Below are positions 1-64,000 of a stretch of 64,000 nucleotides of DNA, piece by piece. A program made the position numbers and the translations under genes. The DNA is from Medicago truncatula (lineage: Eukaryota; Streptophyta; Magnoliopsida; Fabales; Fabaceae), in NCBI RefSeq assembly GCF_003473485.1, contig NC_053042.1:38158762-38222761 (forward strand). The letters run 5' to 3'. The notes below the pieces were generated by a model. That model was given only the letters and a program-made list of their open reading frames with translations. It made no database searches and was not told where the DNA came from. Numbering within the stretch: position 1 is the stretch's first letter; each line of letters opens with the position of its first letter.

Positions 1-648
1 AGCTTTTATTACTTTCATAACCAGAGATTTCTAAATTCAATCAGTTGATAATTAAATAAACAAAGAGACGGTAATGAATAATTCCTTTTTTACTGTCTGA
101 TAGTCCATTTTCAGTTTGACATACATTTGGTGAATGCTTCTGGTAATAGCTAGTGAAGGTCACACATCATCACATTTTGAATTTTATTATTGTAACAGGC
201 TTCTAGTTTTTTGTTTTTGAGATGTCATTAATTTTTTATTTTTTTTAAATAGACTGTAGCACCATCCATCATATTGTTATTTGGCGGATTTTTTTTCTAT
301 ATCATCACACCATTTTCTGTTAATAACATTGTCTATACCCTGATAATTGTACTAATTTAAAAAAAAAAAAAGTGCTGCTACAATGGTTTGTCATCAATAT
401 CGCGCCAGTAAAAAGATGTAAATATGTCATTGGTTTAAAGCTCAATGTGGATTTAAATCTCCTGCATCATATTTTAGACGATTAGTTTTGTTGATTGTTT
501 GATTTCATCGCTTAAAGATTTAGTCTAGTGGAATTGTTTTGGTCCTGAACTAAAAAGTGAGGGTACTTTCTGTTAATGAGATGTTTATAAGCCAAAATAT
601 GAGTTGGTTTCAAGTTTAACTTGTTTATTTCATGTTATCTTTTTGTAG

Positions 649-1611
649 ACCGACAAAAGCGTAGATATTTTGCTTCGAGGCAAGACCCCACAGGTTGAGG
701 TAATTCTTCAGTGTTATACTTCTCATTAGTATATTTCGTTAGAAGTCCTTATTTTCAAGAATGATATGCTTTTCTATTTCTGTTATTATTTGTTGTTTGT
801 GTTTGTAATACTTTTTGATTTATTTCGGTTGTGGCTTGACATTATGCACAGTTTATTACAATAGATTTTTCCAAATGCGACTATTTGATTTTTGGTTGAG
901 GTTAGGTGAAAAGATATCTTTATTCAGTTTCTTCACTATTTTCAGAAAATAGTTAGTACCACAGAAGTATAAGTTTATACCTAGCGTGGTTCGTCTTTTT
1001 CTCACGGGCTTTTTCCCCAATTCTCATTCTTCCAGTACTAGGATTACATTAGTGTGTGGCACAATGAATGTCCATCTATATTTCCTAGAATCCCAAATTT
1101 GCAATGACTTTAAAAGTTTTCTTCAGATATGAATTTTGCCACAAAACTTATTCCCTGATTTTACAGAAGTTACATATAACAATACACTTTTCTAGACCAA
1201 AACATACAACACGCGATGTATCATGTATGCTTTCATTAACTTCACATTAGGTTGCAAATGTATGGAGTAACTTCCTATAATATGAAGGTTTATGCTCAAA
1301 GGTTTAGAGTTGGCGTGTGATAAATCAGCGTATGGATATTATTTCTCTTTTACATTTGGTTCATGAATATCCTCTGGTCACATGGTGCACATTACTTGCC
1401 TCCTATCATAATATACCCAGAAAATAGGCCCTAGAAAGTTAAAATTATACTTGTTTGCCCAATGTATTAATGATCAATTCAAGGTCACTCATGTTAATGT
1501 TTCTTATTATGACTCATGATGTCTCGTAATTTTTTGCAGGTAAGAAAAAGAGATGAGAAATGCAAGGTTGTAATCGAAAAATCTAAAGCATATGATCAAT
1601 GCCAAAGTTGA
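649..1611 (+). CDS. 3' terminal exons of an unidentified gene (partial, runs off the left edge)
   Basis: Two putative exons: 649-699 (after a pyrimidine-rich tract ending in TTTTGTAG, closed by GAG|GTAATT) and 1540-1611 (after TTTTTTGCAG, ending in TGA). Both are phase 0 and read through as one frame of about 40 codons, starting TDKSVDILLRGKTPQVE and ending AYDQCQS. The tail is basic and hydrophilic. I do not recognise the family and assign no function. Upstream exons must lie left of the window or in 1-648, where I saw no convincing one. Support comes only from splice-site quality and frame agreement, so a chance pairing is possible. Confidence 0.45.
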
Positions 1612-4442
1612 TTTTCCTCCCTTTCCATTATATAATTCACTTTACGAAAAATTTGATGTTTTAAATTTATAAACCCATTCATTTTGTAAATTGTGTTTTG
1701 TTGACATTACTATGTATATCTGTGTATATCTCTCACTTTATTTATTTTTTGACAAAATTTATCTCTCACTTTATGTTCCATATATAAACAATTTAAAACA
1801 TGATGACATCTAGTTAGAGCATACCATTACCATACTAACGCCCAGGTTTGTCGGGACAAACAATTGTCTTCAATCTGTTTCGTCAAAATGCATCTCATAA
1901 AACTGTACCTTTGTGTGTGCATTATCTCTCTTCCTTCTGATTCTGAGACCATTAACTTCTCTTGATTGAGGATTATGATTGCAATGTAGCTTGGTAGTGT
2001 ATATCCTAGTCTAGATGCATAATATCAATAGTTCTATCTAATTTGTGTTGTTGTCCGGATGTTCTAACCTTGGTTTGAAAATGCCTCTATCGGCCCCTAC
2101 AATGCTGAAAAAAGTCCCCCATATATCGGAAGATAATTTCCGATAGCACAAGCATATCGGAATGAACCTTCCAATCAGCCTTTTTTTCCACTAAAATCTA
2201 TGGGATTCTACTTTCAGATAGACCTTTATCCAGCTTGGGCCTATGGAGCAATAGCATAACATATGAATACTATCTAAACGCAAGCTCGTGCGGCTTCTAG
2301 CCCCACTCATGAATGTTGGTTGACAGTTAGATTTTAATCAAGTGTCAAAATCATGGTACTTTACTAAGCAGTAAGAGATTTCGGTTCAGTATTCCCTGAC
2401 AGAGGCTTTGGTTTTATGAGGTGCTCAAGTTTAACATAAATGAGATGATTGGTGGAGTATTTAAGTGGCTTGATTCTTCCTGTTAATGACTAGCTTTTGA
2501 TGTATAGTTTTCCAAATACTTAGATATTTGTTCGTTGGTATCAAGCCCCACACCGAATAGTATGAGATATTTAGTTTTCAGGGTGGTGTTATGATACAGG
2601 GATTTGAATATGATGTTCAAGACCTACATCGATTAGTATGAGATGTTTGGTGAAGTATTTAAGCAGCTTGATTCTTGGTTCTACCCTATCATACCCTAAT
2701 TTTTGATCCAAGATACCATTGACACGTGTCCTTTAACCCCGACCGGTCTTAGCTTTTCAGGAAAAATTCGGCAGGGAGGTATTTTAAAATACGTTCTTCT
2801 CTTTGTGTTGGTTGATGGTTGTATTTATAGGCCAGGATTGAAATATGGATTTTGTTAAAGGACGGACAAAGTTTGCCTTGGCTTGGGAACAAGGGGACAG
2901 GACAGGCTGTGTTGAGCTGTTAGACTTTGATAAAATAATAAAATAAAAAAACTAAAAATAAAATTCAAATGAGATAAAATTAAAAAATGAATTGAAATTA
3001 ATTGACTAAAAGGAATTTAACTAAAAGATAGAGACTAAAAAAAATGAAAATTGAGAGAAGAGGGCCCGAAGAAACTTAAATAGATACCCCTTAGTAGCAA
3101 GGGAGTGTTCTTCAAGTGCTTAGGTACTTATCATTCCCTTTGCATGGCCTAAACATGAAGATAGTTTGGGTTTCTTTGACTGTGCTATTCTTTTTTAAAC
3201 AAATTTATAAAACTATTTCCAGAGGAAAAAATAGTAGTATTATTTGAAGAGTTTTTGAGACGTAATGAAAAGGTTTGATAAATTTGGTTTCAGATTATTT
3301 TTTTTTTAAAGTGGAGTAAGGGTTCAGAGGACTATATGGGACCGCGTTGGGGCATCAGTAGTGGGTGGCAGTGGTGATAACGAAGGGTGTCTAGCATCCA
3401 CGGTTGTGGTAGTGTTGTATAACAACACTGGTTATGGAGATTGTTAAATTATGGCAACATTGGTGGAAAGTACTAGGACATAATGGCGGCGGCAATGGAG
3501 GGTGTCATTTCGTGGTGGTGATCATGACAATGGTTGAGCTTGAAGGTATCGTATCGTATAGCATTGGTGATTGTGCAGTATCAGGTGGACGTGGTAGTAC
3601 TGGTGTGGTGATAGATGGTGATGACAACAATGATTGGAAGTAAAGGATTTTTTATGGTAGTGGTGGGACTGGGAATTGTGGAGGGTGTTGGGTTATGGTG
3701 AGTTGTGACGATGCAGAGTCTTACAATCATTGTGTAGTACTTAACTTCGTTGATCAAATACTATTTTTTGACACCATCAAGAAGCAAACCTGAGAGCACT
3801 AGGTCGACTCCAGAGTCTTACAATCACTAGGCCAAGAAGTTTGGTCGTTGATGGATCTCATTTTACACTTAACAGCAGGAACTATTACTGTTAACAGTCA
3901 AAACAAAATAGGGTGAAAAGTTCAAAACTAAAATGTAAGGACTAGAATCAAAAGCAAATGTATTTGAAGTGGCTAAAAACAAATTTAAGCCTTGTAATAA
4001 TATTATCTTATCTTATCTTAGTATTATCAGTAATAGTAATAATTTATGTAATAATATTAGATAATATCGATTAGTATTAACTTATATTACTTAGCCGGCA
4101 ACTCTTCTTTATATCCACATATGTAGAGCTACTTCTCCCACTCAAATTGCCACACTTCAATTTTTTTTACTAAATGCAGGTGTTCTATAGTTTATGTGTT
4201 TCTATTTTTGTCTGTTTTCTATGGGAGGTGATTCCATGACAGTGTTCAACTTCACTCTTCCAACCTTCCAAACTCCAATATTAAACTATGGCCGGCTACA
4301 ATTATGCATGGTTTCTACGTATCTCCATCCTTTTTGTCTTAAACATTTTGGAGTCACTCTCCAATCTTAATGAACTTAAACATGTCTTATACCAATCAAA
4401 AACCACCATGCTCCTCACTCTTCACATTCACAACCATAAACC
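1612..4442. other. Intergenic region with repeat debris
   Basis: No gene seen. About 2688-2960 resembles a decayed LTR end: CATACCCTAATTTTT, then a CGGCAGGGAGG motif also present (reverse complement) in the solo LTR at 44.9-47.8 kb. Around 3330-3700 the sequence is GGTGGTGAT-rich low complexity with an incidental open frame. A short direct repeat (GAGTCTTACAATCA) occurs near 3717 and 3813. The last 150 bases before 4443 are CT/A-rich, as expected for a leader of the downstream gene. Confidence 0.5.
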
Positions 4443-6089
4443 ATGTTCAACTTCTTCAAAAGATTATGCCTTCTAATATTTTTCCTCTTGCTATCCTTTG
4501 ATGTTTCTGTGTGTTTATCTTCTTCACTTGGGAACTTCAAGTTTTGTTTGGATAATAACAAAATAAAAAACTTTACTGTTTTCCCTTACAAAGAACATGA
4601 TCAATCCTATGCTAATGACTACTACAAAATTCTCAATTTTTCAGTTCAAAACCTTCGGTTCACGGAACCAAATATTCCTAAGCCAATAGCAATTGTCCTT
4701 CCAAAGACTTTGGTGCAGCTACAGAACAGTGTAGCATGCTGTAGAGAATTCTCTTTGGAAATAAGAGTGAGAAGTGGTGGACATAGCTATGAAGGAACTT
4801 CCTCTGTTGCTGATGATGGAACTCTTTTTGTCATCATTGACATGATGAATTTGAACCATGTTTGGGTGAATATGGAGACAAAAATAGCATGGGTTGAAGG
4901 TGGTGCCACATTGGGAGAAACTTACTATGCTATCTCTCAGGCTAGTGATGCATATGGATTCTCAGCTGGGTCATGTCCAACTGTAGGAGTTGGCGGACAT
5001 ATCGGTGGTGGTGGATTTGGTTTATTGTCTAGAAAATATGGACTTGCAGCCGATAATGTGGTCGATGCCCTTCTTGTTGATGCTGATGGACGAGTATTAG
5101 AACGTGCAACCATGGGAGAAGATGTGTTTTGGGCTATCAGAGGAGGAGGTGGTGGTCTTTGGGGAATTGTATATGCCTGGAAAATTCAATTGTTGAAAGT
5201 GCCACAAGTTGTAACCAGTTTCATTGCATCCAGAACAGGCACAAAAAATCATATTGCAAAGCTAGTGAACAAATGGCAACATGTGGCACCAAATTTGGAA
5301 GATGAGTTCTACTTGTCATGCTTTGTTGGTGCTGGTTTGCCTGAAGCTAAAAGAATAGGCTTATCAACAACATTTAAAGGGTTTTATCTTGGTCCCATGT
5401 CCAAGGCCATATCTATCTTGAATCAGGATTTTCCTGAATTGGATGTTGTAGATGAAGAATGTAGAGAAATGAGTTGGATTGAGTCAGTTGTTTTTTTCTC
5501 TGGACTAAATGATGGAGCTTCTGTTTCTGACTTGAGGAATAGGTATATGCAAGATAAAGAATATTTCAAGGCAAAATCAGATTTTGTAAGGAGCTATGTT
5601 CCTCTTGTAGGTATAAAAACTGCATTGGATATTCTAGAAAAGGAGCCTAAAGGGTTTGTTATTTTAGACCCTTATGGTGGGATGATGCATAATATAAGCA
5701 GTGAATCCATTGCTTTTCCCCACAGAAAAGGAAATATTTTTACAATTCAGTACCTGATATATTGGAAAGAAGCAGACAATGACAAAGGTAGTGATTATAT
5801 TGATTGGATAAGAGGATTCTATTCTTCTATGACTCCTTTTGTTTCATATGGTCCAAGGGCTGCATATATTAATTACATGGATTTTGACCTTGGAGTAATG
5901 GAGCTAATTAGTTTTGATGATGATTTGGTGAAAGCAAGGGTTTGGGGTGAAAAGTACTTCTTGAGTAACTATGATAGACTTGTTAGGGCGAAGACTTTGA
6001 TTGATCCTGACAATGTTTTCACCAATCAACAAGGCATTCTTCCTATGTCATTTGCTAGTTCCAATGCCAAAGAACTACTTAGTTCATAA
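4443..6089 (+). CDS. Berberine-bridge-enzyme-like FAD-linked oxidase
   Basis: Intronless 548-residue protein, full length for plant BBE-like oxidases (about 530-550). Residues 1-24 form a hydrophobic secretion signal (MFNFFKRLCLLIFFLLLS), so the product should enter the secretory pathway and likely reach the wall or vacuole. The FAD_binding_4 domain follows. SGGHSYEG places the histidine of the 8-alpha-histidyl flavin bond at His114, and GSCPTVGVGGHIGGGG places the 6-S-cysteinyl bond at Cys178, so bicovalent flavin attachment is expected. The C-terminal BBE domain ends with PRAAYINYMDFDLG and the W-G-KYF...NYDRL...DPDNVF block. Known relatives oxidise monolignols, oligogalacturonides, cello-oligosaccharides or alkaloids. 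The sequence alone does not fix the substrate. The start is the first ATG and gives an intact signal peptide. Confidence 0.93.
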   Translation: MFNFFKRLCLLIFFLLLSFDVSVCLSSSLGNFKFCLDNNKIKNFTVFPYKEHDQSYANDYYKILNFSVQNLRFTEPNIPKPIAIVLPKTLVQLQNSVACCREFSLEIRVRSGGHSYEGTSSVADDGTLFVIIDMMNLNHVWVNMETKIAWVEGGATLGETYYAISQASDAYGFSAGSCPTVGVGGHIGGGGFGLLSRKYGLAADNVVDALLVDADGRVLERATMGEDVFWAIRGGGGGLWGIVYAWKIQLLKVPQVVTSFIASRTGTKNHIAKLVNKWQHVAPNLEDEFYLSCFVGAGLPEAKRIGLSTTFKGFYLGPMSKAISILNQDFPELDVVDEECREMSWIESVVFFSGLNDGASVSDLRNRYMQDKEYFKAKSDFVRSYVPLVGIKTALDILEKEPKGFVILDPYGGMMHNISSESIAFPHRKGNIFTIQYLIYWKEADNDKGSDYIDWIRGFYSSMTPFVSYGPRAAYINYMDFDLGVMELISFDDDLVKARVWGEKYFLSNYDRLVRAKTLIDPDNVFTNQQGILPMSFASSNAKELLSS

Positions 6090-8341
6090 ATGATCCATAT
6101 TTGTAAAAGGGTTTACTGTGTTCATTTGAATAATATGGCTTCAAAAGAAAACTAATGCATTACAGTTTGAATTGAGCTTAAATTTCAGTTTGTAATCACA
6201 TCACTCTAGCATTTAACCAGATTGAAAGTTGAATATGCATATGCAAACACAATAAACTAGCTAATGATTCAGTTTATAAACAATTGTGAGGGGCTGTTAA
6301 TACATGAAATTAAATTGTTCTTATACCTTTTATTTAGGTTAGAGCAAGGTTTGCCATAAGCCGGCAAATTGCTTCATTGTCAATCAACTAAATGAGTATA
6401 ATATGAAGAAGTTTAGTTGAAGACAGAATACTTAAGCTACTGCATACTTTCTTCTATCTCAATAATTTTTATATCGGACCGGACATAAATCAATTTAATA
6501 GTAAGTTCATGTTAACCTTTTCTGTTTGACAAGTAGTTCATGTTAACCTGTTCCTTTTGTTTTGGCGGAGCTAACTACCAAGTTATACAAGTCTGATGTA
6601 GACAAAGTTTAAGGTATTTATTTATTTGAGTTAAGGATCAGATATTGATCCATGAACGTAGTTTAATTGACAAGGCCTATGAAACACCGATACAGACACG
6701 TACACCAGACACGACACGGAAACTGACACACCGACACCACTAATAATTTGAGAAAATCACATAATTCAGTGTAATTATACGTATCCGACACCGAGATACG
6801 CCTATTCCGAAAAATGTCCGTACTTCATAGCAGAGGATTAAGGTTCGAACCCTAAATTTCCCACTTATTCACCTTTAAATATATAGGAGCGGATTGAAGA
6901 ACAATTTCTTGCTTTGGGATATAGTGAATCATCTTCATTTACGACATATTCGACTCATATATGCTACTCCATGTCTATAGGAAAGACAACAAACAAGAAT
7001 GTAGCCTTTTATGGAAAAATATGGACGAAGGAGTTTTTTTCCCACCTCAAAATCACTTGAAATGTATGATTTTTTTTTTTAACTGGGTATTCTTTGTGAG
7101 CAATTATAAAGACAATTTTTCAAACAGAGCAGGTAGGACTGCAATGGGTGACAAAACTCTATCTCAAAGTTGGTCTTCAGATTTTTTGTGCCCTGGGCGA
7201 ATCAAAAAAGGTGTGCAATTAGTTATTCGAACGTCTTTCTTCTTACGTTTTTTGCTGGAAAAGATTTATTCATAATCAAGTTCTTTAAAAATATATGTTC
7301 AATAGAATTAAGTACAACAAGTTAAAAAAAAATATATTTATCTATATCGTATTAACTACTAAGGAAAAATAACAATTTTAGTGCCCTTAAAAGAATGGTG
7401 TCCTGGGCTGCCGCCCCTCGAGCCCACCCTCAGGGTCACCCCTACTCTATCTCAAAAAGATTTAACACTGTTGTATTTTCATGGATGAATTTGAATCCAG
7501 AACCTCTATTAAGTTGAAAGTGAACCCTTACCATATCATTCAAGTGTTTTTGGATGAATATTTGAATTTTATATCATTTAATTTTTTTTTTTTATATAGG
7601 TCAACACTTTAAAACTTTTTTACACATGCATTCATTCAAATCATATCATATCATACAGAATTTTGTAAAGGTATTTTAGGAATCAATTTATAAAAGTGGC
7701 ATTATGATATAATTTGATTGAATGTATGTGTAAAAAAAATTTGACCAATCAATTCATAAAAATAAATCTCTTAAAAAAATTCACGTCTGGGTAAAACATG
7801 TCACCTAAAAATATTTTGAAAAAGTATGTATAGCTTTTAAAAAATGTAGGATGAATTTATCAAAAAAAAAGTAGGTTGAAGAAAGTTGCTCCCAAATATG
7901 GATCACTCATGATGATTATTTTTGGTTGGATAAATTGTCAATATTTTAAATTTCCTAGTTAATAAAATAAAAATTAGTGAATAAAACCAATTATTTTTAA
8001 ACATACTGGATGATTTCTTTAATAATAATTTATATGTTTTTCTTTAAATATACTCAATGAATAAAAGAAGTAATAAGATTTAAAACTTTACTTCTATGTG
8101 ACCAAAAAAAACAAAATCTTCTTGCATAAAATAAGTGACCTGAATGGAAATTTATTTACTTCCTCCCCCTAGAACATTCTTTAATTTGTTTGCCTTGATT
8201 AATTTGTCTAGACTCTAGAAAGGACAAAAGATGAGAAATGAGTGAACCAAAAGAAAAGATAAACTTAACATATCAGTTGTTATATTTCTATCTAGCTCCA
8301 AATCCAAGTTTAACAAATTATTCATTCTGTTGAAATTTACA
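6090..8341. other. Intergenic region with small transposon remnants
   Basis: Holds a hAT-like MITE (listed separately) and a box-B-like GGTTCGAACCC at about 6853. A GC-rich scrap at 7380-7440 (GGGCTGCCGCCCC) is of a kind also seen near 16.14 kb. The rest is AT-rich. An open frame at 6961-7275 has no recognisable protein content. Confidence 0.5.
6677..6840. mobile_element. hAT-like MITE, same family as 23955-24134
   Basis: A 164-bp element starting CTATGAAACACCGATAC and ending GTCCGTACTTCATAG. The inner part (GACACGACACGGA, CATAATTCAGTGTAATTATA) matches the copy at 23955. No clear target-site duplication is visible here. Confidence 0.6.
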
Positions 8342-9186
8342 ATGGCATCATCATGTGTAGGAACTCTATTTTCCTCACAAACCAAACATTTGACTGCTAC
8401 CAAGGTAAGTGTAACTTTGCATTCAACAAAGAGAAGAGTTGTAAGAGCAGCTGTCACAGAAAAACTTGGAATCAAGATTGAGAGCAACCCTCCTGAGTCC
8501 AAGCTCACTCAACTTGGTGTTAGACAATGGCCCAAGTAAAAACCACATTTCTTCATTATCTTGTTACTTTTTACCTTATCAGGTTTATTATTCTAATGAA
8601 ACTTTTTTCTTAAATTTTTTCTCATGCTGGTTAGATTATGATTTTTATTTTAATGAAAAAAGTAAATTTTTTTTTTTAATTTATGATTCATGCTATGTGC
8701 CTATGCTAGTTGCTCTTCTAGTCAATGAGATTAATACACTGTCGGTGTTAAAAAATTACGCCGCCAACAAATTACACTGAACCATATATGTGACTTTAAA
8801 AATAGTTAGGAGAAAATTCAAACGTTTTATTTTTATCTTTATGATTTGACGGTTATGATTGATTAACGACATAAATAATCTTTGACGGTGTGCATGAATT
8901 AAATCATATAATATTAATTTGCTCTATACTTGTAAGTTGTTAATGACTGTGTACACACATTTTTGGTGTAAATGGGAACAGATGGGGATGCCCTCCAAGT
9001 AATTTCCCATGGACATATGATGCAACAGAGACATGCTATCTTTTGGAAGGAAAAGTGAAGGTCACTCCTAGTGGGGCTAATGAGGCAGTTGAAATTTCTG
9101 CTGGTGATTTGGTTGTTTTCCCAAAAGGAATGAGTTGTACTTGGGATGTTTCTGTTGGTGTGGATAAGCACTATAAATTTGAATAA
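8342..9186 (+). CDS. Plastid-type single-cupin (Cupin_3/DUF861) protein
   Basis: Two exons, 8342-8535 and 8982-9186, joined within a Lys codon (CCCAA|GTAAAA ... GAACAG|ATGGGG), give 132 residues. The N-terminal 35-40 residues (MASSCVGTLFSS, Ser/Thr/Arg-rich, few acids) look like a chloroplast transit peptide. The mature part has the conserved EKLGIKIESNPPESKL and the small cupin core with CYLLEGKVKV and SAGDLVVFPKGMSCTWDV, ending KHYKFE. It closely resembles Arabidopsis RmlC-like cupins such as At4g10300 (recalled). Their biochemical role is not established, so none is claimed. ATG at 8342 is preferred over the in-frame upstream TTG. Lengths and both splice signals fit the family. Confidence 0.9.
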
Positions 9187-9824
9187 AATCTCATATGCCT
9201 AATGTATGAAGATGGAGGACTTTGATTAATTGAATAAATAGGTCTCATTTTATTTGTAATAGTGTATGTATGTATGTTAATCAAATAAAATTTATTGCAC
9301 AAGGTTCATGTTAATTATATAATTCCTTTAAAAAAAACTGTAAGTTATATTCTTGTACTTATTTTACTATTTTAAGACCATAAAAATAGGTTTCCTAAAT
9401 AAGTGGGACCAGTGTGAACCCAAATTTAAGGTATCACTGGATAAGTTTTTGTGGTGTTTTTACTGTTCCCTTTCAAAAGCATTCATTCTCGGATCAAGCA
9501 TTGTTCTAAAAAAAAAAATTGTGGTGTCTCTGCTTTTTCTAATCCATGAGACCAAGCAGCGCAATTTTTGGTCAAGGACTATTACATACCTTATAATTAT
9601 ATTTCAAATATACGTCCAATTATAAGCTTCTTGTCACATCATAATATTATGCTTAGAATTTGTTTACACTAGTAGAGATTTTGAAACAATACACTAGCAA
9701 CTATTATAACAAACACAAATATATAACATTGCTGATTTTTATCCTTAAACTATATTTGTGAGACACAAGACATCATTAACAACAACAAAAACAACAGTAA
9801 CAGAAAAGGAAGAAGAAGAATAAG
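9187..9824. other. Intergenic region; promoter and leader of the fructokinase gene
   Basis: AT-rich with no gene seen. The stretch just before 9825 is an A/AAC-rich leader (AACAACAACAAAAACAACAG then GGAAGAAGAAG), typical of a plant 5' UTR. Confidence 0.4.
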
Positions 9825-12122
9825 ATGTCAGGCTCAAAAGATCCATTAGTGATATCATTCGGCGAGATGCTCATAGATTTTGTTCCTGATACATCTGGTG
9901 TATCCTTGGCTGAATCTTATGCTTTCATCAAAGCCCCTGGTGGTGCCCCTGCCAATGTGGCTTGTGCTGTGTCCAAACTTGGTGGAAATGCTGCCTTCAT
10001 CGGCAAGGTTCTTAATTACAAGCATTTCCCATTTTACTATCATGTTTATCGATTATTTTCTTTATCATATATACTTAAAATGAATGCGGATGGGAGTTGA
10101 CAAATCTAGTTAGACCTTCCGCTTGCCTTAGCTGCGATTTAGGTTCAAGTTTCCCCATTGATAGACTATACGTAAATATTCACTGAGGTTATGGTTTTCT
10201 GTGATATTATATGAGGACGTGTCTAATCTAAAGTACATTTTTCTGAGTAAATATCCAATATGGTCATTGAAATTTATAGGACAACATCAACTTAGACTCA
10301 ACATCGTCAATATTCCAAAATGATTTCTAGAATTGTAAAATGTTAATTAGTATTATAATTCTTGATAGAACTCATAATTGTGATTTGTCCCTCAGTTGTA
10401 ATCTGTTATCAAATCTATCTCGGATTGACCTTATTGACTCAATTTCAAATACATCCTTACATTATCAATGGCTCAACAAATTTGATTACCGTCTTGCAAT
10501 TTCAAATATCAGATGGACCAGATCGATACGTGATATCTACTCAAATATTTCCTAACAAAATTAATGCAATGATTGCAATGTGACAGGTAGGAGATGATGA
10601 GTTTGGAAGGATGCTAGCTGACATCCTGAAGAAAAATGGGGTGAATACAGATGGTGTTCTTTTTGACACAGAGGCAAGAACTGCATTGGCTTTTGTGACA
10701 TTGAGGAAAGATGGAGAGAGGGAGTTCATGTTTTATAGAAACCCTAGTGCTGATATGTTACTGAAAGAATCTGAATTGAAGATGGATATGATTAAGAGTA
10801 CAAAGATATTCCATTATGGATCCATTAGTCTTATTTCAGAGCCATGCAGATCTGCTCATATGGCTGCCATGAAAGCTGCTAGAGAAGGCGGTGCTTTGTT
10901 GTCCTATGATCCAAATGTGAGGCTCCCTTTGTGGCCTTCTGCTGATGCTGCTAGGTCTGGAATCAAAAGCATTTGGAATGAGGCTGATTTCATCAAGGTA
11001 CAATAATTGGTTTGAAAATTTCACAACAAGTACTTATGGAAAAACACAATAAGAAAATCAACTTGTAATTCCTTATGGTAATTTTTCTTGTAAAAGAATG
11101 CACATTTTTTTTGCCAGAATCTGTAAAAGTGGTTGTATTAAAAAACTGACCATTTTCTATATAGGTAAGTGATGATGAAGTTCAATTTCTTACACAAAAA
11201 GATCCTGAGAATGAAGAAGTTGTCATGTCTCTGTGGCATGACAAGTTGAAGCTGCTTATTATCACTGATGGAGAGAAGGGTTGTAGATATGTCACTAAGG
11301 TATTGTCCATCCAATCCATATTTTGAAATATTCCTTTTTTAGGTTAAATCAATTCAATAAAGCATTTAGTTAATTGATCATTAGTGGTTGATTTATGCAC
11401 CTTAATGATGTTGACTATACTTTTGTTATCCCATTCAAGAAGATTATTTTTATCTATTCACAAATAGGGCATATTTGAATTGACTTGTTTGAGCTTATCT
11501 ACCGACATAAGCCCTTGTAAGACTGTTTCGGACAATTTATATAAACAACTTACTAGATGTTCTTAAGTTGCTTTCATCTTATTTTCGTAAGTTCTTCATA
11601 GTAGCTTATGAAACAGTTTATAACTAGCTTCACAAAAGCTTATACTAAAAGTGCTTACTTAAACTGTATATTGAAATGTGGCCGATATTTGAGCTACAAT
11701 TCCTATTGTAATCTTAAACTATTCATCCATCATTGGAAATATTGTTTGAATGCAGAATTTTAAAGGAAGGGTAAGTGGATTCTCAGTGAAGGCAATTGAC
11801 ACAACTGGTGCTGGTGATTCTTTTGTTGGTGCACTTCTCAGAGATGTGGCAAGAGACACTTCTATATTTGAGGTATAGTTTCTCTCTCTAGTGACAAAAA
11901 AAATACTAATTTTGAGTCTAGGCTTTGTAAAAATTATTCTAATTTTTTGACATTTTTCTTTGCTTGATTGAATTCAACATGAAGGATGAACCAAAATTGA
12001 GAGAGACATTGACATTTGCAAATGCCTGTGGAGCAATGTGTACAACACAGAAGGGAGCCATTCCTGCACTTCCAACTGCTGAAGAGGCTCAGAAATTTAT
12101 TTCCAGCTCTAAAGCCAAATAA
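9825..12122 (+). CDS. Fructokinase (pfkB family)
   Basis: Five exons, all phase 0: 9825-10007, 10587-10997, 11165-11299, 11756-11872, 11985-12122. They give 327 residues, the usual length of plant cytosolic fructokinases. It phosphorylates fructose to fructose-6-phosphate with ATP, feeding sucrose-derived carbon into glycolysis and starch synthesis. The first pfkB signature region GGAPANVA is at residues 39-46. The second, [14 protein letters not shown], is at 258-271 and places the catalytic base at Asp264. There is no transit peptide ([16 protein letters not shown]), so it should be cytosolic. The intron at 11300-11755 contains a probable MITE. No truncation or frame problem is seen. Confidence 0.95.
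11467..11683. mobile_element. Probable MITE in fructokinase intron 3
   Basis: A block bounded by GGGCATATTTGAAT on the left and TTGAAATGTGGCC on the right, which is an imperfect inverted repeat. The interior alternates AGCTTAT and ATAAGC motifs. No target duplication was resolved. Confidence 0.4.
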
Positions 12123-12785
12123 GAACTTGCAAATGCTTTGAAATTTGATGATGGTCCAGAGGACTAGCTATATTCATTTTCATTTGAGAGTTTTTTCCTT
12201 TAATAAGACCTTCATACAATGACTTATAAAGTGTTGTTTCTATTTATGAATAATAATAAACAACTTATTTTTGTTTCTTATCATAGTTAGCACTAATAAC
12301 ATAAAATATTTTATTATATTGTGCAAGTTAATGAAACAGGTTAGAGCCTAATATATATAAAATAAAACAGGTTAGAGTTCGTGTGGAAAATCTTGACATT
12401 ATAACACAACACAGAAGACAATATTCAATGACAATATAATACTTTCAACAAATATCAAACATAAAAAGAGAAGTTTTATAGAGACACAAAAAACCATTAC
12501 AATACCCATTACAACACTAGACACACTAAAAAAAAAAAATCTAGACACACTAGAAGAGTGAAGACTATATCCATCACAACAACAACAACAACAGTAGCAA
12601 CAAAAAGACCCATTATGACACCGACACACTTAAAAGAAAACTAGACACACTCATTCATCATCGAACAAGTGACTACATCCATCACAACAACAAAAACAAC
12701 CAAGATTTTGATGAAATCTCTTTATTCAAACAAACACGGAATTAAAAAGCAATTTTCTTTCTATGACAACAATATTGATGATATT
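12123..12785. other. Convergent 3' region between the fructokinase and heat shock genes
   Basis: Contains the 3' ends of both flanking genes. The sequence beside the minus-strand gene (about 12650-12785) resembles the 3' flank of gene 25373. A short tandem motif, (C)TAGACACACT, repeats around 12520-12650. No further gene seen. Confidence 0.4.
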
Positions 12786-13370
12786 TCAAAGCTCATTGTT
12801 ATTAGCCCCATCATTGTTGACCTTGGGTGATTTCTCATTCTCCTCATCAATGCTAACAACTCTAGTACTTTTAATCTGATCATGAGACAACTTATTAAGT
12901 GTCAAAGTAAGAACACCATTTTCTATCTTAGCCTTCACAGAATCCAAATCAGCATTTTCAGGCAATCTAAATTGCCTCCAAAATTTTCCATATGATCTTT
13001 CAGCTCTATGCCAACGATCACCTTTCTTCTCCACTTCTTTCTTCCTTTCTCCAATAACTCTCAGCACGCTGTTCTCTTCCACTTCTATCTTTATCTCATC
13101 TTTTCTCAACCCTGGCACGTCCATCGTTATGACATGTCCTTCTGGAGTTTCCTTCCAGTCTACTTTAACCGGTGACAGTGTCATTGCTGGTTGGTCTTTC
13201 TCAACTCCAAAGGAGGTTTGTTTCATGACGCAAAATGGATCTGGGAAATGATCGGATAAGAGAGGGATGGGGGAATCCATGGATGGTATTGGTGAACCTT
13301 TGGTTTTGGTACCAGTAAGAACAAGCAAGAAAAATGGTACTAGTAACATGTTGAGTTGTTGTAGCCTCAT
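12786..13370 (-). CDS. ER-type small heat shock protein, class A copy 1
   Basis: Intronless, 194 residues. A hydrophobic signal peptide ([18 protein letters not shown]) is followed by a variable N-arm and an alpha-crystallin domain. The domain starts at [18 protein letters not shown], carries [15 protein letters not shown], and ends with the family hallmark GVLTLTLNK. Such proteins hold unfolding clients in the ER lumen as ATP-independent chaperones. The C-terminus keeps a V-S-I motif (the I/V-x-I type that links subunits) and ends NNEL, a weak match to K/HDEL. Next to paralogues 22452 and 25373 the post-signal segment is altered (GTKTKGS where they have a FPTKAKG-type stretch). The promoter (TATATA near 13433-13438 on this strand) is nearly identical to those of 22452 and 25373 for about 150 bp. 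Confidence 0.93.
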
Positions 13371-13909
13371 TTCTAGTATATTAAGGTACTGATGTTTGTT
13401 TCTTCAATTTGGTCTTGTTGCATATATAGGTTGTAATGTGGCATTGTTCATAGGCAGTTGCAACTGCTAGATAGACAAGTAAGAAGGTTGATGTGAGTTG
13501 AAATTCATGCAAAATTACTGAGTAGAAGTGGTAGTTTGGTACCACATACAATAAAAGAGGCATGTCAAGCATACGAAAATGGTGAGTTGAGTTGAGAGGC
13601 ACATATTAACACACTACTTTGTACTAACTTTGTACTCCCCTTACATTTTTGGTTTCATGTATGTACTCCCCTAAGAAATAATTTAACACGGTACATATTT
13701 ATTTATTTTATCTAATTAAAAAAATACGTAACACCGAAAATAAGATTACAGTCTTTTTATTTTTTTGAAAGAAGATTATTGTTAAAAGTTATTTTTTGAG
13801 CAAAATATAGTTAAAAGTTAAAACCCGTGAAATTGAAATCAAAATGTCGCGAATTGGGTATTTTGTTTTTGTGCAAATTGGGTGTTTTTTTATTAGGCTT
13901 TTCTTTTAG

Positions 13910-13949
<40 letters not shown>

Positions 13950-14623
13950 TCTTAAATGAAGTGGTAATCCAATGAAATTAAACTTACAAACAACTGTGAA
14001 GTCCGTCACGACGTCCGGCCTTGAAATTTTGACATTTATCGGTTGAGCTAGGACTTTTAGACGTTATTAGGAGTTGTTTTATTAGGTGTTATTAATATTT
14101 TATTTCTTAAATTTATAAAATATTTTTAAAGGTCCGCTTGGTTCAAGAGTTTTGGATGGGAGGGGAGGAAATATTTTTAATTTGATGTTTTGGTTCAATT
14201 TTTAGAAGGGTTGTGAGGGGAGCAAAATTCCTTCAAGATCCACTTGCTTCCCCCAAAATCGGAGTTTTTTTGGAGGGGAGAAAATCTCATTAAAATTTTA
14301 TTGCATCGAAAAAATTATTTTTAAATTAAATTAAAATCTCAATATTATCGTTGTAACAACTTTTATTATTATTATTGGGTAATAATATTTTGTAATAAAT
14401 TTTATTATTATTAGGTTATATTATGCTTGTAACAACTTTTATTATTATTAGGTTATATTATACTTGTAATAACTTTTATTATTATGTTATCTATTAAGTT
14501 ATATGATCTAGCAACAACTTTTATTATTATTATGTTATCTATCACTCTTATTTGTTATTTTTTTTTTAGTGTCATAAGTAATAAGCAATATAACTTATTC
14601 CACCACAAAAAATAAAATAAAAG

Positions 14624-14625
<2 letters not shown>

Positions 14626-14685
<60 letters not shown>
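14626..14685. repeat. (TA)n microsatellite
   Basis: About 60 bases of uninterrupted TA dinucleotide. Confidence 0.95.
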
Positions 14686-14687
<2 letters not shown>

Positions 14688-14702
14688 GGTAGGATACACC
14701 AA

Positions 14703-14952
14703 CTAGTTTTTATTAAAGTGTGTTTTAACAAAGATATAATTAAAAAGTTGCTAAATACACCTTAAGGTGAATATTGCTAAAACACTCATTCTAAAAAATA
14801 AGTGAGTGTATGTTAGCAACTCCTATAGGCATTTGCTAGAATACACTCACCCACTTATTTTTTAGAAGTTGTGCTTTAGCAAGTTATAACTAAAAAGTAG
14901 TTAAATACACCTTAAGGTGTAGCTTCCTGAAACACTCCGACATAAAAACTAG
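14703..14952. mobile_element. Inverted-repeat MITE
   Basis: About 250 bp that fold back on themselves. The ends read CTAGTTTTTAT and ATAAAAACTAG. Internal pairs include ATACACCTTAAGGTG on both arms and TTCTAAAAAATAAGTG versus its complement near the centre. No coding capacity. Confidence 0.65.
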
Positions 14953-16734
14953 CATCATTCAAACCAATTTTTAATTGACGGGTAGTTTTGTAAGTTTATT
15001 TAATTGATTAAGAAAAATAAAAAATCCCTTCAAATAAATTTCTTATTTGTTACCTAATTATACATAAACAAGTTACGGCCTTCAATAGCAAATTAATCTT
15101 CTACAATTTTGATTCAGAATTGAGCATGAAATTAACTTGTTAACGTTTATGAGAATTTTCTTTTTATGACTATTGAACCCCGTTCATAAAACACAAGTCT
15201 GATTCCAAATTTTAGAAAATAAAATACAAGCTTCCAGTGAATTTTTTTTGAGAGAAGCTTCCAGTGGATTTAAAAGTGTTGAATTTCAGACCCGTTTCTA
15301 GAGTTTTACAGGCCTTAGGCACAATATGAAAAAAAGGCCCTTACATAATGGATCATAATTTTTTTAACTCATTGTTGTGTTTTTTTGCTTTTCATTTCGT
15401 TTTTTTATTTTGCTTTTCACTACAAAATAAAGGAAAAAGATAGGTAGACACCTTTTTTCATACACCTCTTATGTACACTCCCATGTGTTAGGGGTATTTT
15501 AGTAATTTTACATCATATCATCACCCTTTTTCATATCTTCTTTCAATGTTTTTGCCACGTGTCACAAATGTGTGTGGATGTAAAAGGGTGTATGCCACCT
15601 AAGGTGGTTTATGTATAAGAGCTCCAAAATAAATGTTTTTTTTAGACAACATCTGAAAATAAATTAAATATTCTATATACACCAAAACAAAATAAAAATA
15701 TCGTAGAAGTAGAGAAAAATAGCACATGTGAAGTAGAATGAAATTTTGGCACCCTATTTTCAACTAAAATAGAATTTGCTTTGTTACGAAAATTATCCCA
15801 ATTTCTTGAATAATAAATATCGTCGATATTTTTAATATTAGTGAAGCACATTATTAGGAGTAAAGGGCCCAAAAAAATATCACCAATTTCTTCGATAATA
15901 AATTTTTGAGCATATTATCAAGAACAACCAATTTTTTTTATAGGAGGGTGTATATAGAAAATTTTGTGTTACATGGGATATATATAGCAAATCTCACTAA
16001 AAGAGCCAAAAATACTAACAGATGTCAGCCCATTCCTTTATCATGTCAAAGTTTGGACCTTTGAAGAGAATTCTTCTATATATACCCCCCGAAATCCAAA
16101 TATTTCTATATGCACCCCCTTACCTTAAATTTTTTTTTTGGGCCCCCTAACGGCATGGGCCCTAGGCCGTCGCACTCGCGGCCTATGCCTAGGGCCGGCC
16201 ATGGTGAATTTATTAGGTAAAAAAACGTGACCATCGCTGCTATTTAGTACAGAAGATTGAGTACGAAATTTGACGAAAATAGCTTTCTTAACTAATATTA
16301 CAATTATTACAAGAGTCCCACTTTCCACAATACATGGGGTGGTTGGTTAATATTAATTTTTAATAAAAATAATAATCATACAACAGTGCTGCTTAATGGA
16401 ATACATGGTTTGTATGGTTAAAAGCAATCTATTAACATATTTGTTAGTATCCGTCTTCAATTTTTCCGTACTACTAAGCATTACTCAAAACGTGAAATAG
16501 CTTCAGTGCTGTGCAAAAAATAAAAAGGGACTAAAAATTAATAGGGATTAAAAACTTAATTAACCCTTTTGGGTTAATTAACCCAAATTTACACAATTAG
16601 CCTTTACTTGAAACTATTTTAAAATTGTAACAAATGATTTTTTTAGTAATAAAAGAAGTGAGAGTAGGCTTGCTAACTTACTCCTTTACTTGAAACTATT
16701 TTAAAATTGTAACAAATAATTTTAGCAGCCCCCT

Positions 16735-16764
<30 letters not shown>

Positions 16765-16768
<4 letters not shown>

Positions 16769-17579
16769 CAGGATCCGTTGACACCAGGTGTCAACGTATT
16801 CGTTGACACCAAATTTCAACCGTTGATTTTATTTGATCAAAGGATAATAATAAAGTCCATATTCTATTTACTGTACATCCTTTTTCTCAATCACACACTA
16901 ACAAAGACCATCTCTTCCATGGACAATTCTTTGCTACTGGTCACTTGAGATCGTCATCCACAAACTTAAAAGAATCAAATAAGTTCCACAACATTGGATC
17001 CTTTCAAACTTAAATTATAACTTTCAAACTTTATATTCCGTAAAAAAAAAGACTTTCAAACTTTATATATATACATTGATTGATTGGTCAATAGATCTTA
17101 CAAGAAAAGCTCTCAAATATTGAATTTTAATGGAGTAATTATCTCAGTGGTTGAATACACGTTGGGGAATTTTAGTCACAAATATATGCGTTGATACCAA
17201 TGGATTATTAAGATGAAACGGAGGTAGGCACATGTATTTAGAAAAGCAAAATCAGCTCTATCTTAATTGATTTATGAATTTATTCTTTCAGCGGCATCGT
17301 GATTTCTAGAAAATTGGAAACATGTTCATATCAAACTTATGAGTTTTAATAAAATTGAACCCTGTAACCTAGATTAAATTGCTTACAGAAAAATCAAGAT
17401 TTGTTCTTTTGGATATTAATAGCGGCGATTATGTTTCTATAATTAAGAAGAAGATTGAAAGAAATGATACATAATAAATAGAAATGTGGCATTATTATTG
17501 GCCTTTGATTAAATAAAATCAACGGTTGAGATTTGGTGTCAACGAATCCGTTGACACCTGGTGTCAACGGATCCTGTCT

Positions 17580-17580
<1 letters not shown>
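16765..17580. mobile_element. Non-autonomous DNA transposon with about 90-bp terminal inverted repeats
   Basis: 816 bp. The left arm, from 16765, begins GAGACAGGATCCGTTGACAC. Its reverse complement ends at 17580, and the match continues for about 88 bp with few mismatches (to AAAGGATAATAATA / TATTATTGGCCTTT). Each arm contains a nested GTTGACACC/GGTGTCAAC palindrome. Long TIRs suggest a Mutator-like derivative. The element sits inside TA repeats on both sides (16735-16757 and 17583-17617), which hides any target duplication. The interior has no protein similarity I can see. Confidence 0.75.
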
Positions 17581-17623
<43 letters not shown>

Positions 17624-17639
17624 GATACGTTGAAAAGTT

Positions 17640-18173
17640 CATACTTCAAATCTTGAAGCGGTATTCTTCCATCCAAGACACAAGACCTTCCTTAGTTCAC
17701 TCAAATTTCTCGACAACGCTCATTTGGATTTCTTCATCTTCAAGGCTTGAATTGAAGAACTCTCCCATCTCAATCTCCAACCATCCATCACTTCTTACAT
17801 TAGGACGTTGCAATCCTAATACTTTGTTACGTGGCCTCCTCGCACGATGGGGGCACCAGCCATAACATTTACAAAAAAATTGCCTGACACGATGTTTCAC
17901 GTTCGGATCCAAACAGACAGATTTAGTGCTGCTATGTCCACCTTCAACACCAACGGATAAATCCATAGGTTCATTATCAAATCCGTATGCATTAATCATC
18001 TTGAACACGAGATAAGCCGCATACTGAGTATTTGGGGACAAGGAAAGAGTGTTAATCATCCCACGAATTTCAAGCGAGTACACAAGACAAAGCTTAGCAA
18101 CTTCAGGAAACATGTAAAAATTGCAAAGACAAAGAATACAAGAACTGTGAAAAAAAAGTTGAAAGTGATTCAT
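17640..18173 (-). pseudogene. PP2 (phloem lectin)-like domain fragment
   Basis: The minus strand from Met at 18173 reads the core of a PP2-B type domain: SLEIRGMINTLSLSPNTQYA, YLVFKMINAYGF, LSVGVEGGHS, KSVCLDPN, and LQRPNVRSDGWLEIEMGEFF. Intact relatives are F-box/PP2 proteins, in which an N-terminal F-box joins SCF ubiquitin ligases and the PP2 part binds glycans. Here the F-box is missing and the frame begins with a hydrophobic run. Extra Cys/Arg-rich residues (about 30) interrupt the domain after CLDPN, and a stop comes soon after MSVVEKFE, before the usual C-terminal strands. A TATA-like GTATAAATAT lies about 20-30 bp upstream of the Met. This is most likely a gene relic. Expression of a short product cannot be excluded. 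Confidence 0.75.
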
Positions 18174-19506
18174 ATTATCACATATGAAGTATATTTATAC
18201 AAGTGTAGATATAATAATGCATATTCATCAAGTAAAGTTTGGAAGCTGTAAACAAAGCATAACTAAATTATTTCAAGCGTAACTTTGATTATGATAAACT
18301 TATTAGGTTTACTGCAGCTTTGTCCTTAAGTAATTTCCTCGCCTGTTTTAAATTTTCACCTCCTATAAATACTGATCCTTAATGTTAGTAATGTTCTTTT
18401 TTTTACATTTTACGACTCATTTTAAAACTAATAATGTTGCGAGATTTGGCGTGGAGAATCTCTTTTTCCATACCTTGTCTGATTTGAAGGAAGATATAAA
18501 ATGAGGTTTGTAACTGATTTTCATCGATATGAAAGGTTAACGAAAGAGTCCTCAGCAGATGTTGAATAGTTTTAGACATATCTCTTTGTTGAAATTTTTT
18601 TAGCTCTTATCCTTCAAAATTTATATCTTTTATTATTTGACTCAACGAGTTGAGTTTGAAAACAAAGAAATAAATTTATCTAAATAAAAATTAGAGACTA
18701 ATGAAATCCATAAATGTGTATGATAATGTCAACTATAACTTGTTTGTAGATTTATTTCATCTCAAACTTATTTATAACCATTTTTTTTAGTTTATTTTAG
18801 TAGTTAAAAATTTAGGTGAGTTGGACTCCAAAGGCTTATCAAAATTAAGTCTTAAGACTCAAAACTCAAAATATTTACAGAAATATTTATCATCCACTAA
18901 AAATATTTTCACATCTACACCACAATCTTATGAATGAATCAACTCCTCACCAATTAAACCAACTTTCATTAACTTAAGTTTTTATATTTAATTGATTGAA
19001 TTTAATCAAATCAATATTAACTAGTTCATGAACCTTTAAAAATAAAACTAGTTCACGGCTTCATGCACTTTTAGCTTATATGACAAGTTAAAGCTAAGTT
19101 GAGTGAGCTCCCTATATGTGTGCTTGTGAACTTTATAAAGCAATTTTATTTTTGAGTTATCTTTAACAGGATACATTAGTCGAAAAATGAATCAGACTTT
19201 AAATAAATGCAAGTAAATTCAGATAAGATAAAAGTGTATTTGTATGAAAGAATTTTTAAGTTAATTTATGTGTAGAGTGTATTTCTATATACATTTTATT
19301 GTTTGAATGATAAATTTTTGAAAGTTCATAAATTTAGTCCCACAAAATTTAAGAATGAACCATTTTATTAACCTATTTAAACATAAATTTAGAAATAAAA
19401 GAAATTCATATGAAACATTTAAACTTCTTAAAATTTATATTTTTCAATAATTTTAAAAGAGGTTAATGTCTATGTATGGCACTTGGCAGAACCATGTTTG
19501 TTATAA
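18174..19506. other. Intergenic; left outer arm of the heat shock inverted duplication
   Basis: From about 18630 onward this sequence is the reverse-complement match of about 31925-32770, with many substitutions and small gaps. Examples are TTTGAAAACAAAGAAATAAA versus its partner near 32730-32750, and the AAGAGGTTAATGTCTATGTA block versus 31913-31930. No gene seen. Confidence 0.6.
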
Positions 19507-19704
19507 GAAAATGTTTCATTCACACCATTTTCTCCATACACATAATGTACCACCCTCACGTGAGAGTGCGTGAGAGACAAAAAAATTATTATTTTTTTTT
19601 TTTTTTTATGAGTCGAGACCACGTGATACGTGTCATAACTGTGTGTGGATGTACAAGTGGTACATGCCACCTACCTATAGGTATCAATGTATCATTGCTC
19701 ATTC
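19507..19704. mobile_element. MITE inserted in the promoter of heat shock gene 19993
   Basis: 198 bp flanked by TTATAA on both sides (19501-19506 and 19705-19710). The inverted partner promoter at 31882-31887 has a single TTATAA between the same flanks (GAACCACGTTTG and CACACGAAG), which is the empty site. The ends are weakly inverted (AATGTTTCATTCACACC versus CAATGATACATTGATACC). The interior holds a poly-T tract and ACGTGTCATAACTGTG. Confidence 0.85.
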
Positions 19705-19715
19705 TTATAACACAC

Positions 19716-19743
19716 GAAGCCTCTGGAAGAGCTTGGAGAATTC
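19716..19743 (+). promoter_or_regulatory. Degenerate six-unit heat shock element
   Basis: GAA, CTC, GAA, GCT, GAG and TTC occur at exact 5-bp spacing, matching the alternating GAA/TTC pattern bound by heat shock factors at three of six units perfectly and the rest partly. It is conserved at 31849-31876 in the partner gene. A further perfect GAAnnTTC pair is at 19796-19803. Confidence 0.6.
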
Positions 19744-19865
19744 TTGCACTTAGAACCAACCACCATTCTCTTCTCCAAAACACCATACTAATCTCGAACA
19801 TTCTCAATCTATCTACGATTATGTCACTCCCATTTCACTCTTTACCATCCATATGTCATTTATAT

Positions 19866-19878
19866 GAATCTTCAAGAA
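19866..19878 (+). promoter_or_regulatory. Perfect triple heat shock element
   Basis: GAATCTTCAAGAA is a perfect GAAnnTTCnnGAA. It lies 24 bp upstream of TATAAATA (19903-19910) and 115 bp before the ATG of the heat shock gene at 19993. The same element and spacing recur in the promoter of gene 30979. Confidence 0.9.
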
Positions 19879-19902
19879 CCATGCATGCAACTTTTTACAA
19901 CC

Positions 19903-19910
19903 TATAAATA
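19903..19910 (+). promoter_or_regulatory. TATA box of heat shock gene 19993
   Basis: TATAAATA, 83 bp before the start codon and directly downstream of the triple heat shock element. Confidence 0.85.
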
Positions 19911-19992
19911 TAACATACCAGCAACTTAAAAAAAAAAAAAACATCAATACCACAAAATATACTCCATCATTTTCTTCCCTAAGCAACACAAC

Positions 19993-20574
19993 ATGAGGCT
20001 AGAACAACTCAACATGTTACTCGTACCATTTCTCTTGCTTATTCTTGTTGGTTATTTTCCTTCTAATGCAAAAGGGTCACTATTACCATTCATAGATTCT
20101 CCCAACACTCTCTTATCCGATCTCTGGTCTGATCGTTTCCCCGATCCATTTCGTGTCTTAGAACAAATCCCCTTTGGAGTTGAAAAAAACGAACCATCCA
20201 TGTCACTGTCACCAGCTAGAGTAGACTGGAAGGAAACTCCAGAGGGACATGTTATAATGTTCGACGTGCCAGGGATAAGAAAAGATGAGATAAAGATAGA
20301 AGTGGAAGAGAACAGGGTGTTGAGAGTGAGTGGTGAAAGGAAGAAAGAAGAAGAGAAACAAGGTGATCATTGGCACAGAGTTGAAAGATCTTATGGAAAA
20401 TTCTGGAGGCAATTTAGATTGCCAGAAAATGTTGATTTGGACTCAGTTAAGGCTAAAATGGAAAATGGTGTACTTACTTTGACACTTAATAAGTTGTCAC
20501 AAGATAAGACTAAAGGTCCTAGAATGGTTAGCATTGCTGAGGAGAGTGAGCACCCATCTAAACAAGAGCTTTGA
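19993..20574 (+). CDS. ER-type small heat shock protein, class B copy 1
   Basis: Intronless, 193 residues. Signal peptide at about 1-26 ([20 protein letters not shown]). The variable N-arm includes [20 protein letters not shown]. The alpha-crystallin domain spans about 76-168, from [10 protein letters not shown] through [15 protein letters not shown] to GVLTLTLNK. The V-S-I subunit-linking motif is at 179-181, and the C-terminus KQEL resembles the K/HDEL retrieval signal. Expected role: heat-induced holdase in the ER lumen. A perfect triple heat shock element sits beside the TATA box, so strong heat induction is expected. It is nearly identical in its second half to gene 30979, its inverted-duplicate partner. 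A MITE inserted upstream distinguishes this promoter from the partner's. Confidence 0.95.
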
Positions 20575-22451
20575 AATAGTCATGTGATTGTGATATTATA
20601 GTATTGTAGCAGTAAAATTGCTTTTTAATTACGTGTTTGATTAGTGATAAAGGGTTTCACATGTGGTCGTGTTTGTTTTGAGTCGGTTCTTGATAATGAG
20701 CCACTTCCAGTGTTGTTAAAGGCTTTATTATCTCTTAATGAATGAAACTAGTTGACTTGTGTGTCAATAGGCATCGAACATGAATTAGTTTATTTGTGTT
20801 TATTTACTGTGACCGTCAATAATCGTGGATGTTTCAACCATTTAACATCATATTAATTAAATAGGTATCCTCATTGCAGAGTATAATATTTGGATGTCAA
20901 TAGAGAATGATGGCTATGGAAGCACCTTCTCTTTACTTTTTGTGAACTTCATTCAATAAATCATAATGAAATAAAGAAAATTTTGTTGAAATGTAACGAT
21001 ATAGAATGATTTGTATGACATATTGTTAGATTGGATGTTCAAAACACTGGATTCGATAAGAAATATTGTTTTAAGTTGGTACTGATATGTGATTACGTTC
21101 AATGATGGTTTGACGGATTGTGTTAAGCATTTGGCATAATAGAGATTTCAAAATCATTCAGTTTCGATAGAATAAATTCAAATTGTCTATGAAAAGGTAA
21201 GATCAAAGGTTGAAGACACGTGAGAGCATATTAAGACATATGTCGAAGACTTTTAATTTATGGTTGTTATTTACGGTTACTTATTAATTATCTATATATA
21301 GAAGTTTTGAATAGGAAAAATAAGGGTCACAAATTAGAATACTGTAATCTTTAAGCTCAAAGTATCTAAGTTACGAGTGCATATCTTCTAGTGAAACTTT
21401 TAATGGAGAAAGTGATATGAACATTAGTACCATTCAATTAGTTCAACGTTGAGGCCCTGCATGGAGTGATGGAAAATAAATGACTTAGATTTTATTGGAC
21501 TCTTCAATTATAGAAGAGAATCTGCTCCACTAAGTTACATTGAGAATGTATGTATGATTTGATGTATTAGTCTACATTTATGTAATTATAATGCTTTTTT
21601 TGTTTTATTTTATTTTTTGGTACAATTCTTTTAATTTGTTTTACTTTCATTTCTTATATTGTATTTCTTTTAATTCTGAAAACCTGGATGTTAATTAAAT
21701 AATTTTATAAAATGAGTGATGTAGATAAAGGGTACCATTCAAACTGTCAAAGTGTGGTGCTATGTCGGGATGGTATAACATAAATATTTGTGAAGGTAGA
21801 AAGAGTCACACATCAATAAATGGGTTAAGAGGTAATATATGATTCCAATCTCGATGCCATTATTACTTTTGGCTTAAACATATTTTTTATCTCCTAACTC
21901 TTTAAAAAAAACCACATTCGAGCTCCTAACTTTACCCCTTTAATATACCGTGACTTTTCCATATAAATTTATTTGAATAATAACACATGATGCGTCCAAC
22001 TCATTCAGATAAGGGGCCACATGGACGATGATCTGGTCAAAATCAAAGAGAACTTCAAAGTTGCAAAAAGGATAAAGTTATGCAATACAAACTTATTATA
22101 AAAAATAAAATGAAAAACTTATTATATAAAAAAAAAAAAAAAAGGCGAGTACAAATAAATGCATGATCGAGCTTGGTATAGAGTGCTAATATTTGTGTCT
22201 CAACCAAACACTCACAATCATTTTGTGTTCTGGCCACTCCTCTTGTGTGTGGTACCAACACAAACACTGCATAGTAATTTAGCATGATCAATCTCAACTC
22301 ACAAAAATCTTCTTCTTACTCGTCAATCCAGCAGTTGCAAGTTGCAACTTCCTATGAACCATGCCACATTACAACCTATATATGCAACAAGACCACCAAT
22401 TCTGTTCCACCAAATTGAACAAACAAACATCACCACCTTAATATACTAGAA
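20575..22451. other. Spacer between heat shock genes, with class A promoter at its right end
   Basis: 20575-20765 is the 3' flank shared (inverted) with 30785-30978. 20766-22090 has no gene or partner that I can see. From about 22090 the left arm of the class A palindrome begins. This includes about 22181, where the flanks of the right-arm insertion block meet uninterrupted. TATATAT at 22377-22383 is the likely TATA box of gene 22452. No perfect GAAnnTTC or TTCnnGAA element was found in the roughly 350 bp before the start codon. Confidence 0.55.
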
Positions 22452-23600
22452 ATGAGGCTACAACAACTCAACATGTTACTAGTACCATTTTTCTTGCTTG
22501 TTCTTACTGGTGGTTTTCCTACCAAAGCAAAAGGTTTGCTACCACCTTCCATGGATTCTCCCAATCCTCTCTTAGCTGATCATTTCCCAGACCGATTTTG
22601 CGTCACGGAACAAATCCCCTATGGAGTTGAGATAGACCAATCAGCCATGACATCTATAGTAGATTGGAAGGAAACTTCAGATGAACATGTTATAATGATT
22701 GATGTGCCAGGATTTAGAAAAGATGAGATCAAGATAGAAGTGGTAGGGAACAGCGTGCTGAGTGTGATTGGAGAAAGGAAGAAAGAAGTGGAGAAGAAAG
22801 GTGATCGTTGGCATAGAGCTGAAAGGATGTATGGAAAATTCTGGAGACAGCTTAGATTGCCGGAGAATGCTGATTTTGATTCCGTGAAGGCTAAGGTGGA
22901 AAATGGTGTTCTTATTTTGACACTTAATAAGCTGTCCCATGAATATCAGATTAAAAGTATTAGAGTTGTTAGCATTGATAAGGAGAATGAGAAATCAGGC
23001 AAGCTTAATAATGATGGGGCTAATACCACTGAACTTTGAAATAAGCTTTTTAATTCTATGTTTGGTTTGAATAAAGGGATTTCACCTAGGATTTGGTTGT
23101 TAGTGTGATGAAATTAATCACTTGTTTGATGGTTAGTGTTGTAGAGGGTTTAGTTGTGTTTTGTAGCTTTATCTTTTATGTTTGATACTTCTTGAATTGA
23201 ATGGTATTTTTTTTTTGTCAAGGAATATCGTCTTTATCCTATAACTCTTTGAATTATGATATTATTTGTCGTTTTGTCTTCATTATTTTTTATATATATA
23301 TGATCGATGATCATATTAGCTCCAAGGTGATGTTCCACAAATCATATTTACAAATTAATATTTTTTGGGTAGTAATCTTCACCCATTAACTGATAGAGTC
23401 GTTGTCTTAACTAATTTTATTTGTCGTACATTTTTACACATTGATATGCAGAAATTAAAAGCAACAACCAGTTATTGATATTTTTATACTTTAATGGTTT
23501 TGAATTACTCTGAAACACTCTTTAAACATTCTAAATTAACTAATTACTTCTCAAAAATGTCAAATAGTTTAATTTTTAATGCACTAAAAAGTGTCTTAAA
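22090..23600. repeat. Left arm of the class A palindrome
   Basis: This arm carries gene 22452 with its promoter and 3' flank. Its reverse complement is found at 24730-26101 and, after an insertion block, at 28470-28545. Distal matches include GCACTAAAAAGTGTC-side sequence near 23590 with GTGCATTAAAAATTAAAC at 24730, and ACCAAGCTCGATCATGCAT versus ACCAAGCTCAATCATGCAC near 28477. The boundaries are approximate. Confidence 0.75.
22452..23039 (+). CDS. ER-type small heat shock protein, class A copy 2
   Basis: Intronless, 195 residues. Signal peptide [18 protein letters not shown], then a cleavage-like region with FPTKAKG. The N-arm is shorter than in class B ([19 protein letters not shown]), and the usual MxLSPxRVDWKE entry to the alpha-crystallin domain is reduced to MTSIVDWKE. 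The domain core is intact ([24 protein letters not shown]), as is the V-S-I motif. The tail ends TTEL rather than KQEL, so ER retrieval may be weaker. Promoter and 3' flank match genes 12786 and 25373. The proximal promoter shows no perfect heat shock element, so regulation may differ from class B. Confidence 0.93.
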
Positions 23601-25310
23601 GACACTCGTTGCATTTTCCAATAGTTTAATTGGAATCTCAAACCACTGATCAAAACTGTCACATATATTCCATGATCATCCGTATAGATTATGTTGCTTA
23701 CAACTTGTTTGCATTCATTTACACCACCAAGTCTCCTACAAGATATGTTATGTTAAAAACCCTTGGAAAGTCATGGTGAGACAACTTACATTTGAAACAC
23801 ATTTTATATAAAATCCCAAATATACTCTATCAAAAAGCCTCGCTACTTTTTCTTTCTTACTTTTACTCTGTTACCTCAAACCTCCACTGGAAGGATATGT
23901 TGAATCATAGAGATTGCACACATTTAAGTGGTTAAATTTGAAATGTGTTCTCATCTATGAAGCACGGATACGGATATGGACACGACACGGATACTGACAT
24001 GCCGACACAGCTAAATTTTTTAAAAAACTACATAATTCGGTGTAATTATATGTGTCGGTATCGTATCGGTGTCGAACACGACACATGTCTAATACGTTGA
24101 CACGTCTTATCTGAGGAGTCTCCGTGTTTCATAGGTTCTCACAGACCTCTAGAGCTTTACGTGATCACTTGCTGTTTCTCACTGTCTTTAAATTATATAT
24201 AGTAAGCCAATGTTTGGATCTATGCTAGCATTGCCTTTCTGGTGTCCCAATGTCCCTATAGTCCATATATATGCAAATCCATCATATTGGTTATTAACAT
24301 CCTGATAACTTGGATTGGTTTGATGAACTTTTTTTTTTTTGTCAAGAATTGATGAATTTTATATACTTTATGCTAATTATATATTTTAGAAATTAAATTA
24401 GAGAGATCGTGATAATTTAAGGACTAAATTAATGATTTATTCCTTATTTATTTTGAAAGTTTAATCACATATTCTCATTCTTTGTTTTTCTCTTGTTGTG
24501 TTGCCAAATAGATTTCACAAATAAAAAGTTTTCAACAAATGTTAATAGAGTGGTTTGATTTGGTTTCAAAGAATGCGGTTTGGATGTTAATAGACTATAT
24601 TGACAGAATGTTAATAGACTAGATTAGTGGTTTTCGAAGAATGTTTTCTCCGATACCTTAAAAACAACCCTGGATTTGGTCTTCTGTTTCCTAGAAATTC
24701 AGTATTTATGAAAAATTGTATATTTAGTGCATTAAAAATTAAACTATTTAACTCTTTTGAAAAGTAATTAGTTACTTAAAATGCCTATAGTTAAAGGGTG
24801 TTCGGCGTTAGCAAGACCATTAAAGTATAAAAGTATCAACAATTGGTTGCTAAAGTGTAAAAATGTACGACAAATAAAATTGGGTTACAACAACAACTCT
24901 ATCAATTAATGTGTGAAGGTTACCACTTACCTCCCAAAAAAAAATTACGTGTAAAGGTAGTTTCTATAAAAGTATTGAGAATGATTTGTGGAACATCACC
25001 TCTTAGAGTTAATATGATTATGGGTCATATAAAAAATAATGAAGACAAAATGACAAATAATATCATAATTTAAAGAGACATAGAGTAAAGACAATATTCC
25101 TTACCAAAAAAAAAAACCATTCAATTCAAGGAGCATCAAACATACAAAATAAAGCTACAGAGACATAAAACCTAACTAGCTATAGAGATTTCTAAACCCT
25201 CTACAACACTAATCATCAAACAAGTGATTAATTTCATCACACTAACAACTAAATCTTAGGTAAAATCCCTTTATTCAAACCAAACATAGATTTAAAAAGC
25301 TTATTTCAAA
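23040..25310. other. Palindrome spacer and arm ends
   Basis: 23040-23600 and 24730-25310 are the paired 3' flanks of genes 22452 and 25373. The spacer between them (about 23601-24729) is unpaired and contains a hAT-like MITE at 23955-24134. No gene seen. Confidence 0.55.
23955..24134. mobile_element. hAT-like MITE with 8-bp target duplication
   Basis: 180 bp starting CTATGAAGCACGGATACGG and ending CCGTGTTTCATAG. It is flanked by GTTCTCAT (23947-23954) and GTTCTCAC (24135-24142), an 8-bp duplication with one mismatch, as expected for hAT elements. It shares the interior CATAATTCGGTGTAATTATA with the copy at 6677-6840. It lies in the spacer of the heat shock palindrome. Confidence 0.8.
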
Positions 25311-25372
25311 GTTCAGTGCTACTATCCCCATTATTATTGATCTTGCCTGATTTCTCATCCTCCTCATCCTTG

Positions 25373-25870
25373 CTAACAAGAACCTTTGATCTTACCATGC
25401 GACAACTTATTAAATGTCAAAGTAAGAACTCCATTTTCCTTATTAGCCTTAATTGAATCCAAATCAGCATTCTCTGGCAATCTTAACTGTCTCCAGAATT
25501 TTCCGTACACCCTTTCAACTTTGTGCCAACGATCACCTTTTTTCTCAGCTTCTTTCTTCCTTTCTCCAATAATTCTCAGCATGCCGTTCTCTGCCACTCC
25601 GATCTTTATCTCACCTTTTCTCAACCCCGGCACGTCCATCATTATAACATGTTCATCTGAAGTTTCCTTCCAATCTACTGATTGGTCTTTCTCAACTCCA
25701 AAGGGGATTTCTTCCATGACGCAATATTGGTCTGGGAAATGATCAGCTAAGAGAGGATTGGGAGAATCCATGGAAGGTGGCACTGGACCTTTTGCTTTGG
25801 TTGGAAAACTACCAGCAAGAACAATCAAGAAAAAAAGTACTAGTAACATGTTGAGTTGTTGTAGCCTCAT
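25373..25870 (-). CDS. ER-type small heat shock protein, class A copy 3, C-terminally truncated
   Basis: Open frame of 165 residues with signal peptide ([20 protein letters not shown]), FPTKAKG, and an alpha-crystallin domain through [14 protein letters not shown] to GVLTLTFNK. It ends early at KIKGSC. Against copy 22452, about 5 bases are missing just before this stop. Downstream, in another frame, the old tail is still readable as [12 protein letters not shown]...STEL. The product therefore loses the V-S-I linker motif and the EL terminus. It also lacks about 8 residues before VDWKE, giving [10 protein letters not shown]. The promoter is intact and nearly identical to those of 12786 and 22452. 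It may be a young pseudogene or a shortened protein unable to form normal oligomers. Confidence 0.85.
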
Positions 25871-26101
25871 TTCTAGTATATTAAGGTACTGATGTTTATT
25901 TCTTCAATTTGGTCTTGTTGCATATATAGATTGTAATGTGGCATTGTTCATAGGCAGTTGCAACTGCTGAATAGACGAGTAAGAAGAAGATTGTTGTGAG
26001 TTGAAATTCAAGCAAAATTACTGAGTAGAAGTGTTTCATTTTGGTACCACACACAAAGGAGTGGCCAACACATAAAATGATTGTGAGTGTTTAGTTGAAC
26101 A

Positions 26102-26662
26102 CTGTTGGAACACTAGTGTATATTGGAAAAACTTGGAGTATACTAGTGAGTTTGTGGAGCCTTTGGAATGTAAACACAAGGATGGAGAAACTAGTGTAAA
26201 GTGTGAATTGAAAATTTTATGTCCCACATCGGGTAGATCACACACTCTAGTAGAAATCCTCCTTATAAATTGAGAGCTCGGGAATAGTATTCTTCACTCC
26301 AAAACTGAGAATCGAATACTCTTCTCTGGTTTTCTGCCCTTCTCATCTCCCGCGATTTGTGTTGACGAATCGTTCTTTTCCTCCTCCTCTTTCTGTGGGC
26401 TTCGGAAAATTGTGGGCTTCGGAAGAGTGGTCTAAGTACCATATCGAGGTGTGAGGTGTCATTTTCGAGCGATTTCTGGCAGTGCAGCCTTTAATCGTAC
26501 AGTAAGAATTTGGGCTGTTTTATCCTGGAGACGGCGCGGTTGCTAGTCTACCTTGCACAATTCAGGTAGTGCCGCGAAACGTCTTAAAGAGAGCGACTTG
26601 GTCGTGACTCATCCCGGTAATAGTTTCAAAAGCTCCATCGTATATTTTCAAATTACAAAAAC
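26102..26662. mobile_element. Possible LTR-like fragment within the right-arm insertion block
   Basis: Absent from the palindromic partner, so it was inserted after the duplication. It begins TGTTGGAACACTAGTG, contains TCCCACATCGGG and a promoter-like TATAAATTGAGAG, then a GC-richer stretch. This arrangement resembles a plant LTR or TRIM end. No internal coding region or second terminus was found, so it is a broken fossil of uncertain family. Confidence 0.4.
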
Positions 26663-26680
26663 AACCAAATATATTAGCAC

Positions 26681-27646
26681 AGGCTTTGTTTGGTAAGGCC
26701 ACACAGTTAGCTTATAGCTTATAAGCTTGTTCGACAAAAAAAGCTCTGTTTGGTAATGGTTTTTCACCACGAGCTTATAGCTTATTTTACGAGCTTATAA
26801 GCTATTTTTCAGATGCTATTCCAAGTAGTGTTTGAGCTTATAGCTTATAGCTTATTGTTTTTTCTTCCACTTTTGCCCTTACTATTTTATCTAAAATCCC
26901 CTTTTACCCTTTATAATTTACCTTATAAACATCCATAGCCTTACCTTATAATTACTCGTTTTGATCTATTGCATTCTCTTGTATTCTCGGTGCAATTGCA
27001 ATATAGCTCCAGTGCAATATATATTTTTTTTCATACATAAAATGACCATTGCCTTCAGTTTAAATAAATATTTTTTTATGAATTAAGTTTTTTTTTTCAT
27101 AAAAAGGACACATTTAATTTTTTTTGGTTACGTTTAAATTCTTTTTGTTAGGCTTAAATTGTTTTTATGAAGGGTGTTAGGCTTAAGCTATTTTTCATGT
27201 ATCATTTCACGTCTACATTTTTTTACGTCTAAATCATTTAAAACCCTAGTTAAAATAATCATATTTTAATACTTTTCTAGGCTTAAATTCACTAAACTCT
27301 TTATACTTTATTGACATGCTTATTTTATTTTTTAAAGAAATATACTTTTTTTTTTTTTGTCCAAATCTTTTACTCTTTATATTTTTTTCTGAGTAGATAC
27401 TTTTTATATTTTTCCAATGATAATGCATAAAAAATATATTAAATTAATAAATTATAAACACTTAAATATTAATTAATATAAATATTACTATGAAATAAGA
27501 ATGTCCTTTTATGTCATTTTACATTTATAAGTTAGTTGAACCACTAATTTTACCAAACACTTCAACTAGCTTATCAGCTATAAGTCATCAGCTATAAGCT
27601 ATCAGCTAACTTATAAGCTATCCGCTATTTTTACCAAACAGAGCCT
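26681..27646. mobile_element. TIR element 1 (GGCTyTGTTTGGTAA family)
   Basis: 966 bp beginning AGGCTTTGTTTGGTAA and ending TTACCAAACAGAGCCT. Subterminal arrays of AGCTTATAGCTTATAAGCT occur at both ends and the centre is AT-rich. It has no coding capacity. hAT-like ends are possible, but no target duplication was resolved. Confidence 0.75.
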
Positions 27647-27649
27647 ACT

Positions 27650-28470
27650 GGGTCTGTTTGGTAAACCCAAAAAAAGAGCTTTTAGCTCTTAGCTTATAGC
27701 TTATAAGCTCGTTTCACAAAAAAAGTTCTGTTTGGTAACACTTTTTGACCATGACCTTATAGCTTATTTCACGAGCTTATAAGCTATTTTTCAGAAGCTA
27801 TTCCAAGTAGCGTTTGAGCTTATAGCTTATAACTTCTCATTTTTTGTCTCATTTTTACCCTTATCAATTTAACAAAAATTCATATCTACCCTTTGTAATA
27901 AATAACTACATTGAAGAAAAACATAGCACTTTTAATCCCAGATTTCACTTTAACTAAATATATATGCTCACGCTTTTATTTATTTTTACAAAATATTTGC
28001 TCATGTTTACAAAAATAAAAACTACATTTTTTCTTAAAAAAATATATGTTACGTTTGCCTAAATAAATCATATTACGTTAATGTTAATTTTGTTTTTAAA
28101 TCTAAAAACAAAATTTTGTTTGCTTTTGGGTCAATACGTTTAATTTTGTTTTAGTGGGTAACAATTAATTTTTTTTTAAAGGTTTTGTTTAATTTTTTTA
28201 TAAAGTCTAAAAACTGAAATAAAATTAATTTTAAATAAAACATTAGCCAATTTATGAATTTAAAAATAACATGAAAGACATATTAGATTAATATATTTAA
28301 ATTATGAAATTTTAAATATCAATTGATACAAATTTTATAATGAATTAAAAATACCCTTTTATGTCATTTTACGTTTATAAGCTAGTTGAACTGCTAATTT
28401 TACCAAACACTTCAGTTAGCTTATCAGCTAAAAGCTATCAGCTAGCTTATAAGCTATCCGCTATTTTTAC
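27650..28470. mobile_element. TIR element 2, same family, right terminus lost
   Basis: 821 bp starting GGGTCTGTTTGGTAAACCC only 3 bp after element 1, with the same subterminal AGCTTATAAGCT arrays. It ends at CTATTTTTAC, without the ACCAAACAGAGCC terminus, directly against palindrome-arm sequence. Confidence 0.7.
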
Positions 28471-28545
28471 TATGTACCAAGCTCAATCATGCACTTATTT
28501 TTTTTACTCTCCTTTTTTTTATAATAAGGTTTGTATTGTGTTTTG

Positions 28546-30784
28546 TTTTTGGTTTCATATACACGTATTTTATCAGGATTGGTCTAAAAGAGTAAGACCA
28601 TTAAAGCAATCGTTTTGGACCTTCAATTTCTTTTTTGAAATTTTACTTATAAAAATACCTCTTTTTGTGATGAAATAAGAAGACCTTATGCTATACCATT
28701 TTCAAAATTAAAATTAATTATAACATTTTATTTAAAATTACTATTGTCTCAACAATATTAAGATTAAATCAATTGACATTATTATCAATTTAAAATAAAC
28801 AAATCGATTACATTTTTTTAAACAATTTTTATATAAACAAACTCATATATAGAATATTTAAACAAACTTCATATTATGAACTTTAAAAAGGTATCATCTT
28901 TAATTTCGTCTTAGACCTTCTAATGTGTTAGGTCTGCCCTTCATTTATTATTTATACACAAATAAAATGAAAATATTTCATGGTAGTTTTATAAAAATAA
29001 AAATAAATATATTTCATGGTAGTTTTATAAGAAAATAAAAAAAATTGACATTTGTTTTATAAATTATATTTCAACTTAAGAAAACAACTAAAAAGATAAG
29101 GTCTTTCAACAAAAAAAACCTAAGAAGATAAAGGGATTGCAATGGGTATCCAATGGGTAGAGTACTATAGTACCCTTCCCCATACCCGCGTTTGTAAAAA
29201 ATGTATGTATCCGAGCCCATACCCTCGTGGGTAATAACTTTAGTGTCTTTCCCTATACCCTGTAGGCACCTAGTGTCCATATCCGTACACATTACCCGCA
29301 CTTTAATTGTAAAAGGACAATAAAAAAACATCACAATTGAAAGAAAAAAAAAACCTATGATCCAAATTTTTTTTAAAGCAATTCATTAAATAGTAGAAAT
29401 CATAATATTTAACCAAATAAAAAAACATCCAAAATATTCCTCAAAAATTAAAATAAAAACATTAAAAATACATATAAATAAGTGCATGCTAAAATAAACA
29501 TCAAATTGATTTAAATCATGAATTTGTAGCTCGTGAGCTTATGAAGGTAAGGATGAAACGATTACCGTATTAATTTTGATGTTTAGGTTTATCTTTAAAT
29601 AGCTAAATAAATTAAATAATTTTATACCAAAAATTAATAAAATATTTATTATATTATATAAATATGTATATGCAGGTTGCAGGACTAGGTAGTAGTATAA
29701 TGTCCTTACCCGCATTCCTACCCATATAAGTTTGCGGGTAATTACCGGACCCAAGCCCATATCCATAAAAGCGGGATTTTACCCTATCCATTATGGATAT
29801 TTTTTGCAGTGTCCATGGAGTCTAGGTCCAAATGCCATCGTTAGATAAATATAAAAATCCTCAAAATTGAAATTGAAGAGCTTCAAATCGGATGTTTTCA
29901 AGTGTTCACAAACATTTTAGGCGTTGCTAATATTTCATTTTTTAAAATTATGATATATTTTTTGAAATATTTAAGTTAAGAAAATCATTCAAATGATTTT
30001 TTTACATTGATATTTGTGAACATGTTTTGTAACTTATATGCACCAAAAACGTATACATTCAATTTAAATATCACCATGTTGATATTTTTGTGCATTTTTT
30101 TTATGAACTAAATTAACCCACCTAAATTGACGGGAATCAAACCTGAGACCTTGATGATGTTTTATAAAACAAAATATCATAGTAGTATTATAGTGCGATT
30201 TGATTAAATTCAAATGCAAAAGGTTACACATCATCAAAACATAACAAAACACAACAATCTAGATTTTCATTTTTAAAGTAATTTAATAAGATATTTAGTT
30301 TAGCTTTAACTATTTAATTATCCAATTTCATTATCTAAATTCATGTTTTAGGTGTAGCAAATTCAAAAATTAGTTTCATTCTTGAAATTATTCCTCTTAA
30401 GTCCGTGACAAAATCCGTAAAACCTAATTTTGATGAGAATGTTGATATTGTTGGATTGAATACATTCATTCAGATTCAAACCAGAATCTCATAGTTAAGC
30501 ATTTTAGTTTTCAGATGACATTTCCCTCTTAATCCCTTTTGCAAAATGCGCAATTCTTTCTACATGTTTTTTAAGTTCACACCAGCAGCATTTCCACTTC
30601 CATACAATCCTCATTTCTGCTCCTAGTTCCACGTAATTGCTAGATATGTTAGTAAATTAAAATATGATATGATTTTTTCACAATTCAAACAAGCAGTTAT
30701 ATATAAAGAACATTTGTATGCCTTGATTACAAGATTATTATATGCAAAGAATCAAGATATTAGTAATTAAACTAAAAATGTCGT
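28546..30784. other. Intergenic region between palindrome arm and outer arm
   Basis: AT-rich, with no gene seen and no clear partner in the left half of the cluster. It contains the TACCCGC-rich element at 29134-29817, listed separately. Confidence 0.45.
29134..29817. repeat. TACCCGC-rich inverted-repeat element
   Basis: The ends read GCAATGGGTATCCAATGGGTAG and, inverted, GCAAAAAATATCCATAATGG. Multiple TACCCGC/GCGGGTA motifs lie within about 200 bp of each end around an AT-rich core. It is probably a non-autonomous element; the family was not determined. Confidence 0.4.
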
Positions 30785-30978
30785 ATAGACACAAAAGTCA
30801 ACTAGTTTCATTCATTAAGAGATAATAAGGTCCTTACAACACTAGAATTGACTCATCATCAAGAAGTTACTCACACAAACAAGACCTCGTGTGAAATCCC
30901 TTTATTCACTAATCAAACACATGATTTAAAAAGGCATTTTTACTACAATGATCATGATCACAATCACACATGACTATT

Positions 30979-31569
30979 TCAAAGCTCCTGCTTAGATGGT
31001 TTCTCATCCTCCTCAGCAATGCTAACCATTCTAGGACCTTTGATCTTATCATGTGACAACTTATTAAGTGTCAAAGTAAGTACACCATTTTCCATCTTAG
31101 CCTTCACTGAATCCAAATCAACATTTTCAGGCAATCTAAATTGCCTCCAGAATTTCCCATAAGATCTTTCAACTCTATGCCAATGATCACCTTGTTTCTC
31201 TTCTTCTTTCTTCCTTTCACCACTCACTCTTAACACCCTATTTTCTTCAACTTCTATCTTTATCTCATCTTTTCTTATCCCTGGAACATCCAACATTATA
31301 ACATGTCCATCTGGAGTTTCCTTCCAGTCTACTCTAGCTGGTGACATTGTCATGGATGGTTCAGTTTTTTCGACTCCAAATGGAATTTGTTCTAAGACAC
31401 GAAATGGATCTGGAAAACGATCAGACAAGAGATCGGACAAGAGTGTGTTGGGTGAATCCATGAATGGTAGCAATAACCCTTTTGCATTGGAAGGAAAATT
31501 ACCAACAAGAAGAATAATCAAGAGAATTGGTATAAGCGACATGTTGAGTTGTTGTAGCCTCATTTTCAT
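30979..31569 (-). CDS. ER-type small heat shock protein, class B copy 2
   Basis: Intronless, 196 residues from the first ATG. The paralogues start at the second in-frame ATG (31563, MRLQQLNM), so the initial MK is probably dispensable. Signal peptide, then FPSNAKG, an N-arm with [20 protein letters not shown], and an alpha-crystallin domain from [10 protein letters not shown] through [15 protein letters not shown] to GVLTLTLNK. It has a V-S-I motif and a C-terminal KQEL. Expected role: heat-induced ER lumenal holdase. The promoter has TATAAATA (31685-31692, minus strand) with a perfect triple heat shock element 23 bp upstream. Gene and flanks are the inverted duplicate of the 19993 locus. This promoter keeps the uninserted MITE site. 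Confidence 0.95.
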
Positions 31570-31684
31570 TACACTTTGAATTGAAAATATGTGTGTAGTT
31601 TATGATTTGAAACTTGAGGAAGAAAAGTTGTAAAATATATATTTTTTTCTTCAATTTGGTGGAAGTAGAAATGCTGATGTGTTG

Positions 31685-31692
31685 TATTTATA
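31685..31692 (-). promoter_or_regulatory. TATA box of heat shock gene 30979
   Basis: TATAAATA on the minus strand, in the same context (CCTATAAATA) as the partner promoter. Confidence 0.85.
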
Positions 31693-31715
31693 GGTTTAAA
31701 ATGTTGCATGCATAA

Positions 31716-31728
31716 TTCTTGAAGATTC
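31716..31728 (-). promoter_or_regulatory. Perfect triple heat shock element
   Basis: The minus strand reads GAATCTTCAAGAA, identical to 19866-19878 and at almost the same distance from the TATA box. A two-unit GAAnnTTC site is at 31789-31796. Confidence 0.9.
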
Positions 31729-31848
31729 TATAAATGACATATGGATGGTAGAGAGTGAAATGGAAGTGACATAATTGTCGATAGATTAGAATGTTCTGGA
31801 TTATTATAGTGTTTTGGAGAAAGGAAAGGTGGTTGGTTCTAAGTGCAA

Positions 31849-31876
31849 GAATTCTCCAAGCTCTTCCAGAGACTTC
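31849..31876 (-). promoter_or_regulatory. Degenerate six-unit heat shock element
   Basis: The minus strand reads GAA, CTC, GAA, GCT, GAG, TTC at 5-bp intervals, the conserved counterpart of 19716-19743. Confidence 0.6.
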
Positions 31877-31912
31877 GTGTGTTATAACAAACGTGGTTCT
31901 GCCAAGTGCCAT

Positions 31913-33427
31913 ATATAGACATTAACCTTTTTAAAATAATTGAAAAATTGAAGTTTTAAGAAGTTTAAACGTATAATATGAATTTCTTTTGTTTCAAAAT
32001 TTATGTTTAAATAGGTTAATAAAATTGTTCATTCTTAAATTTTGTGGGACTAAATTTATATATCAACTTTCAAAAATTTATCATTCAAACAATAAAATAT
32101 ACATAGAAATACCCTCTAAACATAAATTAACTTACAAATTCTTTCATACAAATACACTCTTATCTTATCTAAATTTTACTTGAATTTATTTAAAGTCTAA
32201 TTCATTTTTCGACTAATGTATCCGGTTAAAGATAACTTAAAAATGAAATTGCTTTATAAAGTTCACAAGCACACAGCTCACTCAACTTAGCTTAACTTGT
32301 CTTATAAGCTAAATGTGCATGAAGCCATGAACTAGTTTTATTTTTAAAGGGTCATGAACAAGTTAATGTTGATTTGATTAAATTCAATTGATTAAACATA
32401 AAAACTTAAGCTAATAAAAGTTGGCTTAGTTGGTACAAAGTTGACTCATTCACAAGATTATAATATAGGTGTGAGGATCTCTTTGGTGGTTGATATGTAA
32501 ATAATTTCGTAAACACTCTTTGAGCTTTGAGGGCTGACTTTGGTAAGCCTCCAAAGTCCCACTCACCTAAATTTTTATCTATCAAATAAACTAAAAAAAT
32601 GATTATGATTGATGTTAAAAAATAAGTTCCGGATGAGTAAATCTACAAGCAATTTATTGTTGACATTATCATACACATTAAAATGAAATTATGGATTTCA
32701 TTAGTCTCTGATTTTCATTTCGATAAATTTATTTCTCTGTTTTCAAAGCCGACTAGTTCAGTGAAATAACAATAAGAAAAACTCAACTTTATATTTAAAA
32801 AAATTAATAAAACAACCATGCAAAAACATTTTTTTTTTAGAGAACCATTCAAAAACATTTGAAAATCACATGAAATATAAGAATGACCGTAAGCTTATAA
32901 AGAGCGATGTTGATATATCACCAGAAAAGAGAAGGAAAAAAAAAATAAAAAATCAACGTCACTCTTTAGAAATTTAAGCTAATAGTCATTCTTGTTTTTA
33001 TAAGTGAAATGGTGACATGATTGGGGTGAAAAACACCAAAGCAAAGAGAAATGAATGAACTAATGTAGTATCAAGTAGTTTTTAAATGTTGTTCTATTGT
33101 GGACAATCAATCAAATGATCATTCTTTATAGACCATTTTTTAAACATTTTTGTTTATAGGCTCTTTATCCTTTGATAATCATTGTTAGGCTTCTTGATAC
33201 AACGTATTTTGGGATTTAATATAAAATGTTTTAAATGTAAGTTCTCTCACCATGCTTGATCATAGCCTATCTTCCTTCCAAGAGACTTGGGGTTGTAAAT
33301 GAATACAAACAATTTATAAACAACATAATCTATACATATGGAATATATGTGACAATTTATGAGGTTTGAGTCACCAATTATAAACTATAAAAGGTTTGTA
33401 TAGTACTGCATGTGTTTCCTATGAATT
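31913..33427. other. Right outer arm of the duplication, then spacer to the CLD1 gene
   Basis: 31913-32770 is the inverted partner of about 18630-19495. 32771-33427 is AT-rich with no gene seen and includes the 3' flank of the hydrolase gene. Confidence 0.55.
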
Positions 33428-36012
33428 TTAAAGAGTGGCCAACCATGGAAGCAATTTTTCATGGACTAATTCAGGCCTGTCATCATGAGGACAATGTCCA
33501 ACCCCTTCAAGCATGAAAAGTTGAACATTTTCTTGTTGAGAAGGCAATGAAGAAAAGTACTTTCCAACAGGTCCATCAATTGGAGTAAAGGGATCTTCAT
33601 CTCCCCATAAAAGTAAAATAGGCAATGTGATTTTTGGCACCAATTGCACTGGATTAGGCCCTGGTGGCCCTGTTACAATCGATACAAATGCATCTAAGGC
33701 TCCTTCAGCATTCGCCGGTTCCCTAATGATCTTCAGAATCAAGATATGAACTCTTATAAGTAAATGTTGTTTAAGAAGAAAAAACTAATACTCCTTCTGG
33801 TGATTCCATTGAACTTTGAAAACGACAAATAAATAACAATTTTTGTCTACAAAAGCAACAGTTAAAAAGAAACGGAGTAGTAAACAGCAATCATAGCCTT
33901 AATTTACCTCCACAAGTTCATCATCCACAGACTCTTTATTTCCATACACTGAACTCAAGATGTTCCTCAAATTCTCTCTGCATTTAATTGATACAGTTTT
34001 ATGTTTCCTATCCAAAAATTTAGGGAAACTATGGCCTAATCTAAAGAGAATACGTACCTTTGTTTAACACGCTCAAAAATTGCAGAGGCAATTCCCTTTT
34101 GATTCAATAAAAAATCAATCAGCCAAAGCAAGGGTAGGAGTAACTTGATCCTCCAATCATCAACAATTGCTTTGTTGTTCATGCCACCAGAACAATTTAA
34201 TAGCACAATTCCTCTAACTAGAGTTTCACTTGAATCTGGTCGAATACTACATTATAAGAAGGAAAAAAATAAGAAGATTCAGAAATTTAAGATTACATCT
34301 TCAGCTACAAGTATATGGTAACAAACATACATGCCTGAAGCAGCAGCAATGACACAAGCAAGACTTCCAACAGAGTTTCCTATTAGTACTGTTGGCTTCT
34401 GAACAACTTCATCCAAGAAATCCAAGATCAACTGTTTGTATTGAAAATTATACCTCATAAGTTAAATTTGGTAAGCTAGAGTGTAAATAACAGTTCTTAA
34501 TCGCAGTTGCGGTCTTAGTTGCAGTTGTTCTGCAAACCTTGATATTGAGGCAAAACGCGGCCGCAATTACAGTTACAATGCAGTTGCAGAAATCTCTAAA
34601 ATAGTTACATTGCGGCTGCAGTTGTAGTTTGGACTGCAATTTGGAACTACGATTTTAATGATGTCGGACTAAAAGGTCGATAGATAAATACCTCGGCCCA
34701 TGTTTCCATGGTATATGAAAAGCCTGGTGGCTTATCTGATGCTCCAAAACCAAGAAGATCAATAGCATAAACAGTATAATTCTCAGACAGTGTTTTGATA
34801 TTCCTGAAAAATAAAAATTGTGATGCCTTTACAACCCAATTTGGCTTAAGAAAAATAGTTGAACTCAGTGATTAATATGTCATAGAGTAAAAAAATGTGA
34901 CATTTTAGAGGCATTGGTTGTGAATATCAACATTGTTTTAACTACATGGACATGCATGATTGAGAAGAAAGGACATGTTTTTACACACCTTCTTCTCAAT
35001 CATGTAAGGCCGTGTAGTTAAAATAATAACCTTGTTGAGAATATTGGATCTATATACTTTCACTTTCGATTTGAATTTATCGGTTTTTAATTTCACTTCA
35101 ACTTAAAAACATAAGAGAATATAGATTTACTTTTACAATTTTTGAAACAAGTTTAGCATTTTTCAGAAATTTTGAAAATATCAAAGCATTGTTTTCATTG
35201 TTTCTAAAAATGCATTCTTTCAAATTTGTCTTTCATAGCCTCTCTATCATAAAACAATTTTTACTGCATGAGCTGTTCATCTTAGCAATTTAGAATAAAT
35301 ATAAATTTTGGAAAATGATAAATAAAAAGTAAACGGGTCCTAAATTTTCAAACCACTTTAAGCACTTTAACGCATGGAGTGATTATGCACCATTTAGGCA
35401 CTAATTCATTTCCTAGTATAATTAACTACCATTTAGGCACTAAAATGCACATTATTATTTTTCATAATTTTTATGTGACAGCAACATAACACTATAGTCA
35501 CACAAAAGAATATAAAGTGATAAACAAGGATAATGATATCTTTTAGCAAAAAAATGAGTGGATGAGAATTGAGAAAGAAAAAAAACTATGAGTTATTGAC
35601 AGTGGCAAACATACCTGCGCCAGTGAGGAATGGAAGCACCAAAGCCATGGACAAGTAACAGAGGAGGGTTATTGGACTTTGCAGAATCTGAAGAAACAAA
35701 ATAATTTATAGAATATTCACCCTTCCACTTCCACTTAAGACATTTCTGCTTTATCTTTTCAACTTCAGATAATGATCCTGAAGTTTCTATGGAAGCAGCA
35801 GAAGAAGAAGTTGAGTTGATGATCACACTTTTACTGTTTCTACCACCATTGTTTTTGGTGCTTAATTGGTTTGGATGAAGATAACAATGAAGAAGAGTGT
35901 TCTTTGGTGTAGTGGTTTTTGTGGATAGGAACAAGGGTCCATTATTGGTGCTGTTGAACCTTTCAAGTTGTTTGAGAAACCCAACTGAATGAACAGCACT
36001 TGTCACTTCCAT
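33428..36012 (-). CDS. CLD1: Plastid alpha/beta hydrolase, chlorophyll dephytylase (CLD1) orthologue
   Basis: Six exons on the minus strand: 36012-35615, 34803-34692, 34431-34331, 34246-34058, 33977-33908, 33730-33428. They give 390 residues with consistent phases. The first 70 or so residues are Ser/Thr/Asn-rich, like a chloroplast transit peptide. LLLVHGFGASIPHWRR gives the oxyanion loop, and GNSVGS places the nucleophile at Ser190. GDEDPFTP gives the acid (Asp336) and GVGHCPHDD the histidine (His369). The sequence follows Arabidopsis At5g38520 (recalled), which removes phytol from chlorophyll during photosystem II repair and affects heat tolerance. The exon 3 donor (GGCAT|GTATGT) is the least certain splice site. 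Intron 1 holds a fold-back at 34936-35023. Intron 2 holds a GCAGTTGC-rich stretch. A piece of exon 1 is duplicated at 43658-43730. Confidence 0.9.
34488..34640. repeat. GCAGTTGC/GCGGC-rich repeat in CLD1 intron 2
   Basis: Multiple near-copies of GCAGTTGC and GCGGCYGCARTT in both orientations within 150 bp. GC content is well above the rest of the intron, suggesting the remains of a small inserted element. Confidence 0.4.
34936..35023. repeat. Fold-back repeat in CLD1 intron 1
   Basis: Arms TTTTAACTACATGG...CATGATTGAGAAGAA and the complement TTCTTCTCAATCATG...CCGTGTAGTTAAAA, each about 35 bp, separated by about 18 bp. It is a small MITE-like hairpin. Confidence 0.65.
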
Positions 36013-36136
36013 TTCTTTCTACGATGTCTGTGTCTTGTCTTCCCTGTTTAGTTTTTCTTATACAATAGTAATAGTAACTCTTAGAAATTTCCTATTGTGT
36101 TTTTTCTTAAAAACACATGAAAAATATATAAATACC

Positions 36137-36590
36137 ACGGCGATGGTTAACTACCATTGAAAGAAATACCGGTGGTAGTTAACTATCATTGTGTAGTTAA
36201 TTACCGTAGCGATAGATCTTAACGGTAGTTAACTACCGTTGAGATATTTCCCTAAACCATTACAGACCCACACCCCTATCTCTTATTCATTCATCACCTT
36301 CCATCACCATACGTCAAAAAAAATATTCAAATAATTTTTCCCCCAAATCTTGGTTTCAAATCATTGGAGAAGGATTGCTAGCAGGTTTCCTCACACATTT
36401 GGCGTAACAAATAAGTAATGCATCTATTAACACGTTTACATTTGTTGATTTTTTTTTTTAGTTTTCTGACATGCAGCAAAGTAGTTAACTACCGCTAAGA
36501 TTAGAATTCAGTTGTAGTTAACTACTACTACCGGTAGAACAGTAGTTAACTACTACTGGTAGAACGGTAGTTAACTACCGTGGTGGCCTT
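36137..36590. repeat. Array of GTAGTTAACTAC palindromes
   Basis: About eight copies of a 12-14 bp palindrome of the type GGTAGTTAACTACC in two clusters (36137-36245 and 36479-36585), several extended to CGGTAGTTAACTACCG. Related sites occur near 61338 and 61370. They lie upstream of MULE transposase fragments and may be subterminal repeats of that element. Confidence 0.7.
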
Positions 36591-36879
36591 CAAATTTTCA
36601 AAAATGTGATCATTGCCTAATTTTTTTTTGTTCTAATTTTTTTTTTATATTAGATAGATATTAATTAAATGTATTTGCAATTATATGTTGATTATTTATA
36701 GTTATGGTTGTGATATGGTTGTGAATGTGGATGATGATCCGGTTGAGACAAAACCTAGTTTTATCGATTATTCCGTCGAGATCAAACCGCCTAAGGTTGA
36801 AGCATCGGTTGATGTAAAACCAAATACGGATGAAGCTTCCGTGAAAGTTGATGTTTAACATGTTAATTCTGGTGTGTCT

Positions 36880-37640
36880 GAACTTGGTGACAACGAAGTG
36901 GACACGGCTCAATTCTTTTCAAGCCAAGATACATGAAAAGATAAAGATGCCCAATCATTAAGAATATCAAACTTCCAAGCATTTAATTCCCTACTAACAT
37001 ATCCACGTACCTTGAACAAACAACCACATTTTCTTGATCTTGTTGCTTCATGCTTCAATTTTTTTCGGTACTTTGTGACCGCCACTTCTCTCAAAAACCA
37101 ACTCCAACATTGGATTCCTTATTGCACTAGATCTTTTTATGACAACCGCAACTTTGCTTGTCAATGTACCCAACATGATGTCAAATCTTCCACACTATAT
37201 TCCTCAAATATTTTTTCAACTTTCCATGAACCGATTCAACAATGTTGGTGGTTTTGCATCCTAGATGCAAGACTTTATTTGTTCATGCCCTCATAAATTT
37301 TTCCTTAACAGTGTTCAATATTGTAGTTTTAACATATGCGAGGAACTTTGAAAATGATTTGCATACATCTTTGAATCGCTTTACCCATAAACCACTTTAT
37401 GCTGGTTCACCATTCTTTCACATTTTCCTGTCAATAATTAATTGTTAGAGACTGAGATTCTCGTTTCATTCAAATGGTAGCTAAAGTATCCCGTAGCTTT
37501 AAATTTCAAGCAACTTCTAGCTGTTTTAGAAGCAAGCCTGGGGTAACTCAACGCCACCACAAATTTTTCTTCTTCGTGTATGCATAATTTTTTTTCCACA
37601 TCATGAATCCAACACGCAACATGTAACTCATGGTCCATTT
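36880..37640 (-). mobile_element. Mutator-like (MULE) transposase fragments
   Basis: Minus-strand pieces include KLKHEATRSRKCGCLFKVRG, typical of the FAR1/WRKY-GCM1-type N-terminal zinc domain of MULE transposases. Another piece, TNIVESVHGKLKKYLRN, resembles the conserved C-terminal part. A third, at about 37440-37638, fits the intervening region poorly. Stops and shifts separate the pieces, and the zinc-domain piece lies downstream of the C-terminal-like piece, so the copy is rearranged and dead. Confidence 0.6.
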
Positions 37641-38559
37641 ATTATTTGTTAAAACAATAGTTTTCTTTTAGAAAATAAGAAACTCAAATTAATTATAAAT
37701 ATTACGATGAGACGGAAAGTTGGGCAAAAGGATTAAGTGAATATAAATTTTGTTAGGTTTATAGCTGATTTTTCATGTCAGATTCATTAATTTTATTGAT
37801 GGTCATAAATTTAGTATTTTAGTTCGTGTTTTTTAGGTGACTTTTAGCTTACCCTGGTTTTAGCTTATTTTTGACCTAAAATCACTCTTCTAAATCATTT
37901 TTCCCTCTTCTTTCAATTTAAATAAATGGTTTTCACATATATTAATTTTTTGCTTTTGTGTTTTTTTTTTTATTTCGTCGTATATAATTAAGATTAATTA
38001 AAGACTCGTACATTTGCAATGATCGATCGTAACATTGCAGTAAATATGTGTTTTTTCCCCTTGAACAGCAATTTTTTTATAGACTATTTGTTTATTTTAT
38101 ATGTTAAACTATCGCTACACCCGCATTGCAAATTTTATACTCTTATGAATTCGGGTAAGAATCTTTTTGCGACCTCCATCTAGTAATTTTATAAAATAAT
38201 TATTTCTTTTATATGCAAAATTCTTTAAACTTCCGTTCCACCTTTGTTGTAGATTTTATGTACTTGTATGATAATTGCAAATAAAATACTAATACAAAAT
38301 AAAAGACATCCGAAAAGTCTTTATTCTTCAACAAATAAACTAAAGTCGTAAGCTTCCACCAAAAATATAACACCAAACCTAAAACAATGTTTTTTGTTGA
38401 CAATGTTTTTTTAGTTTGTCAACGTAAACCTTTTTAGTTTGTACCAAACCCTTTTATTTGGTCAACGTAACTTAGTTTTATTATTATTTTTTTAAGAAGT
38501 CAACGTAATTTAGATGTTTTCTGATTATACGCTACAATGCATGGGATATAAAAATCAAT

Positions 38560-38610
38560 GAGCCATGCGTCATCCTTAGAATATTCTGGTGTAAAAACAC
38601 TATAAATAAG
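38560..38610 (+). promoter_or_regulatory. Promoter block of the first O-methyltransferase gene
   Basis: A conserved box, GAGCCATG(..)CGTCATCCTTAGAATAT, is followed by a TATA box (TATAAATA, 38601-38608). The same box and spacing recur at 51161-51210 before the second gene. Confidence 0.65.
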
Positions 38611-38686
38611 GCAAACTACATGCAACTCATAGAAACAAATCAAATCAAACCCTAGTTTAAAAATAACGCATATCAATTCTAGGACA

Positions 38687-41600
38687 ATGGTATCAACAAA
38701 TGACCAATTAGAAGCACTTGAACTCTTTCAAGGTCAATCTCTCTTATACACACACATGTATGCATCTCTAAAACCCATGTCTCTCAAATGTGCTGTTCAA
38801 CTAAACATTCCAGAAATAATATATAACCATGGAAAACCCATTACTCTCCCTGACTTAGTTTCAACTCTAAAAGTTCCACTAGCTAAGTCTAGTCTTGTCA
38901 AAAGACTCATGCGATTTCTAGCACACATTGGAATCTTTGCAATCCATGGGAAAGGAGAAGATGATCATGATCAAACATATGCTTTGACTCCTGCATCAAA
39001 GCTCCTTTCAAAATCATGCAGCAAAGACCATTGTTTAACACCAATGGTTCTTATGTGTACTGATCCAATTTTTATGAGTTTATTTCATCAATTGGGTGAT
39101 TTGATTCATGGGGAAGTTCCAAATTTATCTGAGGGAGCCTTAGGAGTAACTTTGTGGGAATTTTTGGAGGAAAAACCTGCATATAGTAGTCTCTTCAATG
39201 AAGCCATGGCAAGTAATTCTCAAATGGTAAGCTTGGCTTTGAAAAATTGTAGTGAGGTCTTTGAGGGGATAGAATCTATTGTGGATGTTGGTGGTGGAAA
39301 TGGAACGACGGCTAAAATTATATGTGAGGCTTTTCCTAAGGTCAAATGTCTTGTTTTTGACGTTCCACATGTTGTCGCAAACTCATCATGTGAGAGTCAA
39401 AATGTAAGTTATGTTGGTGGGGACATCTTCAAATCTATCCCCAAAGCTGATGCAATTATGTTAAAGGTAGCATACATACTTCCTCTGTCTTAAAATAATT
39501 GTTTTTACAGAATTTTTTGTCTATTTTAAAAATAATTGTCATTTAGAATGTCAATATAGCATTTATTATTTCTTTCACCATTATGTCTTATTTATTCAAT
39601 TTCATTTAATTTAATTACTTCACTAACTACAATTAAGGGTCCGTTTGTTTTAGATTTAAAAAAAAATAGATTTTTCTTTTATAAAAATGGATTTTTTTTA
39701 GAAATTTACTAAAAAATAGTAGAAATTATTTCAAACTCATTTAACATAAGTTAAAAATGAGATTTTAGCATTCACTAACTTAAATATTCATTGTTAGAGA
39801 TTTTACATAGTAAAAATCACATATTTTTTCAAAATGACATCTTTTGAAAATGATTTTTATAAAAAACTATTTGAAATAGCTTTTTTTTAGAGATTTTTCA
39901 AAATTTTAGTATCTTAGAATTACATCTTAAGATAAACTATTTAAACAGATTTTTCATTAAAAAATTTCCTTAAAAAAAATTGTTAAAAAAATTTATAAGA
40001 AAAAGATATTACACTATAAAAATCTACTTTAAAAAAACTAAAACAAATGGGCCCTAATAAGAGTATTTTACTAAGTACTCTCTTCTTTTCTTTCTTTTTT
40101 TTTTGGGTCAAGACTAAGTACTCTCTTCTATTCCTATATAAATAAAAGTCTCTTTGTCTTTTTTCACATTTTTAAAAAAAATTGTTAGTACAACTAATGT
40201 GTCTATTTTGTGTGTGAGTAGTACTGAATTATCTTTTGTTTATATGTGTATTAAATTTGACTTTTCATATTTCAAGAGAAGTTAGTAATACTCCCTCCAT
40301 CCCACAATAACTAATTAGTCATTTGCAATAAAACATTGTCCCAAAATAATTGACTCATTTCATTTTTAAATGTCATATTAACTACTTTTTCCAATTATAC
40401 ATTATAAGTAATACTATTTCTATCATTCCCAATTCAACATCCTCCATTTTGCATTTATGATAATGGTGAATGCACTAATACTTGATAAAGATACTAAAAA
40501 TCACTTTTTTCTCTCTCTTTCACTTATACATTTTTCTTAATATGTGTGAAATGAACAAAAGACTCGGATATTATAGGACGGAGAAAGTATAAGGATATGT
40601 TTAAGAAAAAATAATAAACACATCTAGTGACTTGTATAAAGGCTTATATTTAGGGACAAAAAAACTTCTCAAAGTGCTTATAATAATGATATTAATTTTT
40701 TTTACTAATAAAATCAACACAATTAATTATTTTCTTAAAAATCTTACAGAAACCTTAAAAGACTACTCCCTCCAATCTTATATATAAGAAAACTTTGACT
40801 TTTTAGATTCATTGAGTAATTGATGTATTTTGTCTAGAATATAGACCAAATACATCATTTATCCAATGAATCAAAAAAGTCAAATGTTTCTTATAAATAG
40901 GACCAGAGGGGGTATTATTTTGGAAGCAAACACTTCATTCGCTCAAATCCGACGAATTTGACCTCCAATGTTTGGAAGCAAATTTGGAGTAATATATTGA
41001 AGGTCAAATTCGTCGGATTTGAGCGATTGAAATGTTTGCTTCCAAAATAATAGTCTTTCAAGATTTCCATAGGATTTTTAAGAAAAGTTCAGACTTGTCT
41101 CATATATTGATGATTTTGACCTCCAATGTTTATTATATGACTTTGACCAAAAAGAAAAGTTCAGACTTATCCCAATATAGTGATGATTTTTATTATTTGA
41201 CTTTGACCAAAAAGAAAATTTGTCCTCCAATATATTTCATCCCTTTCTAAATATAAACAAAATTGACTTTTTAAGTTCATTCAATTAATGATGTATGTGG
41301 TTCATATTTAAATTAACCTAAAAAATCAATTTTACTTATATTTAAAAACAGAGCGAGTATTAAACTCCAATGTATGAATTTATGTCTAAGTCCGTCCAAA
41401 ATGTCCATCTTTAATTTTATCACTTATGAGCTAAAAAAAAAGGTCTAAATTTGAGACAGTTATTTTGTCTCAACCTTTCACACTAGTTCATTTTTTTTAA
41501 ACAATGTTGATTAGTTTGATAATTCAATATTTCATAACATGTATATACATGAAGACATATTATACTCCATAAAAAAAAAAATGAACACATACTATATAAT

Positions 41601-41930
41601 ATGACCCTCAGTTTAATCGTTTTGCAGTCAATTTTACATGACTGGAGTGATGAAAATTGCATAAAGATTCTGAAAACTTGTAAGGATTCTGTTTCAAGCA
41701 AGGGCAGAAAAGGAAAAGTGATTATTATAGATATACTAATAAATGAAAAGGATGATGAGAAAGATATTACTCAACAAAATCTGATTATGGATATAAGTAT
41801 GATGGCATTTGATGGTGGAAAAGAGAGAACTGAAAAAGAATGGAAGCACCTCTTCATTGAAGCAGGGTTCAAAGACTACAAAATATTTCCATTATTTTCC
41901 TATGAATCTCTTATTGAAGTCTATCCTTAG
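38687..41930 (+). CDS. Isoflavonoid-type O-methyltransferase, copy 1
   Basis: Two exons, 38687-39466 and 41628-41930, phase 0, 360 residues. It is a plant type I small-molecule methyltransferase. The N-terminal dimerisation domain (SLLYTHMYASLKPMSLK, IPEIIYNHGKPITLPDLV) precedes the SAM domain, with motif I VDVGGGNGTTA at 199-209 and GGDIFKSIPKADAIMLK at the exon end. The catalytic His is His264 in ILHDW, and the end is ESLIEVYP. It most resembles legume isoflavone 7-O- and isoflavanone 4'-O-methyltransferases. The exact substrate cannot be read from sequence. The residue before ILHDW is Ser (SILHDW), where copy 2 has Trp. The 2.2-kb intron is filled with MITEs. Confidence 0.92.
39637..40054. 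mobile_element. Tourist-like (PIF/Harbinger) MITE in O-methyltransferase intron
   Basis: 418 bp with ends GGGTCCGTTTGTTTTAG and CTAAAACAAATGGGCCC, flanked by TAA on both sides, the 3-bp duplication typical of PIF/Harbinger. The interior is AT-rich. Confidence 0.8.
40291..40587. mobile_element. Stowaway-like MITE
   Basis: Ends CTCCCTCCATCCCAC and GGACGGAGAAAG, flanked by TA on both sides. It is the Tc1/mariner type and lies in the same intron. Confidence 0.75.
40764..40913. mobile_element. Short Stowaway-like fold-back MITE
   Basis: The left part CTCCCTCCAATCTTATA...AACTTTGACTTTTT...GATTCATTG pairs with CAATGAATC...AAAAAGTCAAA...TAGGACCAGAGGGGG on the right. Confidence 0.6.
40914..41051. repeat. 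Long near-perfect hairpin in O-methyltransferase intron
   Basis: Arms of about 55 bp (ATTATTTTGGAAGCAAACA... to ...CGACGAATTTGACCT) pair with about four mismatches around a loop of about 30 bp. The centre of each arm is the 17-mer CAAATCCGACGAATTTG or its complement. Transcribed with the host intron, it would form a stable stem. Confidence 0.8.
41083..41216. repeat. Two-copy tandem repeat
   Basis: A unit of about 60-70 bp starting AAAAGTTCAGACTT and ending TTTGACCAAAAAG occurs twice in direct succession with small gaps, just downstream of the hairpin. Confidence 0.65.
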
Positions 41931-43657
41931 GTGTACTCCCTTAGGAGTGCTGATATGATGATAAATAATAGTGATGGACTGCTGCATTCGCATATCTTAA
42001 CAAATGTGTTACACAAATTCTCAAGTATATTTGACAACTTTACACTTTTAAAGAGCATTAAATTATAATCTACCTCATAAAAAAAATTACGCATCAACGT
42101 AAATGTTACATGCAATTGGTACACATCATAGTTATTGAGAATTTAGGATTTTGATTTTTGTGTTTTGAAAAAGATTTGAGATTAACATAACATAAATTCA
42201 TGATATTTGAAGATATATTTGTGTATAAATATTTTTGATTGAAGGAATACACGATGAAGATTCAAACGAAGAAGATGGAGATTCAAACAAAAAAGATGAA
42301 GATGATTAACATGTTCATCTTATTTCTTGATTTTTTTATTTTTAATAGAAATATATTTTATAAAATAAAATAATGTATTTTTTAATAAAAAAAAATGAGA
42401 AAAAAAGGATTTATATGTGCTTTTATGAGATATAAAGGACCTAAATGGGAAAAATAAAAGATAAAGGACCAAAGTGTTACAAATAAATAAGATAAAAGAC
42501 TACTAATATAATTTTGCCTAAAAGTTACCTTATGATTAAGATTAATTTTTTTACTTTTAAAAAAAATTGACTTATTTATTTGACATTTAATGTTGTCTAT
42601 GTATATTATATATTTTTGACATTTAATTTTTTTTTACACTTGGCATGCGCACTGGCCAAGTGTTGTTCCCCCTGGGAATCGAACCCGGTATTCCCCGGAT
42701 ACGTCCTTGGAATGAGCTCCTTGCCACTAAAGCCTAAAGAACTTGATTTATATATATTATATTTTGATTGGTTGATATGATGAGAGAGTAATTACCTCTT
42801 AAATAAGAGAGGATAACATAGTCTTCACTGCTGCATGATCATGATTGTCTAATGGGTTCATGATAAAAGGAGTAAATTATTGGTTACGGACACATAAACT
42901 TATAACAATATCATGGCATAGAGGGAAATTAGAGGTAAAATCATGCCCGTGAAATTATCATATGATTTAGAAAAATGAAAGTCGTTTATTCAACAAGATT
43001 TTTTATATCAATGTTATTGTTTGATATTAAACCAATCAAAGTTTTTTCTTACAAAAATAAACGATATTCATTCATTCAAATTGAGTACATTGTCATAATA
43101 CAAATTTAAAGTCCCTAAAAACAAAAAGGATAAATATGCGAACAAATTCACAATATTCTTTAATAGCATAAAACGGTATAATACTTATGCCTACAAATAT
43201 GATTATATTCAAGTCTCCGGAATACTCGTGTTTTCATATTTGCAACGTTGATCACGACAAAGGCATTGATTAAATCTCCATTACTCAAAACTCTTCTTTC
43301 AACCTGAATCAAATAAACAATACACTAAGATGGAAAATGAAAAACACAACGCACAAAGATGAGAAATTAAAACAAACAGAGTCATGTAAAGATGATGAAA
43401 TCACAAAAACAAACGAAATAAAATTGAAAATATGTATAAATCGCTTATTTAACAAAAAGAATGAAAGAAAAACCATTTGAATGAGGTAGAGGTAATTTTG
43501 AGTTAAAATTGACCATAAATCACTCCTCATCAGTATATCAAGAAGAAGAAAAGTGGTAATGGCTAGAGTTTAGGAAGGAGAAAAGAGAGAGATTATCTCA
43601 TCACTCAAAGCTAGCAACGATTTTTTATATAAGGATTATTGCTTTGACAAGAGCAAC
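41931..43657. other. Intergenic region
   Basis: AT-rich. A stretch near 42660-42730 (GGGAATCGAACCCGG, then ACTAAAGCC) looks like an inverted tRNA-derived (SINE-like) fragment. On the minus strand at 43040-43640 there is a gene-like arrangement: TATATAAAA, a hydrophobic short frame, TTGATTCAG, then a short frame. I recognise no protein there and make no gene call. Confidence 0.4.
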
Positions 43658-43730
43658 GGAGGGTGACAGGACTTTGCAAAATCTGAAGAGACAAAAGAAA
43701 CAAAATAATTTATGAAATATTCACCCTTCC
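43658..43730 (-). pseudogene. Duplicated fragment of CLD1 exon 1
   Basis: About 73 bp align with 35660-35730 of the hydrolase gene in the same orientation. Shared blocks are GGACTTTGCA(A/G)AATCTGAAGA, ACAAAATAATTTAT and GAATATTCACCCTTCC-type sequence, with a short insertion (ACAAAAGAA). It lies about 70 bp from the ACGTGACTTAA array and Mutator relic that follow, suggesting capture by that element. Confidence 0.75.
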
Positions 43731-43802
43731 AAAAGAACTAAATTAAGAAAATTGCTCTTCACGTAACAGGAATTAATCACTCCCATCCGAACTTTCTAAA
43801 AT

Positions 43803-43922
43803 GTTCCACGTGACTTAACTCACGTAAGTGTATAATTTACGTGACTTAAGTACGTTGGAATACAACCGACGTGACTTAATTTACATTTGGTACATCCAAC
43901 GTGAGTTAAGTCACGTGACGTG
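43803..43922. repeat. Array of ACGTGACTTAA repeats
   Basis: Five near-copies of ACGTGACTTAA or its inverse TTAAGTCACGT within 120 bp, some forming CACGTGACTTAACTCACGT palindromes. They sit 5' of MULE-like exons, as the GTAGTTAAC array does at 36 kb. Confidence 0.7.
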
Positions 43923-44540
43923 TATTTAAAGGTCATATAGTACCTCATTTTCTCTTTTTTTTTTTTTTTTTCTCATTTTATATCTAAAATCTCTAAAAAT
44001 TCTCTCAAATTCCCAATTTCTTCAAGTTCAAATCAACCAACACTCCAATAACAAGTAAGTTTTCATAATCAAGTACCATTAACATTTTATGTTTATATGC
44101 TACATTTTTCCTCTTAAATTAGAAATTTTATAGTTTTAGGGTTTGTTTAAATTTTGTTCTTTTTTAAGAAATGATACAATGTTTACTTGTAAATGACTTA
44201 TGTTGCTTAAATGTTTAGATGTTTGCATGTTTGTGTTGTAGTTTTTAATTTTAGGATTTATGTATAATTTGCACTCTAAGTGTTTGATGAAATGTTTGAA
44301 TGAGTTTTTCATTGATTGTTTAATTTCTTATGTTGTAGATCTGAAACAATGGACAATTTGTTCAGCACTCAAGTGTGCTTCAACGGTGGAAATCTTTATT
44401 TGTTCAAAGTTCAGGACGATGTCACGTTAATTAAAATATCTAAAGGATCAACTGAATGAAATTAACCAAGTATACTTGTGATGCACATTTAAATTCTTTT
44501 GGATGAGGTCAACAAAAGCATAGTTTAATCAGATGGACAC
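43803..44540 (+). mobile_element. 5' end of a Mutator-like element (relic)
   Basis: Repeat array, then a promoter/leader region with a poly-T tract, a probable intron ending TTATGTTGTAG, and an ATG at 44349. That frame reads MDNLFSTQVCFNGG, then LYLFKVQDDVTL, resembling the N-terminus of MuDR-type plant transposases. It decays within about 50 codons, and no transposase core follows before the LINE remnant. Confidence 0.45.
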
Positions 44541-44619
44541 ATCACCTACTTGAAGTAGTATCCCAACACAACGTTATCATGTTATAAATCCAAAATCTCA
44601 GCAAGAAGAACCCAAGGTC

Positions 44620-44893
44620 TACTAATTTTTTTCGAAGAAACCATGCAAAAAAGAACATGTATGATCACGGATAAGACCATCAAAATCCCAAGTTAGAATC
44701 GAAAAACACACTACCATCAATATTAATAGAAACTGAATCCATATTAGATCGTAGCCAAGTGACAATACAAGCAAGCTATTGAACAATGTGAGAGGTAGGA
44801 TAAACAAAAGCTATCAAGACATGATACACAAGTGATAACACCTGAGTGCTAATTTCTTGGACATAATGCTTGATATCCTTAAAGATACATTTA
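44620..44893 (-). mobile_element. LINE remnant, RNase H part (downstream piece)
   Basis: Minus-strand frames read KCIFKDIKHYVQEI and, further on, SINIDGSVFFDSNLG, which fit the linker and start of the RNase H (RVT_3) domain of plant L1-type LINEs. Several frame breaks are present. It continues the piece at 47799-48600, from which it is separated by a solo LTR. Confidence 0.6.
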
Positions 44894-44898
44894 TTATG

Positions 44899-47793
44899 TG
44901 TGCTCCCCGATTTTCGGATATCAAACCATTGATTGATTTGAATCGTCAATCTTTGAACTCTCAATTTTTATTCGTGGGAAGGGAAAAAATGAGTAAAAAC
45001 CCTTATCGAGACTTTGGATTCGGGGGTTGGTTTCGAATAGGGAAGGTGTTAAGCACCCTAAACGACTTCGGTACTCCGAAGGAACCGCTTACCTAGATTA
45101 TCTTGTGCTAAATTCGTTTGGCTTACTTGAAAAAATTATTACCTAAAAATCTAAGTGAAAGAATGGAGGGAGAAGAAGTATGTTTTTGGTTATTTTTATT
45201 TGATTTGGAAGGACAAGTCCTCTGCCTACGTACCCTTTTTGGGAAAGGGATCAAAACCGACGTAGTTCCACTAAAAAATTCTTTGGTGGGTTAGGTTGAT
45301 TTTAAGATTTTTTGAAAATGGTTTTAAGAAGAGAAAGAGGCCTCAAGGCATGAGATAAACGAAATGAGTGAGGTTAATTGAAAGTTTGATTAAGAAATAA
45401 AGGAAAAAAAGTTATTAAGAAAATGATTTTGAAGTTTTGCATATTTGATTTTTTTGAGAAAAATGATTTTTCTAAACAAACGGTGAAAACTAACGTAACG
45501 TCGTAAAAACGAGCGGAAAGCGGTAAATAAATTGTGGTAGTGTCGGTGCAAGTGTCGGTGCTTGTGTTACCTACATTATTACATCAATTCCTAAATACAA
45601 CCCTAAGGCCTTTATGCCAAAATAAAAATGCAAGAAATAAAATTACATCAATTCCCTATTTATACACACTAAGTCAATGACGAAATAAGATGATGAGAAA
45701 ATTAAATGTGCATGCTATGATTCAAGACAAAAATTAAATCGTTAGTAAGCATAAGAAATATCATGGTGAATGAGACATAAGAAATAAAAAGCAAGGAATA
45801 AAGACAAGCAACAATTAAGATCATCATATAAGAAATAAATAAAAAAAATTTAAAAGAAAACAAATAGGATGGATTTTAAAAATTAGAGAAAATTAAGATG
45901 ATAAGAACAATATTTTTGGAATTTTTAAAAGCATAAAAATGTCAAAAAAAGTGTAAAAATTATTAAAAAATGATAAAGAACAATTAAAAAAAAAACAAAA
46001 TTGGCTCAGCAGGATCTAATCTGGACCGTTGGATGAATCCAGAGGTCCAGATCTGAATCCCAAGATCTCATCACAGCCATAGGATCTAAGATCCAATGGT
46101 TAAAAAAAAAAGCTCAAAAGCAGAGAAATAACACAGGAAACACAGTGACCGTCAGATCATAGATCCGACGGTTTGAACAGAAAGCATACCAATGTTCACC
46201 CAAAGAGACACACACATGATTCAAAATCAAAACACACAGTAGCCATCAGATCAAGGAACGATCCAGATCTGATGGCTCACAACGCGAGGGAGCACCAAAG
46301 AGCATGTACGCGCGTATATATGATTGGACAAAAAACAAGTGTAGTATAAAAAGGGACTTCAACAAAAAAACAACACAAAACACAAAAAAAACTTCTCTCC
46401 TCTTTGAATTCTAGAGAGAGAGAGTCTGACCTCTCTCTAGAATTCCGGTCATCTTCTCCGATTGGTATCCAACTCCAGCGCGGCGGCCGGCCACCTTACG
46501 GTGGCGGCGCTGCCGCCGGAGTAAAAAAAATTGCTCCGATTCAGAAATTTTTTTGCACTTTTAAACATCCATTTTCCTGCTTTACGTGAATCCGAGCTTA
46601 GATTTTTGAAAACAAGTCCCAAACGGAGTAGATCTGAGTTTGAACTTAATTTTTTTTTTTACAAAGAAAGCACAAAAACATGAAAGAGAAAGTTTCTACA
46701 TCTTTACCTCGAGTTGAATCCGTCACGATTTAACTCCTCTCAGTTGAATCGCGCTCCGATCTATGATTTTTGCTCTGGTCCGGTTCGCCTTCCTTTAGAT
46801 CTGATTCGGTTCACTTCGTTTCCCTCTCCTTGATCTTGCTCGATCCGAGTTGTTGTTGATATGAGGAACAAATTAGTTCTTCTTCTCTTCAAGTTCGGTT
46901 TCGATTTGTTTGTGTTATGTGTTGATTTGAGTTGGTTTTGTGGATTTATGGTGTTTATGTTGATTTTTGGAAGGTGTTATGGAGAATGAATGTTCATGAG
47001 TTCTTGGTGATGTTCATATTTTTTTTGTGATTTTTTTTGTGTTTGATCTGTATTTTGTATGAGAGAGAAAGGATTAGGGTTTGTATTGATTGAGGGACTG
47101 ATTTGACTCTGACGCAGCTACAGTGATTTTTCTGACCCTCTTCCCAATGATTAGACAGTGTATTTATAGTGACAAAATAGGGTTGGCTCTGGTACATATC
47201 AAAGACCAAAATACCCCTGTTGGAGACTTGGGGACAAAGACTTAACAAATAACAAATAAAAATGATAAGAAAAAAGAAAAGAAAGAAGAAAAAGAAGAAA
47301 AAAAAGAGGAAATAAGAAAGAAAGTCACGTGATTGACTTTCCTTTCTTTGTTTTTTTTTCAAAAAAAATAAAAAATAAAAAAAATAAAATAATAATAAAC
47401 AAAAAAATAAAAAATGACAAATAAAATAAAAAAAAAATATATATTAATTAATAATAAAAAAAGTCCCTTTGAAATCTGACATGAGGTACTTCAAAGTATC
47501 CTCCCTGCCGAAATTTTATCTGAAATGATTAAAAAAACGCGACTTTTAAAATACAATTAGACCTTTTAAAAAAAGACTTGACCGTTACGACTAAAACTTT
47601 TAAAAATAAAATGCGTCTAAAAGTTATAAAAAAAACGGATGAAGTGATTTTAACTGTTGTAAAAAGCGAGCAGAGACTTAAATGCAAGATGACAGTTTTT
47701 TTTTTTAATAATTAAAGACGACACAAAAACGAGTTTTAAATGGTAAAAGAAACGGATAAAAGATTTCAAACGGGCCAAATTTGGGGTATGACA
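44899..47793 (-). mobile_element. Solo LTR of a Ty3/gypsy element, Ogre/Tat-like
   Basis: 2895 bp flanked by TTATG at 44894-44898 and 47794-47798, a 5-bp target duplication. Read on the minus strand it starts TGTCATACCCCAAATTTG and ends GGGGAGCACACA. It contains a TATA motif (CTATAAATAC) and, near its 3' end, the GTTTTTACTCAT / CCCCCGAATCCAAAGTCTCG block familiar from legume Ogre-type LTRs. No internal region is present, so it is a fossil left by recombination between two LTRs. The intact duplication suggests a fairly young insertion. Open frames inside are low-complexity or GC-rich chance frames. Confidence 0.85.
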
Positions 47794-47798
47794 TTATG

Positions 47799-48600
47799 AG
47801 AACACCAAATCTTCCACATGATAATGTGTCCGATGGGGCCAATATTTGAAATGAATTCTTTCATCCAATGGGGCCAAAATATCTTGATTTGGAGGATTGA
47901 CCGACTGGTGGAGGCAAAAGGATCACACATCCTTAGCACACGGGCAGGAAAACAAAGCATGTACCATATATTCACTACCTTCATTCGAGATAGGGCATAA
48001 GTTAGAATAGATAAAGATTATGGGACAATAAAACGGACATGAAAGGAACAAAGTCGTGGCATAATTGTCAATAGAAGAAGTATATATTTGAAGGAACACA
48101 TAGTCGCGAAATTCAATTCCAACTTTCTTCCCCGAGCAACGAAGTATGGGCTCCCATTAACCACTGGTAGTATGGAACATAGATGAGAAAGCTGCCAATC
48201 ATTCCTATCAACGAGATCCTTGATACTCCCATTCATATCGAGGTAGTAAAAATAGAAAAATGTTACATAGACACCTTTTATTTTCAACACTCTTGTACAC
48301 CCTATGCACTTGGAAGAGAGAAGAGAAGAGAAAAAAGAAACTGTGCTTATACGAGGTCCACGTGTCAGATTTTTGTGTGGCATCAACAGGTGTATTACCA
48401 CCTAAGAGTGTCTATGTATCATAGCTTTAAAAATAAGGCACATGACTATAGAGAGGTTCCTTATCTACACAAAGGCTATACCAAAAACTAGAATTGTCAT
48501 TCCCCAAATTGAGTTGAAACTCATCTTTAACGAGCACAATACTTCTAAAAATAGAGTTTGATGATTGGCATCCCCCAAGTAACTATTTCAATAAATCGAT
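47799..48600 (-). mobile_element. LINE remnant, zinc-binding/RT tail part (upstream piece)
   Basis: The minus strand carries DANHQTLFLEVL...SIWGMTILVFG, then DRNDWQLSHLCSILP, and PFASTSRSILQIKIFWPHW followed by IIMWKIWCSHN. These are the usual run of the zf-RVT region of plant L1-type LINEs. Stops and shifts separate them. A MITE-like insert lies at 48264-48418. The copy ends abruptly at the solo LTR target site. Confidence 0.6.
48264..48418. mobile_element. Small MITE inserted in the LINE remnant
   Basis: 155 bp with termini TACATAGACAC and GTGTCTATGTA. The interior holds GGTCCACGTGTCAGA and an AGAGAAGAGAAGAG purine run. Confidence 0.6.
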
Positions 48601-48858
48601 AATTCATAAGAATAATTTTGATTTTGTCAAAACAAAAAAAAAAAAAAAGGATATATTTTGATAAATGAAACTCTTTACGGGAATAAAATAACAAATGTTG
48701 TTTGTACAAACAAAAAAACAATTGTTGAATCTTTACACATTCTAACGAATCTATAATTTTTAATGTACACTACACATTACTTATTGACGAAATCATCGTC
48801 ATGGAGCTTTAAAAAAAATATAGCCTACGACCTCAAATATCAAAACTATTTGAATTTA

Positions 48859-49144
48859 GGATTAATTAAGTAAATAGTTGCCGTAAGTATTTAGAATTTT
48901 GTTTTTAATTCCTATAAAATAAAATCATACTTTTTAGTCGCTATAAAATTTTTTATCACCATTTTTAGTCCTTATAAAATTTTTCAATCAAGATTTTTAG
49001 TCTCTCTAAAATAATTCCATCAACATTTTTGGTCCCTAAAATGCTTAAGGAAAATGTCACAAGGACTAAAAAGTGTGATTTTATTTTGTAGGGACTAAAA
49101 ACAAAACTGTAAATATTTATAGGGACTGAAAACTTAATTAACCC
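48859..49144. mobile_element. MITE with 9-bp target duplication (Mutator-like)
   Basis: 286 bp with ends GGATTAATTAAGT and ACTTAATTAACCC (imperfect fit at the margin), and repeated TTTTTAGTC/GACTAAAAA inside. It is flanked on both sides by TTGAATTTA (48850-48858 and 49145-49153), a 9-bp duplication. Related fragments occur near 16520-16600. Confidence 0.8.
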
Positions 49145-51160
49145 TTGAATTTATAGATAAAGATATTCTTAAACTTACTCAAAAATATCTGAACCCTTAG
49201 AGGATGTTATAAAAATCGAATGAGCGTCGATACTTGAATTAGAGATAATTTAATTTGTTCCATAAGCTCTAGTTCAATTGGATAAAATATCAAAATTGTT
49301 AAGCCGGATGACAGAGGTTCGAACTCCAATACCTCTATTTTGTATGTGTGTATTTATAATTGCTTTGTCATTTTGTCTACCTATTAAAAAAAAAAATTAA
49401 TATGTGTCGGTTCAACTATTTTAAACCCTTGAAGTGAGATAAAGATGTGATCAAAACACTCAAATTACTAACTATGAATAATGTTTATTCCCTGTTCAAC
49501 TCATTGACCAATTTGGTTGTGATATGTTCTTTTCTATGGGAATTTGGGGATCATATTTGAGAGGGAGACATTCGACATCAATATCATACGTATGATGGAG
49601 GGTATGGACACTTTCTTTTTAACGCTCTTCTTAACATCATTTATTTATTGAATAAAATTAATGTATGATTCACCACTTTAAAATCAATATATAGTTTTCG
49701 ACTTATATCTTTTCTTTCTTTTTCACCGATTTTAACATTACAAGTATTCAAATTGTATTTTATAGGATATTTGGTGCAAAAAATTTGTGTCTGATTTCTA
49801 AATACCATATCTCTTGCGTAAATTACTTGAACCCTTAAAACATCATGGTAGTTTTTTTTTTTTCTAAGAAACATCATTGTAGCTAAAAAGTCAAGAAATA
49901 AAAACCTTTGTTTAACGTTAAAGTTAAAATCGTCTATCTCGTTTCATGCCGCCCTCTTAATAAAACCAAGTTGATAGTAAAAAACTGAGCAACTAGAAAA
50001 TATTCAATGTTAAAGAGAGATAAAAATATATATTTCCTAGTGTTTTGTGTTTTGATTGGAGGAACAGCAAAGAACTTGTAAAACGAACAAAACAAGCGAT
50101 TTCCAGGTGATTTCATCATTTTGTCCTAACTTAGTTAAACTTTATAGATTATAGTAATCTTGCACATACAAGGCAATGGAGCAGTTTTTTAAATTTGTAT
50201 ATTTTCCGCGTGATGTCGGTGACTAATCCCGTGAGCTTTGTGGAAATAAATAGGTGACAAACCCTTTAAAAGAGTTTTTAACGTTGCTACATGTTTAAAT
50301 TCAGATTCAAAGCTAAAATTTAGTTAAACTAAAAGAGGCGATATATTATTATGTCATCTCATCTAAGTGTTATTCGTACAACGTAGTAGTTTATTCTTTT
50401 AACTTGACTACAAATTTGAACATAAACATAGTATATATTGTGTGTGTTTTGGTACAATTGATCTTTGAATCAATGCGTTAAATAAGTTGTTGTTTAAGAT
50501 ATTGTGTGTTTTTGGACAATTGATTTTTGAATCAATACGTTGAATAAGTTGTTATTTAATAGAAACTTTTTTTTTCTTACTATTTAATAGAAACTATTTA
50601 ATACTCCCTTCGTCTTAAACAAATTTTTTCTATTAAAAATATAAGAATTTTTGTTATAATTGCTATATTATTGTAGTCATTGAAAAAGATAAATATGATT
50701 TGTTGAGTTTATTACATTCGAAAGTCACGAATATATATATATATATATATATAATTTTAATTTTAATCTATATCAGAAAATTTATATAAAATATCGTTTG
50801 TAATTTACACGCAAAATTTATATAAAATATCGTTAATAATCTACACGCGTTAGTGCAATAAGAAGAGCATACGAGTGTTCTTCTATCCACTAGTTACTAA
50901 TAATAGTGATATGTTGAATATTTTTTTAGAAAAAGTAGAAAATACAAATTAGCATAATATTTATAAACAATGGAATGATATTTTCTTATAAAATAATTGT
51001 TTTACGGTACCAAATTTACAAGTGACTCTTTAATTTACAACAGTCAACAGTACTCAATATATTAGTTTAAAAAAAAAAAATGAACCAAAACTCTTGAATT
51101 TTTCAATATATCATCATGCAAGCTTTTGTATATTTAACTAATATGGAAAGAAAAGTCAAA

Positions 51161-51210
51161 GAGCCATGATGCATCATCCTTAGAATATGCTAGTGCAAAA
51201 ACACTATAAA
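51161..51210 (+). promoter_or_regulatory. Promoter block of the second O-methyltransferase gene
   Basis: GAGCCATGATGCATCATCCT, then TAGAATAT and a TATA box (TATAAA, 51205-51210), matching the block before the first gene. Confidence 0.65.
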
Positions 51211-51287
51211 GCAAAGCAAATGCAATCCATAGAAACAAACCAAATCTCAAACCAATTTAAACATAACTAAATATCAATTGTAGTATT

Positions 51288-52963
51288 ATGGCTTCAACAA
51301 ATAACCAGTTAGAAGCAACTGAACTTTTTGAAGGCCAATCTCTCTTATACATGCACATGTTTGGTTTTCTAAAATCCATGGCTCTTAAATGGGCTATTCA
51401 ACTAAACATTCCAGACATAATCTACAACCATGGAAAACCTATTACTCTCTCTGACTTAGTTTCAACTCTACAAGTTCCAATATCTAAACAAAGTCTTGTG
51501 GAAAGACTCATGCGTTTTCTAGCACACAATGGAATATTTGTAATCCATGAGAAAGGTGAAAATGATGATGATGATGATCAAGCATATGCTTTGACTCCTG
51601 CATCAAAACTCCTTTCAAAATCATGTTGCAAAGACCATTGTTTAACACCAATGGTTCTTATGTCTACTGATCCAATTTTGATGGGTAAATTTCATCAATT
51701 GGGTGATTGGATTTGTGGAGAAATTCCAACTTTATATGAGGCAGCTTTAGGATCAACTGTGTGGGAATTTCTTGAGGGAAAACCTGAATATTTGAGTCTG
51801 TTTAATCAGGCTATGGCTAGTGATTCTCAAATGGTGAATTTGGCTTTGAAAAATTGTAGTAAGGTGTTTGAAGGGATTGATTCTATTGTGGATGTTGGTG
51901 GTGGAACTGGAACCACAGCTAGAATTATATGTGAGGCTTTTCCTAAGTTGAAATGTGTTGTTTATGATCTTCCACAGGTTGTAGCAAACTTGTCATCAGC
52001 ATGTGATAATTTAAGTTACGTTGGTGGAGACATGTTCAAATCTATCCCTCAAGCTGATGCAATTATGCTAAAGGTACAAATATATATAGACTATAGAGAG
52101 GCTTGTTTTTTTAACTTAACTAGAAGGCTTGTTTGAGTAAATTAATATGAAAATATTTATCTTATTATTACTATTATCATATTTTTTTTAAAAGTCAAAT
52201 ATTTTAATTTCAACATAGAGGATGGGTATTGTTCTCCCTAAAAAAATAAGCTTTTTTACCGATCGACGACCACTCAAGCATGAGCCTTGTATATTTTTAT
52301 ACAAATTAAACCAATTTATTCAAAGTCTAAGTCAGTATTCACTCATGTTGTATATTCATTTTCACTACTAAATTCAATTGCATATGGAGATTAAATATTG
52401 GAAGAAAAAAAATCCATTTTATCACTTATGTGTAAAAAAATGTCTAAATTTAAGATCAATTCATTTCTTTTCTCAACTTTTCGTATTAATTAATTTTTTA
52501 AAAGACGGTTGATCAATTCGAATTATTTATTTTTTTAGAGGATAAATTCGATTGATGGGTCATGGAATTTAGTATTCATAAATATATATTTATACATGAA
52601 GAAATAGATAATATATATAACCCTCGTCAGTTTTATTGTTGTTGTATGTATGTCTTTTTGCAGTGGATTTTACATGACTGGACTGATGAAATATGCATAA
52701 AGATTCTAAAAACTTGTAAAGAGTCTGTTTCAAGCAACGGCAAAAAAGGAAAAGTGATTATTATGGATATAATAATAAATGAAGAGGATGATGAGAAAGA
52801 TATGACTGAAACAAAGTTATGTTTGGATTTAATCATGATGGGGATTAATGGAAAAGAGAGAACTGGAAAAGAATGGAAGCACCTCTTCGTTGAAGCAGGG
52901 TTCAAAGACTATAAAATATTTCCATTATTTGGCTTTAGATCTCTTATTGAAGCTTATCCTTAA
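51288..52963 (+). CDS. Isoflavonoid-type O-methyltransferase, copy 2
   Basis: Two exons, 51288-52073 and 52664-52963, phase 0, 361 residues. It has the same architecture as copy 1: N-terminal dimerisation domain (LYMHMFGFLKSMALKWAIQL), SAM motif VDVGGGTGTTA and GGDMFKSIPQADAIMLK at the exon junction. The catalytic His is His266 in WILHDW, and the end is RSLIEAYP. An extra Asp run (NDDDDDQ) lies near residue 93. The intron is about 590 bp against 2.2 kb in copy 1, because copy 1 gained MITEs. It is a direct tandem duplicate 12.6 kb downstream with a shared promoter box. Likely substrate: a phenolic of the isoflavonoid or flavonoid class. The exact acceptor is unknown. Confidence 0.93.
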
Positions 52964-55900
52964 TTAGGCATATTGATACGGTCGTATGGATTTGGTAGTT
53001 TTTACATGTTATGAATTGAATAATGTTTTTTGCCATTTGGTAACACTTTTATGTTTTTTACATGATACTTATAGCGACAATCTTTTTCACGAAGGATCAC
53101 GAACAGTTATTTTTGTAACATAACACAAGTGCCATCATGTATTTCGTGAATTCTGAAATTAGAATAAATCAAACTGTCATGTCATGGCACTCCTATTTAA
53201 CGTTAACACAAGGCATCGTGGGAATTTCAGGGAGAAAAAAATACGCTGCATATATATAGAAAGAGGGATTAAATGGGTCAATTTGGCATGTTCCAACCCA
53301 TTTTACCTCCCCTTTTATCATGTTTTGAAAAATTAAGTGTGGTTTCATTTGGTGGGAAATCTATTGACCAACAACATGACATAGATCATTTTTACATGTA
53401 GAATTAATTATTTGTTAAATACTTGTTTTTTAGGGAAAAAAATGTATTTGAATTTTTCAAATACTTATCAACGATAAATAAATCAATCATCAATTATAAA
53501 AGTAAAAGATAAGTGATGCGAGCTATATAATTTAAGAGTACTTATACACATACCACTCTAGGTGGCATACCACTCCCATACCACCCTTGTGTGGCATTTT
53601 TTATAATAAATTTTTTTGACTTTGCCAAGTCATACCAAAAAGAAAAGAAAAATTAAGCTTTTCCCGTTTCTCTCTCTTATCCATTCTCATCTCCATCTCT
53701 CTTTCTCCCACCCCTTTACCATTTTCTTCTCAATCCTCGCCTGCCATACGATTTCCTCCGCCATTTTCGCCGTTGCCGTTTGTTGATCTCCTCCCCCTTT
53801 GCTTCTGTCATCGTTGTGTACTTACCTCAATGCGTCCATTTTTATCTCAATTGGTGTTGCTTCAACATTGAAGGTGAGTTTTTTTCTTGCTTCTTCAATG
53901 AGTGAGAACGGATTGTAAAAGAGATTGGATTTTATTTACATGGTTGTTGTAAAAGAGAAGAAGAGAAAACGAGAGATAGATCAGCCTAAGGAGAGAGAAG
54001 GAGCATAGAGAAAAGAAAAAATGCAGATTGGATTTGAGAGGAAGGAGAGAGTTCAGAGAGGGTGTGGAAAAAGGAACATGAAATATCATTTTTGCCCCTT
54101 GCTTTTTAATAAAATTACAGAATTGCCATCCACATCAGCAAGTGGTATGAGGTGTGTACAAAAGAGAGTGGTCCATCTATCATTTTCCATAATTTAAAGG
54201 TTAGTCCAAGTTTATTCTTGTATTAGATTCTATAATGAAATCCTTCAAAAAAAAAAATAATGAAATCCTACTTTGACTTCATTTTTATAAGAGTCTTTTT
54301 ATAATATACAGGGCCCAATGAAATTTAACTCTAGTTGGGGGTTAGGTCGCGTCATCAGATAAGCCAGGTCAACATGTTATTTAACAATCCCATCAAAAAC
54401 ATTGTTTTATAACAATGAAATTTAGCTTTAGATTCCTCTAGTTATGTACAATATTTTTTAAATCGAATTCAACAAGAACATAGTTCAAAAACAACGAACT
54501 TAAATTGAACACAGAAAAAATTATGGATGAGTCAAACTTGTTGCATTCTTGCAAGTTGACATGCTTTTTTTTTACCGGGTTCAACCATGTACCCGTAATT
54601 TCTTCAAATATCCTAGGATGAATCAAGCTTGTTTGAATAACTATTGTCACGGTAACATCTAACTAATTGGTCCGTTGGAACTATATTGACTAAATATAGA
54701 GAACATGATTTTTAAATCGACGTGGTTTTGAAGTTGCATCTTGGTAAAACAAACACGACCATCTTAGCCGATTGACGGATGTTGTTAATCAACATTGATC
54801 ACCCTTATCGTGTTGTCATAGTTGAGAAGACCATTCAGCTGGTCTATTTGGTCCTTCAAATCATGTATAACATCATCATTGATCCTGAACAAATTGAGTT
54901 TTCCCTTATTGTAATAAACTACTACCATGTTATAGTTTATTTTGATTGATTAAGGTGTTTCGTGCCAAGAATGAAAATGAATCAAGCACATCAATTTATA
55001 CAAATTTTTGTGCATTGTAGACAATAGAAACTGTCATTGTCTTATAGTCCACACAAATTATATGTACTTTGTAGTCCATATATTAGTAATTAATGTGTTT
55101 TAAGTTAACTCATGTATCTTCAAAAAAAAAAAAATTAATGAGTTTTTGCGAGAATGATTAGAATATTATAAGAATATCTTTCAAGAAGTAGTTTTTTATA
55201 TTAAAAAAAATACGTGAATTAAATATGAATTTTAAAGGATCAAAAACATAAAAATTCATATTTGATTCATGCTTTATTAAAAAAAAATTAATTTTTTTTA
55301 GATATTCGTATAATACTCTAAACATGATTGCGAATAGAAAAATCAAAATTTTCAATGATATACGTGAGGTGACTTAAAAGTATAGACCAAAAGAGGTGCT
55401 GAAACTTTTTGAGAACTAAAAGTCGAAGAAAAATGTTATGAGGACTAAAACGAAAAGTTAAAATATTTATAGGGAATAAAAAAAGAGTCTTGCTACTAGT
55501 GTCCTCATGGCAATAGTTAAAGAATCTATAAATATAAATTTTGTCTTGGAAATATAAGATATTCCCTCCGTCCCAAATTGTATGTCACTTTAGAAAAAAT
55601 ATTTGTCCCAAATTATATGTCGCTTTACAATACCAATGAAAAATTAATATTATTTTTCCTATTATATCCTTAACTATTTATTACTCTCTCTTCTTTCAAT
55701 TCCTTCATTTATCTTTCTTATATCATTTATTGAGGATAATTTTGTAAAACAACTCATAATATCTCTTTCCCACACAATATTAATTACATTTCTTAATATG
55801 TGTGAAATGCCCAAAACGTCATACAATTTGGAACGGAGAGAGTATTACTTTTGATAAAGTAATGATTACACAACTTTTTCATAAAGATTTACTTGTTTTG

Positions 55901-57419
55901 GATGCTTAATCATTGCCCTTGGGGCACCGGTTAACATTTTACAAAAAAAAATGTTTAACCCTTGTACTTTGTTCTATAATACACAAAGTTAAATTCTTTG
56001 ATGTTTAAACATGAGTCGCATGATCGTGATGTGAAAGTTTAGATTGAAGATTATGTGTAACGAATCCAATTATTTAAAAGTTATGCATCTCAAATATTTT
56101 TAACGGTTTTTGTTTTGTTCGAGAACGAGATTATATTGAGAAAGATAGTGAAACTCACATTGCAGATGGATCGGTAGAAGAATGCGTTCTATTGGCAAAG
56201 AATTTGCCAAAAACCATGGATGAAGCCTCATAGCCGGTGGAACGGAGGGGGGGTGTACCTGAACAAATGCTCTGACGCCCAAATCGGAAGAAAAATGAGG
56301 AGGTTGAGAGGTTTGGAGAGAAAGGATGGAATTACCTTGTTCGGAAGAGGAGCTCTCCTTATATAGGTGTAAGGAAGAGTGTTGGGGTTGGCGCCTTATT
56401 GGGCCTTACCTTGTAATTGGGCTTTTCCATGTGGATTTGACCAAGAGTCCGGTCTGAAACAATTTTAGGTTTTCGTTCCCTAACATTTCAACGAATTTTG
56501 GTTTTTGTCTCTTAATTTTTTGTTCTTCAATTTTGTCCCATATTTAAGATTCTCGTTGTTTTAGTCTATTTTCATTTGTCTCATCGAATTTAGAACATGT
56601 GGCGTGTTGACAAGGTGCACCACATCATATTTTGGTGCCATGTCGCACCAAATAGCCACATCATTAGTGTCATGTCATCATCTAGCGGGTGATAGACATG
56701 TGGCTAGGATGAAATTCTGATCGGCATAATTTTTCATCATTGTAAAATAATGAACTTTTTGGTCCATCTTCGCTCTTCTTATTCTTTTCTTCTCCTTTTC
56801 TATATAAAATATCTTTAAGTTGTCTTCTTTATCTTAATTGTCAATACTACTCACAAAAGTATGATATTATTGGTATTCAAATGTGGTGGTGAAATATGAG
56901 TACTAGGGACAACCAGTTATGATTTAAGATTTTTTGAATTACATGTTCACATGTGAGAAAGAGGATGAATAAACAAAGATAAGTTCTCTTTAATTTAGAG
57001 CATTTATTTTGATCTAATTACTAATTGATGTGTTGGTATCTTTCTTGGTGTTATTAGGGTGAATCTTCAAATGGTAGTTTGTATACTACCGAAGTGTTGC
57101 TTGAGGGTTGTACCTCTTTGTCTTAACTTGGAAATCGACCAAGGAGCTATAGTAAATATGATCCGGTGGACATTGACGTGCAAGGACTTTAAGAGAGAGA
57201 TGATCGTCCGCGATATGCCATATTGTGATTTGATAGTTGCAAGGTGTTCTTATTTTTTTCTTCAATACTCATGATATATGTGATGTTAAAGAAAGATGTG
57301 ATGTTGTCCATAAATGTTTGAAATGCTCCAAATTCCATGTCTCAAAAAACAAACACAATTATATTAGTATATTATAGTATGATATACAATAAAGATAAAA
57401 TCAATTAAATTATTACCTC
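52964..57419. other. Intergenic region with repeats
   Basis: 53540-54190 has loosely inverted ends (ACCACTCTAGGTGGCATACC and, inverted, ACTCTCTTTTGTACACACC) around CT-rich sequence, so it is probably a small TIR element. A Stowaway-like MITE is at 55562-55842. 56460-56700 carries the GTTTTAGTC/CATGTGGC type of dispersed repeat. No gene that I can support. Confidence 0.45.
55562..55842. mobile_element. Stowaway-like MITE
   Basis: Ends TTCCCTCCGTCCCAAATTG and CAATTTGGAACGGAGAGAG, flanked by TA. It has a Tc1/mariner-type terminus. Confidence 0.75.
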
Positions 57420-58390
57420 TAGTAAGGTCATATAATCGCTGATTGAAGTCTCATCGAAAGTGGTAGCCTCAAATAGATAATGGTAAAGATAGCTAAATCA
57501 CATCCCACCCCATGACAACTCACTCATTGTGTTAAAGTCACTCCCTTATCAAGCGATATAATGTCAATGTGCTTGTTGATATTGTCGATGAATATAGTAA
57601 AACAAATCAAATAAAGCAAGAAAGCTCTCACACACCATTGTATCGGATTATTTCCCTCATTCTCCCACTAAGTTGCCATATTGAGGTGCTCCTCGCGTAT
57701 TCTCTTTAGGAAGGGAATATTTGAAAAAGCACCAAACTAGTTAGCTCTCTCATCAATCGCAGTATGCTCGACAACACCAAACAAGTCAATCGTCAACTGG
57801 ATACCCGTCTCCTGAGAGATCTTTTTCTCGTGATCCATCATTTTCCCTTCAACGGGGATGTATAAAAGACACGTCAAATCATCCAGCGTAGCGGTCATCT
57901 CCACAACAGGCAGATGAAAGTCGTTATCTTATCCCAAATCCTGCATATGTGCTGATGGGTGTAAAAGTGTGGTTATCTTATTCACATGCTTGATGGCCTT
58001 ACACACATTGCGACTTTCAAATACAAAAACAAAAAAAAAAGTTAAATATACATAGCCATAACAAATATTTAAATGATAAAGCAATATAGTTGTACTTACA
58101 TCAACGTCATTCCAAATCATGTAAGCAACATGATTAGCGATGACGACAATAAAGATATATCAGAAGGGCTCCCAGGAAAAACATCAAGGGTCGGTGGTAA
58201 TGTTAGTGCATCATGTTGTTCAAGTTGCTCATGCTTCTCATGATGTCGCTTAACCTGGTAACACTGCTTTTGAGTAGGGTCGTGGCAGTGTTCCTCAATA
58301 GGATCATAGTACTGCTTTAGTGACATGATATTGATCATTTGTAAGGTCAACCACCTAGGACACACCCGTTTGTGAGGTCCCCTCCCCATT
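57420..58390 (-). pseudogene. Plant mobile domain (PMD/MAIL-like) relic
   Basis: Minus-strand frames contain FHLPVVEMTATLDDLTCLLY, then IPVEGKMMDHEKKIS and NPIQWCVRAFLLYLICFTIF, all characteristic of the plant mobile domain found in MAIN/MAIL proteins and in transposon-borne copies. An upstream frame starts MGRGPHKRVCPRWL. At least two stops or frame breaks interrupt the domain, so this is not an intact gene. Legume genomes carry many such copies. Whether this one came from a transposon or a host gene cannot be told. Confidence 0.65.
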
Positions 58391-58539
58391 ATTACTTCAC
58401 CCTCGTGTCCTTTTAGGAGGAGTGTTCTCTCTCTCTCTCTGGGTTGTCAGTCATATCTACACAACTCATTGAGTCATTTGATCGAACACTCGGTGTATAC
58501 ATTATAGATCCCGATCGTTAAGTTTAACCCCAAATGATG
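58391..58539. other. Short spacer with a CT microsatellite
   Basis: A (CT)n run at about 58424-58441. Nothing else seen. Confidence 0.6.
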
Positions 58540-58577
58540 TCTATGGTGGATCAACCTTAAGAGTGGTCCACCATAGA

Positions 58578-58612
<35 letters not shown>

Positions 58613-60231
58613 TTTAAACTGTTTGATGTTTTTTCTAAAGAGGATAGTTGGATTACGCAAGTGTATTTAATCTTATGGTGAGTCAACAACAACTAATTAA
58701 TTTTCACTTTCTTCTTCTTCTTCCTCACTCTTGTTTATCATTTTCATCATTTTTTTCCAAAAAAATCAGAAACATCAACAATCATCAACAACAACCCATA
58801 TTAAATTTGATTTCAATTAAAAATCTAAATGAAAAACTGAATTGAAGTTTTACAAAAGGATTTAATGAAGTGAAAATAATTCATGAATTGAAGTTTTCAA
58901 CCATATTTAACAGCACAATATTCTCAGCAACACCTCCACAACATTATCCACAGGGAAAATAAAATAAAATCTGTCATGAATAGGTTCGATTATGTAACAT
59001 CACCCAAGAGAAATTATGTAACCTCTCCAACCTGTACCAGAAACGTAAAAACAGAAGGAAGAAAACGCATAAGATCCGAAAACGTGAAACCCATAACAGG
59101 AGGAAAAAACACATAAGATCTGGAAGAAGCAACTCTGAAGAAGAGGAAAACAGGATAAAACGAGGAAGAAAACGCGATCCAGAACCAAACCCTCCATCGA
59201 GTGAAACGCGATCCAAACCAATGAGGAGATTGGAGGTGATTTCAATGTGGATTTGGTGGATTTGGGGGGGTTTTGGGTTTTGAGATGCAAATTGATTTTG
59301 TATTTGAGAGTGGGAGAAGGAGAAGAGAGGAAAAGTTTTGATAGAGAGAGAATGGAGAAGAGATGCTACAGTAACTAGGTTTGTATTTGCTTTCCTCTTG
59401 TTCTTGCTGAATCTGTTAACGTGTGCTCCTTGATTTCAAGCAATGGAAGAGTTTTTTTTTTTTTGTTACAAAGCAAATTAGAAAACAGAATAACAGGAAA
59501 AGAAACAAAGAAGAAAACACTAGCGCCTAATAAAAATAGAACCTATCTCATCTGTTCTCAACAGAGGAATAAGTAACTCCGGAGGCGAAGAGTGAACCGT
59601 GAAAGCAACATCAGTCGAAGCTCCAAATTTGGCCATATAATTCGCGCATTGGTTACCTTCTCTAAGCGAATGTTCAAGAGAGAAATTTCTAGAGCTTGGT
59701 AGGTCTTTGATGTTTTGAATGATAACCGCGTAAACATGGTACTGACAGATATCTTGCTTGATGAGATTGACGGTGAGGAGAGAATCTGAATAGCAGGCCA
59801 CTTCCTCAAAATTTAAGTTGATAGCTAACCTTAATCCTTGATAAAGGGCCATAAGTTCCGCGAACAGAATGTCTGAAGGGCTGTTTATATAACCTGAAAA
59901 GCCTGATATGTAGGTGTCGGAATGGTTGCGCAATACTCCACCAAAACCTGTTCGATAAATTATAAATTGGTTAAATTGGTGAAAATAACAACATATACGA
60001 TAAAAAAAATCTGGGTATTTTTTTTTATAAAAATGATGATGAGGTAAAGAAAAAGATAAAGGAAGAAGATGAAAAAAAAGGTAAAATAAATTAAGTATTG
60101 GTGGTTCACAGGAAGATACAATATTCTTGCATGATCCAACGGTCGTCTTTCTTAAAAAAAGACCAAAGGGTTAAAATTAGAAATATTAATAAGGTTTATG
60201 GTGGACCACTCTTAAGTTGGTCCACCATAGA
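58540..60231. mobile_element. Pack-MULE-like inverted-repeat element carrying an RNase H domain
   Basis: The left end TCTATGGTGGATCAACCTTA and right end TAAGTTGGTCCACCATAGA are inverted. The similarity continues, diverged, for about 120-135 bp inward (for example AGTTGGATTACGCAAG versus CGTTGGATCATGCAAG on the other strand). Each terminus is itself palindromic (TATGGTGGA...TCCACCATA). The interior of about 1.4 kb has gene-like, GC-richer sequence (59000-59300) and an RNase H domain. A 12-bp direct repeat, TTAAGTTTAACC, lies outside both ends (58518-58529, 60235-60246) but at unequal distances, so it is not a clean target duplication. A (TA)n tract lies at 58580-58607. Confidence 0.6.
59520..59958 (-). 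pseudogene. RNase H-like (RVT_3) domain fragment
   Basis: The open minus-strand frame reads GFGGVLRNHSDTYISGFSGY, then FAELMALYQGLRLA (with the catalytic-type Glu), CYSDSLLTVNLI (Asp) and EHSLREGNQCANYMAKFGAS. It is the RNase H domain of plant L1-type LINEs and the single-domain proteins derived from them. The first catalytic Asp region is missing. A splice-acceptor-like TTTATCGAACAG directly precedes GFGGVL, so it may have been one exon. The frame is undisturbed for about 140 codons, unlike the LINE remnant at 44-48 kb. No upstream exon was identified. Confidence 0.65.
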
Positions 60232-60246
60232 CTCTTAAGTTTAACC

Positions 60247-62094
60247 ATCAGGATTTTTTGACAAACGTAGGAAAAAGTGAGGGACCAAAAGGTACATTTT
60301 ATTAATTGTGGGACCAAAATGAAAACTTAAAATTATTTAAGGGACTATTGGATCAAATAAGCCTACAATATACATTCTTGGTTCATCGTGTTACAGAAGG
60401 TTTAAACTACCACATTGAATTTAAATCTAATTTAAACACCATTGATAGCGTAAAAATGCAAACATTTGATTATTTACTAACAAAAAAAATCAAAAATTAT
60501 ATAAACTCTAAACATTAACATATCACCATTATTATTATTTTAAAAATCAAACATGTAAAACTAAGAACGTCAATATCAAGGGATTTAAACACTTACTTGT
60601 TATCGGAAAGATGAGTAGCTTGTGTTTGAAGAAATTAAATAGAGATTGGTATTTAAGATTTTGGAGGAAGTTTGATTGTGTTTTGAAGAAGTGGGGGTTG
60701 TTGTTGCAATTCTGGTTTAAGACCAGAGCACAACGACAATTAAATATTGTTGAAATATTAGCGAATGATAGTTTTTTTTTTAAGACATAAAAATGGAATA
60801 TATCAACAACGGCAGTGAAACACCTAAGTACAAGATGTACTAAAAGTGTCACCCCTAAAAACAGTCAGACATACAATGAAGAGTCAAAGCGAATGTCAGT
60901 CCATTGCCACCTGTCATAAATATCAGACTGCAAAACGACACCATTAGTTAATTGCCTACACTCCTCTAGCATCTCCTCCTCCCACACCCTCAACCTACGC
61001 CTCCAGCCCCACGCCTCTCCGTCAACCTCCCCACCAAGGGCAACCATATTAGCTACTGTGCTCAGCTTATTAGACGCTAAGTCAAATAGGCGACGCAACC
61101 TGATACAAAAAGGAACATCACCAAGCCACCTGTCATATCAAAAGAAAGTACTAGTGCAATCTCCTACCTTTTTCGACACCCTCTCTGCAAACCAACCCCC
61201 CTCTACATCGCCTACCCCATCCCTAATCTTCACCATACCGCGCTACCAAAACCCTATACCATAACCCGCCTCTATCCACCAACACCATTTACCTAACAAA
61301 GCACTATTAAATTCCTGCAACTTCCTCACCCCTAATAGTTAACTGTCGTTGTCGGCTGAACAATAGTTAACTGTCATTAGTGACATTTTGGTATTTTCGG
61401 GATGGTTGAAAGAAAAATGAAAGTATAGAGAGCAATTTTCATTCATATGTGCAATGTGGGTTTGGATTGTGCATGCCCCGTTATTTATTCGAGTTGGACC
61501 GTTTAAGCCCTCGTTACAACAAAAGATTAGTCTGCATACAAACTTGTACGTGGAGCATACTACTCTATATGGAAAGATAATTGAGTGAACATAAACTAAT
61601 GTATTTATAGATATTATAAACAATATACATCAACATTTTTAAAAAAAATATACATTAATTTTTGTTGACTCGTTTGTCTTTTATAAAAAGGATTAAAAAT
61701 AATATATATATTTTTTTTAGAAAGAATTTTGCGTGCTACCAATGAACCTTTTGTTTGCGAAAATAAAGAAGCCCGGTCTAATTTGCCTTGACATTTATGG
61801 CGGTAAACTCGCTTAACGGCTAAGACTTGTTCGATCCTTAAAAATCTCTCCACTCTCCTCTATTTCTCCCCCACATACAAGAATATTTCTCTTTTTCTTT
61901 TTATCACTTTCTTCCTTAATTATTTATTCTTCTATATATAAAATGTTCATCCCAGATTAATCCAACGACAACCATCAAACACAATAACCAAACCCTAATC
62001 CTCTCTTCCCTCTCTTTCAGATCCACAACTCTCCACCGAGATCTCACCTCACGCGCCACCGAAACTGGACCACGCGCCTGTAACCTCTTCTATC
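60247..62094. other. Intergenic region and promoter of the PHD-finger gene
   Basis: Repeat scraps include GGGACCAAAA motifs at 60270-60350, CCTCC-rich sequence at 60960-61260, and AATAGTTAACTGTC pairs at about 61335-61380. CT-rich leader sequence with TATATATAAAA near 61934 precedes the gene. No other gene seen. Confidence 0.45.
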
Positions 62095-63744
62095 ATGGTC
62101 GTTAGCGGCGGCAAATCCTTAAAACGTATGAAAAGAAGAGTCACCGCCGATTACCACGATTTCTTTTCATTTCCTTCACCATCCCTCGCTGCATCAGAGA
62201 GTTTCTCCGGCGGACCTTTTCGTTCTAATGTTCACTCTTTTCTCACCAAGTACGCGCTTCTTCCACCGCCTTCGGCGTTGTTTCCGCACTTGCTGACGTG
62301 GCAGATCCTCTTCCGTGTCGGTGAGATCACCGAAGGGGGTGAATCGGGTCCGGCGGTGATTTGCCTTGACGTTGTGGAAGAGGATGTTGCTAGATCCAGA
62401 TCTGTGTATTGTGATCAGTGCCGAGTTTTCGGTGAGTTGACTCGGTTCGGTTTTACGTGAATCACTTTGGTTTCATCGGTTTTTCTTCCGGTTTCTATCC
62501 GGTTGCCGGTTTTCTATTACCTACTCTTTTGCTTTAGTTAATATGATGATGATAATAATAAAATATGCAAATTAAAATTGAAATTGGATTTTTATGAGTT
62601 TTTGAAATTATCATGTTTATTTCACGAGATGATTACATTATCCATTATAATAATTTGCAATAATACTAATAATATCATAAATGTTATTATGATTATGATG
62701 TGTATAGTTTTTGACAAATTTATTTTAAGTGAGTGATAATATTAAGTTAATGAATTATTAGTAAATTAAAAGAGTGATAAATTAGTGAACTGCGAGTTAT
62801 TATTGACGATAAAATGGAGAGATATTAGGACCAGGAGAAGAGAATAAAAACGGTATTCGGGTGGGTGGGTGGTGGGTCCCTTAAGAAGGAGACATGTGGA
62901 AGAGTAATGGAGTGACACGTGGTTTTGCTTTTTGGATACGGTGTGTTTTTTGTTGCGTGACAGTTATGATTATTGTGTGAAGTAGTAGTTGTTTGTCGTT
63001 ATCATTGTGCTAAAAGTTATGCTTGGCATTGTTGTGTTGTGTGCAACTTTTCTTTTTTTCATTTGGATATTTTTTCTGGAATATTCTCCATTTGGATTTT
63101 GCTTAGTTGTCATTGACGTGTTTCGCACGCAATTTCTACCTATAGATCATGCTTTTGCTTAGTTAATTAATTGATTTTGTGTACCCAAAAAAAAATTGAC
63201 TATTGTTTGTGTTTTTAAAGAGTTGTTCTTGTTTTCATTTCATGGTTCTTTTTTGCAACACTGGATTTCCTTTGAACAAGATTGAAACATTTTGATGACT
63301 AAACTATTCTTTTTGTTATATATATAAAACTAAAACATTAGAGTTTTGTGTACTAAATGTTATGAAAGTATCAATTATAAAGCATTTAGATTTAGATATA
63401 TATTTTATTTTTATGTTAAGTGGCGTAGTGGCTAGACTATCACACTTTTTAAATGTGAACAAGTGGGGTGTGGTGAGTTCGAACTTTTGCCCCGTGCAAA
63501 TGGATGTCCACCAATTGAGCTATGTTTTGCTTAACTTTTGTTTTCTTGGTAGTGTCCTATTAAAACTATTGTTTTCCTGATAGTGCCCTGTTGATTTTTA
63601 TTATTTTTTGAACTTAGGTTGCAGCGGAAATCCTGTGTGCAGTAAGCGTTACCATTTTATAATCAAAACTGATGGGAGATCCATTGGTGGATACCATAAA
63701 CCGTGTATGTGCTGTGGAGATATTTTGCATTTGTCAGAATCCAA
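62095..63744 (+). CDS. PHD-finger protein, MMD1-like family (5' part)
   Basis: Exon 1, 62095-62431, and exon 2, 63618-63744, join in a Gly codon (TTTTCG|GTGAGT ... AACTTAG|GTTGC). They give 154 codons, and the gene continues beyond the right edge. The N-terminus is basic (GGKSLKRMKRRVTADYHDF). PPPSALFPHLLTWQILFRVG, LDVVEEDVARSRSVYCDQCR and KPCMCCGDILHLSES are typical of Arabidopsis At1g33420 and MALE MEIOCYTE DEATH 1 relatives (about 700 residues; recalled). That family is nuclear, with a C-terminal PHD finger reading histone marks. MMD1 itself acts in male meiosis. Which member this is cannot be decided from the N-terminus, and the PHD finger lies outside the window. Intron 1 holds a SINE-like insertion. 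Confidence 0.9.
63415..63545 (+). mobile_element. tRNA-derived SINE-like insertion in PHD gene intron 1
   Basis: An A-box-like TGGCGTAGTGGCTAGAC and, about 45 bp later, a B-box-like GAGTTCGAACTTTTG give the internal pol III promoter layout of a tRNA-derived SINE. The downstream boundary is unclear. Confidence 0.4.
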
Positions 63745-64000
63745 GTGAGTAATTCTTCTGCCACAAGCAGGATTTTTCTCTATTTGTGCAATTGTCATCC
63801 TTCGGATATTCTTCTTATCAATTGACTGTTACTTTGTTAGGCCATCTCCAATGGGGAAATATTATACCCAACTATCCCTCAATGGGGAGGAATCTTGTAG
63901 GAATAGGGTGCTAATCTAAACACTAATGTTTATATCTGAATTGAGGGCTAGGGTGCAATTAATTAATATTTTGTTTATGAAATATAAGAATGAGAGGTTG
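63745..64000 (+). other. Intron 2 of the PHD-finger gene (incomplete)
   Basis: Follows the AA|GTGAGT donor. No acceptor or exon was recognised before the window ends. Confidence 0.5.

Follow-up and report, generated by a model that had tools for sequence, protein, structure and literature searches.

Four small heat shock genes of Medicago truncatula stand in mirrored order within the DNA analysed here (a window of 64,000 nucleotides, C1:38158762-38222761), and this arrangement raises the question of whether one inverted duplication or two gave rise to it, and whether the palindrome that it forms is still active. An earlier note on this DNA had described an inverted duplication of an endoplasmic reticulum (ER) small heat shock gene pair and had left the number of events open. 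We compared the window with itself by BLAST and searched the whole assembly, which comprises 429,922,655 bases in 42 contigs.

Results

The duplicated arms include the flanks of the genes

In the self-comparison of the window, we found that the genes follow one another as A(+), B(+), B'(-) and A'(-), so that the mirrored four-gene layout of the earlier note is borne out in both coordinates and strands (Table 1). The inner arms align from 22195-23588 to 26102-24723 (1461 columns, 79.7% identity, E 0) and are 1394 and 1380 bp long around a spacer of 1134 bp, which matches the arms of about 1.4 kb and the spacer of about 1.1 kb described before. The outer arms measure 2144 bp (left) and 1994 bp (right), in line with the roughly 2 kb, promoters and 3' flanks included, that the outer pair had been said to have in common; they align in a gene-side piece (19702-20769 with 31890-30784; 1116 columns, 84.9%, E 0) and a distal piece (18626-19506 with 32777-31882; 915 columns, 84.3%, E 0). 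These arms extend ~1.37 kb (A) and ~1.21 kb (A') upstream of the start codons and run ~195 bp beyond the stop codons, and ~550-650 bp of 3' flank is duplicated with B and B'. Non-coding flanks are thus matched in opposite orientation, as they should be if a large segment, and not gene bodies alone, was duplicated and inverted. The two unmatched inner gaps (20766-22090 and 28546-30784) are also present; the B' arm resumes at 28462-28544 after an interruption of 2.36 kb.

Table 1. Features of the locus and of related copies elsewhere in the genome
Feature	Position	Strand	Remarks
Gene C, fifth copy, B-type	12787..13370	-	194 aa, C-terminal NNNEL; open over full length
Left outer (A) arm, comprising gene A with its upstream region and 3' flank	18626..20769	+	self-BLAST; contains repeat insertion at ~19507-19703
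Repeat insertion upstream of A, missing in A'	19507..19703	.	best other copy 80% identical (best 40 candidates scored)
Gene A	19993..20574	+	Hsp20 protein, 193 aa, C-terminal SKQEL; full-score (9/9) heat-shock element at -128
Repeat pieces (several) in A-B interval	20811..21684	.	other genomic copies up to 82% identical (best 40 of 208 candidates scored)
Left inner arm (B arm)	22102..23588	+	distal part 22102-22191 pairs with 28462-28544
Gene B	22452..23039	+	Hsp20 protein, 195 aa, C-terminal NTTEL; open over full length
h', inverted copy of h, in spacer	23621..23840	+	self-BLAST and genome search
Short high-copy MITE-like repeat in spacer	23942..24144	.	76-84% to 39 other copies listed (best 40 of 947 candidates scored)
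Right inner arm (B' arm)	24723..26102	-	self-BLAST
Gene B'	25373..25870	-	165 aa; Pfam HSP20 match reaches profile position 92 of 102
Repeats splitting B' upstream arm, ~2.36 kb	26105..28465	.	~235 bp before B' start codon (best 40 candidates scored)
Displaced distal piece of B' arm	28462..28544	-	matches 22102-22191, 71%
Repeat of ~0.7 kb in B'-A' interval	29128..29852	.	up to 88% to other copies (best 40 of 613 candidates scored)
Right outer arm (A' arm)	30784..32777	-	self-BLAST
Gene A'	30979..31563	-	Hsp20 protein, 194 aa, C-terminal SKQEL; full-score (9/9) heat-shock element at -166
h, 3' flank of alpha/beta-hydrolase gene	33187..33388	-	40-241 bp beyond hydrolase stop codon
Last exon of alpha/beta-hydrolase gene	33428..33742	-	Abhydrolase_6, 26.5 bits vs cut-off 26.3
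Copy D, B-type	C1:37346639-37347148		~0.8 Mb from window; C-terminal NNNELGNN
Copy P5, B-type	C5:27200901-27201351		broken

The family comprises two A-type and five B-type copies

ER-type plant small heat shock proteins are defined by a signal peptide and a KDEL-like C terminus, and KQEL is an ER-retention ending. We found that A, A', B, B' and C all carry an Hsp20 domain (PF00011 genome search, with B, B' and C also recovered by Pfam scan) and, as judged by eye, a hydrophobic N terminus; the KQEL ending is confined to A and A' and is missing from the B-type copies. The domain, the signal-peptide-like start and the KQEL end of A and A' are in keeping with the earlier description as putative ER small heat shock genes. 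For A', an in-frame ATG upstream at 31569 would add 2 amino acids. Ka/Ks for A/A' is 0.15 (0.08-0.25), a sign of strong constraint.

Seven family members were detected (A, A', B, B', C, D and P5). Gene C is new here, having been overlooked by the earlier note and found in both the window self-BLAST and the genome search, while D and P5 were placed in the family by a whole-genome search with protein A (43 matches) together with DNA comparison. Three of the five B-type copies look broken: B' stops early owing to a 5-base deletion that the earlier note did not report, D has no start codon and a shifted signal region, and P5 contains in-frame stops and shifts and has lost its 3' end. Ka/Ks is 0.46 (0.26-0.81) for B/B' and 0.37 (0.22-0.58) for B/C, which suggests that constraint on these pairs is weaker than on A/A', yet real. 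C and D are 88.3% identical over 788 columns, and their flanks align partly only. We did not retain C and D as sisters, a relation based on identity that the tree does not resolve (27.5/57), and a K80 of 1.01 for their downstream flank was discarded as a bad alignment of these partly alignable flanks. The copy-number change anticipated by the earlier note is therefore seen as old birth and death, with seven copies detected and three of them broken-looking, and not as instability of this palindrome.

The two pairs of arms are equally diverged

If one event produced both pairs, their arms should be equally diverged, and this is what we found. In global alignments, noncoding K80 is 0.156 (0.135-0.179; 1358 columns) for A/A' and 0.171 (0.141-0.200; 804 columns) for B/B'. 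Absolute distances vary with the alignment method: local alignments, which drop poorly alignable segments (for instance the final ~70 bp upstream of gene A), give 0.105 for A/A' (1266 columns) and 0.098 for B/B' (747 columns). Ks is 0.300 (0.201-0.453) for A/A' and 0.250 (0.146-0.382) for B/B', and path lengths in the tree are ~0.125 (A-A') and ~0.129 (B-B').

A third anchor, absent from the earlier note, lies in the spacer. When we searched the whole genome with h, we detected two matches, h itself and the inverted copy h', and the h/h' alignment scores 178 as compared to at most 33 for 200 pieces of the window. With only these two matches, h' was rejected as a transposon. The local-alignment distance between h and h' is 0.145 (0.091-0.209), and their identity is nominally lower than that of the other flanks (0.869 vs ~0.905), a difference that is not significant. 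None of the Fisher tests for flank divergence is significant (P = 0.69 for A-B, 0.16 for A-h, 0.11 for B-h).

The tree, built on 789 of 1227 columns, joins A with A' at full support (SH-aLRT/bootstrap 100/100) and B with B' and P5 at 97.9/96. The sister relation of B and B' is weak (73.1/69): the AU test allows P5 to be the sister of B or of B' (0.33 each) and rejects a topology that joins C with B' (0.0004).

The intervals between the anchors differ between the halves

We found that the A-B and B'-A' intervals align at their ends only (22102-22191 with 28462-28544, and 20740-20769 with 30813-30784). No homology was found between the interiors of these two intervals, where the best score, from a repeat-like match, was 47 (null 95% point 44, maximum 54, n = 100). 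Likewise, none was found between the two B-h intervals (32778-33186 vs 23841-24722), where the score was 22 (null 95% point 32, maximum 36, n = 200). Homology is thus not continuous across the block in the A-B and B-h intervals, later insertions apart. Repeat insertion accounts for much, though not all, of the unmatched DNA. In the stretch that splits the B' upstream arm, the best genomic copies of 26105-26669, 26681-27647 and 27650-28465 are 88%, 95% and 97% identical (best 40 candidates scored). Low-copy or only partly repetitive DNA makes up 21685-22101, much of 28545-29127 and 29853-30783, 24145-24722 and 32778-33186. Because repeats leave part of the mismatch unexplained, we have to assume that sequence was deleted from one half or that the template was switched.

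Insertion of an inverted block h'-B'-A' next to A-B would leave an inverted h' in the spacer, and the observed position of h', together with the indistinguishable flank divergence of A/A' and B/B', favours one event. On the question of one event or two, then, the equal flank divergence and the h/h' anchor speak for one and the non-homologous intervals speak against it, so that one event is favoured and not proven. The best reading, to which we give a probability of roughly 0.7, is that one old event duplicated and inverted the segment, after which repeats inserted and the copies decayed by birth and death.

The same observations bear on two alternatives. It is unlikely that one complicated replication-based event, switching template several times, laid down h', B' and A' as separate templated pieces that never formed a continuous block; this would account for three anchors that are equal in age with non-homologous filler between h' and B', but at such divergence repeat insertions and deletions can give the same picture, and the filler is partly repeat. 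We regard as rather improbable that A and B were duplicated in inverted orientation separately, at similar times, with h' copied independently. The non-homologous A-B and B-h intervals would fit such a history, as would the weakly supported B/B' relation, inside which P5 could fall; however, it leaves three anchors (A, B and h) that stand in mirror order at indistinguishable divergence.

The palindrome looks like ordinary diverged DNA

The earlier note had expected hairpin or gene-conversion behaviour of a long palindrome. A recombinogenic palindrome should have near-identical arms or conversion tracts, and we found neither: the arms are 80-85% identical with many indels, and the longest exact runs between them are 53 bp (A/A') and 52 bp (B/B'). 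When the gene region was put through a fragment test for conversion (21 pairs, 219 polymorphic columns), correction left no significant pair; uncorrected p was 0.0065 for C-B' (the smallest), 0.027 for C-B, 0.063 for B/B' and 0.077 for A/A'. Behaviour of this kind at present is thus not supported, and old or short gene conversion among the copies may have occurred. Arms at this level of identity also argue against an assembly artefact, since a collapsed or hairpin-chimeric read would give near-identical arms. Although 1.4 kb inverted arms lie close together and the C-B' and C-B fragments are nominally long among 21 uncorrected tests, we consider an active palindrome, changing by conversion or hairpins, or an artefact, very improbable given the diverged arms, their short exact runs and the absence of any pair significant after correction.

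Measured against each of the four B-type genes compared, Ks is lower for A than for A', which raised the possibility that a B-type copy had converted A. We rejected this: the 89 differences between A and A' divide into 45 that are A-like, 38 that are A'-like and 6 that are neither, and the longest A-like run is 6 (p = 0.64).

Heat-shock elements mark A and A' and not the B-type copies

To score promoters, we used a three-unit heat-shock element with a maximum of 9, a definition restricted to ungapped, non-variant elements. Within 300 bp upstream, the score is 9/9 for A and A' and 6 or 7 for each of the five B-type copies. Ten other small heat shock genes of the same genome, a non-random pick from its 49 PF00011 matches, all score 8 or 9 over the same distance (10/10), and random 300-bp pieces of the window score 6 or 7 in 363 of 400 cases, like the B-type copies. 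When the test is extended to 1.5 kb upstream, none of the five B-type copies holds an element at 8/9 or better, the stretch of B' being mostly inserted repeat; 139 of 300 random pieces do hold one, and 10 of 300 hold a 9/9 element. Because the five B-type copies form one clade, the absence of the element counts as one evolutionary change.

The term stress gene, as applied to the gene family before, therefore fits A and A' by their promoter elements and does not extend to the inner pair, which has no recognisable element. Judged from sequence, A and A' are likely a canonical heat-regulated pair, and the B type likely lost the element and the retention ending. By comparison with known plant ER small heat shock proteins, we infer that A represents the ancestral state.

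Discussion

The order and orientation observed today lead us to infer a single event with an insertion step. The ancestral order would have been A(+) B(+) h, in which h flanked the 3' end of a hydrolase gene in convergent orientation; the block A-B-h would have been copied once, inverted and placed between B and h, probably by template switching during replication, to give A B / h' B' A' / h hydrolase. Repeats would later have entered both halves, homologous stretches would have been lost and the copies would have diverged by ordinary mutation. Strong constraint would have preserved A and A' as ER chaperones of the canonical, heat-regulated kind, and the B type would have ended up without a recognisable heat-shock element and without KQEL, with B' truncated. 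With a synonymous rate taken as near 1e-8 per site per year, a Ks of 0.25-0.30 puts the duplication at ~12-15 million years, a rough figure.

A study of primate GSTT2 describes a gene that was likewise copied inverted beside its source, with copies up to 99.4% alike through gene conversion (PMC3375281); those copies are near-identical by conversion, whereas the arms here are 80-85% alike and give no conversion signal after correction. In soybean, the Hsp20 family has four ER members, and putative heat-shock elements were reported in 50 of 50 promoters examined (PMC3852298). That family has the same domain, but none of the five B-type copies here has the element, under a motif definition that differs. 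Common bean nodulin 22 (PvNod22) belongs to the ER small heat shock proteins; it responds to heat or oxidative stress and is also induced in roots that enter rhizobial and mycorrhizal symbiosis (PMC9783675; also PMC8146911). PvNod22 and the class IV ER small heat shock proteins resemble, by description, the copies of this locus in the Hsp20 domain and the signal-peptide-like N terminus; in contrast to the class IV ER type, the B-type copies have neither KQEL nor a heat-shock element that can be recognised. A Medicago 'nodulin 22', MTR_3g055450 (PMC5507277), was rejected as this locus, since its name places it on chromosome 3. Our literature search found no description of this locus, which is not proof of absence.

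Taken together, these data indicate that the structure is a real, old and ordinary segmental duplication, of a kind already known and in an instance that is new. They date and order a stress-gene duplication, and they show that a long inverted repeat can persist in a plant genome, diverging like ordinary DNA. It is possible, if doubtful, that the B type is an ER small heat shock lineage freed from heat-shock-factor control and KQEL retention, with B and C kept for another purpose; by analogy with bean nodulin 22, that purpose of the intact B and C may be, for instance, tissue-specific or symbiotic. If so, the locus would carry both regulatory types adjacent and in duplicate, a natural experiment in which adjoining copies with and without the element allow a clean test of regulatory loss or change in duplicate chaperone genes.

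Repeats upstream of B′

Upstream of B′, the inner minus-strand Hsp20 gene of the inverted duplication, we found stacked repeat insertions (26105-28465), one of which is bounded by inverted ends resembling GGCTTTGTTTGGTAA / TTACCAAACAGAGCC and is presumably hAT-like. When the best 40 candidates from a genome search were scored, the best other copies of these repeats were 95-97% identical, so the insertions probably postdate the duplication.

Other features of the window

The fifth window copy, C (12787-13370, -), is ER-type. By DNA comparison, C is closer in identity to D (88.3% over 788 columns), a B-type copy ~0.8 Mb away (G000:C1:37346639-37347148), than to the remaining window copies. Between C and A, the outer plus-strand gene, lies a small inverted repeat (87.5% identity). 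A pair of O-methyltransferase genes, in which a Pfam scan found Methyltransf_2 and Dimerisation domains, is duplicated in direct orientation with 84-86% DNA identity. The RVT_3 frame is probably a retroelement remnant.

Additional features located in the window
Feature	Position	Strand or orientation	Source
FAD oxidase frame, berberine-bridge-enzyme-like	4440-6086	+	Pfam scan
Inverted repeat, each copy ~160 bp	16735-16892 and 17453-17611	inverted	window self-comparison
O-methyltransferase pair, matched segments	38544-39469 and 51145-52076	direct	window self-comparison
O-methyltransferase pair, matched segments	41617-41929 and 52653-52962	direct	window self-comparison
Frame with reverse-transcriptase-like RVT_3 (RNase H) domain	59523-60170	-	Pfam scan
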